Positions 1 to 64,000 of a stretch of 64,000 nucleotides of DNA are shown here, piece by piece (within the stretch, counting starts at the first letter, position 1; every line of letters begins with the position of its first letter). A model generated the notes under the pieces. That model had not been told where the DNA came from and ran no database searches. It saw nothing but the letters and a program-made list of their open reading frames with translations. The stretch is from Gari tellinella (lineage: Eukaryota; Mollusca; Bivalvia; Cardiida; Psammobiidae), in the NCBI GenBank assembly GCA_922989275.2, contig OV277861.1:18376540-18440539 (forward strand), in the 5' to 3' direction. A program made the translations under genes and the position numbers.

Positions 1-99
1 GCAAGACAAACATAAAGCAAAGTGAATATAGGAGCCCGCCTTGGTACGGTCAGTAGCAATCAATAATTAACTTTAAATTAATTAATCATTAACAACCAC
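1..99 (-). repeat. Dispersed repeat, truncated by window edge
   Basis: The first 99 bases match, in reverse complement, bases 46104-46199 with only a few differences (shared core GGAGCCCGCCTTGG and GTCAGTAGCAATCAATAA). It is therefore one copy of a dispersed element whose other copy lies inverted 46 kb away. The motif of a CGCGCCAAGG-type core beside a TATATTCAC stretch is one I associate from memory with molluscan repeats. The class (retrotransposon 3' end or other) is unknown. Confidence 0.7.
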
Positions 100-234
100 A
101 TCCATATCCACAACCATATCCATAGTCAGAGTGTTCTTTCTATTTGTATGTTGTTATCTGTAACATACGAATATTTTTTGCTAATTATATATTGTTGTTT
201 AATGAATATGCATTATAACATAATTATAGAACTG

Positions 235-294
235 TGAATGTATTCTGGGCCGACGGCCTTCATTACACGGAATAAATTGAGTTGAAATTGAATT
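235..294 (+). repeat. Short dispersed repeat with AATAAATTGAGTTG tail
   Basis: This matches bases 30141-30179 in reverse complement (shared TTCTGGGC, GGCCTT, TACAC and AATAAATT blocks). The A/T-rich tail may be the 3' end of a retroposed element. Only two copies are visible here. Confidence 0.5.
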
Positions 295-304
295 GCTTAC
301 GCGC

Positions 305-820
305 CTTTTGGCGTCATTGGTAGTGAATAGGTTAAAGGCAGGTGGTTATATATAGCACAATACAAAAGTTAAACAAACGGTCTGAAACTTGAAGTCCAAC
401 CTTGCAGTACGATTACGTCGTCATTTTAACATGATCAATGTGCCTTCCTTTAGGCTGTCATACAGTGGAGAAAACGTTATTCTTTGGCCAGCAAACGCGT
501 TTACGTTAAAACTGTTATTTCCAGTGCAAATAGTTTGGAGCCTGATCAGACACCGGATAACTGGGCGTCTGACTAGGCTCCAAACTGTTTGCCACTCAGA
601 TAAAAATGAAAAGTCAGAATTGTCAAAAAATTGTCCTTTTCTGTATTTAAGTGTTTTGCGTTTTCGTTTCGTTTGCGTTTAACGGAAAAGAATACAGTTT
701 TTCTTCACTGTAGTACAGGGACTATATAATATAGGGACTTTACTGTAGAGATAACATTTCAACAAATCGGGATTTTATGCAAAGCCGAGTTAGTGGCGAC
801 TATATCGGTAATGAATTATA
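305..820 (+). repeat. Segmental duplication, copy 1 of 3
   Basis: It begins around GGCGTCATTGG and ends around CTATATCGGTAATG. The same segment recurs about 696 bp downstream and again near 3.1-3.4 kb. Copies 1 and 2 carry a TaB transposon at the same TA; copy 3 does not. The segment encodes nothing recognisable; the frame across it translates a TaB hairpin. Confidence 0.9.
463..710 (+). mobile_element. TaB MITE (copy in duplication 1)
   Basis: A 248-bp element flanked by TA on both sides (461-462, 711-712). Its ends are CAGTGGAGAA and TTCTTCACTG, a Tc1/mariner-type arrangement. The middle holds hairpin 1 with arms TTTGGAGCCTGATCAGACAC and its near complement. It is non-autonomous with no transposase. 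The paralogous copies at 1159-1407 (filled) and 3302-3309 (empty) define the insertion precisely. Confidence 0.9.
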
Positions 821-836
821 TACTGTTATATATATA

Positions 837-1520
837 TTACAGAATCGAATATAATCATTTGTCACCGGTAGAGAAACTCGTCTTTATTACAGCGGAGAAT
901 ACGCTAGTCTTTCCCAAAAAACGCCTTTATGCTAAAATCACAAATGTCAATTGAAAACTGTTTTAACTAGATCAGGCGGCGGGTAAACCTTTGGCGTCAT
1001 TGATAGTGAAAGGGTTAAAGGCAGGTGGCTATATAGCACATTATAAAAGTTAAACAAACGGTCTGAAACTTGAAGTTTCTGGTGTAGTTCTCCAACCTTG
1101 CAGTACGATTACGTCGTCATTTTAACATGATCAATGTGCCTTCCTTTAGGCTGTCATACAGTGGAGAAAACGTTATTCTTTGGCCAGCAAACGCGTTTAC
1201 GTTAAAACTGTTATTTCCAGTGCAAACAGTTTGGAGCCTGATCAGACACCGGATAACTGGGCGTCTGACTAGGCTCCAAACTGTTTGCCACTCAGATAAA
1301 AATGAAAAGTCAGAATTGTCAAAAAATTGTCCTTTTCTGTATTTAAGTGTTTTGCGTTTTCGTTTCGTTTACGTTTAAACGGAAAAGAATACAGTTTTTC
1401 TTCACTGTAGTACAGGGACTATATAATATAGGGACTTTACTGTAGAGATAACATTTCAACAAATCGGGACTTTATGCAAAGCCGAGTAAGTGGCGACTAT
1501 ATCGGTAATGGATTATATAC
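837..1520 (+). repeat. Segmental duplication, copy 2 of 3
   Basis: The left part, from TTACAGAATCGAATATAATC, matches 2975 onward; the right part matches copy 1. Copies 2 and 3 therefore share about 160 bp upstream that copy 1 lacks. It contains the second TaB copy. Confidence 0.9.
1159..1407 (+). mobile_element. TaB MITE (copy in duplication 2)
   Basis: A 249-bp TaB flanked by TA (1157-1158, 1408-1409), nearly identical to 463-710 and in the same paralogous position. The insertion predates the duplication that produced copies 1 and 2. Confidence 0.9.
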
Positions 1521-1524
1521 TGTT

Positions 1525-2810
1525 ATTTCTCGCTTTTCAGGGGTGCTAGACCACATTTTGTTACTATAAATAGCAGTGCGGCAAACCTTGTCTGGTACGG
1601 TATCCTTCCGCCCGATTGGCTAAAAGCAAGGGAAAGGGACGTCACTCTTACAGAAATTCCCTAAAACTTAAATGGACCACAAACTACGTTTATAGAGAGA
1701 AATGAAACCGATAATTTTACAGTAGACTTTACAGTTGTCTGTGGCTTTCGACAATTCAATGATCCGATGTTTAAACCATAATTTATGTTGTTGTTGTTGA
1801 TTGTTTCACATGATCGAGTATACCATTAGCAACTATTTTGAGTAAAATCACTGGATTGCGTCCCTTAAAGACCTAGTAAAGAAGCCGAAATATGCATTGT
1901 GGTTTTCTCCCTTTATTTCAATACATGACAGATAATATATCCTTTCCCTTGGCAGTTATATGATACCGCGCAATTAAACGCAGCTTGAAATCATGAAATA
2001 TAGTGTAATTCAACTTAAAAAATACTGTACAAGACACTAATCTATTTTTCTGAAATTTATATCATTAGAAAGAGCAATGTTTTCTCAATTTACTCATAAC
2101 GGGGCGGATATTTGATTTCGATAAATAAATTGCTTTTAAGATCCAAGAAAGGTACAACACTCCCACTTTTTGCATATTCGTATAAGAATATATAGGCAGC
2201 ACTTTACTGTTTAAATAATCAAAAAAATACTGTTGAAGATGAAATATTATCTTAAAACAAAATATACCATCATAAAGTGTAGATTTAGACCATTCAACTC
2301 ATAACGGGGCGGATATTGTGATTGGAACAATAATGGTTTTATTGCAGTTACAAAAAAAAATCCTTATATATTTTATGTAACCTAAATTAATGGCTTCTTG
2401 CTGGAAAGTCGCTATCGGCTTATTTTTCAAGGGGAGCAACTCCTTCGATTAAGCCATGCATTACACCAAAATAGTCCCTATTGCGCGTAAGGTCGCGTTC
2501 TTATATGACGTCTTTGACGTCGGTTGTTGTTATGGCTTGAAAGTAGACCGCATATAAAGGAAGAAAATTTTACTATTCAAAATCGCTTGGATTCAATAAA
2601 AACGTTTGTATTTCTGAGTTGTGATCTAAAATGGGACATGTTTTCTTCTTAAAACGTGTGTACAAATAAATGTATAAGCCAAGCTGAAATAGCGCGAGTT
2701 TTAAACAGCTGTTTGTTGCTATTGGATATAGAATGTGTGATTCGGATAAAAAGTAGGTCTTTACAGTTCCTTTAATTAACTCGTTTTAACGGTAATGTTA
2801 AGCGAGAAAA
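1525..2810. other. Non-repetitive AT-rich stretch, no gene seen
   Basis: No convincing open frame is present. A TATAAATAG string (around 1565) and a GATTGGC string (around 1613) could be core-promoter-like by chance. Two TGACGTC half-palindromes lie 9 nt apart near 2505-2523. The phrase ACTCATAACGGGGCGGATAT occurs twice (about 2092 and 2297), so a short direct repeat is present. No transcript evidence can be read from the sequence. Confidence 0.5.
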
Positions 2811-2812
2811 AT

Positions 2813-2961
2813 AATCAAGCACGGCTTTTGGTAAAGACGGGGGATTCTATACCCTCGGTTTGTCTGTTCCTGTCGGAAACTCGCTAAAGCTCGTTTCCGA
2901 CTGGGAACAGACTAACCTCGGGTATAGAATTCCCCGTCTTTACCAAAAGTCGTGCTTGATT
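2813..2961. repeat. 149-bp near-perfect palindrome
   Basis: The left arm AATCAAGCACGGCTTTTGG is mirrored by the right arm ending CGTGCTTGATT, with a few mismatches across about 70-bp arms. The centre lies around CTCGCTAAAGCTCG. It abuts the start of duplication copy 3. No target duplication is obvious, so it may be a fold-back element or a collapsed inverted duplication. Confidence 0.85.
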
Positions 2962-2974
2962 CTATTAATATATC

Positions 2975-3409
2975 TTACAGAATCGAATATAATCATTTGT
3001 CACCGGTAGAGAAACTCGTCTTTATTACAGCGGAGAATACGCTAGTCTTTCCCAAAAAACGCCTTTATGCTAAAATCACAAATGTCAATTGAAAACAGTT
3101 TTGAACTAGATCAGGCGGCGGGTAAACCTTTGGCGTCATTGATAGTGAAAGGGTTAAAGGCAGGTGGCTATATATCACATTATAAAAGTTAAACAAACGG
3201 TCTCACACTGGAACTTTCTGGCTTAGTTCTCCGACCGTGCAGTACGTTTACGTTGTCATTTTACATGTATCATGATAAATGTGTCTTCCTTGAGGCTGTC
3301 ATACATGTAGTACAGGGACTATATAGGGACTTTACTGTAGAGATAACTTTTTAATAAATCGGGATTTTATGAAAGCAGAGTTAGTTGCAACTATATCGGT
3401 AATGGATTA
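2975..3409 (+). repeat. Segmental duplication, copy 3 of 3 (empty TaB site)
   Basis: It matches copy 2 from TTACAGAATCG through GGCTGTCA, then continues GTACAGGGAC as in copies 1 and 2. TaB is absent; TACATGTA sits at its place (3302-3309). Confidence 0.9.
3302..3309. other. TaB excision footprint TACATGTA
   Basis: At the paralogous TaB target this copy reads TA-CA-TG-TA: two target TAs around the first two and last two bases of TaB (CAGT...ACTG). This is the footprint form described for Tc1-type excision. A never-occupied site would read a single TA. Confidence 0.7.
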
Positions 3410-4199
3410 AAGAGACTGAAAATAAAAGTTTAGGATAAAAAGTAATATATGACAAATTTGGACACAGGGTACCTTTTGCTGACAAATGCCAATTTCATTT
3501 CCGTTGTTTAACACAATGAATCGTCCGCGATTACAACCGCAATGTGTACATAATCAGGAACAACAATATGAAGAGTGCTTTATGCTATTGCGCTGGTTGC
3601 ACAGTCGGGTAAGGCGCCGGTGTTGTAAATACTTACAATGCTTTCTGTGTATTCATCATTGATATAACTCATCAGGTGACAAATGGTGAAATAAATTGCG
3701 TTTATAAACACATTGGAGATAGACCAAACGTTAAAATAGGTTAAAAACTGTTTGGTCCTCCTATCAATGTTTTGGTCAAAGTGCAAAATTAAAAATGTAG
3801 GACAAAAACCCCAATAGGAGACAACTATATTTAACCCTTATCAAGGCTATCGCGACTTGACTGGTATTTTCAAATAGTTTCTATCGAAATCAGACGCCGC
3901 GTCTCTGGAACTACACTGTGTTACACTGGTTTAGAGATGTCTATAAACTTAAAAAGTATGTAAATCGAAATTTATTTTTTATGCAGACGACAATTTCAGA
4001 GCATACGTTTTTACGGAAGAATAAGATTAAGCAGACGATAATAATAGCGGTGAAAATATTAAGATGAGTAACTAAGACAATATTTGGATAATATATCTGA
4101 TTATAACATCTATCATAGCCAACTGTAAAACCAGGAAAGAGACGAGGAGTATTACGGCGACCCATCTAGAATTATGCTGCTTGCTATGATTAATGCCTT
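3410..4199. other. No gene or repeat recognised
   Basis: AT-rich sequence with open frames under 80 codons on both strands. None has recognisable motifs, and no hairpin element is visible. Confidence 0.4.
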
Positions 4200-4450
4200 T
4201 TAACTCTTTCCTCCCTAAAACTTCAAATGGACAATCCCAGTTTCCATTTTAGTCCAGTCCATTTCTGACTTTTAAGGGGTTTTGTTGTCAATGTTTTGCA
4301 TTATGACAAAAAGTGAATACCCAGATCAGAGGGCTCCGTAAGGAGCCCTCTGATCTGGGGATTCACTGTTTGCATAGGAAAAGTGCACTTTTCACATGTA
4401 TACTGTTTGAAAAGGACGCCTATATGCGGGACTAGGGTTCAAAGGGTTAA
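4200..4450 (-). mobile_element. HpF MITE, complete
   Basis: A 251-bp element starting and ending in TTAA (4200-4203, 4447-4450) with ends TTAACTCTTTCCTCCC and AGGGTTCAAAGGGTTAA. The central hairpin has arms CCCAGATCAGAGGGCTCC and GGAGCCCTCTGATCTGGGG. The length equals the copy at 47328-47578. TTAA plus a CCCTTT terminus is piggyBac-like. Confidence 0.9.
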
Positions 4451-4565
4451 GGGCCTTACACTCGTTTTAATTATTCGCCTGCAAATCACAACTGGGCTCC
4501 GCGTAGCGACAACTGATTGCAATGCAACATGTTTCATTATCATGTTAAGATTGCTAAACTTAATA

Positions 4566-4770
4566 TTAACACCTTCCAGAACAATAATAATTTGCACACA
4601 GTTTAGATCCTGATCAGACGCCGCGTAACACGGCGGCTGATCAGGATCCAAACTGTTTGACACTAATTTAAATATTTCTTAAGATCAAATACCTAAAAAT
4701 TTAATCTTAGAAATAAAACCAGACGTCAATTGTTTAGAATTGAAGACGGCATGGCAGTAAAGGGGTTTAA
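4566..4770 (+). mobile_element. HpA MITE
   Basis: Bounded by TTAA (4566-4569, 4767-4770) and terminating in GGCAGTAAAGGGG. Hairpin 1 arms are near 4594-4664 (TTAGATCCTGATCAGACGCC / GGCTGATCAGGATCCAAAC). The 3' flank carries CAGACG and AAGACGGCATGGCAG, a decayed form of the family's TGACGTCATGGCAG. Confidence 0.85.
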
Positions 4771-5113
4771 CAACTAAACACCAAACGACAATTCTGAAGC
4801 AAGCGATAGTTTAGCAAGGGGAGTCGTTTGATCGGATACTAGTTTTCTTGTCTTTGAAAATTAAGATGCTTACAAATGAGTTTTAAACAGTTTGGATTCT
4901 GATCAGAGGCTCAATTACTCGGTGCCTAATCAAGTCCAATCTTGTTGCAGCTTTCCGTCATTTCAGGTATCCAAATGTTTTAATTAACATTAAGACCATT
5001 CTTATGAATGTCAACGATAATGCAAATCATCTTGGTCTGAAGTGTTTGCAAACAGTTTGTGTACACTTAAGATAGGACGAATGAAACCATAGCCTTTTAC
5101 AATAACCATTTGT

Positions 5114-5311
5114 TTGGTACCCGGATTGCGTCAGTTAAGAACAAATAGATATACAAAGCCGGGATCATTGCCAGACAGCTATGGTTTATTCAATACTTTA
5201 GACGGAAGTAGGCATCGCCGACCGCCAGGATGCTACATGCTGAAATATTTCTTCCTATTGATTGTTTGCTTCAGTGGAAACACAGACCAATATATCAGAA
5301 TTATCTCCACT
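5114..5311. repeat. Unclassified dispersed fragment
   Basis: The stretch around CCTATTGATTGTTTGCTTCAGTGGAAACACAGACCAATATATCAGAATTA recurs in part, in reverse, at about 20230-20290 and more weakly at 24290-24335. The frame crossing it is probably not a gene. Class unknown. Confidence 0.4.
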
Positions 5312-5527
5312 CTAATACCAGGCTGCCTTACCCAGAGTTGGATAGTTTTTGCAAACATTTTGGATCCTGATCAGACGCCGCGTAACGCGGCGTCTGATCA
5401 GGATCCAAACTGTTTGGCACTCATTTTAATATATTTCTAAGGTCAAAATACCTTAATTTTAAATTTGAGAAATAAAAGCAGACGACAATTGTTTGAAATT
5501 GGTGACGTCATGGCAGAGAAGGGGTAA
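5312..5527 (+). mobile_element. HpA MITE
   Basis: The left end is decayed (TAATACCAGGCTGCCTTACCC); the right end reads GGCAGAGAAGGGGTAA. The hairpin is perfect from GGATCCTGATCAGACGCC to its complement around CGCGTAACGCG. A consensus TGACGTCA lies at 5503-5510. Confidence 0.85.
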
Positions 5528-5600
5528 TGCCGTGCTGCTCTGTAATGAGAATAAGAGAAAACAGTTCACTTTTCTCAAAATTCTCCAATTGAGCTTACGT

Positions 5601-5877
5601 ACAGAAGAAAATACATTATTCTATCCAATTTAAACAAAACGAAACGCAAACGCAGTGAAACAGAAATTTAAAAAAGGCAATGCTCAAAAAACGAGTTAAT
5701 ATTAAAACTGTCAATTACATTGCAAACACTTTGCTAATCAGGCTTCAATCTGTTTGCCACTCAGATTAAAATAAATAGTAAGAAATCTCAAAATATGGTA
5801 TTTTTCTACATTGTAAAATGCAATGCCTTTGAGTTTCGTTTTTATTTATACGGAAAAGAATAACGTCTTTTTAACTG
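5601..5877 (+). mobile_element. Degraded TaB with collapsed hairpin
   Basis: The right end AAAAGAATAACGTC...ACTGTA and the internal CAAACACTTTG...CAGGCTTCAATCTGTTTGCC are TaB. The left arm of the hairpin is missing (CAAACACTTTGCTAATCAGGC). The left boundary is uncertain and may be a second, inverted TaB fragment. Confidence 0.6.
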
Positions 5878-5894
5878 TATGTTTATTGACGTTT

Positions 5895-5975
5895 GTGTAT
5901 GAGCTTGATCAAACATTCTGGAGTAGCGTCAGACGCCAAGTTACTCGGCGTCTTATCTGGTACTTAACTATTTTT
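5895..5975 (+). mobile_element. Decayed hairpin 1 fragment
   Basis: AGCGTCAGACGCCAAGTTACTCGGCGTCTTATCTGG retains the stem but no terminal repeats. Confidence 0.5.
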
Positions 5976-6029
5976 AATCGACAGCAGGCAGCTGTTACAA
6001 TGTACATGCTTTTGATAACCAACATGTAG

Positions 6030-6540
6030 TTTTGATCATAATTCTTCATAAACACCTTCTAGGATAACAGAAATGCATTGAATCTATTCTCTTGCAACAA
6101 TGTATTACATCAAACACACAAAATAGTGAATGTCTAATGACAAAGGGCTATTTTGAGGTAAACAAAAATAAACATTGGCATTATATCTCGAGATACTATT
6201 TTCATATATTTGGTGTTCCGTAACCTTCAACAATTAAACTACAATATTTTGATGTTTTCATGGCATTGTTGTCGACACATATTCATCGAGATACGAATTA
6301 CACTCAGTATGTTCTTCATTGCAAACTCCATTTAAAATATAACTTTATCAGGACGAAAAGTCCACGATAGAAGATGTACGAATTTAGTAATTGGGGGAAA
6401 CTAGCTTTATCTACCGAGATATTTTAAGAGAAATACGTCATATTAGAACATTGTATTTTACATTATATTTTGTTTTCTCTCTGATAAATAATCAGTAAAG
6501 TTACTCTTTATGTTTTATCTAGAACATTTTCATATTATCT
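6030..6540. other. No gene or repeat recognised
   Basis: AT-rich; only short frames and no repeats shared with the rest of the window. Confidence 0.35.
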
Positions 6541-6558
6541 CTTTGAATTCCGTTAGTA

Positions 6559-6803
6559 CAGAGGAGAAGACGTTATTTTTCCCAATAAGCGCGTTTACGC
6601 GGAAACTATTATTTCCATTGCAAACAGTTTGGAGCCTGATCAGACGCCGGGTAACCCGGCGTCTGATCAGGCTCCAAACTGTATGCCATTCAGAAAATAA
6701 TGAATATTCACAATTGTCAACATTTTGTCATTTTCACACTTTATTGCAATGCGTTTGCGTTTGGTTTGCGTTTAAACGGAAAAGAATAACGTCTTCTCCA
6801 CTG
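6559..6803 (+). mobile_element. TaB MITE, complete
   Basis: A 245-bp element between TA dinucleotides. Ends are CAGAGGAGAAGACGTTATTT and AACGTCTTCTCCACTG. The hairpin GGAGCCTGATCAGACGCCGG / CCGGCGTCTGATCAGGCTCC is perfect around GGGTAACCC. Confidence 0.9.
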
Positions 6804-6961
6804 TATTCTTCATTTCCAAATGCTAACGCCCTGCCTAGTGTAGATGGCCTGGATTGTCACGTTAGTTTTAAACCATCAACAGTCGTAATATCGTCATATT
6901 TGGAATTGTCGTCTACAACGTTTCTCAACTTAATATGTATAAATTGTCTAGTCATGAAAAC

Positions 6962-7079
6962 TTAAAGATAAGCGTCAAACAGTTTTGATCCAGATCAGAC
7001 GCCGCGTTACGCGGCGTCTGATCTGGATCAAAGCTGTTTGCAAATGCCAGCCAAATAGGAACAGCAGGCAACGGGTTAA
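6962..7079 (+). mobile_element. HpJ MITE, short form
   Basis: A 118-bp TTAA-bounded element that is mostly hairpin: TTTGATCCAGATCAGACGCC mirrored across CGCGTTACGCG. The right flank CAGCAGGCAACGGGTTAA relates it to 60363-60582. Confidence 0.8.
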
Positions 7080-7520
7080 ATTTAAAAGGGTATAATAACA
7101 CATATTCAAACATGATCAATCACCATTAAACACAGAATAACAAGACATACTGGAGCTGAAGGTTTTAAGCACTGATGTTTTCTGTCATTTTATAAAAATG
7201 AACAGTACATCCGAACAAAGAATTACTTTCACGCATTTTATATATATAGTGTACACCCACATCAATCGCCCCATTTCAACTGCGGGTTTATTGAAGTACG
7301 AACTATCAATTGGCCGTGCTATAAATTCTGTTAATATTGTTGATAATATATAACGAAGACGTTAAATCGTTTCTATCGAAGAGATTAGTCTAGGTATACG
7401 CTATTTGTGATATCCTTTTTGCAGAAGGTGTTTCCAGTTATTTCGATACATTATCTGGAATCCATTAGCTCTGTGATCGTCGTTGTCCCGGAATTTCCAT
7501 ATATTCTACCTTTGTTCAGA
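7080..7520. other. No gene or repeat recognised
   Basis: AT-rich sequence without supportable features. Confidence 0.35.
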
Positions 7521-7525
7521 TAGTG

Positions 7526-7779
7526 TAAACATTGGAGAATACCTTATTCGTTCCCGCTAAACAAGTATGTGCTAAACGCCACAGTTTTACTATGCCCATT
7601 CGAAAAGTTTAGAACCAGATCAGACGCCGGATGACCGGCGTCTGATCTGGTTCCAAACTGCTTGCTATACAGATTAAAAACGTTGCCAATATTTCTAAAA
7701 CCCTGCGTTTCCTACAATTGATCGCAACTCGCCTGTGTTTAGTTTCGTTAAAAGGGGAAGCATAACGTCCGTCTTACTG
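7526..7779 (+). mobile_element. TaB MITE, old copy
   Basis: Diverged ends ATTGGAGAATACC and CGTCCGTCTTACTG, still beside TA. The hairpin uses AGAACCAGATCAGACGCCGG mirrored by CCGGCGTCTGATCTGGTTCC, changed relative to other copies but still paired. Confidence 0.75.
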
Positions 7780-8002
7780 TATGATGTACTCTATCGTTCA
7801 TGGCTTATTCTCGGCAGTAGACTGAGAGCATTATATTCTCTAGTTGTCAAACGAATTACTAAAGCATTTAAGCCAACCTTCTAAACAACAACTAAAAAGG
7901 AAAACCATTTGGTTTCTCAAATGCATGTTGGTGTTCAAAGCAGGAATAATGTATCTACATGTACCTTTAGAGAAATCAATGCTTATTTATTTAGTGGCGC
8001 TA

Positions 8003-8569
8003 ACACACTGGTATGGCAAAACGAACGGGCTCCCGCTTAACGCTTCATTTCCCGTTAATCTAACGTATCGGCTCCCGTTAAAAATGGCATCAGTTGTTAA
8101 ATCGACACATGTGAGTATACAAATATGATGTTTGTCATTGGATATTGCTTGAAATGTAGACCAAGACTACTCTTACGTAGTGTCTCACACACTGATGCAT
8201 GCATACGTATAATTTATTTGTAGGATAAATGCTTGAGGTTGATGTTTAACTTGAAAAAGTTTCTACCGTTACGGCGATTTCTGAAGAAACTGATGCTCAT
8301 TGACCATAAATTGTTCTGAATAGGCAACAAATTCAGCTCTTATCGACATCAAATATGTCCGTCGAGTAGTCTGGATATAAACGTCAACTGCATATAAGAA
8401 ATAATCCGTTTAGCTATTAAACAAATAAAGATTTTGATTGTTTTTATTACAAAGAACCACTTTCCAGTTGTGTGTACAACGAACATGCTCCAGATCAAAA
8501 TAATCATTGTAGAGTGTTTTTTTCTAAAACTCTAGACCAATTTGAAATTAATATTTGCATCTGAAGTAG
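8003..8569 (+). repeat. Inverted long repeat, left copy
   Basis: It matches 11350-11912 in reverse complement over about 570 bp (shared CTGGTATGGCAAAACGA, GGGCTCCCGCTTAACGCTTC, ATGCTCATTGACCATAAATT). Divergence is moderate with small indels. No coding potential was recognised. It may be two copies of an unknown dispersed element. Confidence 0.9.
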
Positions 8570-8904
8570 AATACCGTCTCCATTGCTATCGCCGGCAATG
8601 TTTTGTAAGTTTACTCTGTTATTTTAAAATATAAATCCCTTACTGAGACCGTTTGAATAACTCATAGTGGGCAGCCAGGGCACCCACAATTTTGGAATCC
8701 ATATTGTCAACAGACGTTATGAATGAAATTAATTTTCAAGCACAGGGCATTATATCTCGTTGCATGTATATATAAGGAAACGAAAGCGGATCTTCCACCT
8801 GTGCCTGCTATAACATCCCTTAAAAATGTATCTTTGACCAGACCAAGAACACCAAGCACGAGAAAATATAGATCTTCATTGACCTTGAAGATTCATTTCA
8901 TACC

Positions 8905-9900
8905 CTCATACTACCTACTCCTAACGCTAACACTACCTACTCCTACTACTCCCTACCCCTACCTACTCCTAACACTACCTATCCTAATACTACCTACTCC
9001 TAATACTACCACTATATTCCTAACACTACCACTACCTAACACTACTCTACCTACCCCTACCTACTCCGAACACTACCACTACATACTCCTATCACTACTG
9101 TACCGACCCCTACCACTACCTACTCCTAACACTACTCTACCTACCATAATATTACCACTACCACTCCTAACACTACTCCTAACACTACCACTACCTACTC
9201 CTCCTAATACTACTCCTAACACTACCACTACCTAACACTACCACTACCTACTCCTAACACTACTCTACCTACCCTAATATTACCACTACCTACTCCTAAC
9301 ACTACTCTACCTACCCCTACCTACCCCTTACACTACATACCCCTACCACTACCTACTCCTTACACTACTCTACCTACCATGATATTACCACTACCTACTC
9401 CTAACACTACCACTACCTACTCCTAACACTACTCCTAATACTACCACTACCTACTCCTAATACTACCAACCCCTAATACTACCGCTACATTACTCCTAAT
9501 ATTACCAATCCATATCCCTAACACTATCACTACCGACTGCTTACACTACCTACCCCTATCACTACCACAGCGTACTCTACTTACCCCTAATACTACCTAC
9601 TAACACTACTCTACCTACCCCTAATACTATCACCACCTATTCCTGACAACCACTTCCTACTCCTAACACTACCTACTCCTGACACTACTCTACTCTACCT
9701 ACCCCTAATACTACGATTACTCTACTCCTAATACTACCTACTCCTAACACTACTCTACCTACCCATAATACTAGCACTACCTATTCCTTACACTACCAGT
9801 ACCTACTCCTTACACTACTCTACCTACCCTTAATACTACCACTATCTACTCATAACACTACCACTACCTACTCTGTCTACCCCTTATCTTAGCACTCTAC
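8905..9900 (+). repeat. Degenerate C/T/A-only satellite, about 1 kb
   Basis: An irregular array of CTACTCCTAACACTAC, CACTAC and CTACCCCTA units. The + strand is almost free of G for about 1 kb, so the - strand is G/A/T with many GG pairs. The 170-codon open frame over its left half exists because the array lacks stop codons in that frame; it is not a gene. Some units read CCCTAA, as in telomeric repeat, but the array is too irregular to call interstitial telomere. Confidence 0.9.
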
Positions 9901-10466
9901 TATACATGTACTTTATCTACTTCTGACACTAAAGCTAGATAACTTCTACTACAACAACTGCTACTAGTACTATTACCCCTGTGGGACAGGAGTAGTGCAC
10001 AGACAAGGCAAAAAGACACCAAAGTAAACAAATACAAAGACGTCGTTGACTCCCGAATGGGTGTCAGTTCAAAGAAGGCATTGTGCCATACAGTGAAATT
10101 GGCCTTAAATATATCACGGGGACTATATACAAGCACAGTTTTACGTTGGACAGGTCTCTGCAGAGTGAGTGAACAAGTTATGAGACAAAAATGGCCTTCA
10201 AACTCATTTTGGTTCATTCAAGCGGACGATTGCTTTCATGTGTGTCCTTTAAAAATAACAATCCTATTTAAATATTTATTCGTTTTTATTATCACCTCTT
10301 TAAAGAAGTTATTATTAATAAAATTGTAAATTTGCTTTCCCAAATGTATGCAATCCAAACGGTATGTCCCTGATTTGCATATGAACAAGGTGTTATACCC
10401 CTGGGCAGCCAAAAGCAGTTAAGACTGCCAAAGAGTTATCTTTCGTGTGTCTATTGTTGTGGTTGT

Positions 10467-10600
10467 TTAATCCCTTCACTGCCTTACCCCGAGTACGATG
10501 GATCTAGTTATTTGCATACAGTGTGGTTCCTGACCAGACGCCGCGTAACTAGGTATTTGGTCAGGTTCCAAACTATTTGTAACTAAGATTACAATATAGC
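10467..10600 (+). mobile_element. HpA MITE, degraded
   Basis: The left end TTAATCCCTTCACTGCC and CCCCGAGTACGATGG are intact. The hairpin is eroded (TTCCTGACCAGACGCCGCG / TTGGTCAGGTTCC). The right end is lost. Confidence 0.75.
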
Positions 10601-10896
10601 GTAAGAAAAAACAAAAATGTATTTCTACATTTTGTTGCATTTCGTTTGCGTTCTGCGCTCATCTCAATAATTCAGGCCCAAATATCTAAAACAAAAACTA
10701 CATTTGATAAATGAAACCAGAATTCGCGTATCGATGCTTCTAATGATGGTCTACTGTTTGTCAATGTCCTGCTATGTTTAAAATATACTAAATGCATTTG
10801 CAAGACCCAGTGGTCTACCCAAATTTCATAGAAGATTGGTTCATGTTTTGGTAACGAATATGAGCCACAAGGTAACGTATAACCCGCAAAGGTACT

Positions 10897-11059
10897 TAGT
10901 GACTGCCTTACCCTGAGTGCGATGGTTATTTGCAAACAGTTTGAATCCTGATCAGACGCCGCCATTTCTTAAATCAAAATACCTTAAAATTAAATTTCAG
11001 AAATAAAAGCAGACGAAAATTGTTTAAAATTGATGACGTCACGGCAGTGAAGGGGTTAA
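10897..11059 (+). mobile_element. HpA MITE lacking right hairpin arm
   Basis: The left arm runs through GAATCCTGATCAGACGCCGC and then joins directly to CATTTCTTAAATCAAAATACC, the sequence normally beyond the right arm. The right end GGCAGTGAAGGGGTTAA and TGACGTCA (11034-11041) are intact. One arm has been deleted. Confidence 0.9.
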
Positions 11060-11159
11060 ATGGGTTTATGGTGCCGATGGTTACATTTTAACAGAACACG
11101 GACTTGTTTACCCCTTGGCAATGTAAAATTTGGCGTCGGTTATATTCAAATTAGCTTCA

Positions 11160-11290
11160 GTGAAAATATTTAAGTTTTAACTCTTTTCCTACCGTAATAT
11201 CGTCTGCTTTTAAATTGACGTATGCAGACACGTCCCTAACGTCTGTTAACAATTTGGATCCCAAAAATGTGGATGCCTTGAGGATATCCA
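11160..11290 (-). mobile_element. HpA2-like fragment
   Basis: CTTTTCCTACCGTAATATCGTCTGC and AATTTGGATCC match parts of HpA2; the hairpin is absent. Confidence 0.4.
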
Positions 11291-11349
11291 AACGTTCTCA
11301 GTAAAAGATGTATATTTGAAACCGGCGATAGCAGTGGATAAGATATTTT

Positions 11350-11912
11350 ATTTCAGATGCAAAGGTTTATTGCAAATTGGTCTAGAGTTTTTAAGAAAAA
11401 CCATCAACAATGATTTTGATCGGAAGCGTGTTCGTTGTACACACAACTGGAACGTGTTTCGTTGTAATAAAAAACAACCAAAATCTTATTTGTTTGATAG
11501 CTAAACGGATTATTTTTTCAATGCAGTTGACGATTATACCCAGACTACTCGACAGACATATTTGGTATCATTAAGAGCTGAATTTGTTGCCTATTCAGAA
11601 CAATTTATGGTCAATGAGCATCAGTTTCTTCAGAAATCGCCGTAACAGTAGAAACTTTTTCAAGTTAAACATCAACCTCAAGCATGTATCCTATAAATAA
11701 GTTTTACACATGCTTGCATCAGTGTGTAAGACACTACGTAATAGTAATCTTGGTCTTTATTTCAAGCTATATCCAAGGATAAACATCATATCTGTATACT
11801 CACATGTGTCGATTTGACAACTGACGCCATTTTTTAACGGGAACCGATACGTTAGATTAATGGGAACTGAAGCGTTAAGCGGGAGCCCGCTCGTTTTGCC
11901 ATACCAGTGTGG
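11350..11912 (-). repeat. Inverted long repeat, right copy
   Basis: Reverse complement of 8003-8569. The two copies face each other across about 2.8 kb that includes the satellite and two HpA elements. Confidence 0.9.
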
Positions 11913-11935
11913 CTAAATGCAAAACTGATTGTACT

Positions 11936-12146
11936 TCACCCTTTCAATCTCGATGACGTCATAAAGCGATTTGCAAACAGTTTTGATCCTGAAACTATTT
12001 GCCACTTGTTTTGAAATACCTCAGTTTTACTGCCTTTAATCTAACTTTGAAACGATATTGCAGACAACAATAATTATTAGAGCAGACGACAGAATGACGA
12101 TGAATGGGTAAAAACCTCACGATGAATTTGATCATGACAGGTTTAA
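11936..12146 (+). mobile_element. HpA2 MITE with hairpin centre deleted
   Basis: The sequence runs CAAACAGTTTTGATCCTG directly into AAACTATTTGCC: the whole GATCAGACGCC stem is gone, while outer arms and flanks (GATATTGCAGACAACAATA, GCAGACGAC) remain. TGACGTCA lies at 11954-11961 and the right end is GGTTTAA. Confidence 0.85.
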
Positions 12147-12194
12147 CGATGCTCTCACCTGTTCAACGTCAATTTACTTATGGTGTAAATCGGT

Positions 12195-12265
12195 ACGAAA
12201 GTAAAGCAGAACTCCCCTTCTGAGACTCTCTGCTTTATGTTAAGCGTGCTTTAAATATATCATAT
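12195..12265. mobile_element. Decayed hairpin 2 fragment
   Basis: GAAAGTAAAGCAGAAC and CTCTGCTTTATGTTAAGCGTGCTTTAA are remnants of the HpC/TaD hairpin; terminal repeats are not visible. Confidence 0.5.
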
Positions 12266-12783
12266 AGTCACTTATGGCGGTAAAAGGAGTTATGAACTAT
12301 GTGTTGATAAAATCCATCATTTGAGCGTTCCTTCCGGTTTTCGGTAGTCTGGACTTTCGACGTTATAGTGTTAAATGGATGTGTTTTCTTTTTTTCTCAG
12401 CGGGGCTGTATAATATCTATTTAGACCAACATTTTCAACCAATGATATTTGATTAGAAATTTAGGTTTAAGAGCACCTGCTGAAAAATTGTCTGAGGAGA
12501 CAGGGGCCAGGCTGGTCTTTGTATTTGTACAATTTTTACTGAAAATGAATTGAGTGCAAAATTAAGAGATACAGTCACATACTGTTTACATTGAGTGAGT
12601 TCAGTTGACCTACTAGGTCTGTACTATGGTTAGCTTTTAAAAACTTCTATTTCATACATTATTCCCACCTATCTACAGCACTACTTCCACTACCCACTCC
12701 TCTGAATATCTTTTTTGAAAATTATTTCTTGTTAGATTATTACTTTTTATAACAATGAGTCACTCGGATAAAGACAACCCGTA

Positions 12784-13029
12784 CAGTGGAGAATCTGTTA
12801 TTATTTCCCAATAAACGCGTTTACGCTAAAACTATTATTTGCAGTGCAAACAGTTTGAAGCCAGATCAGACGCCGGGTAACCCGGCGTCTGATCAGGCTC
12901 CAAACTGTTTGCCACCAAGATAAACAAGAATTATCAGAATTGTCCAAAAGTTGTACTTTTCTACGTTTTAGTGCTTTGCGTTTGCGTACGTTTGCGTTTA
13001 AACGGGAAAGAATAACAGATTCTCCACTG
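12784..13029 (+). mobile_element. TaB MITE, young copy inside older TaB
   Basis: A 246-bp element flanked by TA. Ends are CAGTGGAGAATCTGTTATTA and AACAGATTCTCCACTG. The hairpin arms carry one unpaired position (GCCAGATC versus GATCAGGC) that is also seen in 25272-25517 and 56191-56436, marking one subfamily. Confidence 0.9.
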
Positions 13030-13143
13030 TAATTATGTCCAAAAGGTTGTCATTTTCTACAATTCATTGCATTGCGTTTAGGTTCGTTTAACCACATAGA
13101 CTGTTTCTTTGTTTTGAAGACAACGGACTACTTTCATACTGCT

Positions 13144-13599
13144 TTAACCCTTTCATTCTTAACCCTTTACCTGATAGCCTATTTCTAGTACTTAAGATAG
13201 GTGACTACTTAAAGCAGGTTGAAAGTAAAGCAGAATGCGCCTCAGGGCGCATTCTGCTTTACTTTAAGCCTGCTTTAAGCTATCATGTGCTATAATATAG
13301 AAAATATTCCCCATAAAACATATTCATAACTGATTAAATTGGAACTATTTTCTTCAGCGGATGAATAAATCATATCCGCTAAAAGGCGCTTCTATTGGGG
13401 AAAGGTTTAATGACGTCATAAAGCGCATTTGCAAACAGTTTGAATCAAAACTATTTGCCACTTGTTCTGAAATTACGTCAGTTATACTGCCTTAAATCTA
13501 ACATTGAAACGATATTGCAAACAAAAAAATTGAAGCAGACGACAATGAAACGGTGAAAGGGTAAAAATCTCAGCATTAATTTGGCAGTGAAAGGGTTAA
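13144..13599 (+). mobile_element. HpA2 split by HpC; hairpin centre deleted
   Basis: The left end TTAACCCTTTCATTC is followed, after an HpC insertion, by TGACGTCATAAAGCGC. The hairpin has collapsed to CAAACAGTTTGAATCAAAACTATTTGCC. The right end is GGCAGTGAAAGGGTTAA. Confidence 0.85.
13159..13410 (+). mobile_element. HpC MITE, complete, innermost of nest
   Basis: A 252-bp element with TTAA at both ends. The hairpin has arms AAAGCAGGTTGAAAGTAAAG and CTTTACTTTAAGCCTGCTTT around GCGCCTCAGGGCGC. It is inserted at a TTAA of the HpA2 terminus. Confidence 0.9.
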
Positions 13600-13781
13600 G
13601 CTATACCATCTGCAAGGATATAGAAAATAACTCTTATGTTGCATATTCATGACTGTATAAAACGGAACTATTTGCTTCAATGGTGGAATGAATTAAATGG
13701 GTAACAATGGCGCTAATATAGAGTAAAGGGTTAAAGGGAAAGCATATAATATCTTCTCCAATTTATATACAGCTTGAAATA

Positions 13782-14363
13782 CCAGAGCGCCCCCACACTC
13801 GTGACGAAGTTGTTCGGAAATACATTGCAACAGCACCCATTGGGAGACAATTTGTGTGCGTGTTTTTCTGAGGGAGGGAAAATTAATATTCTTAGAGTGC
13901 GTAATATTGCTAACAGTTTGAACGCGGCGGCTGATCGGGGTTCACTCGTCTTAATGTTGTTATGTGTCTGTTAACATGTCCAATAAATAATTTTGAGAAA
14001 AAAACAGCAAACGACATTTTTGTAGCAGTGAAAGCGTTAGACATCATTTCTGGTTTTGGGGAAGAGCGGCAAACATTGCCTCATAGAAGCGCCTTTTAGC
14101 ACATTTGATATATTCCTCCACTGAAGAAAATAGTTCCAATTTATACAGTCTGGAAAATGAACCATAATCTTTTTCTAAATCCTAGCAGATGATAGCTTAA
14201 AGCAGACTGAAAGTAAAGCAGAATGTGCCTTAAGGCACATTCTGCTTTACTATCAACCTGCTTTAAGTGGTCACATGTATTCAAAACTAGAAAAAGACTA
14301 TGGGGGTAATGGGTTAAAGGAGGGAATCGTTGTCCGGAGCGCCATTTTAGGGAGAGATCACTG
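13782..14363 (+). mobile_element. TaE element with HpC nested inside
   Basis: AACAGCACCCATTGGGAGAC and GAGGGAGGGAAAATTAA begin it; GGAGGGAATCGTTG...GGGAGAGATCACTG ends it. The hairpin has mostly collapsed (AACAGTTTGAACGCGGCGGCTGATCGGGG). An HpC interrupts it at 14079-14317. Confidence 0.8.
14079..14317 (-). mobile_element. HpC MITE nested in TaE
   Basis: The left end is slightly truncated (CTCATAGAAGCGCCTTTTAG); the right end is GGGTTAA. Hairpin AAAGTAAAGCAGAATGTGCC / GGCACATTCTGCTTTACT is intact. TaE sequence resumes immediately with GGAGGGAATCG. Confidence 0.85.
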
Positions 14364-14798
14364 CACTCAGTTCAAGTACTGACTGGTGTACCTCTACTGA
14401 CGTATTTCAGAATATCGCATCATTGCTGACATGTTCGTATGATTTAAACTAGTTTGCTTCCATACATCAAATGATTACCTTATATAAGTGATGGTAAATA
14501 CTCATACAATTAGGAGTGACAAAGCATCTATCATCTTGTGCCTTTCGGCCATTGTCTTAACACTTTGCAGACGCTTAGAACTAATACGTTTGGCTGCTTA
14601 AATATTAAATGTGCGAATTGATGAAAAGAGATTTCCAGTATTCTATTGTGAATATGCAAATCATGGTATTGTCTACAGATACACTGTAAGTTGTAATAAT
14701 TTGGTATATTGATATCTATCGTGGGAGAAAACTAAATACTCTTGTTCGAAAAAACTTACTAAACGAAAGCAAAAAAATATAGAAACGGAATCGGTGTT

Positions 14799-14930
14799 TT
14801 AACCCATAAATTCGCCCTTTTACGCCTTTAATTTACTCCTCCACATCAGAATATACTTCCAATTTATACAGTCATTAATATCTACCATAAGAAAAAGTTT
14901 CTATATCCTGTACACGCCCATAACGTATAA
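14799..14930 (-). mobile_element. HpC fragment without hairpin
   Basis: TTAACCCATAAATTCGCCC, CAATTTATACAGTC and TTCTATATCCTG match the HpC flank. The hairpin half is missing. Confidence 0.65.
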
Positions 14931-15530
14931 AAACGTTTTGACATTATGGCACGTTTTGGCTTCTGTAGAATGAAAAGTTATGATTCGCACATCGCGTTGG
15001 AAGACTTTTCTGAAAGGCCAGGTTCGGCACTACCTATTTCTAGAATATCAATGGTCTCCTGCAAAATATGACACTTTCAGGCAGCATTGAAAATGGATCC
15101 AGACATACATTTGAAAGATTGGAAAAATGCGAATGCCAGAGGGGCCGAAACGGTCCATCTTTCGGTTTAAAATGTACGCGACCTTTTTGACAAAACCCGT
15201 TATAAAAGCACTCATGCTGGAATTCAGTAACACTGACATGTAAACACAAAGCTTACAAGGCTCAAACTGAGCTCCAACTGAGCTCAGGATCCTCTTTTTT
15301 TTCTTTTTCTTTTTTTTAACTCATTTGGGTATTGCGTGAAAGCGATATAAATACATTTGTATAGCGCTTCTAAAAAGAGATTGTCACTTTCGGTTTCGTT
15401 TTGACACGTCAGAGTAGTTTTGAGTTGTTAGAGTGCAGTGTTTATTCAGAAAATGAGCTCCAAATTAGTCCGATAGTGTCTGTGTTATGTGTACAAAATC
15501 GGTCAGGCTTGCTTAGGATATCAAAGAAAC
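14931..15530. other. No gene recognised; T-rich run near 15290
   Basis: Overlapping frames of 63-69 codons on the minus strand at 15040-15249 share the same bases and have no recognisable motif. A T/C-rich run lies at about 15292-15318. Nothing else is supported. Confidence 0.4.
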
Positions 15531-15533
15531 TTT

Positions 15534-15632
15534 AGCTTAACACAGGCTGAAAGTAAAACAGCATGCGCCTTAGCACGCATTCTGTTTTACTTTCCACCTG
15601 CTTTATGTGATCATCTGTCTTCAAAACGAGAT
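15534..15632 (-). mobile_element. HpC hairpin remnant
   Basis: CAGGCTGAAAGTAAAACAGCATGCGCC paired with GCACGCATTCTGTTTTACTT. Terminal repeats were not found. Confidence 0.65.
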
Positions 15633-16004
15633 ATAGTGCAACCTGTTTTTGCCTCAAAATGGCATTTCGTCATTAGATCTTCACTGTTTTGTGCTTTTGA
15701 TGTAATACATGGGTACCAGGGAATAGAAACAAGGCATTTCTGTGATCATAGAAGGGGTTTATGTAGAAATTATGTGGGTTATTAGGAAATCGTCAAAGAC
15801 ATCTTGGTTCCGATGTGTTTGACAAAATGTTTCTTAAAGCATGACAATTGTTCAGCAAAAATATCCAACAGAAGCTATCTGATTTAATGTTATTCTGATT
15901 TAAGCTTCTGCTTGATTTATTTTTACAAACCTTTGGACTACTGAGTATCATATGACTTACATTCGAAAATACGTTGGATCCAGATGAGACGCATCGTTAT
16001 GTAC

Positions 16005-16354
16005 CGTCGTCAAGGCCCTCAAATTAACGATTCCCTCCTTACAACAACGCTTGCCGCTTTCCCGAAACAAGACCATTATATCTAACCCTTTCACTTTTGC
16101 AATAGTTATCGTCTGATTAAAATTGTCGTCTGCTGTTTTCGTTCTCAAAGTTACATATTACAGAATGAGTCTAATGACGAGTAACAAACAACTTGAATCC
16201 AGATCAGACGCCGCGTCACGCGGCGTCTGATCTGGATTCAAGCTTTTTGCAAATGTTAGCCAAGTCTTTATTTTCCCTCCCTATAACATCTCCCTCCCAA
16301 CAACACACGCAATCTTTGTCTCCCATAGGGTGTTGTTGTAGAGAGGGAGCGATG
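16005..16354 (-). mobile_element. TaE MITE, left-truncated
   Basis: TCCCTCCTTACAACAACGC, then TCGTCTGC, then the hairpin CTTGAATCCAGATCAGACGC / GCGTCTGATCTGGATTCAAG around CGCGTCACGCG, then GGGTGTTGTTGTAGAGAGGG and GATG beside TA. Confidence 0.85.
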
Positions 16355-16646
16355 TAGTCGACAATTTTCAACAAACGATACGTCGTATAGCAGCAGCGAA
16401 AGGGATGAAAGACGTTCTAGCCGGACGTTAGCGTATATAGGACTTTCCTCCCCAGACAATACTTTGACCACACAGAGTGATTACATAATGGCCTGTAACC
16501 TTCATGTCTAGACTAATTTACTTTGTTTCAAAACGCTTCAAGCGAACAGTGCTTAGTAAAGTCTTTTATGGCCACTTACATGAAAAAATATTGATAGTGC
16601 TAAATAGGTTTAATAGCAAATTGCCATAAAGACAAGACAAGATCAC

Positions 16647-16858
16647 TCAACCCATTTGTGCCCACGGTCCTATGTATAGGACATATGTAAACAGTGTAGA
16701 CTCTGATCAGACGCCGCATCATGCTAGACTGTTTGCTGATAGTAATATTTCGATATATAGCAAAAAAAAAGAAAACTTAGACTAGGCACCCCTTAGATAG
16801 AAAATGGACTAATCCAATATATAAGCGTGGAAAAGTCCACTTTGCATAAATTGGTTAA
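16647..16858 (-). mobile_element. HpG MITE with decayed hairpin
   Basis: Ends are TCAACCCATTTGTGCCCACGG and GCATAAATTGGTTAA. The hairpin has lost most of its right arm (AGACTCTGATCAGACGCCGCATCATGCTAGACTG). TATAGGACATATG and CCAATATATAAGC are typical of the family. Confidence 0.8.
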
Positions 16859-16906
16859 TGGTGATTGTAAACAAATGGCAGGTAGCAGCAAGATGACAGA
16901 GTAAGT

Positions 16907-17108
16907 GTTACCTATTCACCGATATATTGTCGTCTGCTTCAATATTATTGTTTGCAATATTGTTACAAAGCTTATATAACTGTCGTAATTTCAAAACAAG
17001 TGATAAACAGTTTTGATCCTGATCAGAAGCCGCCTTACGCGGCTTCTGCTCAGAATCAAAATTGTTTGCAAATGCGCTTTATGACGTCATTGAGAGTGAA
17101 ATGGTTAA
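16907..17108 (-). mobile_element. HpA2 MITE, left end lost
   Basis: TCACCGATATATTGTCGTCTGC leads to the hairpin TTGATCCTGATCAGAAGCCG / CGGCTTCTGCTCAGAATCAA, where the usual ACGCC is AAGCC and is paired. TGACGTCA is at 17082-17089 and the right end is GGTTAA. Confidence 0.85.
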
Positions 17109-17746
17109 TTGATGTTACTTTGTCTTATGACGAAGATAATCTATCGTAGAAAACAGCCAGTCAGGTTTCTTCCTGTCGTTGTACATGGTCAACTCTCTCA
17201 GAGGCAAATTTAGTACATAAGCAATGCGATTGTTACAGATGGCAAGTTATTTAATGCAGGACTTATTAAAACAGGAATCTCCTTTTGGAGCTTTCGGTGT
17301 TGCTATTTTATTTCATAAAGTTGGTACCCATTTTGTGACATTTTTCTTCACAACAAAATCGTTAACTTTGGAGATGAGTATATATGTAAGTAAACACTTG
17401 TATCATGCAAACAATGAAGTCTCAGATCAGAAAGCTCCTTCCAGGAGTAGGAGCCCGCAGATCAAGGTATGCACTTGTTGCCATTTGATAATATGTTGTA
17501 CAACCTTAAATAGTCAGGTATTAATTACGACACTTAATTAGAAACTGGAATTGTCAATCTGAAGTTCCAAGGGTGAATGACATTGTTATCTGATGTGTTC
17601 TCGTCGCCATTCGTATAAACTGTTCGTCATCATTATTCCATTCCAGATTTTGTCTTATTGGTTTTGAGGAGTGGGGATACGTTCTTCTTGAAACTGGGAT
17701 GTAAATATCGCTGTTCTTAGTCACGACAGAATCCCACTATTTAAAC

Positions 17747-17926
17747 CTTAACTGCCGGGACATCATCAATGTTAAACAATTGCCGCTTGTTTTTATTTCT
17801 CAGGTCTAAATGTAAGGTATTTGACATAAGAAATATTACACTAGTAATTAGTGTCAAACAGTTTGGACCAGATCAGACGCCGTGCAAATAACCCTTGTAC
17901 TCGGGGTAAGGCAGTGAAGGAGATAG
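17747..17926 (-). mobile_element. HpA MITE lacking one hairpin arm
   Basis: GTTTGGACCAGATCAGACGCCG joins straight to TGCAAATAACCC, so the inner loop and most of the second arm are deleted. Flanks GTACTCGGGGTAAGGCAGTGAAGG are intact. Confidence 0.85.
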
Positions 17927-18034
17927 GGCCTCTCGAAAGAAGCCACATTCTTGTCAACTTTCAGTTAGGCGACCAATAAAAATGTACAGTCATTATTTAG
18001 AGTGAACTGTTTCATCGTTTCCAGTTATTCGTCT

Positions 18035-18205
18035 GTTTTAAAAATAACCCTTCCATAGAATAAATATCGTCTGCTGAAATTGGTCGTCTGTAATTTTATA
18101 CCAATTAAGGTTTTAATCATTTGATACGAGTAGTCAAGTAGTTTGGATCTTGATTTATTCTGCAAACAAGTTTGGATTCAGATCAGACGCAGTCCGAACC
18201 GTTTA
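18035..18205 (-). mobile_element. HpA/HpA2 remnants
   Basis: AATATCGTCTGCTGAAATTG and two separate copies of a GTTTGGAT(C/T) arm (18148, 18170) are left without mates. Confidence 0.55.
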
Positions 18206-18306
18206 GGAATCCTATCAATATTAATTTTCTTAAACCCAAACTTCCAAGTTTTGAAGATGCAGTAGAAATGCAGACGATAAATATTGATAGACCACATTTT
18301 GTCTGC

Positions 18307-18309
18307 TAA
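18307..18309. repeat. Target-site duplication TAA (left)
   Basis: TAA before the left terminal repeat of the 1.13-kb element; the same TAA follows the right repeat at 19442-19444. A 3-bp TWA duplication is typical of PIF/Harbinger elements. Confidence 0.6.
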
Positions 18310-19441
18310 TGCTAGGTTCACACCAACGGCGCTTTGATGGCGCTTTAAAGCGGCGTGCAAAGCGGCACCAAAGCGTAACAAAGCTTGATTAAAGCGTCAG
18401 GGTTGTAATAGATCGTGGGAAGGCTTTGAGTAAAGCGGGACATTCGGCAAGAGCGCCCAATTCTTTTAAACTGTTTAAAAATTTTGGGCGCTCTGTTACG
18501 AATTGATTAAAGCGCCTAGAGCGTATCAAAGCTTATCAAAGCTTAACAAAGCGTAACAAAGCTCAGCAAAGCTTGACTCAAAGCGTAGGAAAGCTTAACA
18601 GAGCTTGGTTCAAAGCGGGGACTCCATTCTTCACGGTCTGTCACCACTTGACACGCTTCGTTAAGATATCTCAAGATTTGTTACGATCTGGCATGAAGAT
18701 CTGACACGAGGTCAGACGCTTTCATCAAGATCTGACACGCTTTGTTGCGATTTGTTACGTTTTCATGAAGGACTCTCATGATTTCCCACGAATTGAGACG
18801 CTTCGATCAAGGCTTGACACGTTTTGTTAGGCTTTGTTACGCTTGGCAAGCTTCCTCACGCTCTCTCACGCTCTTTCACGCTTTCAAGGGCTAGGATGTA
18901 GTTATACAATTTGGAGACAAACATCATGTCTTCTTTAGATAGATAATGCTTTGGTACATCTGGAACTTCTGGATCTTGTTGTTTTGCCATCGTATACTGG
19001 AGTCAAAGGTGCAAAGATTTTGTGGTTCTACTGCATCGTTATATGGGCTCTGGATAAAAAGCGGCATTAAATCGGCGATCTTGACATTTTCCATTGCGTA
19101 ACAGAGCTGAACAGAGCGTACCAATACACAACAAAGCGCGATAACCGTATCAGAGCCTTATTTAAAGCGCCACAATCGCATCAAAGCGTGATAAAGCGTA
19201 ATAAAGCTTATAAAAGCGTGATTTCAAGCGCAACAAAGCCTGGTCAAAGCGGGATCAAAGCGTGAGGAACCGTAACAAGTCGGGAAATGATTCGCCCCAA
19301 AGCGGCAACCAATTCGTATCAGAGCGTATCAGAGCTTATCAGACCGTAAGAGATCGTGATGCTTTTGGAAAAATTAACGAAAATGACGACGCTTTGCTCG
19401 CCGATTTAAAGCGCGGCATTCGCCGTTGGTGTGAACCTAGC
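18310..19441. mobile_element. 1.13-kb inverted-repeat DNA transposon, PIF/Harbinger-like, non-autonomous
   Basis: The terminal repeats are a perfect 22-bp pair: TGCTAGGTTCACACCAACGG at the left (18310) and CCGTTGGTGTGAACCTAGCA at the right (ending 19441), plus two more paired bases inside each. The flanks read TAA on both sides. The interior is packed with roughly 11-bp units AAAGCGTAACA: forward at 18330-18625, reversed (CGCTTTGTTACG) at 18640-18895, and forward again at 19095-19410. A unique island lies at 18900-19095. No DDE transposase is present. Superfamily is inferred from the duplication only; a 2-bp AT duplication (ISL2EU-type) is the alternative. Confidence 0.85.
18924..19124 (-). 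other. Unique 67-codon open frame inside the transposon
   Basis: This is the only non-repetitive part of the 1.13-kb element. It reads on the minus strand with a second ATG giving MENVKIADLMPLF. Composition is ordinary and no stop occurs for 67 codons. It could be a captured host exon, a remnant of a transposon accessory protein, or chance. I do not recognise a family. Confidence 0.25.
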
Positions 19442-19567
19442 ATAAAGTTTAAATATTACGGTCAAGCTGGCGGTAAAGGCGCTAAAACAAGGTGTGTTAC
19501 TATAGTACATATTTATTAACACATTTAAGCAACCCTAGCGACAGTATACTCGTTATTAACAAACTAT

Positions 19568-19801
19568 GGGCCGTTTCAATAAATCTTCGTACGACAAATT
19601 TTGTTGTTAGTCAGATGATAAAAGGCTCAATTATTATTTATTTGTCCATCTAAATCCTGTCTTGTGACATCACTTATTGAAAAGACAATTCCAAAGAGGC
19701 GTCACAAGACAAATATAGATAGAGAAATCAGGAATTAAATGTATTTTAAAGTTTTGACTTAAGGCATTTTTTGTCGTACTAAAGTTTATGAAACGGGCCC
19801 C
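19568..19801. mobile_element. Family H palindromic MITE
   Basis: The ends GGGCCGTTTCAATAAA and TTTATGAAACGGGCCC are mirror images, and the whole element folds on itself (ATCCTGTCTTGTGACATC / GGCGTCACAAGACAAATAT). GGGCCCGTTT termini resemble Tourist/Harbinger MITEs. Other copies are at 33767, 57211 and 61842. Confidence 0.85.
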
Positions 19802-20049
19802 TGTACATGTGAAGAGTACACATGCACCGTGAAAACAGCGAGTACACTAACCAGAGGTGTCCTGTAGGACCCCTTTGGCCAGGGTCTGCACGTTTTGTCA
19901 TTATTAGTTTTCGCAATATATAGTTAAAGTCGACACTGAACAGTCTCAAATGAACTACGCTTTATTTGAATTTGGAACCATCCACTAAAAGTATCAATGG
20001 TGAATGTCTTCCAAGTACATGTAACTGAAGAGGGCTTTCCCTTTTGCTC

Positions 20050-20125
20050 AGGAAGTACATTCTGAGTGTCAATCAGTTTAGATCCAGATAAGATGTCACA
20101 TTACTACACTGTTTGCAAAATAAGA
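20050..20125. mobile_element. Decayed hairpin 1 remnant
   Basis: AGTGTCAATCAGTTTAGATCCAGAT and ACTGTTTGCAAAATAAG are the arms of an eroded element. Confidence 0.4.
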
Positions 20126-20600
20126 CATCAATATAACTATTATCACAAGAACGGCCGTTTAGATGGATTTTTCTTACCGTTTCCACTCTTCACAGAGTAT
20201 TACAAAATTGAAGTGGAGAGGTAATTCTGATTTATTGGTCTGTGTTTACAGTGAGCCAAACAATCAATAAGCAAATTTTACAGCAGGAAGCATTGGAAAT
20301 GGCAAAGGCGCTTCATCTTTAGGATTCGCACTAGCAAGATCGACTTGTCCCATCTCAAACTACAAAATCAACTCTGTATTATGCGACCATCCAGTAAGAC
20401 AGCACTGAGATATCGTAACGATGGTACATTACTGTTTCATGAAGGTATACAGTAATGTAGAGTATCTTTCTGCATTTATGTTTTAAGTTTAGATTGTAAG
20501 TAAATTGACATTAAGTGAAATTGTTAATCGGCGACTGATAAGGTTCTAAACTGTTTGCTAATAATCATTATAAGTCAGGAAAGTGGGTAAATGTACGATA

Positions 20601-20805
20601 CAGTAAAACCCCTATATAACGACCACTAACACAAAGGCTAATTGATTGAAATAAAGACAGGTGATAGCTTAAAACAAGGTGACAGTAAAACTGAAAGCTC
20701 CTGAAGGAGCTTTCTATTTTACTGTCACCATGCTTTAAGCAGTCACCTGTCGTTACCACATAATAATTAACATAATTTGGTGGTCGTAATAGAGAGGTCC
20801 TGCTG
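20601..20805 (-). mobile_element. TaD MITE, complete
   Basis: A 205-bp element between TA dinucleotides. Ends are CAGTAAAACCCCTATATAAC and AGAGAGGTCCTGCTG. Hairpin 2 (AAACAAGGTGACAGTAAAAC, centre GCTCCTGAAGGAGC) is complete. The terminal sequence is pogo/Tigger-like. Confidence 0.9.
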
Positions 20806-20984
20806 TATATGAATACAAATATTCATAACAGTAGGACGACTATACATGTTTGCTTGTATTATTTATTCTAATAATTATACTCTATGTTGGTTTGTAATGG
20901 TATATAATTCTTATCTGTTTTTAATAGTCTACAACACCGACGACTTCGTCACAGCGGAAACCTTCTTCAGTAAGCATTTTATCA

Positions 20985-21245
20985 AGGTTTGGTATTAAAC
21001 TAGTTTATTACACTTAGTGTTGCGGTAAACCTTAGAAGGGTGAGACAACGAGCAGCAGGGTGATTTTTTACTGCCATGATTTCACAATATAAGCCAATTA
21101 TCTACAAAGTCTAGACAATCGGTACCGTGATTTTGTCTTCGAATTGCCTACGACGATAGATGCAAAGAACCGTCAGTGCCAGAGGTGAACACTGGCAGAC
21201 TCTATAAAGTAGGCTGACGTAATAAACAATAAAGAATTTCACGGA
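20985..21245 (+). repeat. Local 250-bp repeat, copy 1
   Basis: ACACTTAGTGTTGCGGTAAAC through AATAAACAATAAAGAAT. The same order of blocks recurs at 22488-22735 and 23325-23570. CACAATATAAGCC and CTATAAAG strings look promoter-like but are not evidence of transcription. Confidence 0.85.
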
Positions 21246-21310
21246 TACAATAAGTCTGGATTTGTAACAGTTCTATTGATGTTGTACAGTGACGTGTCAT
21301 TTAAATATTG

Positions 21311-21640
21311 TCAGTTCATTCGTATTTATTACAACGCAGTGTTCTTGAGAATAAGTTGTAAACTACAGATTATCAGCTTTCTTTTCCTTATGTCAGTACA
21401 TTCGTATTTATTACAACGCAGTGTTCTTGAGAATAAGTTGTAAACTACAGATTCTCTGCTTTCTTTTCCTTATGTCAGTACATTCGTATTTATTACAACG
21501 CAGAGTTCTTGAGAACAAGTTGTAAACTACAGATTCTCTGCTTTCTTTTCCTTATGTCAGTACATTCGTATTTATTACAATGCAGTGTTCTTGAGAATAA
21601 GTTGTAAACTTCAGATTCTCTGCTTTCTTTTCCTTATGTC
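21311..21640 (+). repeat. 82-bp tandem repeat, four copies
   Basis: Unit starts at 21311, 21393, 21475 and 21557 (exactly 82 bp apart) read TCAGTACATTCGTATTTATT. Copies differ by single bases. A diverged relative (GTTCTTGAGAAGAAGTGG) lies at about 22825, after copy 2 of the 250-bp repeat, so the array was probably amplified from a larger unit. Confidence 0.95.
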
Positions 21641-22218
21641 TGCAAAATTTCTATAGTTTTATTACCAATCGGGATTCGCTATAACATAGCTTAAGATAAG
21701 AGGAGTCTTTCAAAATCTAAAATCCCTTTTTTCTGCATTTAACCCTATGATGCCACTACTCATTATAATTGTCTCGGTGACACGATTCTGATGAGTAGAC
21801 ATACCACAGGATTTGGTGCTGAAACGAGTGAAAAGGGGTGGATATGTTCAGCATGGTCCCTCTTATACGGAACCCTGAATAAGTGTAGTAAGCACTCAGT
21901 TTAACATATGCATTGTACTTGAGTCTTGTAGAATTAGTATTTATCTCCTATTTGAAATACATCGGCACGGTCGATTCAGACGTTACTCACATTTATCTCC
22001 GCAGGATTCTTTCATCAGTCAGCAGTTAAATCAGCATTTGGTATTAACCCATTTTTGTCTGGATATTGCATTGAACTCTCCGTATGTGCTTTTTGGAAGG
22101 TTTCATTATAGATATACTAGGGTGATCTGAGGACACTGCAATTTGTTTCTTTCATACAGCAGAACGTTTAAAACACAATAGCAAACAGTGCAGTATACAC
22201 AGTTTGCCAATATCCGCT

Positions 22219-22471
22219 TTAACCCTTTCCCTTATAGAAGCGACTTTTAGCACATTCATTTTATTCATCCGCTGAAGAAAATAGTTCCAAATTATACCGT
22301 AATGAATATGTGTCATATTTAATACTTTCCTGATTCTAGCAGTTAATAGCTTAAAGCAGGCTGAAAGTAAAGCAGAATGCGCCTTAGGGCGCATTTTGCT
22401 TTACTTTCAACCTGCTTTAAGTAGTCACATATCTTCAATACTAGAAACAATGCTATCAGGTAAAGGGTTAA
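22219..22471 (-). mobile_element. HpC MITE, complete
   Basis: TTAA at both ends; ends TTAACCCTTTCCCTTATAG and CTATCAGGTAAAGGGTTAA. The hairpin AAAGCAGGCTGAAAGTAAAG / CTTTACTTTCAACCTGCTTT is complete around GCGCCTTAGGGCGC. A good reference copy for the family. Confidence 0.95.
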
Positions 22472-22487
22472 TAGACACTGACATCGG

Positions 22488-22735
22488 GTATTACCGGTAA
22501 ACTAGTTTGTAACACTTAATGTTGCGGTAAACCATTTGGATTAGGCAACAAGCAGCATTGTGAGATTTCATTGCCATTATTTCTCGCTATATAAGCCAAT
22601 AAGTCCTGACAATCTATATGAAGCCCCACGATGATGGATGCAAAGGACCATCGATGCCAGTGTTGAACATTGGCATACTCTATAAAGAAGACTATCGTTA
22701 TAAACAATAAAGAATGTCACGATTAATAAATACCG
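22488..22735 (+). repeat. Local 250-bp repeat, copy 2
   Basis: AACACTTAATGTTGCGGTAAAC through AACAATAAAGAATGTCACG, colinear with 20985-21245. Confidence 0.85.
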
Positions 22736-23324
22736 GTAAGTTATGAACACCAAAGTTTATAAACAGGTTTCAAAGCAACATGGTATTTAATAAGGTCAAT
22801 ACTTTTAAACTGTGCATCACAATGTTCTTGAGAAGAAGTGGTACACTAAATATGGTTTGCCTTTTTACCCTTTATATCTGCAATAAACTCCATATTCATG
22901 CTACTAGATGTAATTGGATTCGTAATAAGAACGTGTCAAACAGACATGCGACAATTTAAAGAATTATGCTAGCAAACCAGAAGCATTTTGATTTACTTAA
23001 GACTTACTTTCAGCAAAACCTCGCATTTAGCCTTCGTACGGGTAGTTTCACTACTAGTTTGTATTGAGAAATTAATGCAATCGAATGTAAAAGGAAAATG
23101 ATAATACTATTATATGACTCTCAACACATTAAGGAGCATTATGATATACTTATATCTTACTTTAAGAAATCAAATGTCTTCAATACAGAAAACATGCTAA
23201 AGAGAACATGTATCTTTGGTAGATTTGTATTTTTCCCCCTCTTATTGGCACAAGGACCAGCGCTGCAGACTTTTGTCAACTAACTCCCGTTAATACCTTT
23301 TTCATCTAGCATTAAATCAACAGT

Positions 23325-23570
23325 TGTTATTGAACTACTTTATAATACTTAGTGTTATAGTGGTAAAGCATTTGGCTGAGACAACGAGCAGCAGGGTGAT
23401 ATTTTATTGCCATCATTTCACAATATAAGTCAAGTATATACAGAATCTAGACAATCAGTACGGTGAATTTTTCCTCGGATGCCCGACGACATTAAATCCA
23501 ATGAACATAATGTGCTAGAGTTTGGCAATGGGTAGTTTCTAAACAAAGCTGCTGGAATAAATAATAAACC
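23325..23570 (+). repeat. Local 250-bp repeat, copy 3 (most diverged)
   Basis: TAATACTTAGTGTTATAGTGG, GACAACGAGCAGCAGGGTG and CAATATAAGTCAAGTATATAC align with the other two copies; the right third is eroded. Confidence 0.8.
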
Positions 23571-23732
23571 AGTAGTGTATAATTTGAAAATAATGTTCCG
23601 TCCTAGTTGCTATCCTTTTTTCATGCATTTATAAAAATATTAAAGCCAAACAATGTTGTCTTCCAAAATGTAACTGGAATGCAAATGCAGGGCTTCCCGT
23701 TTGCTGCCGGATTTTCGCGAAATCATCGATTT

Positions 23733-23838
23733 TTTATCCTAGCAGATGTTAGCTTAAACAGGCTGATAGTAATGCAGAATGCGCCTTAGGCGCATTCTGC
23801 TTTACTTTCAACCTGCTTTAAGTGGTCACGTGTCTAGC
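23733..23838 (-). mobile_element. HpC hairpin remnant
   Basis: GCAGAATGCGCCTTAGGCGC and CTTTACTTTCAACCTGCTTT pair; the terminal repeats are lost. Confidence 0.75.
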
Positions 23839-23959
23839 AATTGACTATGACGTTAAATCACATTTGAAAAATGAAAAATTGGGAACCTTAGGAGTTTTCA
23901 TGATCAATTAATGGCAGCCCTGTAAATGTGTATTCCTTAAGTTGTACTACATTTGTTTA

Positions 23960-24065
23960 ATCAGATACTAATGTAGTTTTGAGTCTGATCAGACGTCGAT
24001 CGAGTCGGTGTCAAGTCAGATTCCAATCTGTTCCACAGTCAGGGTTAAGCACTTAAAATACCGTA
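23960..24065 (+). mobile_element. Decayed TaB-like hairpin
   Basis: TTTTGAGTCTGATCAGACGTCG and AGTCAGATTCCAATCTG are remnants of hairpin 1. Confidence 0.5.
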
Positions 24066-24099
24066 ACTTTCTAGATCTTTTGCATTGCATGTGTGTTTC

Positions 24100-25190
24100 G
24101 ATTCGTTCTGACTGGGGCGAAAAAGGTTTTTCTCAATGTAAAAAATGTACTCAGAGCTTCTTTTCTAGAATATTCAATATGTAAAGGAAGTATAAATGAG
24201 ACGGCAGTTAGACCTCAGTCGTTCTTTATTTATTACCCATTTCGGATATGGAAATGCGAAGAACTGAGAAGGCCAGAACCTCTTGTCGTATTAATAGTCT
24301 GTTGTGTTGGAGAATTAGACCAATATATCAGACTTAGTCTGAGAAAGGCCTGGAACAGTGGTACAAGACAACAGGGGATTGGCAAAAGGATGGGTGTAGC
24401 AATTCTAAATCTATTAAAGTGGCAAAACGTTACCATTTAGTGTTACCGACTTAACGCAAACACAGTGCAATAAAATGTTAAGACATAACAGCTAGCTGGT
24501 CCTCAGTTGAATGGTTCAATAGTTTTAAAAGCTTTTTTGTCTGTATTAAATTGCATTGAGGCTAGGTTAAAGATACTCAACTTTTACTGCTAAGAAAATG
24601 AGAATATACATTATTTGCAAACAGTTGAGATCAGAGAGCTTCTAACAGAAAAGTTTGTCAAGAACCTGCTTTGTCTGTCTTCTTTTGTTTTTTGAACGAC
24701 CTAACAGCATAAAATTACCCAGTGCTTATAAAGCGTTTGAGTTGAGTCTGAATTCGTTTCCAAGCATTTGATTCCCGGTCAGACGGGCGCTGTATTATAT
24801 AGAGGGTATGTGCTGTGTACTTATTTTTCCTCTTTTCTGTGGAATTTGATTCCACATTTCATTTGCCATTATTATACAATATTTATGATGATAAATGTTT
24901 ATAGTGACATAGTTTAATTTTGAGTTATTTGGTTTGTTATTGACCTAAGTACTAAGGAAATGTACGAGGTATGTAGGCCTGATGTTGGCGATACGATAGC
25001 ACAGGCCCACTATTCGTCCAACAGACCTACTATATATTCATGTTTAAAATTAAAGTCAAATGGACACTTACGACAATTATCTTTGAAATACGTACTATGG
25101 TTACGTTTAATCCTAATCCTTTTCTGATTTAAAAGTGTCGCATGGAAACAGTTGTATAGATCTATCTAAGTTGTCACTGATGAAACATCA
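24100..25190. other. No gene supported
   Basis: A 115-codon plus frame at 24093-24440 overlaps a 67-codon minus frame and contains the dispersed block ATTAGACCAATATATCAGA shared with about 5285. It has no recognisable domain and is best left unannotated. Weak hairpin-arm traces occur at 24620-24680. Confidence 0.4.
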
Positions 25191-25236
25191 ATATGTGTAT
25201 CAAATATTTGGATCCAGATCAGACACCGACCAACTC

Positions 25237-25662
25237 TTAACCCATTCAATGCCATGACGCCATCAATGTTACAGTGGAGAATCTGTTATTCTTTCCCAAT
25301 AAACGCGTTTACGCTAAAACTATTATTTGCAGTGCAAACGGTTTGGAGCCAGATCAGACGCCGGGTAACCCGGCGTCTGATCAGGCTCCAAACTGTTTGC
25401 CACCAAGATAAACAAGAATTATCAGAATTGTCCAAAAGTTGTTCTTTTCTACGTTTTAGTGCTTTGCGTTTGCGTACGTTTGCGTTTAAACGGGAAAGAA
25501 TAACAGATTCTCCACTGTAAACAACTGTCGTCTGTTTTTATGTCTCAAATTCAAATTAAAGGAATTATGACTTAAGATATATTCAAATGAGTGCCAAACA
25601 GTTTGGATCAAAACGGTTTGCAAATAACTTTTGTACTCGGGGTAAGGTAGTGAAGGGGTTGA
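25237..25662 (-). mobile_element. HpA MITE with TaB inserted; hairpin centre deleted
   Basis: TTAACCCATTCAATGCCATGACG starts it. A TaB interrupts at TA, and AACAACTGTCGTCTG resumes, exactly as in the uninterrupted copy at 59056-59272. Its hairpin has collapsed to CAAACAGTTTGGATCAAAACGGTTTGC. The end is GTAGTGAAGGGGTTGA. Confidence 0.9.
25272..25517 (+). mobile_element. TaB MITE, young copy
   Basis: 246 bp, TA at 25270-25271 and 25518-25519. By eye nearly identical to 12784-13029 and 56191-56436, including the same hairpin mismatch. Confidence 0.95.
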
Positions 25663-25754
25663 ATTGTTTGTATATACAAAGTGATTAGCATGATTTGTAG
25701 CGCATGTATTCTGCTTTTAATATTCACAATATACTTCTTATCAAAGAATTGCTC

Positions 25755-25808
25755 GGCGCTATATGACAGTTTTTGTTTCGCAGTGCCGTAAAACCCAATT
25801 TATCCAAC
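25755..25808 (+). repeat. Short repeat CGGCGCTATATGAC...GTGCCGTAAAACCC, copy 1
   Basis: CGGCGCTATATGACAG and CGCAGTGCCGTAAAACCCAA recur at 26908 and 30081. From memory this phrase is common in molluscan short interspersed elements, near their 3' end. The full element is not seen. Confidence 0.6.
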
Positions 25809-26517
25809 CAGCACATAATTAGACGATCCCGATTAACATTATAATTATTGTCTGAAGAAATGGCATACACCTTTCAATGTTCAAACTTAAATGGAACGAT
25901 GAGTCCGATCATGTTTCAGACTAACAAAGTGGTAACACTTCTGTTGCTGCGATGTTGCCAGCTTTAAAATGGTAATCTGCTTGAAGGTTTTAAGCATTGT
26001 AACCAAAAGAGTATTTTTTTTCGTTCACCGAATGCTACTGGATCATATTAGTTTTCAAATGTAAGCTAATCCTGATCCTGTTCTAATATAGTTTACTTGA
26101 AAATTACCTTTAGCAAATTTGGTCAAACAATTCAAATTTATGTATTTCTAAATTAAAGAAACCTAAGGATGAATGCCAAACATATCATTGCGTATAATCA
26201 GGATCCAATTCCTTTGCAAATGCAAATTTAGTAACGTTAGGCAAAATAACGGTTACGTCGGGTATTGACTCTAAGGATAAAATAATTGACGATGTAAGGC
26301 ATGTGATCATTGAGTAGTCTTTTGCACACTTGTCAAAGAGTTAGACTTAACTTTGATCTACACCACACGTCTAGACACTCTGAAAACGATTTTCAACTTT
26401 ATTCCCTCTTGTACTTTGGTAATTATGGCCTTCTTTTGAAAATGGAATTTTCAGAATACAGCCTATTGTGTGCTGGTTGCTGTGTTGGGTATTTGATAGA
26501 CGAGAAATTAACCCTTT

Positions 26518-26690
26518 CACTCTCAATGACGCTTTAAAGCCCGTTTGCAAAAAGTATGGGTCCTGATCAGACGCCGCGTGAGGCGGCGTCTGATCAGGAC
26601 CCAAACTGTTTGACACTCTTATCGGTATTTCTTAAGTCATACAACTTGAAATTTAACTTTGAAACGTGTCTTGCAGACGACAATACTACT
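26518..26690 (+). mobile_element. HpA2 MITE, right end lost
   Basis: TTAACCCTTTCACTCTCAATG starts it. Hairpin GGGTCCTGATCAGACGCCGC / GCGGCGTCTGATCAGGACCC is perfect around a 2-3 nt loop. GCAGACGACAATAC is the last recognisable block. Confidence 0.85.
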
Positions 26691-26907
26691 CACCAGAGAC
26701 CTTACTACTTTGCTACAGTTCTGCGGCTTAATTGTCAAAGGGAATTGTTTCTGTTTATAAGGCCGAGATTATTCCCTCTGTCAAAAACTAAAAGGAAGGC
26801 AGGTTGGTGGTTTTGATCCCATGCGTTGCTGGTGAACGAATGGGGTTAGCCGAAACCATCTTCCTGAAATCATCATCATTTCATCTCACCACCACTCATC
26901 AATCTTC

Positions 26908-26957
26908 GGTGCTATATGACCCATTTTGTGTCGCAGTGCCGTAAAACCTAACTCATC
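26908..26957 (+). repeat. Short repeat CGGTGCTATATGACC, copy 2
   Basis: TCGGTGCTATATGACCC and CGCAGTGCCGTAAAACCTAA match copy 1; it directly abuts an HpA2 3' fragment. Confidence 0.6.
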
Positions 26958-27037
26958 CACAACAATACTGAAGCAGACGACACTAAAGCGGTGAAGGAGT
27001 AAAAATCTCCTGATTAATTTGAGCATGAAAGGGTTAA
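26958..27037 (+). mobile_element. HpA2 3' fragment
   Basis: AACAATACTGAAGCAGACGAC through GAGCATGAAAGGGTTAA: the last 80 bp of HpA2 without hairpin. Confidence 0.75.
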
Positions 27038-27519
27038 AACATGAGCTACTTATAACTTTTTTTCCACAAATGTTATCACATTTGCCCGCAATACAGATAA
27101 TTTGGAGCATTTAATACATGTGACTGCTTAATGAAGGGTAAACGTTTGAACTCCCTTCTTCTTTTTATCCTGCTTTATTTAAACGATGCAGTTTTACAGT
27201 AATTTAATAAGCTCGTATTTGATCAGATATTGTATAACCTGCTTTTCTTCAACAAAGGGTTATCTTTGGCTACTTGGACGACTTTTCGAACTTCACGGCT
27301 AAGTATTAAGCACTGATATATATTCGGCGTTTGATATGGATTAGATCTGTTTAAAATACGGTTATTCTTCGATCACTTAAATAAAGATAACTTTAAAGGG
27401 AGTTTATTTTGAGGATAGTCTGCTTTATTTTCATCTTGCCTTTAGCTGTCTTGACTGGATATTTCCTCCATATCAAGGTGTGCAACTAATCGCCTTTAAT
27501 AAACAGTTTTACTCGAGAT

Positions 27520-27575
27520 TACACGCAGCGTAAAGCCACACTGTTTGGCACTCGTGTTGTTTTTTATCAGTCAAA
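27520..27575. mobile_element. Decayed hairpin 1 remnant
   Basis: AAACAGTTTTACTCGAGATTACACGCAGCG and CACTGTTTGGCACTCG retain only the outer arms. Confidence 0.4.
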
Positions 27576-27982
27576 ACTTCAACATTTGAATCGGCTTAAA
27601 TGAATTGCCGGTGAAAAAAGTAATTTCACAAGCAAAACTGTTTTTTCTGATCCAGATGTATCATCCCTTAATCGGTAGTTAGGTCACGGTATTCAGAAAA
27701 AATAACGATTCTGATCTTTTTTCTCTGCTACACACTCAGACGCATATATCATGATTACTGTTTACTGTGGACCTAAGTGGTCTGTGTTAGCTAAGTAGAC
27801 CTGATAGCTAAGCAGAAGATTGCTTCCGTAAAACACAAGATACAAGTCGCTTCTGAGACTCCATAAAACAAGTGGAAACGTCGGCCGACTAGAGGACTGC
27901 AATAGTACAGCCAAACATGTATTAAACGACTTTTCAGCCATCTGTCTTTGATTACATTTACGTTTCCTCAAAGATATGACGC

Positions 27983-28479
27983 TTAACTCATTCGCCTTTA
28001 ATACTTTTAATGTACAATCCAATTTCCAATTAAGCCTAGTCCATGTTTTACTATTTAGGGTTGATTTAACCCTTTGAACCCTAGTCCCGCCTATAGGCGT
28101 CATTTCAAACAGTGTACATGTGAATAATACACTTGTCCTGTGCAAACAGTGAAGGCCCAGATCAGAGGGCTCCGAAAGGAGCCCTCTGATCAGGGTCTTC
28201 ACTGTTTGTCAGTAATGACAAAATTGACAAAAACAACTCTTAAAAGCCAGAAATGGACTAGACAAAATCGAAACTGGAATTGTCCATTTAAAGTTTCAGG
28301 GAGGAAAGAGTTAAACAATACATTGCAAAATGACAAAGAGTGCAATACCTGATCAGAGGGCTCCTATAGGAGCCCTTTGATTAGGGTATACACTGTTTGC
28401 ATATAGCAAGTGTACTCCTCGCAGGTTCACTGTTTGTTAATTGACGAGTATACTAGTCTCTAGGGTTGAATAGTGTTAA
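27983..28479 (-). mobile_element. HpF element split by a second HpF
   Basis: The left part TTAACTCATTCGCC...GGGTTGAT and the right part ACAATACATTGCAAAATGAC...AGTGTTAA are one minus-strand HpF. The junction falls at the TTTTTACAATATATG site of other copies (compare 37585-37605). Its own hairpin CTGATCAGAGGGCTCC / GGAGCCCTTTGATTAGG is present. Confidence 0.9.
28066..28314 (+). mobile_element. HpF MITE nested in HpF
   Basis: 249 bp with TTAA at each end (28066-28069, 28311-28314), in opposite orientation to its host. Hairpin CCCAGATCAGAGGGCTCC / GGAGCCCTCTGATCAGGG is intact, within longer arms ACAGTGAAG / CTTCACTGT. Confidence 0.95.
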
Positions 28480-29355
28480 TACAAACTTGACTGTATTGCA
28501 ATGTATGCGGAGGCTGCGCAATAATGAAACGTGGTGACAGATTATTGCTTAATGTAGAGAAAGATTAATACAAAAAGCTCTTTTAGATGTCGCAATCAGT
28601 TACCATGTAATAAGACACCATCTTTACTGTGACCTTGACTTCTTTTCAGTGGCCGTTATGCACAGGTGTTCATTTTATGTAGACAAAATTGTCGAATATA
28701 GTGTCTAAATTAATGATCATTGGTTGGTATTCACTGGTGTTGATCGTTTCATATTCTCCTGTTTTAGAACACTGGAGCAGTGAGTCACCTTTAGAGAACC
28801 ACTTATCCGAATGTGGTTTTTGTGTATTTACGTTTAAATCTTATCCATTTGATACTTTTTCTAATTGGGTTCAATAATCATATACGGCATGTAATAACAC
28901 AATGTTATAGCATACTTATAGTCGTGATTACTAGTTTATGCATTCCAATAATGAACTTAATATAGTAACCAATTAGTCAATTGGAACAGGAACAGGAACA
29001 GTTATTCAAATATATGCATTGCAGAGAATACATGTGTACATAGACAAAGAAGAGATAGCAACGTACGGTTTCGTTAACATGTAACATTATCAGGCTATAT
29101 CCTACTTTTCGTTCACTTCTTGCTAAGACGGATTTAATCTTGATCGTAACCGTACTACTTATTAAATGTTCAAACATGTATTGGTTTCCAGCACAAAAGG
29201 AATTAATTAAGGAGGTGTAACGTTTTAATGTTATCTTTCATTCTTCCCTCGTCAGCCACAGTTCGTTAAAACCATCAAATGTTACATATTGTAGCACTGT
29301 TTGGTTACTTTGTAAATGTACGTGGAATTATTCACCCTGCTACCTTGTTTAAAAT
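28480..29355. other. No gene or repeat recognised
   Basis: AT-rich. The only pattern noted is a short GGAACA triplet repeat at about 28983-29000. Confidence 0.4.
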
Positions 29356-29361
29356 CATATA

Positions 29362-29728
29362 CAGTGAAACCCCTCTAAACCGGACATGTGTGGGGACAAC
29401 AAAAACATCCATTTGAGGGGTTTCCGGTTTAGAGGGGTTTTAACCCATAGCTTGTTTCTAGTATGGAAGGTAGCTGGCCACTTAAAGCAGGTTGAAAGTA
29501 AAGCAGAATGCGCCTTAAGGCGCATTCTGGTTTACTTTCAACCTGCTATAAGCTATCATCTGCTAGAATATAGAAAATATTTCTGATGATATATGTTCAT
29601 GAATGTACTTTCTTCAGTGAAGGAATAAATAAAAGGCGTAAAAATGGGTGAGAAACGGGACCAAAGTTTTTGTCCGGTTAAGAGAGATTTCCGGTATTTA
29701 GAGGTTCCGGTTTAGAGGGGTTTTACTG
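29362..29728 (+). mobile_element. TaP pogo-like MITE containing an HpC
   Basis: Ends CAGTGAAACCCCTCTAAACC and GGTTTAGAGGGGTTTTACTG lie between TA dinucleotides. Interior copies of the same end (TTTCCGGTTTAGAGGGG at 29421) are present. An HpC occupies the middle, from TTAACCCATAGC. Compare 30555-30695, a TaP without it. Confidence 0.9.
29439..29665 (+). mobile_element. HpC captured inside pogo-like element
   Basis: Left TTAACCCATAGCTTGTTTCTAGTA, hairpin AAAGCAGGTTGAAAGTAAAG / TTTACTTTCAACCTGC around GCGCCTTAAGGCGC, right AAAAGGCGTAAAAATGGG. The right TTAA is decayed. Confidence 0.85.
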
Positions 29729-30080
29729 TAGACACTTTTACTCATTGAGATTTCTGTGTAAGAAGTAAAAGAAAAATAATCGGTTTGTCAAAGTCGCAAA
29801 TATTTTTCATGTTGCGCGTTTTGCTTTTATTTCTTTTATTCACTCCTCTCGCATGCGTTTTTTTTATCTTATTTCTACAGCTTTTACTTTTAGTGTACAA
29901 TCGTCTTTGTTTCAGTATATTTATGGCTAAACTTTAGACTTTTCATACATAATAATTCAATTCAATTAAACTCGTCCCAGTGGAAAAGTGGGTATAGAAT
30001 GCTTCCACCAGTGCAGAGTTGTAAGACCCCACTAAACTAAGTTACCTACACACTCATACATTAATAACATAAATAAACCG

Positions 30081-30136
30081 TATCGGCACTATATGACCGC
30101 AGATTGAATCGAAGTGCCGTAACACCCTAATCTAAT
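30081..30136 (+). repeat. Short repeat CGGCACTATATGACC, copy 3
   Basis: TCGGCACTATATGACCGC and AAGTGCCGTAACACCC match the other two copies. Confidence 0.6.
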
Positions 30137-30140
30137 CCAA

Positions 30141-30179
30141 AATAAATTAAATTCGGTGTAATGTAAGGCCGTTCGCCCA
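30141..30179 (-). repeat. Dispersed repeat, mate of 235-294
   Basis: AATAAATTAAATTCGGTGTAATG and GGCCGTTCGCCCAGAATGCAT are the reverse complement of the block near the window start. Here it directly follows the CGGCACTATATGACC repeat, so the two may be parts of one element. Confidence 0.5.
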
Positions 30180-30554
30180 GAATGCATTTACATAACTAAA
30201 AATAAAGTTCAAAATAAATATTTGTTAAACAAAAGTATCTAATAGTCCCAGAATATGTTCTTGGTAATATATGCAATAATAAATAGATTTTGTCTCTCAT
30301 GCTCTTATGATTGTCTTTCTTGTTAAGTTTTTCGTTTAAAATCTGAAAATAGTTTTATCCATATGCTGTGTCTGCATATCACGTTATTGTTGATCTGATC
30401 AATAAAACAAATTATAGTTATCTTATAAACATTTCTTAGCAAGGCAAAGGTGTGCATGATTAATATTATTCCATATGCCAAGAATTTAGGCCTTAGTCTG
30501 CATTATTTACATGGTTTCAATTTTAGTTTTCATCATTTAGTGTTTTCTATAGTA

Positions 30555-30695
30555 CAGTGAAACCTCTCTAAACCGAACATGTACTAAACAACATTTTCGT
30601 TATAGAGAAGTTGCACTGTACTTGTATTGATTAGATACCTGTTTTGTGGTTTTTCCTCTTTTCCAAAGAGTGTCCGGTTTGGAGAGGTTTTACTG
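30555..30695 (+). mobile_element. TaP pogo-like MITE without hairpin module
   Basis: 141 bp. Ends CAGTGAAACCTCTCTAAACC and GTTTGGAGAGGTTTTACTG, left TA intact. No central hairpin: the empty counterpart of 29362-29728. Confidence 0.85.
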
Positions 30696-31079
30696 TTATA
30701 AGTTAAATCGGTAAACTGGTAACTACATTGTACTGTAAATACTATAATTATTAATAGAACATTGGGTTATAATCAAATTAATCATACGATGTATAAACAA
30801 AGTACATGTAGTTACTTAAATGTCGGGTTTTGATATGACATATCTAACATCTGATTGAATATTGAAACTCATGAAGTAATTAATTGTCCAAACTGAAGCA
30901 TGGTTAGTCTATAAAAATACATAAACAGTGTTTTAAACCACTTATACTGAAAATAATCTTTTTTGGAATGCAATATTTTCTATATAAAAAAGTATCGTTT
31001 TAACCAGTTATCCTTATATCGAGTTCTTTATCAAATATTAGTATATGAATACAGAAATATTTACAATGGTTGTGTTTAA

Positions 31080-31413
31080 CGACACCAAGTGGGAGACACA
31101 GATTGTGTGTGTTGTTCGGAGGGAGTCGTTACAGAGAGGGAAATTAAGACTTGGCTTACATATGCAAACAGCTTGAATCCATATCAGACGCCGCGTAACG
31201 CGGCGTCTGATCTGGATTCAAGCTGTTTGTCACTCGTTATTATATTTATTCGATCAAAATCTCCACTTGTATGTATTGTAACTATTAAAAAAATCAGCAG
31301 ATAAACTTGCAGCATTAAAAGCGTTAAACATAATTGTCCTGTTTAGGGAAATGCGACATGGGTCGTTATAAGGAGGGATTCGTTGGAAGGGCCGTTGTAG
31401 AGAGGGAACGCTG
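31080..31413 (+). mobile_element. TaE MITE, left-truncated
   Basis: ACACCAAGTGGGAGACACAG, then GGAGGGAGTCGTTACAGAGA, hairpin CTTGAATCCATATCAGACGC / GCGTCTGATCTGGATTCAAG around CGCGTAACGCG, then GCGTTAAACATAATTGTCC, and the end GTAGAGAGGGAACGCTG before TA. Confidence 0.9.
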
Positions 31414-31599
31414 TAATGATGATGTAATGGATAGTTGTGTGTTGTTGTTTCGTCTGAATTACTTTATGTTCTAACTTATTATTATTAAAGCTCAAACAGT
31501 TCTTAGCTCGCCGGACGAATGTCCAGGATAGTTTATATGCCACCCGGTCTTTGACGACGGCGTTCTTGTTCCTATTGCCTAGCCGTTCGCGTTAGCCCT

Positions 31600-32190
31600 T
31601 TCAAGAAAGTGTTTACAATATCTTTTCCCATTCACCTACATATGTCATACTTGCACCGCACATGCGTTGTTGCAATACCTTTCCGACCATGTGCCATTTG
31701 GACCCCTGTGCTCAGCCACTGCGTTTAAGGTTTGAACTCTGCATTTAGGCTTCGAAAAATGTTTCACTTCCTATGTTCCTTGAGGTATTGATTTCACATT
31801 TGGTATCTATGTGTTTGGACAATACCTTTCAATGCTTGTGAAATGTGTTCCAAGTGACCTTGACCTTGAACTAAGGGCCCGCGTTTAGGTTTTGAAATCT
31901 GAAAGTTAGGTTTCGCAAATTGCTTATAATTCATATTTGTCCTAAGGTATGTTTATATGGACAAGACCTTTCCATGTACGAAAAACCGTTTGACTCCAGT
32001 GACATTGACCTTGAACTAAGGATTTTTAAATGAGTTTTGTAAAATTATTAGTACTCCTATGTCCCATGCGGTATTGCTTTTCGTATTTGATATGCATGTG
32101 TATATGGATTATACCTTTCAATACACGTAAAATGTTTGACCCTTGTGATTTTTTAACTCGGACTTTACTTTTAAGTTTCGAAATGTTGCG
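31600..32190 (+). repeat. About 145-bp minisatellite, roughly 3.7 copies
   Basis: The phrase AATACCTTTC (or variant) recurs at 31674, 31821, 31963 and 32110. Each unit also holds GTGACCTTGACCTTGAACTA or a variant. Units are 142-147 bp and well diverged. Confidence 0.85.
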
Positions 32191-32230
32191 AGCTTTGTTG
32201 TCTTTCTGACAACTCTTGTTCAGTAGTTGG

Positions 32231-32312
32231 TCTAACGCGGTGTCTGATCAGGATACAAACTGTTTGCAAACGCACTTTTAAGCTTCATTTAGAATGAAAT
32301 TATTAAGTTTAA
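32231..32312 (+). mobile_element. HpA2 right-arm fragment
   Basis: ACGCGGTGTCTGATCAGGATACAAACTGTTTGC followed by the family flank and AATTATTAA; the left half is missing. Confidence 0.7.
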
Positions 32313-32837
32313 CCCAATTATACTGTTTGGATTGTTTCACAATATCTTGCAAAATGAAAAACAACCATTCTCATTATATGGGTCTACACCATATGCACCG
32401 TAACCTCATGACCGGGTCACCGTTTTGAAAGGGCACGTAAACATGTTTTAGGGTTTTATGTTTTTTAGCGGCGGTTGTACTGTAAGAGTCTAAGTACACA
32501 TAGACTACAGTTCTGATTTTCTTCTTCTAGTCTTCTCGGAAATGTTTTAAGAGTGTTCATGGCCAAAGGTGAATAGCACTAGACGCAATAAAGAAAAACT
32601 TGTCACGAACACCATAGAAAGGTTTTCCTGGTGATTTAATACTGTAGTCAACGGTGTGTGCTTTTTTGTATGTCTTTCATAAAATATTGATAGCTGGTCG
32701 TACATGGGAGAAGACGTTCTCATTTCTGTCCAAACGGAACGTAGCGCAAGCAATAAATAACGCAAATGAAAGGTTTTTGAAATGTACACTTTTTCCTTAA
32801 ATATGAATTGCAAAATGTTACAGCCAGATACCACGAC

Positions 32838-32876
32838 GAGATACTCGGCGTTTGATCAGAATTCAAACTGTTTTCA
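32838..32876. mobile_element. Isolated hairpin 1 arm
   Basis: ACTCGGCGTTTGATCAGAATTCAAACTG, right arm only. Confidence 0.55.
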
Positions 32877-32943
32877 ATGGACACACATGTTTTAGAACAA
32901 CCGAGTTTATTGGGAAAAATACAATTATATAGAGGATCTTGTA

Positions 32944-33254
32944 CAGTACTGAACCTTATTAAATTAAATTGATAATCGCAAGCGAATTGCCATCGAATTG
33001 CCATCGAATCGCGCGCTTCAAAAAACAAATCCTACGTTTTACTATTTTTACGCGAATTTTCCGAAGCGGTTGTGACAAAAATGGAATCGAAAAAAATAAC
33101 GAAGGCATATTTGCGAACATTTGTGAGATACACCATTTAAGAAAACTTACCCGAGGGTAAAGTTAGTACTTTGAATCGCAAGCGAATTGCCATCGAATTG
33201 CAAGCGAATTGCCATCGATCGCAAAAATTGTTAATTTAATAAGATTCAGTACTG
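32944..33254. mobile_element. 311-bp mariner-like MITE, CAGTACTGAA ends
   Basis: The terminal repeats CAGTACTGAACCTTATTAAA and TTTAATAAGATTCAGTACTG match at 23 of 24 positions inside TA dinucleotides. The subterminal unit GCGAATTGCCATCGAATTGC is repeated near both ends (32976-33005 and 33181-33220). No transposase. Confidence 0.85.
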
Positions 33255-33259
33255 TATGA

Positions 33260-33378
33260 GTGCTCGTTATTTATCATTTTTAATAAACGAGTTGACTTAA
33301 ATAATATGACGCGAGCCTTGGCGAGCGTCATATTCATTTTAGTCAACGAGTTTATTAAGAATGATAAATAATGAGCAC
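33260..33378. repeat. 119-bp palindrome with GAGCCTTGGCGAG loop
   Basis: GTGCTCGTTATTTATCATTT mirrored by AATGATAAATAATGAGCAC; inner arms AATAAACGAGTTGAC / GTCAACGAGTTTATT. It lies 5 bp from the previous element. The loop matches 54266-54349. Confidence 0.9.
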
Positions 33379-33766
33379 GAATATGAGATTCTATTTATCA
33401 AATAACAAGTTTAAGCACCTATTAAATTGATTGATGCCGTAGTTTGTAGACCCTCCGCTATATAGAATTTCCGCCAAAACGTTACGTTGTTTACGTTGAC
33501 GTCATAGTAAATGACGTCATTTGGCGTCCCGCTACATGCAGCGCTTGTGGACGAACAAGTTGGGCCGGAGTCCAAAAAACGATATTCCATTAGTGGATTA
33601 CGATATTTATACAATCGCTTTATGCAACTCCCAGACCGCAAATTATGTGATAAAATAATATTAATAATAACGAAAAGAAAAAAGAAAAAGTATTATTCAC
33701 TGTAATTAGAGACTGAGATGTAGTAATCATTGTTACGACTTATAAAGTTTGTAATTATTTTAAACA

Positions 33767-33997
33767 GGGGCCCGTTTTATAAAACTTCGTACGACAAAAA
33801 TGGTCGTAAGTCAGATTCTAAAATTGTCGATAATCATTTATTTCTCCATCTAATCCTGTCTTGTGGCATCTCTTTGGAATCGTCTTAAAAAAGACGATCC
33901 AAGGAGATTTCACAAGACTGGATTAGATAGACAAATCAGAAATTAAATGTATTTTAAAGTTTTGACTAACGACCGTTTTTTTTATGAAACGGGTCCC
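33767..33997. mobile_element. Family H palindromic MITE
   Basis: GGGGCCCGTTTTATAAAACT to ATGAAACGGGTCCC, with inner arms AATCCTGTCTTGTGGCATCT / AGATTTCACAAGACTGGATT. The centre TCGTCTTAAAAAAGACGA is itself symmetrical. Confidence 0.9.
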
Positions 33998-33999
33998 TG

Positions 34000-34820
34000 G
34001 GTTTTTATTGTATCGCCTTCTTTATTGTAAATGATATTAAATGGTATAATAAACCACAATAAGTATTACGCTCACAATTGCCTGGAAAGGTTGATAATTA
34101 ATAGTTTTAATATCTTTGGTGATTGATTGTATACTGTTGTTGGTTATAATTTCTACCGTTGCTGGTAAGGTGTGACGGTTACTGGTATCGGTTTACGGCT
34201 GCTAGAGTTATGTATTTCTGATTCCCAGTAAATACATGTACATTCGATTGCTAGTAATGTTTTTTCTGCTTTGGTTGATGGTAAAAGATCCCCCTGCTGT
34301 AATCTGTGGAGAATTGATGAACTGTTTAAATGTTACTTGTGTTCAGCGGTTGTTAATGAAAACCTTGTTAAAGTTTTGTAACTTGTTTGTTAATGTACCT
34401 GTTCAAACGTCTATCAACATGTGAAGCGAACAATTTACAGCATGTAGTCGTGAAGGGTTGATAACAAATACATAGAGTTGCTGGTACCGTTTATCTATAC
34501 TAAATGGTTAAATATGTTAACATGGTTTAAAACGGCAAATACCCTTTGTTTTGATGTCTGGTCTAACCTGGTCAGTTTCCTATAAATCAGCAATGTAAAA
34601 CAAATCAAACGCCTTAGTTCTCAAGACAGTAGGATGGTTAATGCATTATAAAAGTGATACAGAGTGCTCTCAAAGAGGTCTTACAAATTATTTTTTTTTT
34701 TTTTCCAGCAATGTATGTTCACTTGCCGTAAAGTCATACAATAGTAGTTATTGAGTGCTCGGATGGTACAACCAAATATCACTTTTGATTTAAGGTTGAG
34801 ATCATCACTTAATATGTGAT
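34000..34820. other. No gene recognised
   Basis: AT-rich; a poly-T run lies at about 34689-34704. A 62-codon plus frame at 34236 starts with a hydrophobic stretch but continues without recognisable features. Confidence 0.35.
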
Positions 34821-34824
34821 AGGG

Positions 34825-35067
34825 TCAACTATTTCGCTGCCAACGGCACCAACAGGCGACTTTGCAAACAGTTGTGATACTAATCAGACGCCGCGTAACG
34901 CGGCGTCTGATCAGGATCCGAACTGTTTGTCATTCATATCGACATTTCTTCAGTCAAAATAACTCTATTTTTTACTTTAAAAATATTGCAGACAAGACAA
35001 CCACTGCAGACGATATTTGGCGGTAATAGGGTTAAAGCAGGCGATAAACTTGGCAGGGAAAGAGTTA
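34825..35067 (+). mobile_element. HpJ/HpA2-like MITE
   Basis: Left CAACTATTTCGCTGCCAACGG with ACCAACAGGCGAC. The hairpin has mismatches in the left arm (TGTGATACTAATCAGACGCC / GGCGTCTGATCAGGATCCG). Right GGCAGGGAAAGAGTTAA. Confidence 0.8.
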
Positions 35068-35115
35068 AACCATCACATTATGAAATGTTCGTGCCATGGT
35101 AAGTAATTGTATTAC

Positions 35116-35700
35116 AGTGGAGATGATGTTATTCTTTAAAAAATAAACGCTTTTGTGCTTAAACATTGACAGTGTTCCATCCCTACAACAGCCCTCCCTA
35201 TAACGACTCCCTCATTACAACGACCCTTGCCGTAATTCCCTAAACAGGACAATTTGGCTAACACTTTTACTGCTGCAATATCGTCTACTTAAATTTTTGT
35301 CAGCTGTTTTTTCTTAAAGTTACATATAAGTGGACATTTTGATAGAACAAGTATAATGACGAGTGACAAACAGCTTGAATCCAGATCAGTCGCCGCGTTA
35401 TGCGGCGTCTGATCGGGATTCAAGCTATTTGCAAATGTAAGCCAAGTCTTAATTTTCCCTCCCTATAACGACTCCCGCCGAGCAACACATACAATCTGTG
35501 TCTCCTATTGAGTGTTGTTGTAGAGGTAGAGAGGGGGCAATATATATTCATTGCAAACGCTGGCAGTGACAAGACTCCAAACTGTTTGCATATCAAACTA
35601 TTGTGAGAAAGTTACAAAAACAGGTCATTTTCTAGATGTCATTCCATTGAGCTTGTAGTAAGTTTTGTTTTTAAAGGAAATAATAACGTTTTCAAAACTG
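35116..35700 (+). mobile_element. TaB element split by TaE
   Basis: Left CAGTGGAGATGATGTTATTC and AATAAACGC; after the TaE insertion it resumes at ATTGCAAACG and ends AATAACGTTTTCAAAACTG before TA. The TaB hairpin has lost its stem (GCAGTGACAAGACTCCAAACTG). Confidence 0.8.
35170..35542 (-). mobile_element. TaE MITE nested in TaB
   Basis: CAGTGTTCCATCCCTACAAC at left, hairpin CTTGAATCCAGATCAGTCGC / GCGTCTGATCGGGATTCAAG, TGTTGTTGTAGAGGTAGAG at right. Confidence 0.85.
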
Positions 35701-36070
35701 TAAATCCTACGAATCTTGTTTGGAAAATAAACTATTGCCATATTTAAACTACATGTATAACTCTTCAATATTTGGAATCGCTGATTTCAAGCGGTCAAAA
35801 CTAGTTTTCTTATTTGTTGCATATATACACGAGAGATGTGATGGCATTTACACATAGTTATACTTTATTTCTATGTTATTTTCTGCCTTCAACTGTTTTG
35901 GTAACATTAGGGTCTAAATCGTTTTATTATATACCTACCAATGTTCTGCCCGAAATATTTCTGTATTTTATCGAACAAATACACCTTGACGGATTGAAAA
36001 TTCCGTATTACCCATGTACCTTGTGTAATGGGATAAGAACGTTTACTGTGTAGTCGGAAGTTCGGAACTA

Positions 36071-36275
36071 CAGTAAAACCTCTCTATTACGACCACTAAA
36101 TTATGTTAAGTATTAGGGTGTTTACGGTAGGTGACCGCTTAAAGCAAGGTGACAGTGAAACAGAAAGCTCCTTTAGGAGCTTTCTGTTTCACTGTCACCT
36201 TGCTTTAGGCTGTCACCTCTCTATTATTTAATCAATTAGCATTCGTTTTAGTGGTCGTAATAGCGAGTATTTACT
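36071..36275 (+). mobile_element. TaD MITE
   Basis: CAGTAAAACCTCTCTATTAC at left after TA; right GTGGTCGTAATAGCGAGTA slightly decayed. Perfect hairpin 2 arms AAAGCAAGGTGACAGTGAAA and complement around GCTCCTTTAGGAGC. Confidence 0.9.
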
Positions 36276-36385
36276 TTCACGCGCCATTCCCCGAAGTGTG
36301 ACGTATGGGAAATCCCGTTTATTTATAGTAACGCTCGAAACATTTCTATCGTTTTTCATTTTTTTGTTATTATAAGAGGTATATA

Positions 36386-36563
36386 ATAAAAGGAACATTA
36401 CTATACTTTGCATATCGTATGCACCGGATCACTCTCGTTGTGTGTGTAAAGGCGATATCCAACTCGACCTTCGGTCTTCGGTCCCGTTGGATATCGCCTT
36501 TACACACACAACTCGAGTGATCCGGTGCATAAGATATGCAAAGTATAGTAATGTTCCGTTTAT
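36386..36563. repeat. 178-bp near-perfect palindrome
   Basis: GGAACATTACTATACTTTGC is mirrored by GCAAAGTATAGTAATGTTCC; inner arms GTAAAGGCGATATCCAAC / GTTGGATATCGCCTTTAC; loop CTTCGGTCTTCGGTC. It sits immediately upstream of a TaE. Two overlapping open frames of 100 and 117 codons cross it and are artefacts of the symmetry. Confidence 0.95.
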
Positions 36564-36588
36564 ACCAATGCTCGGAAAGAAACGGATA

Positions 36589-36940
36589 CAGTGCTCCTTC
36601 TCTACAACAACACCTAACGGCAGACAAAGAATGTGTGTGTTGTTCGGATGGAGTTGTTATTGGGAGGGACATTGGTTTAAATTTGCAAACAGCTTGAATC
36701 CAGATCAGACGCTGCGTAACACGGCGTCTGAGCTAAATTCAAGCTGTTTGCCACTCGTCATTATGTATTCTTCTGTCAAAAAGTCCATTATGTGACGACA
36801 GCTGACGACAATTTAAACAGACGATTTATTGCAACCGTTAAAAGGTTGGACATAATTGTCTTGTTTGGGGAACAGTGACAAGCGTTGTTGTAAGGAGGGA
36901 GCCGTTGTTGGACGGGCTGTTGTGGTGAGAGAGCACTATG
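36589..36940 (+). mobile_element. TaE MITE, complete
   Basis: 352 bp between TA dinucleotides. CAGTGCTCCTTCTCTACAAC to GAGAGAGCACTATG. Hairpin CTTGAATCCAGATCAGACGC / GCGTCTGAGCTAAATTCAAG slightly eroded. It contains AACCGTTAAAAGGTTGGACA, an HpA-like 3' end, in its interior. Confidence 0.9.
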
Positions 36941-36969
36941 TATGAGTTTATCAGACGACAAGCATGCCT

Positions 36970-37162
36970 GTTGTAACGTTATTCTTTCCCATTTAACCGC
37001 AAACGAAACGGAAACGCAAAACACTAAAACGTAGAAAATGTAAAGTTTTAGATATTTTTTACAATTCATTTTTATCTGAGTGGCAAACAGTTTGGAGCCT
37101 GATGGAAATAATAGTTTTAGCGTAAACGCGTATATTGGGAAAGAATAACACATTCTCCACTG
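36970..37162 (-). mobile_element. TaB MITE lacking one hairpin arm
   Basis: CAAACAGTTTGGAGCCTGAT joins directly to GGAAATAATAGTTTTAGCG; the second arm and loop are gone. The end AACACATTCTCCACTG before TA is intact. Confidence 0.9.
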
Positions 37163-37204
37163 TAAGTACATACTTTTTACCTTTTGGTCTGTCAATCAGC
37201 TCGA

Positions 37205-37355
37205 CTGGTTGTGGATTAATAAGTGTTTAAGACAGGTGACTGCTTAAAGCGATGTGAAAGTAAACCAGAAAGCGTCTCCGAGAGTTTTTTTTTACATTGC
37301 TTTATGCTGTCATTTGTCTTTCATACAATCAATTAGCTCTCGTAATAGAGGGGGT
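37205..37355. mobile_element. TaD, degraded
   Basis: GACAGGTGACTGCTTAAAGC...CATTGCTTTATGCTGTCATTTGTC and TCGTAATAGAGGGGGTTTACT; the left terminus is lost. Confidence 0.7.
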
Positions 37356-37364
37356 TTACTTTAT

Positions 37365-37500
37365 TTACGAACAGTTTAGATCCCGATACGACACTGATAA
37401 ACTCGATGTCTAATCTAGATCTAAACGTTCTGGCTCTTGTTATTAAATTTAGACATGTTTAAAAAGAACATATCACAATTTATTGTTGCAGACGACAATT
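37365..37500. mobile_element. HpA remnant
   Basis: GAACAGTTTAGATCCCGATACG, CTAATCTAGATCTAAACG and GCAGACGACAATTTC are eroded parts of the family. Confidence 0.5.
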
Positions 37501-37510
37501 TCAGAGCTGA

Positions 37511-37732
37511 TTAATCCTTTCCTCCCTGATACGTCACATGGACAATTCTAGTTTTCAATTTGGTCTAGTCAATTTTTTACCTGTTATCGTTGATTTTTAC
37601 AATATATGTCAAAATGACAAATAGTGTAGACCCTGATCAAGGGCTCCTTATTTGCATAGGACAAGTGTACTCCTTAAAGGTACGCTGTTTGCAAATTACG
37701 CATATATGCGTGACTAGGGTTCAAAGAGTTAA
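37511..37732 (-). mobile_element. HpF MITE lacking one hairpin arm
   Basis: TTAATCCTTTCCTCCC to GGTTCAAAGAGTTAA, both TTAA present, 222 bp. GACCCTGATCAAGGGCTCC runs straight into TTATTTGCATAGGAC, so the second arm is deleted. Confidence 0.9.
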
Positions 37733-37734
37733 AT

Positions 37735-38455
37735 TGCGACATGACAACGGATAAGGTATAACCATTATCGACCTTGCTGTGTCCATAGGCTGCAAGTATG
37801 TTTTGCAATAAACCATTATGTTTCCTGCGATTGCTAGTCTCCGGCCGTTATTCAATTACCATGATATCCTTCCAAACGTCTTTGTCGCTTGCTTCCTTAG
37901 TGTCGTCTGCTCACCGCTAAAATAAACTGACATATGTGATTTTTAATATAACAAACTCTGAATGCAAAATATGTTTGTATCTTGAACAGGTTCCAAATTC
38001 GGCCGCTAGTTTCCATCCTCAGGATTTTCATACGCGTCTAAAATATAGAATTGTGTTTGGAACGGAAAAGGGGAGATAGTAAATGATAAAAGCCGACTAA
38101 GTCAATCATTATTGCGTCTAGACAAATAGCGGTATGGATTTCTCGCGTGACCTTCAGGTATAAGACTCGAGATTCTCAGACAATCCCACTGAACCCTAAC
38201 CCGCTCCCTTAACCCTTTAAATCCTATGTGGAAATCCATAACCAACCATCATGACTAAAATCAGATCCCACTAAACGTGTAGCATAATCTTGAAAACCTT
38301 ATGTTGAAGACCTTAACAAATAGTTATGCTTCAGACCAGATCCAGCTAAACGTGGTGCCTGATTCTTGATCAAAATTATTTGCCAATTGGATACTGCTTC
38401 TTGAACCCTTTCACTGACATTATGACGTTATAGCCGCTCCAACACTGTCGTTGAC
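37735..38455. other. No gene recognised
   Basis: Mixed AT-rich sequence without repeats shared in the window; an eroded hairpin arm (TGGTGCCTGATTCTTGATC) is near 38350. Confidence 0.35.
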
Positions 38456-38458
38456 ATG

Positions 38459-38674
38459 TTAACCCCTTCGTTGTCTTACCCCGAGTACACCGATAATTTG
38501 CAAACAGTTTGGATCCTGATCAGACGCCGCGTATAGCGGCGTCTGATCAGGATTCAAACTGTTTGCCACTCATATCAGTATTTCTTAAGTCAAAATACCA
38601 AAAATTCAAATTGAGAAATAAAAGCAGACGACAATTGATTAAACTGGATGACGTCATGGCAGTGAAGGGGTTAA
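38459..38674 (+). mobile_element. HpA MITE, reference copy
   Basis: 216 bp with TTAA at both ends: TTAACCCCTTCG...GGCAGTGAAGGGGTTAA. The hairpin at 38500-38566 has a 31-bp arm, CAAACAGTTTGGATCCTGAT onward, and a 4-5 nt loop. TGACGTCA is at 38649-38656. Confidence 0.95.
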
Positions 38675-38744
38675 TACCGTTTGCTTTTATTTATAAAAGT
38701 TTCAATTTTATTCGATTTTAATACAAGAAATGTTGATATGATTG

Positions 38745-38850
38745 TAAGACAATTTGGATCTTGATCAGACGACGCGTTACGCGGCGCCTGATTTGGGTCC
38801 AAACTATTTGCATATGTAAGTGTTATAAGGCATGGTAGCGAAAAAGATAG
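38745..38850. mobile_element. HpA-like hairpin, eroded
   Basis: TTTGGATCTTGATCAGACGACG / CGGCGCCTGATTTGGGTCC around CGTTACG; termini uncertain (GGCATGGTAGCG at right). Confidence 0.65.
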
Positions 38851-39189
38851 ATATATTAAACAGGAGTACAAACTTGCTAAAGTGCAGCAGGCGACATTTT
38901 CAAAAGACGACGTTTACCTAGTATAAATAACAATATCTTGATCTTGATCATAACCAACAACAGTCTTACAGTTTCCTTATAGCAGAACATGGGCAAAGTC
39001 TGAACTTGTTTATTTTTTGTAGACATCTCGAACGGCAAAGCAAACGGTTCGGACACTGATCCAATAGCTCCTCTAACAACCATTTGACCTGAGTGTATAT
39101 TTTATTATTATCATCTATGTGCCTAAAATGTATATGGGTTCAATATTGTAAAAACTGTGATAAAAATAAATAAACAAGTTTCATATGAA

Positions 39190-39330
39190 ATTTACATTTT
39201 TTTCGGGCTTTTAAGTCAGTGCTTACATTTAAATTACATTTAAACAAAATATGAGTTTACCTTTTCTTGTGTGTGTTTTTAAGTCAGTGCTTACAGTTAG
39301 ATATTATTTAAGCAAACTGTAAGTTTTCTT
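39190..39330 (+). repeat. Short tandem duplication, about 93 bp
   Basis: TTTTAAGTCAGTGCTTACA occurs at about 39210 and 39279, each followed by TTT(A/G)AATTA- and AAACAAA-like blocks. Confidence 0.6.
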
Positions 39331-42220
39331 TTAATTCCAAATTTACTGTCTGCCAATTCGTCACCTGATTGCCAATTTCTGTGTTAATACTATATGTATT
39401 TTCGCTAGCGAATCTCAGAATACGTTACAGTGTTCCCCCTCTACAACAACACCCAGTTGGAGACAAAAATTGTGTGTGTTGTTCTGAGAGTGTTGTTATA
39501 GATAAGGACATTTTCTTACCATTGCAAACAGCCTGAATACAGATCAGACGCCGAGTTACCCCTCATCCGGACCTTGCAAAAACTTTCGTTTTGAGACCTA
39601 TTGTGCATTTTTGTTGTTTTTCTAAGTCAAGATAGGCATTTGTGACATAACTGATACGGCATTATAAATTGGTGTGTTTATGCTATATGGTAGTGATAAA
39701 ACCAAAACGTTGCTATCACTGTTACCATGGCAACCAGTGACCATAGTAACACAAAAACTACGTTTATTTGCTGTAAAATCGAATTTTATCTAATAACTTG
39801 TACAGGAAAATGTACCTATAGAGAAATGTGGACATATTTATGACCAGATATACCTTTTGTTACATTATTGGTGTACCTTTCACAGAACTATGTAAATATT
39901 TGGAAGAAAATGACAAAAATATGGTTGGGGTCCAGTGGACCTCAAATAATATTTATTCATATTAACATGGGTTACTATACAACTTTTAACCACAACTGAT
40001 TTAATTAGTGTAATATGTGTAACCAAAACAGCTTCCCAGCTGATTAATATCGTCAATTTGTTAAGCTTTGTTTCTGCTTCCAATTATTTCATAGCAATAG
40101 TTGTCCAATTTATTTGACCTGTCACCGTGCATGTCTTAGCTCCGTGCAAGAATCATGACGCTGACACTGATACAGTGGTATGTCAAATATAATGTGATAA
40201 ACTAAGTATGGTAAACAAATTTAATGAAAGTAACACACACATAACTTCAAATGGTGAAGATATAAGAGTTTTGAATATGAATTGCTTAACACCATGTCTT
40301 GAGTACTACTCGTAACTATGTCTACTTCACATCATCACATGTCTGATGAGCTGCATGATAGTGTCCTAGACGCAGTTACAGGAGTAACCACGGTCCGTTT
40401 TGGCCAATGGTCTACACCAGATTTTTGTATCACTGTAATGATCTATGATTTGAGGTTTCCTGCAATCATCATATATTACATTAGTTTTGATTCATGAATG
40501 AAATAACAAGAAATGATATCAAACATTGGGTTAAGCCGCTGCTGATCAAGCGTTTGCCATACATCCTAACTGGAGCATGTTTGTCTGTTGTATGTCTTTT
40601 TCGGCGGAGCTGAATAGTTTCTTATTCAGCACAATTCCTTATAAGGCCCAACCAATGGTGAATGACCAGAAATGTAAGCTTACAGACACGTGCTTAAAAT
40701 CGAATAGTCTGATTGGGTAGCGGCCAGACTTGTCTACTCACTTTTACAAATTTGTAAAATAAGAGACACAGACTTTTATAGGCTGATTTGCTATGTAGCG
40801 GCACCAGTAGTAAATACGACTTTCCGCTACTGCTAGTGAGTTACAAAAAAAATGTATAATCGAGACATTTTACGTGTCCCGACCGTTCGGTAGTGAATTG
40901 AATGACATAGTGTTTCTATTTTAAGATATGACATATTGTCTCAAGTTCGGCTATGATTTGATGCATTCTGCAAATCAGAACGAAATTGGTCATCATAGAC
41001 TGGATCATAATTTCGATTTTGTACCAAGTGTATGAAAAAGAACGAATAACAGTAACAATTTAGTGAGATTCCGAGAAAACTGGCGTTTTAATATAACCTG
41101 GATATCGAAAAGATTTCGGGCATGGTGGGTATATTTTGTGTTAACACCGTTTTCCTCGAACGCATGCGCAACTCTGTGACCTCAAATGTAAACAAATCGT
41201 GCATTTGTTTTCAACAGCGATCGAATCTCTTGGTTAAATGCAAAAACCCAACAACACGCATATACCTAAAACGTACATTGCTACACTTTGCAGATATTCT
41301 TATAATAAATCAGAACATAGAACTAACTCTACAAGACAAATTCCATACACGAATTCTTGAAGCGGACACTCGCTTTGTTTACCGGTGGCAACATGAATTT
41401 CTCATTTGAGGGATCGTTTCAAACAATTCACATTCGGCATATTTCGGGGGTGCTTTCCAAAAATCTCAAATCAAAATCAGGTAATTGAGAATATTTAAAC
41501 AATCAAACCATATTTAAAATTATAAGCAACTAACAAAAGAGCACACACATACGGATTGTAGTAATTTATGGTATCTACAAATTACAAAATAAAAATGATA
41601 CATGTAGATCTAGACATGGAAGTATAATTCCGTGATCTAGACCTGTCTTTAAAAAATCTCATCATTTTCAGTTACATTCTAGGAAGAAATAAGTGCAATT
41701 CAATTGGCTTATAAAGATGGGAGTGGAAAGTTGAATTTTGTCCCCTGTGCACCAAGCAGTAGATCCATGTGCAAACTGTACCTTCTGTCAAGAATTTTCA
41801 AGTAAATCTCTCTACAACCACCTCTGAAAAAGAACTTATTGATGGAATAAAAACAGCTGACAAACAGCTGACAACTTCCAGCAAAATGTAGCCCGATCTA
41901 AAGCATAAACGTTTGTAAATGCTCTCTGCTGTACTTTCACCTTCAGTCTTTGAGAGACAAACTGCCTTAACAAACAAATGATTCAAGACTTTTCCTCAGT
42001 CCATTGAGGGACTCCCCCCACATTGTCTCGATAGTGTGAGAATTTAACTGACAAAGCGTGCATCACAACCAGTTTACCTGGTGAAGCCCAGATTATACTC
42101 ATGCTCTAGTGATTTTCAATGGTTATTTCTAACCAAACCAGGGCTGCCATAAGTTGAAAAAGAAAATCCTAAGATTTCAAAATATTCAATTTTTCAAGCG
42201 CGATTTTCCGAATTATACCT

Positions 42221-42350
42221 TTAATCCATAATCTGTTTCTAGTTTTTTAAGACACGTGATGCTTAAAGCAGGTTGAAAATAAAGCAGAATGCGCTTATAG
42301 TGCATTCTGCTTTACTTTCAGCCTCCTCTAAGCTTCCATCTATTCGAATA
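42221..42350 (+). mobile_element. HpC fragment inside the 3.9-kb element
   Basis: TTAATCCATAATCTGTTTCTAG, hairpin AAAGCAGGTTGAAAATAAAG / CTTTACTTTCAGCCTCCTC around GCGCTTATAGTGC; the right end is lost. Confidence 0.8.
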
Positions 42351-42890
42351 AAAATCCGAAGATTTCGGAAAAATCCGGAGAAATGGCAGCCCTGCCAAAC
42401 TATCAAATATAAAGGTCGCGTCTCACATGAGAAGCTCCAATGGTTCTTTGCTACCTACATGTCCACAAGACCCATGCTTTTTGCAAGGAAATTATCTGGC
42501 AATGCGTTATGATCAAAAGGTCGCCAGGAGATGTCTTTAACCTCAGATCCAGTAGTTTAATGATTGAATAAATTAATTATTGGCGACTCTCAAGACCTTC
42601 AGTCTTTGATTATATGTATGTTGTCGTAGATTACTGCGCGTATTTTATTAGATAAATATTGAGCTTAATATCCTGATTTACCATCCTATTTATTGCAATT
42701 CCTGAATAAAATCAATTCCATATACATCATTACCTTCACCACCCATTACACCGAATATCTTTTTTAAAGATATTTCTTGTTTCCCTTGTAGCTATATAGT
42801 TGAATCTGATATACTGAAAATGGCACTGAAGCATTGAAATAGACGCCTTAAATTCTTACCGACCAGACCTCGTTGGCAAACGTTCAATAG

Positions 42891-42908
42891 GGTCAAGGTC
42901 AAAGGTCA
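42891..42908 (+). promoter_or_regulatory. Direct-repeat AGGTCA (DR1) motif
   Basis: GGTCAAGGTCAAAGGTCA contains two perfect AGGTCA half-sites one base apart (42896-42901, 42903-42908) and a third imperfect one. DR1 is a known nuclear-receptor site; occupancy here is speculative. Confidence 0.35.
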
Positions 42909-43598
42909 ATGTCACCAATCTTGGCCCATGACTGCTATGGAAACTTCCAGAAAGGACCAGAACCAAATTTAATACAGTACACTTGTTTGAATCTTGAAAT
43001 AATTTGCATAATTTGATTCAGATAGAATTGTATTCATTCCATACAGTGTGAATCCGTTGGACTCGCGGTTTGCGCTACGGGATATTATAATATCCAAGGG
43101 AAATAACTCAATTACAAGATCGTGAAAGATATATTTTGATATGTGCAATGGAGGAAAAGTTTTGGTAGGTTTATCAAGTATTCAATAGATGCCATTTTTG
43201 CAGTTGTAAACAAAAAGGATCGGTTTAAAATGGCCTGACATACATTTCACTAATCTTTAGAATTATAAGGTCCGGCTGGACCCCAGACGTGTTTTGAAAA
43301 TAAAATCTATGCGAAATGACCTGTTTAGTACGTATTTCACACTAATGTCAAAATCAGCCATGGGAACAATGTCTAAAAACGTCATAAGCGTGATTAGGCT
43401 GAATACTTTTTTTCTAGCAAAAATAAAGTCGCCGGGGTCCAACGGACACCAAAGGTCCGGATGAGGGTTAAGCGGCATCTGATATGGATTCAAGATGTTT
43501 GTCACTCATCATTATATTTTTTTTCTGACAACATGTCCAATATATAACAGCAGACGACAATTTCAAGCAGACGATATTGCACCCGTGAAAAAGTACTA

Positions 43599-43804
43599 CA
43601 GTAAAACCTCTCTATTACGACCACTAAATTATGTTAATTATTATGGTGTTTACGATAGGTGACCGCTTAAAGCAAGGTGACAGTGAAACAGAAAGCTCCT
43701 TTAGGAGCTTTCTGTTTCACTGTCACCTTGCTTTAAGCTGTCACCTGTCTATTAAACAATCAATTAGCCTTCGTTTTAGTGGTCGTTATAGAGAGGTTTT
43801 ACTG
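43599..43804 (+). mobile_element. TaD MITE, complete, nested in TaE
   Basis: 206 bp between TA dinucleotides (43597-43598, 43805-43806). Ends CAGTAAAACCTCTCTATTAC and TTATAGAGAGGTTTTACTG; hairpin 2 arms perfect around GCTCCTTTAGGAGC. Confidence 0.95.
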
Positions 43805-43956
43805 TATTTGTCTTGTTTGGGGAGCAGCGGAAAACATTGTTGTAACGAGGGAATCGTTGTTCAGAGTGTCGTTGTCGAGTGGCAACACTGTATTGCTTAT
43901 TGTTTGTAAAGGAAATCTCAACAAAAATATACTGCAATAAGATGTGAAAAAACATA

Positions 43957-44495
43957 CACTCAGTACAAAAAGAAACGCACATTTTGTATCACAATCTTAT
44001 TTTTATGTAGAAGGAACGTATTTGTGAATTATTATAAAATCATTATTGAATTGGTAGCATCACAACCTGCACTAATCGGTGCGGTATTTTAAACAAGTTG
44101 TAGTTAATTCTTTCGCTGCCAAATTAATCGTGAGGTTTTTACCCCTTCACCGTCTTATTGTCGTCTGCTTCAATTGTTGTTTGCAAGATCGTTTCTAAGT
44201 AAAATTCAATGTAGAATGACTTAAATGAAATCTATAAGAGTGTCAAACAGTTCGGATCCTGATCAGACGCCGCGATACGCGGCGTCTGATCAGGATCCAA
44301 ACTGTTTGCAAACGCTTTTTGGCGTCATTAGGAGGGAAATGGTTAAAAGGCAGCACAATGTTTTTTGAGTATTTTTTTCTAAACTTATTGCAGAATTAAA
44401 TAAATCTTGAGATATGGTCTTTCTTTTCTAATTTTCCTCAAAAAATGTATCCTAATCTGCGCCTGAGCACAATGTGCGTTTCTTTTTGCACTGAG
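43957..44495. mobile_element. Mariner/Tc1-like element, CTCAGTGCAAAAAGAAACGC ends, with nested HpA2
   Basis: Left CACTCAGTACAAAAAGAAAC and right GTTTCTTTTTGCACTGAG are an inverted pair near TA dinucleotides. Without the nested HpA2 it is about 300 bp. A related solo end (CACTCGGTACAAAAAGTAAC) lies at 57469. Confidence 0.8.
44104..44346 (-). mobile_element. HpA2 MITE nested in mariner-like element
   Basis: 243 bp with TTAA at both ends. Hairpin CGGATCCTGATCAGACGCCG / CGGCGTCTGATCAGGATCC around CGATACG; TATTGTCGTCTGC flank. Confidence 0.95.
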
Positions 44496-44559
44496 TATAT
44501 TCTTGAAATGTAGACCATTTACTAAACTCTTAGAGGCAAACAGCTTGTAGTCTGATCAG

Positions 44560-44787
44560 AAATTCAACCGTAAAGACGAGTACACTCTTCATTTACAAAC
44601 AGTGTACATGTGATGAGTACACTTGTCATTTACAAACTGTATAGACCCTGATCAGAGGTATCCTAAGGAGTTATATGATCATGTTAACTTATTTGAAAAA
44701 TGTTGAAAACATCAACCGATTATCGTCACAGATGAGGCAGACTATATTGGAAACTGGAATGGTCCAATTAAAGTTTCAGAGGTGAAT
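44560..44787 (+). mobile_element. HpF, degraded
   Basis: AAACAGTGTACATGTGATGAG, GACCCTGATCAGAGGTATCC / AGTTATATGATC, and GGAAACTGGAATGGTCCAAT. It ends where the TaD begins. Confidence 0.75.
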
Positions 44788-44788
44788 A

Positions 44789-44971
44789 CAGTAAAACCTC
44801 TCTATAACAGCCACTAAAGTGTGATAATTTATTAGGTGTTTTCGACAGGTGACTGCTTAAAGCATGGTGACAGTAAAACAGTCTTTTACTGTCACCTTGC
44901 TTTAACCAGTCACCTGTCATTTATACAATCAATTAGACCTTGTTTTAGTGGCCGTTATAGAGAGGTTTTAC
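44789..44971 (+). mobile_element. TaD MITE with shortened hairpin
   Basis: 183 bp between TAs. The hairpin runs GACAGTAAAACAG-TC-TTTTACTGTC: about 20 bp of the centre (AAAGCTCC and mate) are missing symmetrically, while the outer arms are intact. Confidence 0.9.
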
Positions 44972-44990
44972 TGTAAGTATTCTTCATGGG

Positions 44991-45295
44991 CTTAACCCTT
45001 TAACCGCACCATTAATCGGTGTTGTATCCCTTCACCGCAATGGTGTTGCCTGCTTCACTATTGTTGACTGCAATATCGTTTCAAAGTTAAATCTAAGGCA
45101 GTATGACTGACGAAATTTCGATAGTGTGTTTAACAAGCTCGATCCTGATTAGATACCGCATTTTGTAGTCAGCACCCGAACAATTGGTTCCTGAATAAAT
45201 CGGCGTCTGATCAGGATCCAAACTGGCTGGCACACGTATCGATGTATTAAGTTGAAAGATTTGAAATCGACTTTCTATGAGAGAATTGTAGACAA
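44991..45295 (-). mobile_element. HpA2 with disrupted hairpin centre
   Basis: TTAACCCTTTAACCGCACC leads to GATCCTGATTAGATACCGC; about 45 bp of unrelated sequence follows before CGGCGTCTGATCAGGATCC. Another insertion or rearrangement at a hairpin tip. Confidence 0.7.
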
Positions 45296-45299
45296 CAGG

Positions 45300-46103
45300 T
45301 ATCGATAAAGTCACTTCAAACACTCTAGGCGTCCAATCCGATATCGCAAACTGCATTATGTATACTCGGATCTCTAATTTACTCCAAGCTTATATATAAC
45401 CCTATATTTACAAGAGTTTACATTGTCTTTGATTAATTAGATATAGGTTTCCCTGGCGGCTCCTGTTTGAAAACGCTACTCTTTAACTATGTTATATAAT
45501 ATTCTGAACCGGCTTTGCGGAAAATTTAAGACGCATCTGTTTTAAAATTGATAATAGTTGTTAGGTTAAAAGAGGGCTGTCATTGTGACGGTTGCGACCG
45601 TCGGCCATTGTCAACAAGACGGCGGTCATATATAAATATATGAAACAAAGGCTTTACATTAACCTAAAATCTAATATCTACAGGGACTTTATGGAATGCA
45701 CTACATGATGATGTATCTCTAAAGCCGTCCTTAACCGGGAGAGTTATGTCGGATTTTCGTGCTTTGTTTTTTCTCTCCCTCTCTGTCGTACCCTGAACAC
45801 ATCCATACCTTACAGTTACTCGTGACTACGGACTAGTCGCTTGAGTACTATTTGACCGTTGCAATAGTGGGTTATTTTTAGCACGAGCTTGAATATTTAA
45901 TTCTTTCCCGTGTTACTAATAATCGTCTTGTCATAGAATTTTTGTTAGATGTTTTACATGTATTTACTTACTGTGTTGGCGGTCTTTTTGGATGTAAGGT
46001 TGTGGAACAGGGTTTATATTTTCTATGTACACTGTTCGTCTTTATCGGTGAATATAGGAGATAAGAGTGAGGTTGGGCGCCCCTAAACCCAGGTGTAACC
46101 TCC
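45300..46103. other. Unclassified; probably continuation of the 46.1-kb repeat
   Basis: It contains GTGACGGTTGCGACCGTCGG (small inverted repeat, about 45585) and GGCGCCCCTAAACCCAGGTGTAACC just before the repeated block. No supportable coding frame. Confidence 0.4.
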
Positions 46104-46199
46104 AGTGGTTGTTAATAATTAAATTATAATTGATTATTGATTGCTACTGACCGCGCCAAGGCGGGCTCCTATATTCACTTTGCTTTATGTTTGTCTTGC
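46104..46199 (+). repeat. Dispersed repeat, inverted mate of 1-99
   Basis: GTGGTTGTTAATAATTAAAT through CTTTATGTTTGTCTTGC. Orientation opposite to the copy at the window start. Confidence 0.75.
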
Positions 46200-46244
46200 G
46201 TGTTGCTTTCTATTTAGTGTGTAGATGAAGGAATGGTATTGCGT

Positions 46245-46312
46245 GTCACTGTGTGTGTGTGTGTGTGTGTATGTATGTGTGTGTATTTGTTATGGTATGA
46301 CTGTGTGTGTGT
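46245..46312 (+). repeat. TG microsatellite, interrupted
   Basis: Runs of TG at about 46251-46283 and 46302-46312, broken by ATG and ATTTGTTATGG. The short open frames on both strands here are repeat read-through. Confidence 0.95.
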
Positions 46313-46375
46313 TCTGCTTGAGAGGTGGGTGTATTGTTTGTGTTGCGTTTCCGGCTTGAGTCTTTCGTATTTATT

Positions 46376-46610
46376 ATTTACACTTTCAATCTCAATGACG
46401 TCTGAAAGCAATTTTGCAAACAGTTTTGATCCTGATTAGACGTCGCCTAACGTGGCGTCGTCTGATAAGGATCAAAACTGTTTGCCACTTTTTCTGACAT
46501 TACGTCAGTTAAACTTCCTTAAAGTTTGAAACGATATTGCAGACAGCAATATTGAAGCAGACGGCACCATGGCGATAAAGGGAGACAATCTCACGACACA
46601 ATGGCTAACC
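46376..46610 (+). mobile_element. HpA2 MITE
   Basis: ACACTTTCAATCTCAATGACG, hairpin TTTGATCCTGATTAGACGTCG / GGCGTCGTCTGATAAGGATC, GATATTGCAGACAGCAATATT, GGCGATAAAGGGAGACAATCTC. Terminal TTAA decayed at both ends. Confidence 0.85.
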
Positions 46611-46619
46611 GTATACACT

Positions 46620-47315
46620 TTGCAAAATATTGTTAGAAAATAATACTAGTATTGTTAAAATGTACCCTAGATATATTCAAATTGACTACGCTTTCGTAGT
46701 AAGTGGGATCGTGCATTTGACGCCTCAGGGGTGAATGAACTAAATCAGTCCTTTTGTTGATAACTGAAATGTCGGTGTTCAGAGGTCTTACTCCATATCG
46801 TAATTGGATGCTTGTACATCTCTCCAGTATCTACACTGTTTGCTGAAGTATGTTAAATGACATTAGCTGTGAATTAAATAAAGGTTGTCTTCAACATTTT
46901 CATTCCATGTCTCAATTCGCTTAAATAAACAATTGATGAGTACCGCCAACCCTTAAATCTCTATTTGATTGGTCAGTAATTATTATATTGAATTCATGAG
47001 CCCGTTCGGTGGATGGTTTATCTGTGGGAACCACTGGTTGTCTGACTGTCATGCCTAACAACTTTTATGAAATTTTCATCCGGAGAATTATCATTTTCTT
47101 TGATAAAAGACATCGCTCGGACAGTTGGCCTTTAAACTGGCAGGTACAAAAAGTTATTGCAAAATATTAGTTGCGTTTTGTGCAAAATTATATTTAATAT
47201 CCTGAAAGACTTACCAAAGTTTAGTATTATGTTAAATCCCAGACGTAATACGTAACTGCTTAGTATTACATCGGTATATCATAAAACATGGAAACAGTAA
47301 ATACAACTAGAATGC
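46620..47315. other. No gene recognised
   Basis: AT-rich; an isolated ATCTACACTGTTTGCTGA near 46828 is a possible HpG arm. Confidence 0.35.
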
Positions 47316-47319
47316 AATG

Positions 47320-47782
47320 TTAACTCCTTAACCCTTTGAACCCTAGTCCCGCATATAGGCGTGCTTTTCAAACAGTGTACATGTGAATAGTACACATGTC
47401 CTATACAAACAGTGAAGACCCAGATCAGAGGGCTCCGAAAGGAGCCCTCTGATCAGGGTCTTCACTGTTTGTCACAATGCCAAACATTGACAAAAACAAC
47501 CCTTTAAAGTCAGAAATGGACTAGACTTAGATGGAAACTGGAATTGTCCATTTAAAGTTTCAGGGAGGAGAGAGTTAACTTCCATGACGTCATCGGCTTA
47601 AAACAATTATCGTCTGCTTTCATTTCTCAAATCTTATTTACAGATAATTTCACTTAAGTAACATCATAATGAGTATCAAACAGTTTGGATCCTGATCAGA
47701 CGCCGCGTTACGCGGCGTCTTATCATAATCCAAACTGTTTGCAAAGTACCATTATACTCGGGGTAAGGCAGTGAAGGGGTAA
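47320..47782 (-). mobile_element. HpA MITE with HpF inserted in its terminus
   Basis: The left end reads TTAACTCC, then HpF, then TTAACTTCCATGACGTCATC. Removing HpF restores TTAACTCCTTAACTTCC, a good HpA end (TTAACCCCTTCACTGCC). Hairpin GGATCCTGATCAGACGCCGC / GCGGCGTCTTATCATAATCC; right end GGCAGTGAAGGGGTAA. TGACGTCA at 47585-47592. Confidence 0.9.
47328..47578 (+). mobile_element. HpF MITE, reference copy, nested in HpA
   Basis: 251 bp, TTAA at both ends. TTAACCCTTTGAACCCTAG to TCAGGGAGGAGAGAGTTAA. Hairpin CCCAGATCAGAGGGCTCC / GGAGCCCTCTGATCAGGG around GAAA. Confidence 0.95.
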
Positions 47783-47784
47783 CC

Positions 47785-48430
47785 AGTTATCTAATTGAAA
47801 CGCTGAGAAGTCAAGCGGAATGCATTTAATAGCTGCTGAAGTGTAATGGTTGGTCCCAGATGGTCACGTTGACCTGCTCTGTGTCCAGTCATTGTCATTG
47901 TCTTGACCTGTCCGTGCATCACTCTAGATGACCGCAGTAACCTCAAGTGTTTACCCTCTCTGGTGAAGCAAATTACCATTGCCATCACCTACAAAAGTAG
48001 TTAATGTAGTTAAATCGTATTCATATTTTCTAATTTTAATTTGCTTATTTTCCAGCATAAATTAGTATCAGGGTATACAAAGTGTCACTTGTCAAGATAA
48101 GATTTCAATAATATCTGCATTTCTATATTTTAATACAGAAGGATATGACACATTTTAAAGTGAGTGATAAACCTTTGTAGACTGCACATTGTTATTAAAT
48201 TCATTTTATGAGAGCATACTTTAGAATATATGTTTCTAAGGCATTATACTTGTCACTATATTGAAATAATAAATCATTCGATTAAGTCATGTCAAGATTT
48301 CGAGATATTATTGATACACCCAGTTAATGATGGTAATCGAACCAGATTATGCATTGTATATATTGATAATCGAAACACCCATCAACTGTTTATCGAATAT
48401 TTTCATAGTATACAGTATAATTATGTATAC
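47785..48430. other. No gene supported; one weak exon-like stretch
   Basis: On the minus strand a pyrimidine-poor AG (TTTTGTAG) at about 47991 precedes a 65-codon open frame to 47791. Codon usage and motifs give no support, so it is not called. Confidence 0.3.
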
Positions 48431-48433
48431 ATA

Positions 48434-48686
48434 TTAACCTTTTCCCTTATAGTTTAAAGCCCCTTTTATAGCATTTAATTTATTTCTTCCACTGAAAAAA
48501 TAGTTCCAGTGTATACAGTCAAGAACATGTACCATATTAGATGTTTCCCATATCCTACAAAACAGTAGCTTAACACAGGTTGAGAGAAGAGCAGAATGTG
48601 CATTCAGCCGCATTCTGTTTTACTTTCAATCTGATTTAAGTGTCACCTGTCTTCAAAACTAGGCACGGATATGGTGTAATGGGTAA
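48434..48686 (-). mobile_element. HpC MITE
   Basis: TTAACCTTTTCCCTTATAG to GTGTAATGGGTAA; hairpin CACAGGTTGAGAGAAGAGC / TTTACTTTCAATCTGATTT eroded in the middle. Confidence 0.85.
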
Positions 48687-48763
48687 CGGCCTCTGGATTA
48701 CTGTATAATTGGATAAAGACAAGACAATTAGGCGCCTATATTGTATTAAAGTCAGTGGGTGTC

Positions 48764-48966
48764 TTAACCCTAAACCATTTTCGCCTATTTTAAGTTTTGA
48801 AAAAAGGGCGACCACTAAAAGCATTCTGCTTTACTTTCAACCTGTTCAAGCTTCCATCAAATGCCGGAAGTACTTTCTGTGTTTCATGGTTTTGACTTCC
48901 TAGAGCAGGACTACTTTCCTTGGTGTAACAAAAGTTATATGTGTAATTATGCAGAAATGGGTTAAA
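48764..48966 (-). mobile_element. HpC, one hairpin arm lost
   Basis: TTAACCCTAAACCATTTTCGCC, a lone right arm GCATTCTGCTTTACTTTCAACC, and GAAATGGGTTAA. Confidence 0.7.
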
Positions 48967-49044
48967 GCATGATAAAGTAAAACAATTCAATACAATGTAA
49001 ATAATGACATTTTCTTGAAAGCAGGGATGCTCGTGTTTGTTCTG

Positions 49045-49097
49045 AATGTCAAACATGTTTGAGTCAGATCAGTAACCAAGTTACTCGGCGTCGGATC
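49045..49097. mobile_element. TaB-like hairpin remnant
   Basis: GAGTCAGATCAGTAACCAAGTTACTCGGCGTCGGATC: stem traces only. Confidence 0.45.
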
Positions 49098-49304
49098 TTA
49101 ACCCATTTACGCCCAGTGGAATATTCCATGGTTATATATTGGATTAGTCCATTATTTATCAAAGGGATGCCTGGTCAAACTTTTCATTTTCATTTTGTTT
49201 TATATTGTAGACTCTGATCAGACACCACATAATGCGGCGTCTGATCAGAGTCTACACTGTTTGCCTATGTCCCATATATGGGATCGTGGGCACAAATGGG
49301 TTAC
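49098..49304 (+). mobile_element. HpG MITE, reference copy
   Basis: 207 bp, TTAACCCATTTACGCCCAG to GTGGGCACAAATGGGTTA. Hairpin AGACTCTGATCAGACACCAC / GCGGCGTCTGATCAGAGTCT around CATAATG. CCCATATATGGG is a second small palindrome. Confidence 0.9.
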
Positions 49305-49454
49305 TCTCAATGGTTTCCGATGACCAAACGTTTGTTTGGAACATAGACGCTTATGATGAAAAAAGTAGTGTCCTTGACAATTCAAGCACAGTCGAACTTG
49401 TCTGTACTTCTTCAATTGAATTTCGGCTATTCCTCGACGCTGAAGTTGAACATA

Positions 49455-49659
49455 CAGTAAAACCTCTCTATTACGACCACTAAATTTTGTTAATTATTCA
49501 GTGTTTACGACAGGTGACTGCTTAAAGCAAGGTGACAGTGAAACAGAAAGCTCCTTTAGGAGTTTTCTGTTTCACTGCCACCTTGCTTTAAGCGGTCACC
49601 TGTCTTGTATACAATCAATTAGCCTTCGTTTTAGTGGTCGTAATATTGAGGTGTTACTG
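49455..49659 (+). mobile_element. TaD MITE, complete
   Basis: 205 bp between TAs. CAGTAAAACCTCTCTATTAC to TATTGAGGTGTTACTG; hairpin 2 around GCTCCTTTAGGAG(T). Confidence 0.95.
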
Positions 49660-49849
49660 TACCTGTATTTCAATGTTTAGAAATTGCCATGGTTTACCTT
49701 TGGAATACAAGTAAATTCGACTAAAGCCATTTCGAGACACCGAAGTATAGAGCATTGACTGCAAATAGGCACTTTGCCTTTAAAGTTTTTACTCAACTGC
49801 TCAGTTTAAGGCAGTGATTCAATCAATATTTTCTCACTAGTATTCTCCA

Positions 49850-50045
49850 AACGGAATGTGGATTTAAATGCAGATGAGATGCTGAGTTACCCGGCATTAT
49901 TTGAATTCAAGCTGTTTGCAACAATTAACACAAGTTCGCACAGAGTGTGTTAAAGGTTACCACGTCACAGCCATGACGTCATCATTTTTTTTAAAACAAG
50001 TGCATACGTCAAAGTGCAGCAGACTATATTATAAAGGTTCAAGTA
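49850..50045. mobile_element. TaE/HpA remnants
   Basis: GATGAGATGCTGAGTTACCCGGC, AATTCAAGCTGTTTGC and GCCATGACGTCATC (CRE at 49974-49981) are eroded parts of at least two elements. Confidence 0.5.
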
Positions 50046-50173
50046 ATTGAAAAGCATTATTATGTATACTTAAAATTTCACATGCAATTTGTTTCTTACA
50101 TCAAAATGTTCCTGTTACTATTTATATGTCACGATATGAAAATAACAGACAGAATATCACAGGAAAAAAAGCT

Positions 50174-50419
50174 TTAACCCTTTAACTCTTAATGACGCCT
50201 AAAGGCGCGTTTGCATCAGTTTGGATCCTGATCAGACGCCGCGTAACGCGACGTTTGATCAGGATCCAAACTGTTTGACATTCTTTTTGAAATTTCGTCA
50301 GTAATTCTGCCTTAAATTTAACTTTGAAACGATATTGCAGACAACAATATTGAAGCAGACGACAATGAAACGGTGAAGGGGTGAAATTCTCAGGATTTCT
50401 TTGGCAGCGAAAGTGTTAA
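50174..50419 (+). mobile_element. HpA2 MITE, reference copy
   Basis: 246 bp, TTAA at both ends. TTAACCCTTTAACTCTTAATG to GGCAGCGAAAGTGTTAA. Hairpin GGATCCTGATCAGACGCCGC / GCGACGTTTGATCAGGATCC. Contains GATATTGCAGACAACAATATT and GGTGAAGGGGTGAAATTCTC. Confidence 0.95.
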
Positions 50420-50639
50420 AGGGAAGGAAGGGTTGTAGTTAAAACAGAAACCTGTGTATAATGACTATCTAATATACAATTTAGTTAACACACGAATATG
50501 ACCGACAAATCTATTATAGAACAAATATGCAATTAACTTCAAGGAAGAGCATGTCCATGTATATATCTATGTGTCACGATATTGAAATAACAAATAGAAA
50601 ATTTACAGTTGGAATATCAGGTACCGACCAAGACTCGAC

Positions 50640-50742
50640 CCAGCAACCTGAACATATTAAGATTGCAACCTGAACATTTAAAATCCGCAACTTGAACATT
50701 TTAAGCCAGCAACTCGAACATTTTAATCCGAAATCTGTACAT
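50640..50742 (+). repeat. About 26-bp tandem repeat, four to five copies
   Basis: GCAACCTGAACATTTTAA-type units (CAACCTGAACATATTAAG, CAACCTGAACATTTAAAA, CAACTTGAACATTTTAAG, CAACTCGAACATTTTAAT). Confidence 0.85.
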
Positions 50743-50743
50743 G

Positions 50744-50892
50744 CTAAACCTCTATTATACGATCACCCAAGAGGAGGCACCTTGCTTAACGCATGAACAG
50801 AGTAAAACAGAAAGTTCCTGAAGGAGCATTCTAATTAACTGTAATCTTGTACGTTTCATAATTTCGCTTCACACAGGTTTTTACTGTACTTC
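50744..50892. mobile_element. TaD, degraded
   Basis: AAACCTCTATTATACGATCAC, AGTAAAACAGAAAGTTCCTGAAGGAGC and CAGGTTTTTACTGTA. Confidence 0.75.
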
Positions 50893-51054
50893 TATATACC
50901 ACTTTTATGATAACAATGTAGGTACTGTTCTATAACATTAGTATTGCTCCCATTCCCAAACTGTTCTGCAATATTTAATACAAAGCACTCTAAAGAAACA
51001 TCTTCCTTTACCAAACTTCCTCTTTTATATATTTTGTTTTGTTTGTTAACGTGC

Positions 51055-51240
51055 GTTTCTGCCATCTATTGGCTAATTTGACGCCCCAGAGAGAGGGCAG
51101 TGGACACTGAGAACCCAGGCGCGATGCCTTACTCTTATTATCGACAGAGTTCTCTGGTTCTTTTAATGCCAAGTGTAAAGCACTGATACATCGGACTTTG
51201 ATTTATAAAGTCTCATCCGAAGGACTTCCTCGTTTAGTAA
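51055..51240 (+). repeat. Possible molluscan short interspersed element
   Basis: TGGTTCTTTTAATGCCAAGTG, AAAGCACTGATACATCGGAC and TCTCATCCGAAGGACTTCC resemble a short repeat I recall from molluscan DNA. No poly-A tail or target duplication was found and there is no second copy in the window. The identification is from memory only. Confidence 0.3.
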
Positions 51241-51634
51241 CGTAACTTGTTGTACGATAACATGGACAAAAAGACACAAAATAATAACAAAAAACAAGTA
51301 ATTAACCATATGTAGAAATGAGGAATGCCATGAGAAAACCACACATATTGCGTCGCCAGATCAAAGACGCGGTATTTGATCTGAATCCACACTGTCTTTC
51401 ACTCAGTAACATGTCGCAGATTTTTACTTTACGTCTTTGCCAGTGTAGAAGTTGATTATATTCCAAGGCTAGGGTCATAAGTATCTTGTTCAGATTAGTA
51501 TTGCACTGGTGTTGCAATGCAACCCCTCTTAACTTTTACAACCAGCACGCAATTTTCAAGAAAGTTCAGCATTTTTGCACTATCACGTCGCTCAAAGGCT
51601 ATCGTTTATTTGGTATTTATTACACATTGTTGCT

Positions 51635-51718
51635 TAAAGTCAGATGAAAGTAAAGCAGAAAGCTTCGATAGAAGCTTTCCGCTTTACTTCCATTTTACTT
51701 TAAGCTACATGTAACAGT
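51635..51718. mobile_element. Hairpin 2 variant remnant
   Basis: AGTCAGATGAAAGTAAAGC / GCTTTACTTCCATTTTACTT around AAAGCTTCGATAGAAGCTTT: outer arms of HpC type and a distinct paired centre. Confidence 0.7.
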
Positions 51719-51729
51719 TATCAGACAGA

Positions 51730-52370
51730 TTCTAAATGAGCCGGAGTTGATGTCTGTATTAGCGTGTATGCACGGTGCATACTCGGGTTTCGGTTTCACT
51801 AATTGAAACAAATACTTCGTTTAATCTGATCTGCCTACTAATTAAATCCATTTTCTTCAATTAGGTTCACTGCAATGTTTAGACATAAATGTGTTATTTT
51901 GAGCGACAAGTGTCTGTATAAACACTCGGTGTGTTGCCTTAACTGTGTAAAAACATCATATATCATGGACGAAATCAGCGAAAATAGACAGGTAAACATT
52001 ACACTTGCGGGTCTATGTGTCAGATAGAGTGTTCTGGGGTGAGATTATGTTGTAGCCTTAAAGCATTAGTGTTTATTGTTTTGATTTTTGTTTTTTATTT
52101 CTTCAAATAATTGATTCCTGATACCCATGTTGGTTTTTGACAATAATATTGTGCAATATTCAATCCATTTGTACCTACCTGGTACCTGGGCCCCGTAACT
52201 CTTGTAAGGGTCGTTGGCCCGGGTACCGCAACATAGGCTTTCTAATCAACGTTTTCCTCTTATCTGTCTTTAGCTAAAGCTGGTGTCCATTCCTCAATGC
52301 TGTCCGCCTATGTCTTTTTTTGTCGTCTCCGGTGTCTGTTTCCTTCAATGGTGCCTTGAAGGATTGGTGC
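51730..52370. other. No gene recognised
   Basis: Open frames are short. GGTACCTGGGCCCCGTAACTC with GGCCCGGGTACCGCAAC (about 52180-52230) forms an imperfect inverted repeat of unknown meaning. Confidence 0.35.
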
Positions 52371-52377
52371 CTAGCGT

Positions 52378-52575
52378 CTCATAAAAGGGACATAGGCAAA
52401 CAGTGAAGACTCTGATGCGGCGTCTGATCAGAGTCTACCCTGTTTGCTGATATGAATTTCAATATGAAACAAAACGAAAATGAAAATACCAGGAATCCGT
52501 CATAATTATCAAAATTGGACTTATCCAATATATAAACATGGAAGAATCAACTTAGCATAATTGGATTAATACGAA
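52378..52575 (-). mobile_element. HpG MITE with damaged hairpin
   Basis: AAAGGGACATAGGCAAACAG, GACTCTGAT-GCGGCGTCTGATCAGAGTC (about 10 bp of the left arm lost), CCAATATATAAACATGG, GCATAATTGGATTAA. Confidence 0.8.
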
Positions 52576-52619
52576 CGTTCATTACTGAAAACACGTAAAG
52601 GAGCTTTCATGTTGCTTAG

Positions 52620-52845
52620 AATAAAAAAGCGAGCATACTAGTCGTTTACAAAGAGTGTACCTGAGAAGGGTACATTTGTCATATGCAAACGGTGAAAGCT
52701 CAGATCAGAGGGAGTCATTTGACAAGAGTCTTCACTGTTTGTTATTCTGCAATATATTGTAGAAAATAACACTTAAATCATGGACTTCACTTCATTGGAA
52801 ACTGAAAGTGTCCATTTAAACGATCAGGGTGAAAAGGTTCAGTTT
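52620..52845 (+). mobile_element. HpF, degraded
   Basis: AAAGAGTGTACCTGAGAAGG, CTCAGATCAGAGGGAGTCATTTGACAAGAGTC, GGAAACTGAAAGTGTCCATTTAAA. Confidence 0.75.
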
Positions 52846-52849
52846 CCGT

Positions 52850-53570
52850 ATGTCTTAGATGATGAAACAAAACCTACTTGTAACTGAACGTATAACCTGA
52901 CCTATGTTTTTTTACATGATTCAATTAACCCATTAAAGCTTAGAGTCTATTAAATGGGATATTGGCGAACAATGTAGACCATTGTGAGACCATTGTGGTC
53001 AGTGTTTAACTTTAGTGTTATTCAGCCATTGATGAAAGTAAAACTAAACACTTAATTCCTCAAGAGCGCATGATGCAGGAAACGTTTCAAGTGACTTTTT
53101 ATCATGGCGTGGTAGGAGTTGAAAATGCATTTCTATAGCTCAATGAAAAAAAGGTTGCATTTAGTTTAAACATTTTGTTATTTCAAAAGAGTACATATTT
53201 TATAGTCATACATAAATAAACATTAGGATGAGAACGAAAGCAATGGTCGCTTATTAGGTTATTCGCCTAGGAAATGTTGCACTTCGGCCTTACTCTTGGA
53301 CTACACCTAAAATGGATTATGACATGAATCATCTTGAAAATTAAACATTTTTTTTGTTGGTGTCTTTAGGTAAAGTAGTTATGCTATTCTAATGCACATC
53401 ACTCTGCTACTTGAGAGAGATTTCTATTTTCGGAACTGTTTACCAATCTATTCCATCTTAACTAAGAAAGGCTGGCAAAATGGAGAACGCCTCTAGGTAT
53501 GCTGAGAGTGGAAGATGGTTTCGGTCTTCATATTCGCTGTCTCTACCTTGACTTGGCGAGGAAATACAGT
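52850..53570. other. No gene recognised
   Basis: AT-rich. TTAACCCATTAAAGC...GTAGACCATTGTGAGACC at 52926-53000 may be a decayed HpG. Confidence 0.35.
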
Positions 53571-53576
53571 AAACCC

Positions 53577-53771
53577 TCTATATTACGATCACTAAAACGA
53601 AGGCTAATTGTTTGAATATAAAACAGGTGACAGCTTAAAGCAAGGTGACAGTAAAACAAAAAGCTCCTAAAGGAACTTTCGGTGTTACTGTCACCTTGCT
53701 TTAAGGAGCCACCTGTCTTAAACGCCTAACAATTATCACAATTTAATGGCCGTAATATAGAGGGTTTACTG
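53577..53771 (-). mobile_element. TaD MITE
   Basis: CAGTAAACCCTCTATATTAC to AATATAGAGGGTTTACTG; hairpin AAAGCAAGGTGACAGTAAAAC / GTTACTGTCACCTTGCTTT, centre GCTCCTAAAGGAAC. Confidence 0.9.
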
Positions 53772-53773
53772 TT

Positions 53774-53850
53774 AAGTAAAACCTCTATATTACGGCCGTC
53801 TCTCTCATACGACCACTAACTTGTGTTAATATTTAGATATATGCTTGATA
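53774..53850 (+). mobile_element. Solo TaD left end
   Basis: AGTAAAACCTCTATATTACGGCC and ACGACCACTAACTTGTGTTAAT directly abut the preceding TaD; the rest is absent. Confidence 0.65.
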
Positions 53851-53928
53851 CAGGAATCACAATCATCGTTGATTTTTTTTTAGTTTAGTTAGATAGATAT
53901 TTGTTTATCTATGGATTAATAAACCCTA

Positions 53929-54174
53929 CAGTGGAGAATCTGTTATTCTTTCCCGTTTAAACGCAAACGTACGCAAACGCAACGCACTAAAACGTAGAAA
54001 AGTACAACTTTTGGACAATTCTGATATTTCATGTTTATCTTGGTGGCAAACAGTTTGGAGCCTGATCAGACGCCGGGTTACCCGGCGTCTGATCTTGCTC
54101 CAAACTGTTTGTACTGCAAATAATAGTTTTAGCGTAAACGCGTTTATTGGGACAGAATAACACATTCTCCACTG
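53929..54174 (-). mobile_element. TaB MITE, young copy
   Basis: 246 bp between TAs, CAGTGGAGAATCTGTTATTC to AACACATTCTCCACTG. Hairpin with the same GCCAGATC-type mismatch region (here GATCTTGCTCC). Confidence 0.95.
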
Positions 54175-54265
54175 TAGCTGAGGAAAAAGTGAAAGTACGA
54201 TCGTTCGGATTTTTGTGTCAGTTGTTGTTTATGTGAAAATTAGAAAATAAATTTCGTTTGTTTTC

Positions 54266-54349
54266 AGCATTGAATTTATTGAACTCGTTGGATAAAATAT
54301 GTTGCTCGCCAAGGCTTGCAACATATTATTTTATCCAACTCGTTCAATA
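54266..54349. repeat. Palindrome with CTCGCCAAGGCTTG loop
   Basis: TGAATTTATTGAACTCGTTGG / CCAACTCGTTCAATAAATTT, inner ATAAAATATGTTGC / GCAACATATTATTTTAT. Same loop and related arms as 33260-33378. Confidence 0.9.
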
Positions 54350-54530
54350 AATTTCCTACTGAAAAACACTCATTCAATATCCTCTATTACTTGCAAACAT
54401 TTCAGAGCCAGATCAGACACCGGGTGATCCGGCGTCTGATCAGGTCCCAAATTGTTTACAGCTCAGATAAAAACAGATTCGTCAATATTGTCAACAACCC
54501 ATAATGGTTTACATGTAATTGCAATATTTC
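54350..54530 (+). mobile_element. TaB-like element, ends lost
   Basis: Hairpin GAGCCAGATCAGACACCGGG / CCGGCGTCTGATCAGGTCCC around TGATC; CTCAGATAAAAACAGATTCGTC flank. Confidence 0.7.
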
Positions 54531-54589
54531 AATTGATGTGCGTTTACTTAAACTCGTTGCATGCTAACGGCGGATACATATACACGGTG

Positions 54590-54640
54590 ATTACCTTTGC
54601 AAACAGTTTGGATCCTGATGAGACTCATTCACTAAGTGCC
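54590..54640. mobile_element. Solo hairpin 1 left arm
   Basis: TTTGCAAACAGTTTGGATCCTGATGAGAC followed by unrelated sequence. Confidence 0.6.
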
Positions 54641-54931
54641 AACCCTAGGCGAACACTTTCGAATTTTTCGGAGAATATGTGGGGTTTGAGGCTATTTTGT
54701 CATGGGTTTTCGCGACCATAACAAACTTTAAATTTGGCCACAGAGGAATCTGAACATGTGCTTATGTGGATGGTTTATGCTGTTTTGTTATGCCTTGAGA
54801 TGTATTTACTGATATAGGACTGAGTTTTGATTCTGGTTTGTGCGTGAAAGTCAGGAGGAGATAAATATAGATGTCAAGGAGACCACCGGTGCCGAGATTT
54901 CAGAAAAAACCGTTGTGTGCCTCCTTATGTT

Positions 54932-55015
54932 AACCCCTCCATTGCCATGACGTCATCAACTTCAAACAATAATTATTATTGTCGTCGGATTTTATTTCTC
55001 AAATTTTTGACTTAC
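54932..55015 (-). mobile_element. HpA 5' fragment
   Basis: TTAACCCCTCCATTGCCATGACGTCATC (CRE at 54948-54955) to TTTATTTCTCAAATTTTTGAC; the hairpin is absent. Confidence 0.8.
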
Positions 55016-55109
55016 ACGCCTAGGGTATGTCAGAATTATAAGATTTTATTTCACATTTTGAGCGACAGTAAATCCTGTGTTTGACGGTCACTCAGCGAAT
55101 AAACAAATA

Positions 55110-55303
55110 CAGTAAAACGACCACTAAAACGAAGGCTAATTGTTTGAATAAAAACCAGATGGCAGCTTAAAGCAAGGTGACAGTAAAACAGAAAGCTCCT
55201 ATAGGAGCTTTCTGTTTTACTGTCACCTTGCTTTAACCAGTCTCCTGTCTTTAGCGCCTAATAATTGCCGTAATTTAATGGCCATAATGGAGAGGTTTTA
55301 TTG
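55110..55303 (-). mobile_element. TaD MITE, short left terminus
   Basis: CAGTAAAACGACCACTAAAACG has lost about 14 bp of the usual end; right GGAGAGGTTTTATTG. Hairpin perfect around GCTCCTATAGGAGC. Confidence 0.9.
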
Positions 55304-55309
55304 TATCCA

Positions 55310-55820
55310 ATGGTGATGCAGCGTCCCATCAGGAACTATTTTGTTTGCCATTTTTCATTTAGAAGATGTTTGATATTCAAACGATGTTTGAAGTTGGAAC
55401 CGAAACGCGGCGATCGAGCCTTATCTACACTGGTTGCAATATTTGAATGTTCTTTTTCATGTGACTAGTCCATAATATAATTTAGAGTTCAATTCACAAT
55501 GTGTCATACAAAAAAGATATTGACCCGGTTTGAATTAAGTATGACTGGTCTGGCTCCAGCCCCAAGATAAATCCAGTTTAACTATTAAACTCCCGTCAGT
55601 ATTTCACAAATAAAGCAGAGGATTTCCCTCCCGGGAAGCGACAATTTCGACAGATTGAGGGCTGACCTTGTCTTAGCCAGGCAATCGATCTGTCTGTGGA
55701 TGAGTTATTCAAAGGAACAAAGATATCTTGTCATTTAGTTGTAAATATTTCAAACTGTCTGGAAAAGAATAGAGTATTCCGCATAGAGCCATAAACTGTC
55801 CACGAAAAAAACAGTTATAG
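55310..55820. other. No gene recognised
   Basis: Ordinary AT-rich sequence; CCCTCCCGGGAAGCG at about 55626 is a small palindrome. Confidence 0.35.
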
Positions 55821-55851
55821 CTACAGTGGAGAAGACGTCAGCTTTTCTCCG

Positions 55852-56026
55852 TTTACCCTTTCATGATCAAATTTATCGGGAGATTTTTACCCCTTCACCG
55901 CTTTATTGTCGCCTGCTTCAAAGGTGTTGTCTGTAATATCGTTTCAAAGTTAGATTTAACGCAGTATAACGGATCAAAACAGTTTGCAAATGCGCTTTAT
56001 GATGTCATTGGGAGTGAAAGGGTTAA
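55852..56026 (-). mobile_element. HpA2 nested in TaB, hairpin deleted
   Basis: TTTACCCTTTCATGATC at left (decayed TTAA), GTCGCCTGCTTCAAAGG, collapsed hairpin GTATAACGGATCAAAACAGTTTGC, right GGGAGTGAAAGGGTTAA. Confidence 0.85.
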
Positions 56027-56166
56027 AAATGAACGCAATACAATAGAAAATGAAAATATTTTCTTGAACTATTGACGGGATACTTTTTATCTGAGTGCAT
56101 GGCAAACGTAGTAACCCTGCGTCTGATCTGGCCCCAACTGTTTTCAATGGAAATAGTTTTTTTGTA

Positions 56167-56781
56167 CAGTGATCCCTTCCTACAATGGTACAGTGGAGAA
56201 TCTGTTATTCTTTCCCAATAAACGCGTTTACGCTAAAACTATTATTTGCAGTGCAAACAGTTTGGAGCCAGATCAGACGCCGGGTAACCCGGCGTCTGCT
56301 CAGGCTCCAAACTGTTTGCCACCAAGATAAACAAGAATTATCAGAATTGTCCAAAAGTTGTTCTTTTCTACGTTTTAGTGCTTTGCGTTTGCGTACGTTT
56401 GTGTTTAAACGGGAAAGAATAACAGATTCTCCACTGTACTCCGAAAAACGCCCCCTCCTTACAACAACGTTTGTCGCTCTTCCCCAAACGATACAGTGCT
56501 GTAATATCGTCTGCTTAAAACTGTCGTCTACCGATGTTTCTCAAAGTTACATATTTTACATTTTGATAGAACAAGCATAATAACGAAAGACAAACAGCTT
56601 GAACCCAGATCAGACGCCGCGTTACGCGGTGTCTGATCTGGATTCAAGCTGTTTGCAAATGTAAACCAAGTCGTTTTTAGTTCTCTAAGGATATTAACTT
56701 TCCCTCACTTTAACAACTTCCTCCGAAAAACACATACAGTCTGTGTCTCCCATTGGGTGTTGTTGTAGAGAGGGAGCCCTG
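56167..56781 (-). mobile_element. TaE nested in TaB and itself split by TaB
   Basis: CAGTGATCCCTTCCTACAATGG, then the inner TaB, then CTCCGAAAAACGCCCCCTCC, hairpin CTTGAACCCAGATCAGACGC / GTGTCTGATCTGGATTCAAG, then GTTGTTGTAGAGAGGGAGCCCTG. Confidence 0.85.
56191..56436 (+). mobile_element. TaB MITE, young copy, innermost
   Basis: 246 bp between TAs (56189-56190, 56437-56438), near-identical to 25272-25517. Confidence 0.95.
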
Positions 56782-56829
56782 TCGCACAAACATGTTTATT
56801 GGGAAATAATTGCATGTTCCCACCTATAT

Positions 56830-57205
56830 AATGAACAAAATGGATAAAGTAATTATAGATGTCCTAGATCTACATAGGCTAAATAAAATGAACACGACGA
56901 GTGACTTAGGTAAGTGTTATATTTCGATATACCGACATCAATTCTTATCAGGGCTAACTCGAAGTTAATAATATTGCGAGCATTTACCTGCAAGGAATAA
57001 ATCTCATTTAGTTTACGAAAGGCACATAATAATTACAGTTCGCGCAATTGTGTAATTAGTGAAACAGTAGACACCCCTTGTTATATTAATATCTTATTTA
57101 TTCGTAAATAAAATATTTGGATTTCAACTAATTGTAAATTTTGCTATTATAAGTATATTCATAGAAAGTTGAAATAATGTTGTTAAACTAGTAAATGTCA
57201 GCTAG
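56830..57205. other. No gene recognised
   Basis: AT-rich sequence with no repeats recognised. Confidence 0.35.
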
Positions 57206-57210
57206 ACATA

Positions 57211-57442
57211 ATGGGTCCGTCTTACGAAACGTCGCACGACAAAAACGTTCGTAAGTAAAAACCTATAAAATACATCTAATCTCGGATTTCTCTTATCTAA
57301 TCCTGTCTAGTGATATCTCTTCGGAAGACGATTCCAAAGAGATGTCACAAGACAGGATTAGACGGAGAGATCATAAGTTAGATGTATTTATTTTAAAGTT
57401 TTGACTTACGACCGTTTTTGTCGTACCACGTTTCTTAAGACC
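57211..57442. mobile_element. Family H palindromic MITE, old
   Basis: GGGTCCGTCTTACGAAACG to CGTTTCTTAAGACC; inner arms CTAATCCTGTCTAGTGATATCT / AGATGTCACAAGACAGGATTAG. Confidence 0.85.
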
Positions 57443-57467
57443 ACAGGCGTTGTATCTTGTACCAGAA

Positions 57468-57560
57468 GTACACTCGGTACAAAAAGTAACGAGACTTACA
57501 TTAAGACGCATTTTATTTCACGTAATGTAGTATATGGTTACAACACACTTGTAAATGTAA
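57468..57560 (+). mobile_element. Mariner-like solo end
   Basis: CACTCGGTACAAAAAGTAACGAG resembles the left end at 43957; no matching right end was found. Confidence 0.55.
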
Positions 57561-57782
57561 AGTACAAGTCATTGTGAGTACATCCCAATTTTGAAAACAA
57601 GGGTGACGCTCGTTAAATTATCAAAACGTCGTTCGTATTTATTGTATTGTTATGATGTTTGTGGGAGTTACTCACACCGTAATGTACTTTAAATTTACAA
57701 TGTATTTTATTACAATATACTACAGAAAAGTGAAATAAAATGCATCTAGTGTACATAAAAAATACGTTTGTCGGGAACCATA

Positions 57783-58033
57783 CAGTGGAGAAGACGTTAT
57801 TCCTCTTTCCCAATAAACACGTTTGTTTATGCTAAAACTTTTATGTCCACTGCAAACAGTTTGGAGCCAGATCAGACGCCGGGTAACCCAGCGTCTGATC
57901 AGGCTTCAACCTGTTTGCCTCTCTGATTAAAACCAATCCTTAGAAAATTCAAAAGACATGTCATTCGCTACGTTTTATTTGCGTTTGCTTTTAGTTTGTA
58001 TTTAAACGGGAAAGAATAACGTCTTTACCAGTG
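57783..58033 (+). mobile_element. TaB MITE, complete
   Basis: 251 bp between TAs. CAGTGGAGAAGACGTTATTC to AACGTCTTTACCAGTG; hairpin GAGCCAGATCAGACGCCGGG / CCAGCGTCTGATCAGGCTTC. Confidence 0.9.
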
Positions 58034-58324
58034 TAGCTTTGGATCACTTGTATTTTATACGTAGCCCATAACTGACCCACCATAAATCTGACGAACGTCT
58101 GACGGACGGACGGACGACAGGGGTTCGTAGCGGCGCATAATAAACAAAACATATACACGTATTTGAACATAATCAAGAGAGAGATGAATAAAATATATCT
58201 ACTGACTACGAAATGTTGACTCACATGAAATATTTGTTCTGATTCGGTTAAAGGGACAGCAATCTCACACACTGTTAAATACCAATAGTGTAAAAATAAC
58301 GACTTTTCTATTTATTTTCAATTA

Positions 58325-58464
58325 TGTTAACAGCAACTTTAAGCAGACGACATTGCAGCAGTAAAAGCGTTAGACATAAATGTTCTATTTAGGGAACTGT
58401 GGCAAGTGTCGTTGTAATGAGGGAGTCGTTGTTGGGAGGGCCGTTGTAGAGAGGGAGCGCTGTA
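58325..58464 (+). mobile_element. TaE right half
   Basis: AAGCAGACGACATTGCAGCAG, GCGTTAGACATAAATGTTC, end GTAGAGAGGGAGCGCTG before TA. Left half and hairpin absent. Confidence 0.85.
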
Positions 58465-58654
58465 ACACCAATCACAAGGTGATAGACACGGGGTTTAAAA
58501 CTCGTCTTTAATGGTATAGATGAAGCGTTAAACATCAATGATGTAACCCTAGTTCTCTAATCAGATGACATTTCAACCAATGAAGATATTTGAGACACAA
58601 CATTGATTGATGGGCACCGCCTGAACCCGTCCTACGCCAAGCCAGATTAATGCT

Positions 58655-58830
58655 AATATTTACAAACAGTTTGGATCTAGATCAGACGCCGAGTAACTCT
58701 GCGTCTGATATAGATCAAAACTGTTTGCCTCTTTATATTGTTTCGATTTATTTCTGGCAATATACCTAATACTTAAATTTAAAAAACAACTTTGGCGTGC
58801 AGACTATAGATTATATAATGGCAGTTAAGG
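58655..58830 (+). mobile_element. HpA-like element
   Basis: Hairpin TTTGGATCTAGATCAGACGCCG / TGCGTCTGATATAGATCAAAAC around GAGTAACTC; right end GGCAGTTAAGGAG. Confidence 0.75.
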
Positions 58831-59055
58831 AGAAAGACACTTGCTACTTTGTAATTAAAGTCTAACACGAAGTGGATCTATTGTACAATTCAGCTTACAG
58901 CAAATAACGTTTCTAAAATGTTTGAATCCAAGCCAACGCAGACGAAAAAAGCAAATATCGATTTGCTTTACATCGGAATCTCAAACATATAGAGTAACTG
59001 GATGAGTCTAGTTTTAATATTTCAGTAACGACTATCTTGAAGCAGATGACATTAT

Positions 59056-59272
59056 CTAACCCCTTCATTACCATGACGTCATCAATTTTAAACAATTATC
59101 GTCTGCTTATATTTCTCAAATTTAAATTTTAAGTATTTTGACTTAAGAAATATTGAAATGAGTGACAAACAGTTTGGATTCTGATCAGACGCCGCGTTAC
59201 GCGGCGTCTGATCAGGATCCAAACTGTTTGCAAATAACTATTGTATTCGTGGTAAGGCAGTGAATGGGTTAA
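59056..59272 (-). mobile_element. HpA MITE, complete
   Basis: 217 bp, CTAACCCCTTCATTACC to GGCAGTGAATGGGTTAA; hairpin GGATTCTGATCAGACGCCGC / GCGGCGTCTGATCAGGATCC around GTTAC. CRE at 59074-59081. Confidence 0.95.
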
Positions 59273-59279
59273 CGCAAAG

Positions 59280-59920
59280 GATAATCAAAATATCCGCTGC
59301 TAGTCTACTGAAGTTGAACTATATCTTTGAAGTCGCTAGCTTTTCCATTCTTTCCAATCCCTGAACCAGTAAATCAAATCATAGCTCTAGTGAGCGCGCC
59401 GGTGTATGACAAAATGACGCTGGATCACGCGAGACTTGTAGCAATTTAGACTGGTTATGGTTTCTAATGTCAGAATAAAAGCCTTGTTTGGTTTTCGTTT
59501 TCAAACAAGACGAGGGGAATCGGTCTATCGTGGCCTTTTGTTGTAGCCGAGTCGGCTTTGGTAGCTTTAAAAACTTGAAACTGAATTTCAGGGACTTTCT
59601 TATCAGCCTGAACGTTTTATATATGATAAAGTCTCCGGCGATTTCGTCGAAGCAGCACTCATTTTAATATTCTTTTAAGGCTTGCGCAGAAAGCATATAA
59701 AGTTTTGGGCAATTTTCGTTGTTTAGCAGGGGAAAGTTTTGTGGCAACTTACAGTTTAAGCAGAATAAAGACTGCAATGAAATTTGAGACCAAGGTGAAC
59801 AAGAAACACTGCTTACGTTTAGTGAAGCAGTCAAACTCCAATTTGGTTGAAATTTAAGACTACGATGACGCATAGTGGGCATTTTTGTGTCTATTTTGTT
59901 TCTTAGTTTGAGGGACGGAT
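59280..59920. other. No gene supported
   Basis: A 91-codon minus frame at 59664-59939 has ordinary composition but no recognisable domain; not called. Confidence 0.35.
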
Positions 59921-59923
59921 ACA

Positions 59924-60295
59924 GTGATGTCTCTCTCATAGGACCACTATAAAGAATGATATTGTTCTGTAATTAAGACAGGTGACTGCTTAAAGCAGGT
60001 TGAAATCTGTTTTAAGCTGTCATCTGTCTTTAACTCTAATCTTGCTGTAAAAACAAAGTCTGCTTCGAAATTGTCGTCTGCAAAATTTGATAAATTTAGA
60101 TTTATAAAATCATTTTGTAAGTGATGATACCTAAAGACGAGTATCAAATAGTTTGAATCCAGATCAGACGCCGCGTTACGCGGTGTCTGATCTGGATCCA
60201 AACTGTTTGCAAAATTCAGTAAAGTAGCGATCAGCTGGTAAAGGGTTAAAACATAAACGAGTCTTATTTCGAGTTGTCGGTATAACGAGATACCT
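59924..60295. mobile_element. TaD element, hairpin collapsed, split by HpJ
   Basis: CAGTGATGTCTCTCTCATAGG, GACAGGTGACTGCTTAAAGCAGGTTGAAA-TCTGTTTTAAGC (centre lost), then HpJ at a TTAA, then AACGAGTCTTATTTCGAGTTGTCGGTATAACGAGATACC. Confidence 0.7.
60029..60249 (+). mobile_element. HpJ MITE nested in TaD
   Basis: 221 bp, TTAA at both ends. TTAACTCTAATCTTGCTG, TCGTCTGC, hairpin TTTGAATCCAGATCAGACGC / GTGTCTGATCTGGATCCAAA around CGCGTTACGCG, right CAGCTGGTAAAGGGTTAA. Confidence 0.9.
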
Positions 60296-60362
60296 TATGT
60301 TAGCTTAATATGAATATACTGACTTACAAGTTTCGTAAATATCAGTTTCCTAACCTGAATGT

Positions 60363-60582
60363 TTAACTCCTCGCTTGCTATCATGATAGCGGCTGGTCGC
60401 CTGCTATTTTCTTCTTTTTCTTTTTTTAAAATTTTAATACCACTTTAGCTTGAGAAACATAAACACTAGAGTAAGACCGGTCGGTTGGATCCTGGTCAGA
60501 CACAGTGTTTCGCGGTCGTTTGATCTGGTTCTAAACTGCTTGCAAATGCTAGTATAGTCGCCACCAGCAGGCGAGAGATTAA
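60363..60582 (+). mobile_element. HpJ MITE
   Basis: 220 bp, TTAACTCCTCGCTTGC to CAGCAGGCGAGAGATTAA. Hairpin eroded (TTGGATCCTGGTCAGACAC / TCGTTTGATCTGGTTCTAAA). Confidence 0.85.
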
Positions 60583-60763
60583 GAGTTATCTTTGTAAACA
60601 GTTTGTCTCCGTATCAGAAACAAGATATTTCAAGCTACAGTTATAAAATCAAACTAGGTTTTTCACATCTATCGTAAGGTCTTAAAAATATAACGCAAAA
60701 ATGACTAATATTTATTTGTGACACTGTTTATAAGCAGACATAGCAATGTAGATGTTGAAAATA

Positions 60764-60964
60764 CAGTAAAGCCTCTCAATTACGACAACTAAAACAAAGT
60801 CTAATTGATTGTATAAAAGAGAGTGTCAGGTTAAAGCAAGATGACCGTAAAACAGAAAGCTCCTTTAGGAGCTTTCTGATTTACGGTCACCTTGCTTTAA
60901 GCAGTAACCTGTCGTAAACTAATTATTAGCACAATTTAGAGGTCGTAATTGGGAGGTTTTACTG
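60764..60964 (-). mobile_element. TaD MITE, complete
   Basis: 201 bp between TAs. CAGTAAAGCCTCTCAATTAC to AATTGGGAGGTTTTACTG; hairpin AAAGCAAGATGACCGTAAAAC with complement, centre GCTCCTTTAGGAGC. Confidence 0.95.
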
Positions 60965-61335
60965 TATGCTGAGGTAAATCAGTGGAGAAAGTAACAGGAA
61001 GAGACTGAATGATTAATTGTAAGAAGAATTATGTGACAAATGCCATTAAAAACGGTCATTAAGATGAACTCATGGTGTTCAACTTGGGCGGCTAATATCT
61101 TATGTCTCCCTCTCTCTGTCGTGTGTCAGCAAAACAGGCTTTCGTTGATGATAAATTTGTTCACTCTGCACTTTATATAAAACTGGAAATGTCTACTTTC
61201 TTGTAAAATAATAATTGTGTTCTGTAAAGTCTGTTTTAGATCTTGGATGACGAAGATGGTACTTATATCAAATTAAAAGGCAGTGTGTTGATCTTTATTG
61301 TTCATCCTCCTGTGTGATATTTGTATGAAGTCTTC

Positions 61336-61402
61336 AAATAGTTTGGACGCTGATCAGACGCCGAGTAACTCGGCGTCTGAGCAGCGCCTAAAATGTTTGA
61401 TA
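61336..61402. mobile_element. Hairpin 1 variant
   Basis: TTTGGACGCTGATCAGACGCCG / CGGCGTCTGAGCAGCGCCTAAA around GAGTAACTC; arm sequence GACGC is paired by GCGCC. No termini recognised. Confidence 0.75.
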
Positions 61403-61572
61403 CTCCTGATTTAGTTTATTGAGCTGAAATGACAAAGTTTAAATATGATTTTATTTTAGCAGAATGCAATAATGACGTAGAGGGTATTGAAGAATAAAAT
61501 GATATGTTACTTGTATGAAAACATTTAAATTTGAATTTCACTTAAAACGAGGAAGACTTTTATCCTGCCCCG

Positions 61573-61770
61573 TTAAACCTGTTCACCAAAGGCAGACAAC
61601 ACTGAATTTTACAAACAGTGCGTAACGCGGCGTCTGATCAGAAACCAGCCTGTTTGACAATCATTAGTTTCAGAGTAAAAGACCGCATAAAATTCCAACT
61701 TTTGTAAGTAAAAGCAGTAGAACATATAAGCAGACGATAATATGACAGCAACTTTGTTAGACGGGTTATA
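61573..61770 (+). mobile_element. HpA2-like element lacking left hairpin arm
   Basis: TTAAACCTGTTCACC, TTTACAAACAGTGCGTAACGCGGCGTCTGATCAG: the left arm after AAACAGT is missing; GCAGACGATAATATGACAGC and ACGGGTTATAA at right. Confidence 0.75.
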
Positions 61771-61841
61771 ACGGAATCTAATGCAATGCTTTAACATGTA
61801 CATGTAGAAAATGACGAGGATGAGTATTATGGTGGGATTCT

Positions 61842-62084
61842 GGGGCCCGTTTCATAAAACTTCGTACGACAAAAACGATCGTAAGTCTAAACTTTAAAAT
61901 ACATTTAATTTCTGATTTCTCTATCTAATCCTGTTTTGTCACATAAATTTGGAATCGTCTTTTCAAGACGATTCCAAAAATATGTAACAAGACAGGATTA
62001 TTTGGAGAAATAAATAATTATTGAGACTTTTATAATCTGACTTACGACAACTTTTGTCGTAAGAAGTTTTATGAAATGGGCCCC
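61842..62084. mobile_element. Family H palindromic MITE, reference copy
   Basis: 243 bp. GGGGCCCGTTTCATAAAACT to AGTTTTATGAAATGGGCCCC; centre TGGAATCGTCTTTTCAAGACGATTCCA. Confidence 0.95.
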
Positions 62085-62089
62085 TGTAG

Positions 62090-63300
62090 TGGCATATACA
62101 ATTTTCTGACCAATGTGGCATTGACTTTTGATCTCAACTAAAGAAAGAGCTCGTTTGGAGTATATTGACTAGACCAAATAAAAAATTACCCGTGTTTCCG
62201 GTAACCCGACCGACCCTAGTTTTTCCCTCCGACCCTAAACTTTTTTTTTCATTTTTCGATGGCGAATGTCGGTCATTTTTTCAGCGTATGTGACAGTCGT
62301 TTTTGCGGAGCTTGTAATAGAACCATTTCTTTGTTAAGAAAGTTAATTTATAGACGTTTAAGTGTTTTAAGAAGTGATTATTAGATACAATTTAGTAAAA
62401 GATATATAAGCTCTAAATCTGTTATAAAGTACATTCCCTGAATACATGATCTGCAAGTAAATTAACCATTGACACAGTCAACATGCAGACAACACATTTC
62501 ATAGACACAAATGGCATGCATACGGCACATTTCAAAACTGAATTAATTCCATCTATCATATTGCCGTTTTGGTACACCAATATTGATTAACAATGATACC
62601 AGTTTAGATTTTTAAGGTAATTTTTTTTAACGGAGCCTACCTATAAAATCAGCAATTTCAATGGATATTTATTTAGAAGGTTTTTTTATTTATATCCCCA
62701 GGGCTCTACAAAATAGAATACTTTCATATATTGCATATGTGCCCATGTAAATGATGTAAAATAAATACTCCATCAGAAAGTTAAATGTATTATTCTATGT
62801 GTAAAAAAACAACTAAAATGTCCGACCTACCGCCGCTAACTGTTTTGGACATGTAAGTTTTGACCCTGCAACACATCAGTTAGAGACACAAAATGCATTT
62901 CATTGTCAATAAACGTTTTGGATAGTTTGTCACATGCTGTGACACGGTTGCAACGGTACTTGCAATGTTTCAAGCATATTCATGATTGGACTAACTGTTC
63001 CTGGAATTTCATTCATCTTGGGGGAAAATAGCTTAAGTATTTGCAGTTAGTTTGATGACCACTTATCCAAAAACATATAGATATACTCGTACAAGGTCAT
63101 GGCTGACATTTCTGTCCTTGACACAGAGTGAATTCTTACTATCTTCCTGGTCTCCTCGATGTTCGATTGGCATGCGTGGATTCAGAGATGTTGAACCAAG
63201 TTTTCACATCGCCCCTCATTTCTCCCGTGGACATATATTTACACACTTATGGTTATCGTATACGTTCGAACTTTACCATTCCATCCATAGCCAACGTACC
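62090..63300. other. No gene supported
   Basis: GACCGACCCTAG...CCGACCCTAAAC (about 62207-62245) is a small repeat. Two overlapping plus frames at 63052-63358 run into a hairpin and are not convincing. Confidence 0.35.
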
Positions 63301-63312
63301 TATGAATACATC

Positions 63313-63376
63313 AAACAGTGTAGACCATGATCAGAAGAATACTATAGGAGTCTTCTGATCTTAAACTACGCTGTTT
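63313..63376 (+). mobile_element. HpF-type hairpin remnant
   Basis: CAAACAGTGTAGACCATGATCAGAAGA / TCTTCTGATCTTAAACTACGCTGTTTGC: stem with new paired centre AGAAGA/TCTTCT. Confidence 0.65.
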
Positions 63377-63835
63377 GCAAATATAATCAGTGATTCTACA
63401 AAGGGCTGTAAGGCTGAAAGGATTGAACTGTATAACACTTTGTTTCCAGGATATTTACAAGTTTATATTGCCAATGTCATATATCACGTAATTTACTGTT
63501 GGAAGATTTCCAGTGTGGTTGAGTTATTATTTTAGTTATCCAACTGTGAAAGCCGATGGATGATTTTAAACCCATAAGTGAAAAATTTGCGCGTCCTTTA
63601 GAAACGGTATATTTGGGATGAGTACAATTGTCCTATGCAAACACTGTAGAGAAATAGTTACAAAACATTTATATATCTTTTGCTGTGATATAAGATTTTT
63701 ATACGATATATTATACATATATACATATCGTTGCAAAAAGAGAAACACAATAAGCTATTTTGTTTTGTTTCAATTCTGAATTTTGTTGTATATTTATGAA
63801 ATACATGTAAATTATTGAAATCAGATATGCTTAAA

Positions 63836-63890
63836 CTAAGGTCAGAGCGCTTCTGTAGGAACCCTCTGGTCAGGATCTGCATTGTTGATC
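63836..63890. mobile_element. HpF-type hairpin remnant
   Basis: AAGGTCAGAGCGCTTCTGTAGGAACCCTCTGGTCAGG, eroded stem. Confidence 0.5.
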
Positions 63891-63954
63891 GTTTTTATAA
63901 TATATTGTAAAATCCGCTCTAAATAGTAAATATCTAGACGTAATTGGAAAAGTT

Positions 63955-64000
63955 CACGATAGAGAAGACAGCTCCCTTTTGGAGCATTCTGCTTGACCGT
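63955..64000. mobile_element. Hairpin 2 remnant cut by window end
   Basis: AGACAGCTCCCTTTTGGAGCATTCTGCTT resembles the TaD/HpC hairpin centre; the remainder lies outside the window. Confidence 0.5.

What the first reader, a model, noticed from the sequence alone, without database searches (positions are those of the whole stretch)
38459..38674. One hairpin module shared by transposon families with unrelated ends
The stem built on CAAACAGTTTGGATCCTGAT-CAGACGCCG sits in TTAA/CCC elements (HpA 38459-38674, HpA2 50174-50419, HpJ 60029-60249, HpG 49098-49304, relative in HpF 47328-47578). It also sits in TA/CAGT elements (TaB 25272-25517, TaE 36589-36940). Seen: the same stem between different terminal repeats and target types. 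Known: TTAA and TA are signatures of piggyBac and Tc1/mariner enzymes. Inferred: the hairpin is a transferable module, retained because it helps replication, repair or silencing escape of its carrier. A previously undescribed mode of MITE evolution is possible.
Basis: partly seen in the sequence, partly recalled or inferred. Interest (0 to 1): 0.88.

Follow-up and report, generated by a model that had tools for sequence, protein, structure and literature searches.

The report
Hairpin core shared by unrelated transposons
In this 1.6-billion-base genome the same DNA hairpin sits inside miniature jumping genes whose ends belong to two different target types (TTAA and TA), probably because such elements jump into one another and are then copied as one, and the hairpin would then be a portable part that likely helps its carrier move; related cases are already in print.

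Summary
All seven named elements carry a near-perfect hairpin, and the stems tested are homologous across TTAA/CCC and TA/CAGT elements. The window has 55 long hairpins; eight shuffles gave none.

The pattern is wider than reported. A second, unrelated core also occurs in both end types, so two cores and two end types give all four combinations, in the window and in a random 200-kb sample. One class I arm matches about 340,000 times per strand genome-wide.

Mechanism differs by family. In T2 (TaE) a TTAA element appears lodged inside a TA element; the shared block includes 71-107 bp of flank, and the same junctions recur in several copies. T1 (TaB) shares only the hairpin plus about 6 bp; how it got there is unresolved. 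One mosaic locus joins P1 and T1 sequence.

Pairing is kept between families (5 two-sided changes, 1 one-sided) but decays in copies (19 against 229). Selection on moving lineages and templated arm correction both fit. A functional role is inferred.

Conserved cores under differing ends (coral CMITE) and composite MITEs (CMITE-IN, MER6) are published. One core across two target types, twice, was not seen in nine searches of an open-licence library.

The parts
38459..38674 (+). HpA, family P1: TTAA/CCCC ends, class I hairpin
38500..38566 (+). class I hairpin core of HpA (67 nt)
50174..50419 (+). HpA2, family P2: TTAA ends, class I hairpin; by eye its right end extends beyond a P1-like end
60029..60249 (-). 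HpJ, family P6: TTAA/CCC ends, class I hairpin
49098..49304 (+). HpG, family P4: TTAA/CCC ends, shortened class I hairpin
47328..47578 (+). HpF, family P3: TTAA/CCC ends, diverged class I hairpin
25272..25517 (+). TaB, family T1: TA/CAGTGGAGAA ends, class I hairpin; nested in a P1 element (about 25238-25661)
36589..36940 (+). TaE, family T2: TA/CAGTGCTCC ends around a lodged TTAA-type hairpin element
31078..31418 (+). T2 copy that keeps TTAA at both inner junctions (31134-31165 left, 31309-31338 right)
35171..35530 (-). T2 copy; both junction patterns match
16014..16356 (-). T2 copy; both junction patterns match
56447..56777 (-). T2 copy; longer sequence between the left TTAA and the hairpin, right part damaged
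13826..14078 (+). T2 copy with damaged hairpin
58332..58461 (+). T2 right-end fragment with the right junction
6868..7079 (-). P5: TTAA/CCCG element; hairpin and left edge resemble the core of T2 by eye, right flank not detectably alike
10467..10721 (+). mosaic locus: P1 left half and hairpin, T1 right-flank sequence, then P1 right flank
888..1018 (+). T1 left half and left arm joined near the hairpin apex to an inverted P2 left end (duplicated at 3026-3157)
43599..43804 (-). G1: TA/CAGTAAAACCTCTCTAT ends with class II hairpin; inserted in a T2 copy
22219..22471 (-). G2: TTAA/CCCTTTACC ends with class II hairpin
13159..13410 (+). G2 copy inserted in the left end of a P2 element, TTAA on both sides

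Best explanation
These are miniature transposons in which one homologous ~67-bp hairpin core sits between ends of different target type (TTAA/CCC and TA/CAGT), and the core likely passes between end types when one element jumps into another and the composite is then copied as one. Shown in sequence: homologous stems; both target types; a second, unrelated core with the same two end types; in the TA family T2 a block with TTAA edges, hairpin and flank of the TTAA families, with the same junctions in several copies; further cases of one hairpin MITE inside another; one mosaic locus. Inferred: that this T2 block is an inserted TTAA element; that nesting with erosion of the inner ends also made T1 and G1, where no inner end is recognised; that lineages which keep amplifying keep the stem paired because it helps them; and that it would help by folding out as a hairpin or cruciform and drawing the two ends together for whichever transposase acts. 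The last step is the least supported.
For: Stem homology across 7 class I families, 21 of 21 pairs, z 5.8-22.8. Class II arms of G1 (TA) and G2 (TTAA), z 11.1; class I and II not convincingly related (14 pairs, best z 3.0). T2 right flank matches P1 over 71 bp, P2 over 107, P6 over 80, 0 of 200 shuffles each. T2 junction patterns: 4 right and 3 left in the window, at 4 of the 8 T2-derived loci I count there; 5 right and 5 left in 224 kb of other genome sequence, 24 kb of which was fetched because it holds the class I arm. Further nesting: T1 in P1, G2 in P2, G1 in T2. Random 200 kb: class I 63 hairpins, 20 with TA ends, 3 TTAA, 40 undecided; class II 46, 11 TTAA, 5 TA (one an outer T1 pair), 30 undecided; 600 random positions 17 TA, 7 TTAA. 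Pairing: family consensuses differ by 5 two-sided and 1 one-sided distinct changes, copies by 19 two-sided paired and 229 one-sided (plus 12 two-sided unpaired) (p 2.8e-5); G1 versus G2 6 and 0, copies 9 (6 paired) and 65. The end of L034 aligns with class I MITE L019:9213-9312 over 39 columns, 0 of 500 shuffles as high (pair chosen after seeing the ends).
Against: T2's left inner junction has TTAA but no CCC motif, so the inner element's left end is worn or truncated. T1 and G1 show no recognisable inner end (by eye; G1 has a TTAA on the right but no GGG beside it). Changes shared by two or more copies within a family are no more two-sided than private ones (3 of 48 against 16 of 200), and recent T1 copies have a fixed A-A mismatch at pair 18, so pairing is not strictly required. 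In class II the number of pairs with two-sided changes, 9 of 34, is reached by 35 of 500 shuffles, and further pair types by 493 of 500. Half-swaps are rare: 1 of 40 window loci, none in 60 sampled loci, though the P1 left-end model found nothing in that sample, so P1/T1 mosaics could not show there. No exact autonomous partner was found for P1, P2, T1, T2 or G1, from 12 and 4 loci read. No expression or transposition data.
Confidence: 0.58

Rival explanations
1. Passenger core: the hairpin does nothing. It was carried along by nesting and founder effects, and the arms stay matched because one arm templates repair of the other (quasi-palindrome correction, recalled mechanism).
For: Private two-sided paired changes exist in single copies (16; the mosaic locus has its own matched pair change, read), as templated correction would give. 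Within-family shared changes show no excess of two-sided ones. Hairpins are deletion-prone: 9 of 13 gaps of 12 bp or more in 37 loci fall in the 27% of bases that are hairpin, p 0.0018.
Against: If correction were common in resident copies they should not be dominated by one-sided changes (229 against 19). Two unrelated cores in the same two end types, and hairpins of all classes at 0.74 per kb in random sequence, look like more than founder luck.
Confidence: 0.32
2. All families descend from one ancestor and their ends diverged gradually.
For: Hairpin orientation, apex (GTAAC in most) and the CACTC-like right edge are shared by T1, T2, P1 and P2.
Against: T2 holds a TTAA-family block up to a P1-like terminus inside TA ends. 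T1 and T2 hairpins do not group as one clade (AU p 0.034; weak: 67 columns, 2 starred branches, and the same test gave p 0.018 against T1 alone, probably because one unassigned row falls among them). A second core repeats the pattern.
Confidence: 0.04
3. The hairpin is itself a tiny mobile palindrome that inserts into other MITEs.
For: In T1 the shared block is almost exactly the hairpin.
Against: In the rows it has the same orientation relative to its CACTC-like flank in T1, T2, P1 and P2, and in T2/P1/P2/P6 the flank is shared too. I noticed no solo hairpin with its own target duplication, but did not search for one.
Confidence: 0.08
4. The stem acts as RNA, for example as a source of small RNAs, as Made1 MITEs gave human mir-548.
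For: Long stems; two-sided changes fit RNA as well as DNA pairing. Made1/mir-548 is published (PMC1784062, start of abstract seen in a search listing).
Against: No Rfam match in the window. No expression data. It does not explain why the same core sits with two end types.
Confidence: 0.1

Closest known systems
CMITE and CMITE-IN of Acropora corals (PMC2872659; abstract, first part of Results, CMITE-IN section and Discussion read)
   Same: MITE families with TTAA duplication and CC[C/T]T ends, different TIRs around a conserved interior; a new mobile element (CMITE-IN) made by insertion of one element into another; linked to piggyBac-like transposons of the same genome.
   Different: The CMITE families are TTAA elements of about 100 bp with a 75-bp interior. 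Here one interior spans TTAA and TA ends, it is a near-perfect hairpin, and a second core repeats the pattern.
MITE-like repeat of the clam Lucina pectinata (PMC4732748; passages and one section read)
   Same: 210-bp element with 30-bp TIRs and a 77-bp central palindrome (96% self-complementary), much like G1 in size and plan; similar fragments in other molluscs. A second 92-bp repeat there has a 68-bp self-complementary part.
   Different: One TIR family is described; no target duplication identified; no exchange of cores in the parts I read. Its sequence is in a figure I could not compare.
MER6 with V highly conserved domain (PMC6887750; passages read)
   Same: A conserved module entered a Tc1/mariner MITE by insertion (a SINE) and spread with it; module exchange is mentioned as a hypothesis for such SINE domains.
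   Different: Module from a SINE, not a hairpin; one host element.
mPing/Stowaway internal regions (PMC9921582; abstract and passages read)
   Same: MITE interiors raise or lower transposition; the authors suggest interiors may bring the TIRs closer together.
   Different: The paper does not use the words hairpin or secondary structure; one transposase system.

Membership tests
piggyBac-type MITE (P1-P6, G2) | TTAA target site kept at both ends | tested here: met
   P3 4 of 4 rows, HpA, HpA2 and 2 of 3 G2 rows show TTAA at both ends; others have one worn end or were cut off-register. TTAA as piggyBac hallmark: PMC2872659.
piggyBac-type MITE (P1-P6, G2) | CC[C/T]T at the termini | tested here: met
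   TTAACCC[CT]TT in P1, P3, P6, G2 and some P2 copies; second ends vary, e.g. TTAACTCTTTC.
piggyBac-type MITE (P1-P6, G2) | ends match an autonomous piggyBac element of the same genome | tested here: inconclusive
   86 DDE_Tnp_1_7 matches, 20 of them near full length without stops. Of 12 loci fetched, 5 have clear TTAACCC ends, 2 weaker pairs, 5 none found. Class I MITE L019:9213-9312 aligns with L034's end over 39 columns; no exact partner for P1, P2, P3, P5, P6 or G2 among them.
Tc1/mariner- or pogo-type MITE (T1, T2, G1) | TA target duplication | tested here: met
   8 of 9 T1 rows (two of the 8 are one segmental duplicate; the ninth was cut off-register) and 4 of 7 G1 rows (the other 3 cut off-register) are flanked by TA on both sides. 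T2 ends are imperfect.
Tc1/mariner- or pogo-type MITE (T1, T2, G1) | CAGT-type termini matching an autonomous element of the same genome | tested here: inconclusive
   DDE_1 loci L042 and L043 have TA/CAGTAGAAC and TA/CAGTCGAAC inverted ends (2 of 4 loci fetched; the other two may be cut short); similar in kind to G1, but no exact partner.
CMITE-like group (conserved core, differing TIRs) | interior more conserved between families than the ends | tested here: met
   arms z 5.8-22.8 in all 21 class I pairs; of 144 end pairs only pairs among TTAA families and T2-G1 reached 1 of 200 shuffles or fewer, the last no better than chance for that many pairs.
CMITE-like group (conserved core, differing TIRs) | all families TTAA | tested here: not met
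   T1 and G1 are TA elements. So not filed as CMITE.
CMITE-like group (conserved core, differing TIRs) | homologous core sequence to coral CMITE | not tested
   CMITE sequence is in a figure; not compared.
Composite TE made by nesting (T2) | inner element with its own termini inside outer termini, shared by copies at different sites | tested here: inconclusive
   Flank homology, TTAA on both sides in one copy, P1-like right terminus and recurrent junctions fit; the inner left end lacks the CCC motif and no empty T2 was found.

The most novel reading that the evidence does not exclude
The hairpin is a portable transposition aid that works with unrelated transposases: two independent hairpin cores each colonised both piggyBac-type and TA/CAGT-type elements, and hairpin-cored MITEs then filled this genome (about 0.74 hairpins of all classes per kb in a random sample).
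Probability: 0.3. Interest if true: 0.85.

Novelty: new variant of a known kind. Interest (0 to 1): 0.62.

Why it matters
MITEs reach very high numbers with no genes of their own, and why some succeed is an open question. Here is a natural experiment: the same core under two end types, and two cores under the same pair of end types, in one genome with open frames of two transposase kinds. That makes the claim 'the interior, not the ends, drives success' testable by swapping cores between ends. It also shows MITE families being built as modules, with some of the joints visible.

Tried and rejected
Outside copies: exact core patterns in IMG/VR contigs and in GTDB genome contigs gave 0; two translated hairpin ORFs found no protein candidates. 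Six stem strings searched in the paper library: 0. Rfam on the window: 0 matches. Pfam on 10 window ORFs: nothing over a curated cut-off. The organism was not identified; bivalve-like architecture (PMC4732748) is a resemblance only.

Hairpin-only transfer for T2: rejected, its flank is shared too. Relatedness of class I and class II cores: not supported. Homology of T1's right flank to P families beyond about 6 bp: not found. P5 as the direct source of T2's core: not supported, the right flanks are not detectably alike (17 of 100 shuffles as high). Hairpin-apex crossover as the general mechanism: not supported; one mosaic in 40 window loci and none in 60 sampled, and its first switch point lies anywhere between the hairpin and 10,622, because the profile match and the jumping alignment place it differently. 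Such a locus could also come from nesting followed by deletion between hairpins. Strict selection on every copy: rejected.

Caveats on counts: family consensuses come from few copies. The undecided hairpins (40 class I, 11 of 12 class I3, 30 class II) mean that the end rule misses worn ends, not that ends are absent. In one search four of 44 pairs were reverse-strand TIR artefacts and were dropped, leaving 40. In one search the one locus with halves of different families (L027, T1L/T2R) reads as T1 nested in T2; 11 of 60 were flagged as hairpin-shortened and I read one (L024:1698) as having an intact hairpin; the P1, P5 and P6 left-end models found nothing there. One search kept only ungapped hairpins at least 72% like the family consensus, skipped the outermost pair, and left P5 (1 copy) out; P3 is in its copy counts but not in the family comparison. 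T1a was dropped from copy counts as a segmental duplicate of T1b. Eight of 37 window loci carry hairpin deletions, each with its own breakpoints. The left-flank likeness of G1 and G2 (1 of 200 shuffles, one of 36 pairs) and the end likeness of T2 and G1 (1 of 200, one of 144 pairs) are weak for that many comparisons.

Full report
WHAT IS THERE. The window is 64,000 bases at C6:18,376,540-18,440,539 of a 1.598-Gb assembly. It has only two ORFs of 150 aa or more, both under 171 aa, no Rfam match and 55 hairpins with at least 16 net paired bases, against 0 in each of 8 dinucleotide shuffles. The seven elements named in the finding are present at the stated places. One arm of the class I stem, at 2 or fewer mismatches, matches 340,127 times forward and 340,177 times reverse in the genome; the reversed-pattern control gives 1 and 1. 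As each intact hairpin gives one match on each strand, this points to some hundreds of thousands of hairpins (inference).

FAMILIES. Flank comparison and alignment give these class I families: T1 (TaB; TA/CAGTGGAGAA, about 246 bp, 8 rows, two of them one segmental duplicate), T2 (TaE; TA/CAGYGCTCCCTCTCTACAACAAC, about 350 bp), and the TTAA/CCC families P1 (HpA), P2 (HpA2), P3 (HpF), P4 (HpG), P5 (6868-7079) and P6 (HpJ). Class II has a different stem, CTTAAAGCA..., in G1 (TA/CAGTAAAACCTCTCTATAACGACC) and G2 (TTAA/CCCTTTACC). A third stem (G3) lies in elements with GGGCCCGTTTCATAAA-like ends.

ARE THE STEMS HOMOLOGOUS? Yes. Left arms of all 21 class I family pairs tested beat 300 shuffles (z 5.8 to 22.8), and G1 with G2 gives z 11.1. 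P4 was not in that test. None of the 14 class I-class II pairs is convincing (best z 3.0, T2-G2, 7 of 300). Of 144 end pairs, those reaching 1 of 200 shuffles or fewer are pairs among TTAA families (G2 included) and one TA pair, T2-G1, CCTCTCTAYAACRAC, which is weak for so many comparisons. So each of two unrelated cores sits in both end types. A random 200-kb sample (20 stretches of 10 kb) repeats this: class I 63 hairpins, 20 TA, 3 TTAA, 40 undecided; class I3 (P3-like) 12, 1 TTAA, 11 undecided; class II 46, 11 TTAA, 5 TA (one an outer T1 pair), 30 undecided; 600 random positions 17 TA, 7 TTAA.

HOW THE CORE CHANGED ENDS: T2. The right flank of T2 matches P1 over 71 bp, P2 over 107 bp and P6 over 80 bp, 0 of 200 shuffles each. 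By eye it runs on to GCAGCAGTRAAAGNGTTA, like P1's terminus GGCAGTGAAGGGGTTAA (in P2 the like stretch lies inside the present end), and only then into T2's own arm. On the left the junction is GGGAAAATTAA|GACTTGG; it has TTAA but no CCC. The copy at 31,078-31,418 keeps TTAA at both junctions. I count 8 T2-derived loci in the window (5 rows, plus 13,826-14,078, 39,434-43,889 and 58,332-58,461); junction patterns match at 4 of them (4 right, 3 left). In 224 kb of other genome sequence 5 right and 5 left junctions match; 24 kb of that was fetched because it holds the class I arm. The five window rows have different outside flanks. The simplest reading is a TTAA element inserted in a TA element and copied with it. 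P5, a TTAA element, has a hairpin and left edge like the T2 core by eye, but its right flank is not detectably alike; the hairpin tree does not reject T2+P5+P6 (AU p 0.38) and has little support.

NESTING IS COMMON. T1 lies in a P1 element (about 25,238-25,661), with TA on both sides. G2 lies in a P2 element (13,159-13,410), with TTAA on both sides. G1 lies in T2 (43,599-43,804). A ~3.9-kb insertion with CCCTCATCCGGACC ends (TTAA on the right, TTAC on the left) splits the hairpin of that T2 copy (39,556-43,471).

T1 AND G1 ARE NOT EXPLAINED THE SAME WAY YET. T1 shares only the hairpin and CACTCA with P1. G1 and G2 share the stem and, weakly, AAGA[CT]AGGTGAC on the left. No inner terminus is recognised by eye. 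Possible routes are nesting with erosion, or repair switching between elements. One locus, 10,467-10,721, is P1, then T1 right-flank sequence, then P1 again (T1 part E 5.2e-5, P1 left 8.4e-5, second P1 part 0.057 for a search of 128 kb; two-reference alignment 200 against 147 for P1 alone, seven control loci gained 0 to 8). The first switch point is uncertain. At 888-1,018 (duplicated at 3,026-3,157) a T1 left half runs into an inverted P2 left end near the apex, at a shared GGCGTC (read). Such loci are rare: 1 of 40 window loci has halves of different families, and none in 60 sampled, where the P1 left-end model found nothing.

IS THE HAIRPIN MAINTAINED? In alignments, 90.7% of class I cells (29 rows) and 92.3% of class II cells (13 rows) pair, and the covariation score exceeds all 500 shuffles in both. 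Pairs with two-sided changes are 11 of 32 (2 of 500 shuffles as high) and 9 of 34 (35 of 500); further pair types are 12 of 500 and 493 of 500. Between family consensuses, changes are mostly two-sided: T2 against P1 3 and 0, T1 against P1 2 and 1, P6 against P1 1 and 0, which I reduce to 5 two-sided and 1 one-sided distinct changes. Within families 99 hairpins show 19 two-sided paired, 12 two-sided unpaired and 229 one-sided changes (Fisher 5:1 against 19:229, p 2.8e-5). G1 against G2 differ by 6 two-sided and 0 one-sided, copies by 9 (6 paired) and 65. So founding lineages keep the stem and resident copies lose it. Against a strict need: changes shared within families are no more two-sided than private ones (3 of 48 against 16 of 200), and recent T1 copies share an A-A mismatch. 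Long gaps concentrate in the hairpin (9 of 13 in 27% of the bases, p 0.0018), as expected of an unstable palindrome.

ENZYMES. The genome has 86 DDE_Tnp_1_7 matches, 20 near full length without stops, and 150 scored DDE_1 matches (of 486 candidates), many open. Of 12 DDE_Tnp_1_7 loci read, 5 have clear TTAACCC ends. L034/L036 have TTAACCCTTAGACCGCCACTC; the class I MITEs at L019:9209 and L024:1038 have TTAACCC[TA]TAGCCTGCCACTC, and L019's end aligns to L034's over 39 columns, score 39 against a maximum of 35 in 500 shuffles (pair picked after seeing the ends). Two of four DDE_1 loci have TA/CAGT[AC]GAAC inverted ends. So both end types resemble, in kind, those of two enzyme families present here. 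Exact partners remain unknown. The link TA/CAGT to pogo or Tc1 is recalled, and supported here only by those two loci.

LIKELY WORKING (INFERRED). A part that serves two unrelated transposases must act on something general. The simplest idea is mechanical: a folded-out stem shortens the path between the ends of a short element and eases their pairing. mPing work proposes that interiors may bring TIRs closer (PMC9921582). Passenger status with templated arm correction is the main rival.

PRIOR ART. Seen in print: coral CMITEs and CMITE-IN, a clam MITE with a 77-bp central palindrome, MER6 with a SINE module. Nine paper searches listed no report that I recognised as one hairpin core across TTAA and TA families; I saw listings, not full texts, and the library holds only open-licence papers, so this is weak evidence of novelty.

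Noticed in passing
window 39556-43471: A ~3.9-kb insertion with CCCTCATCCGGACC inverted ends (TTAA right, TTAC left) sits inside the hairpin of a T2 element; no Pfam domain in the one ORF of it that was scanned.
   Followed up: partly
window 307-829 and 990-1526; 820-1160 and 2959-3305: Local duplications (94.6% and 92.2% identical) that duplicate T1 and the T1/P2 junction, so these copies are not independent insertions.
   Followed up: partly
window 8894-9895: Tandem-like block with many self-matches of 71-75% identity.
   Followed up: no
window 36386-36563: A very long hairpin (84-bp arms) that does not look like classes I-III, just left of TaE.
   Followed up: no
window 57213-57441, 61842-62088, 19568-19805, 33769-33999: Family G3: GGGCCCGTTTCATAAA-like ends and a third kind of central hairpin (ATCTAATCCTGTCTTGTGACATC).
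   Followed up: partly
L010, L015, L019, L023, L025 and others in the random sample: A fourth hairpin class (CTATGGTGTCACTACTCATTAGAATCGTCTC), 9 copies in 200 kb by the rule; end type not found.
   Followed up: no
window 16600-16860, 52320-52620, 10894-11058, 13432-13599, 25511-25661: Copies with one arm or the centre of the hairpin deleted, with different breakpoints.
   Followed up: partly
window 50174-50419 and other P2 copies: P2's right end looks like a P1-like end followed by a second, outer TTAA end, as if the element gained a new terminus outside the old one.
   Followed up: no
G000: Several open DDE_Tnp_1_7 and DDE_1 frames with identical scores on different contigs, which suggests recent activity of both enzyme families.
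   Followed up: partly
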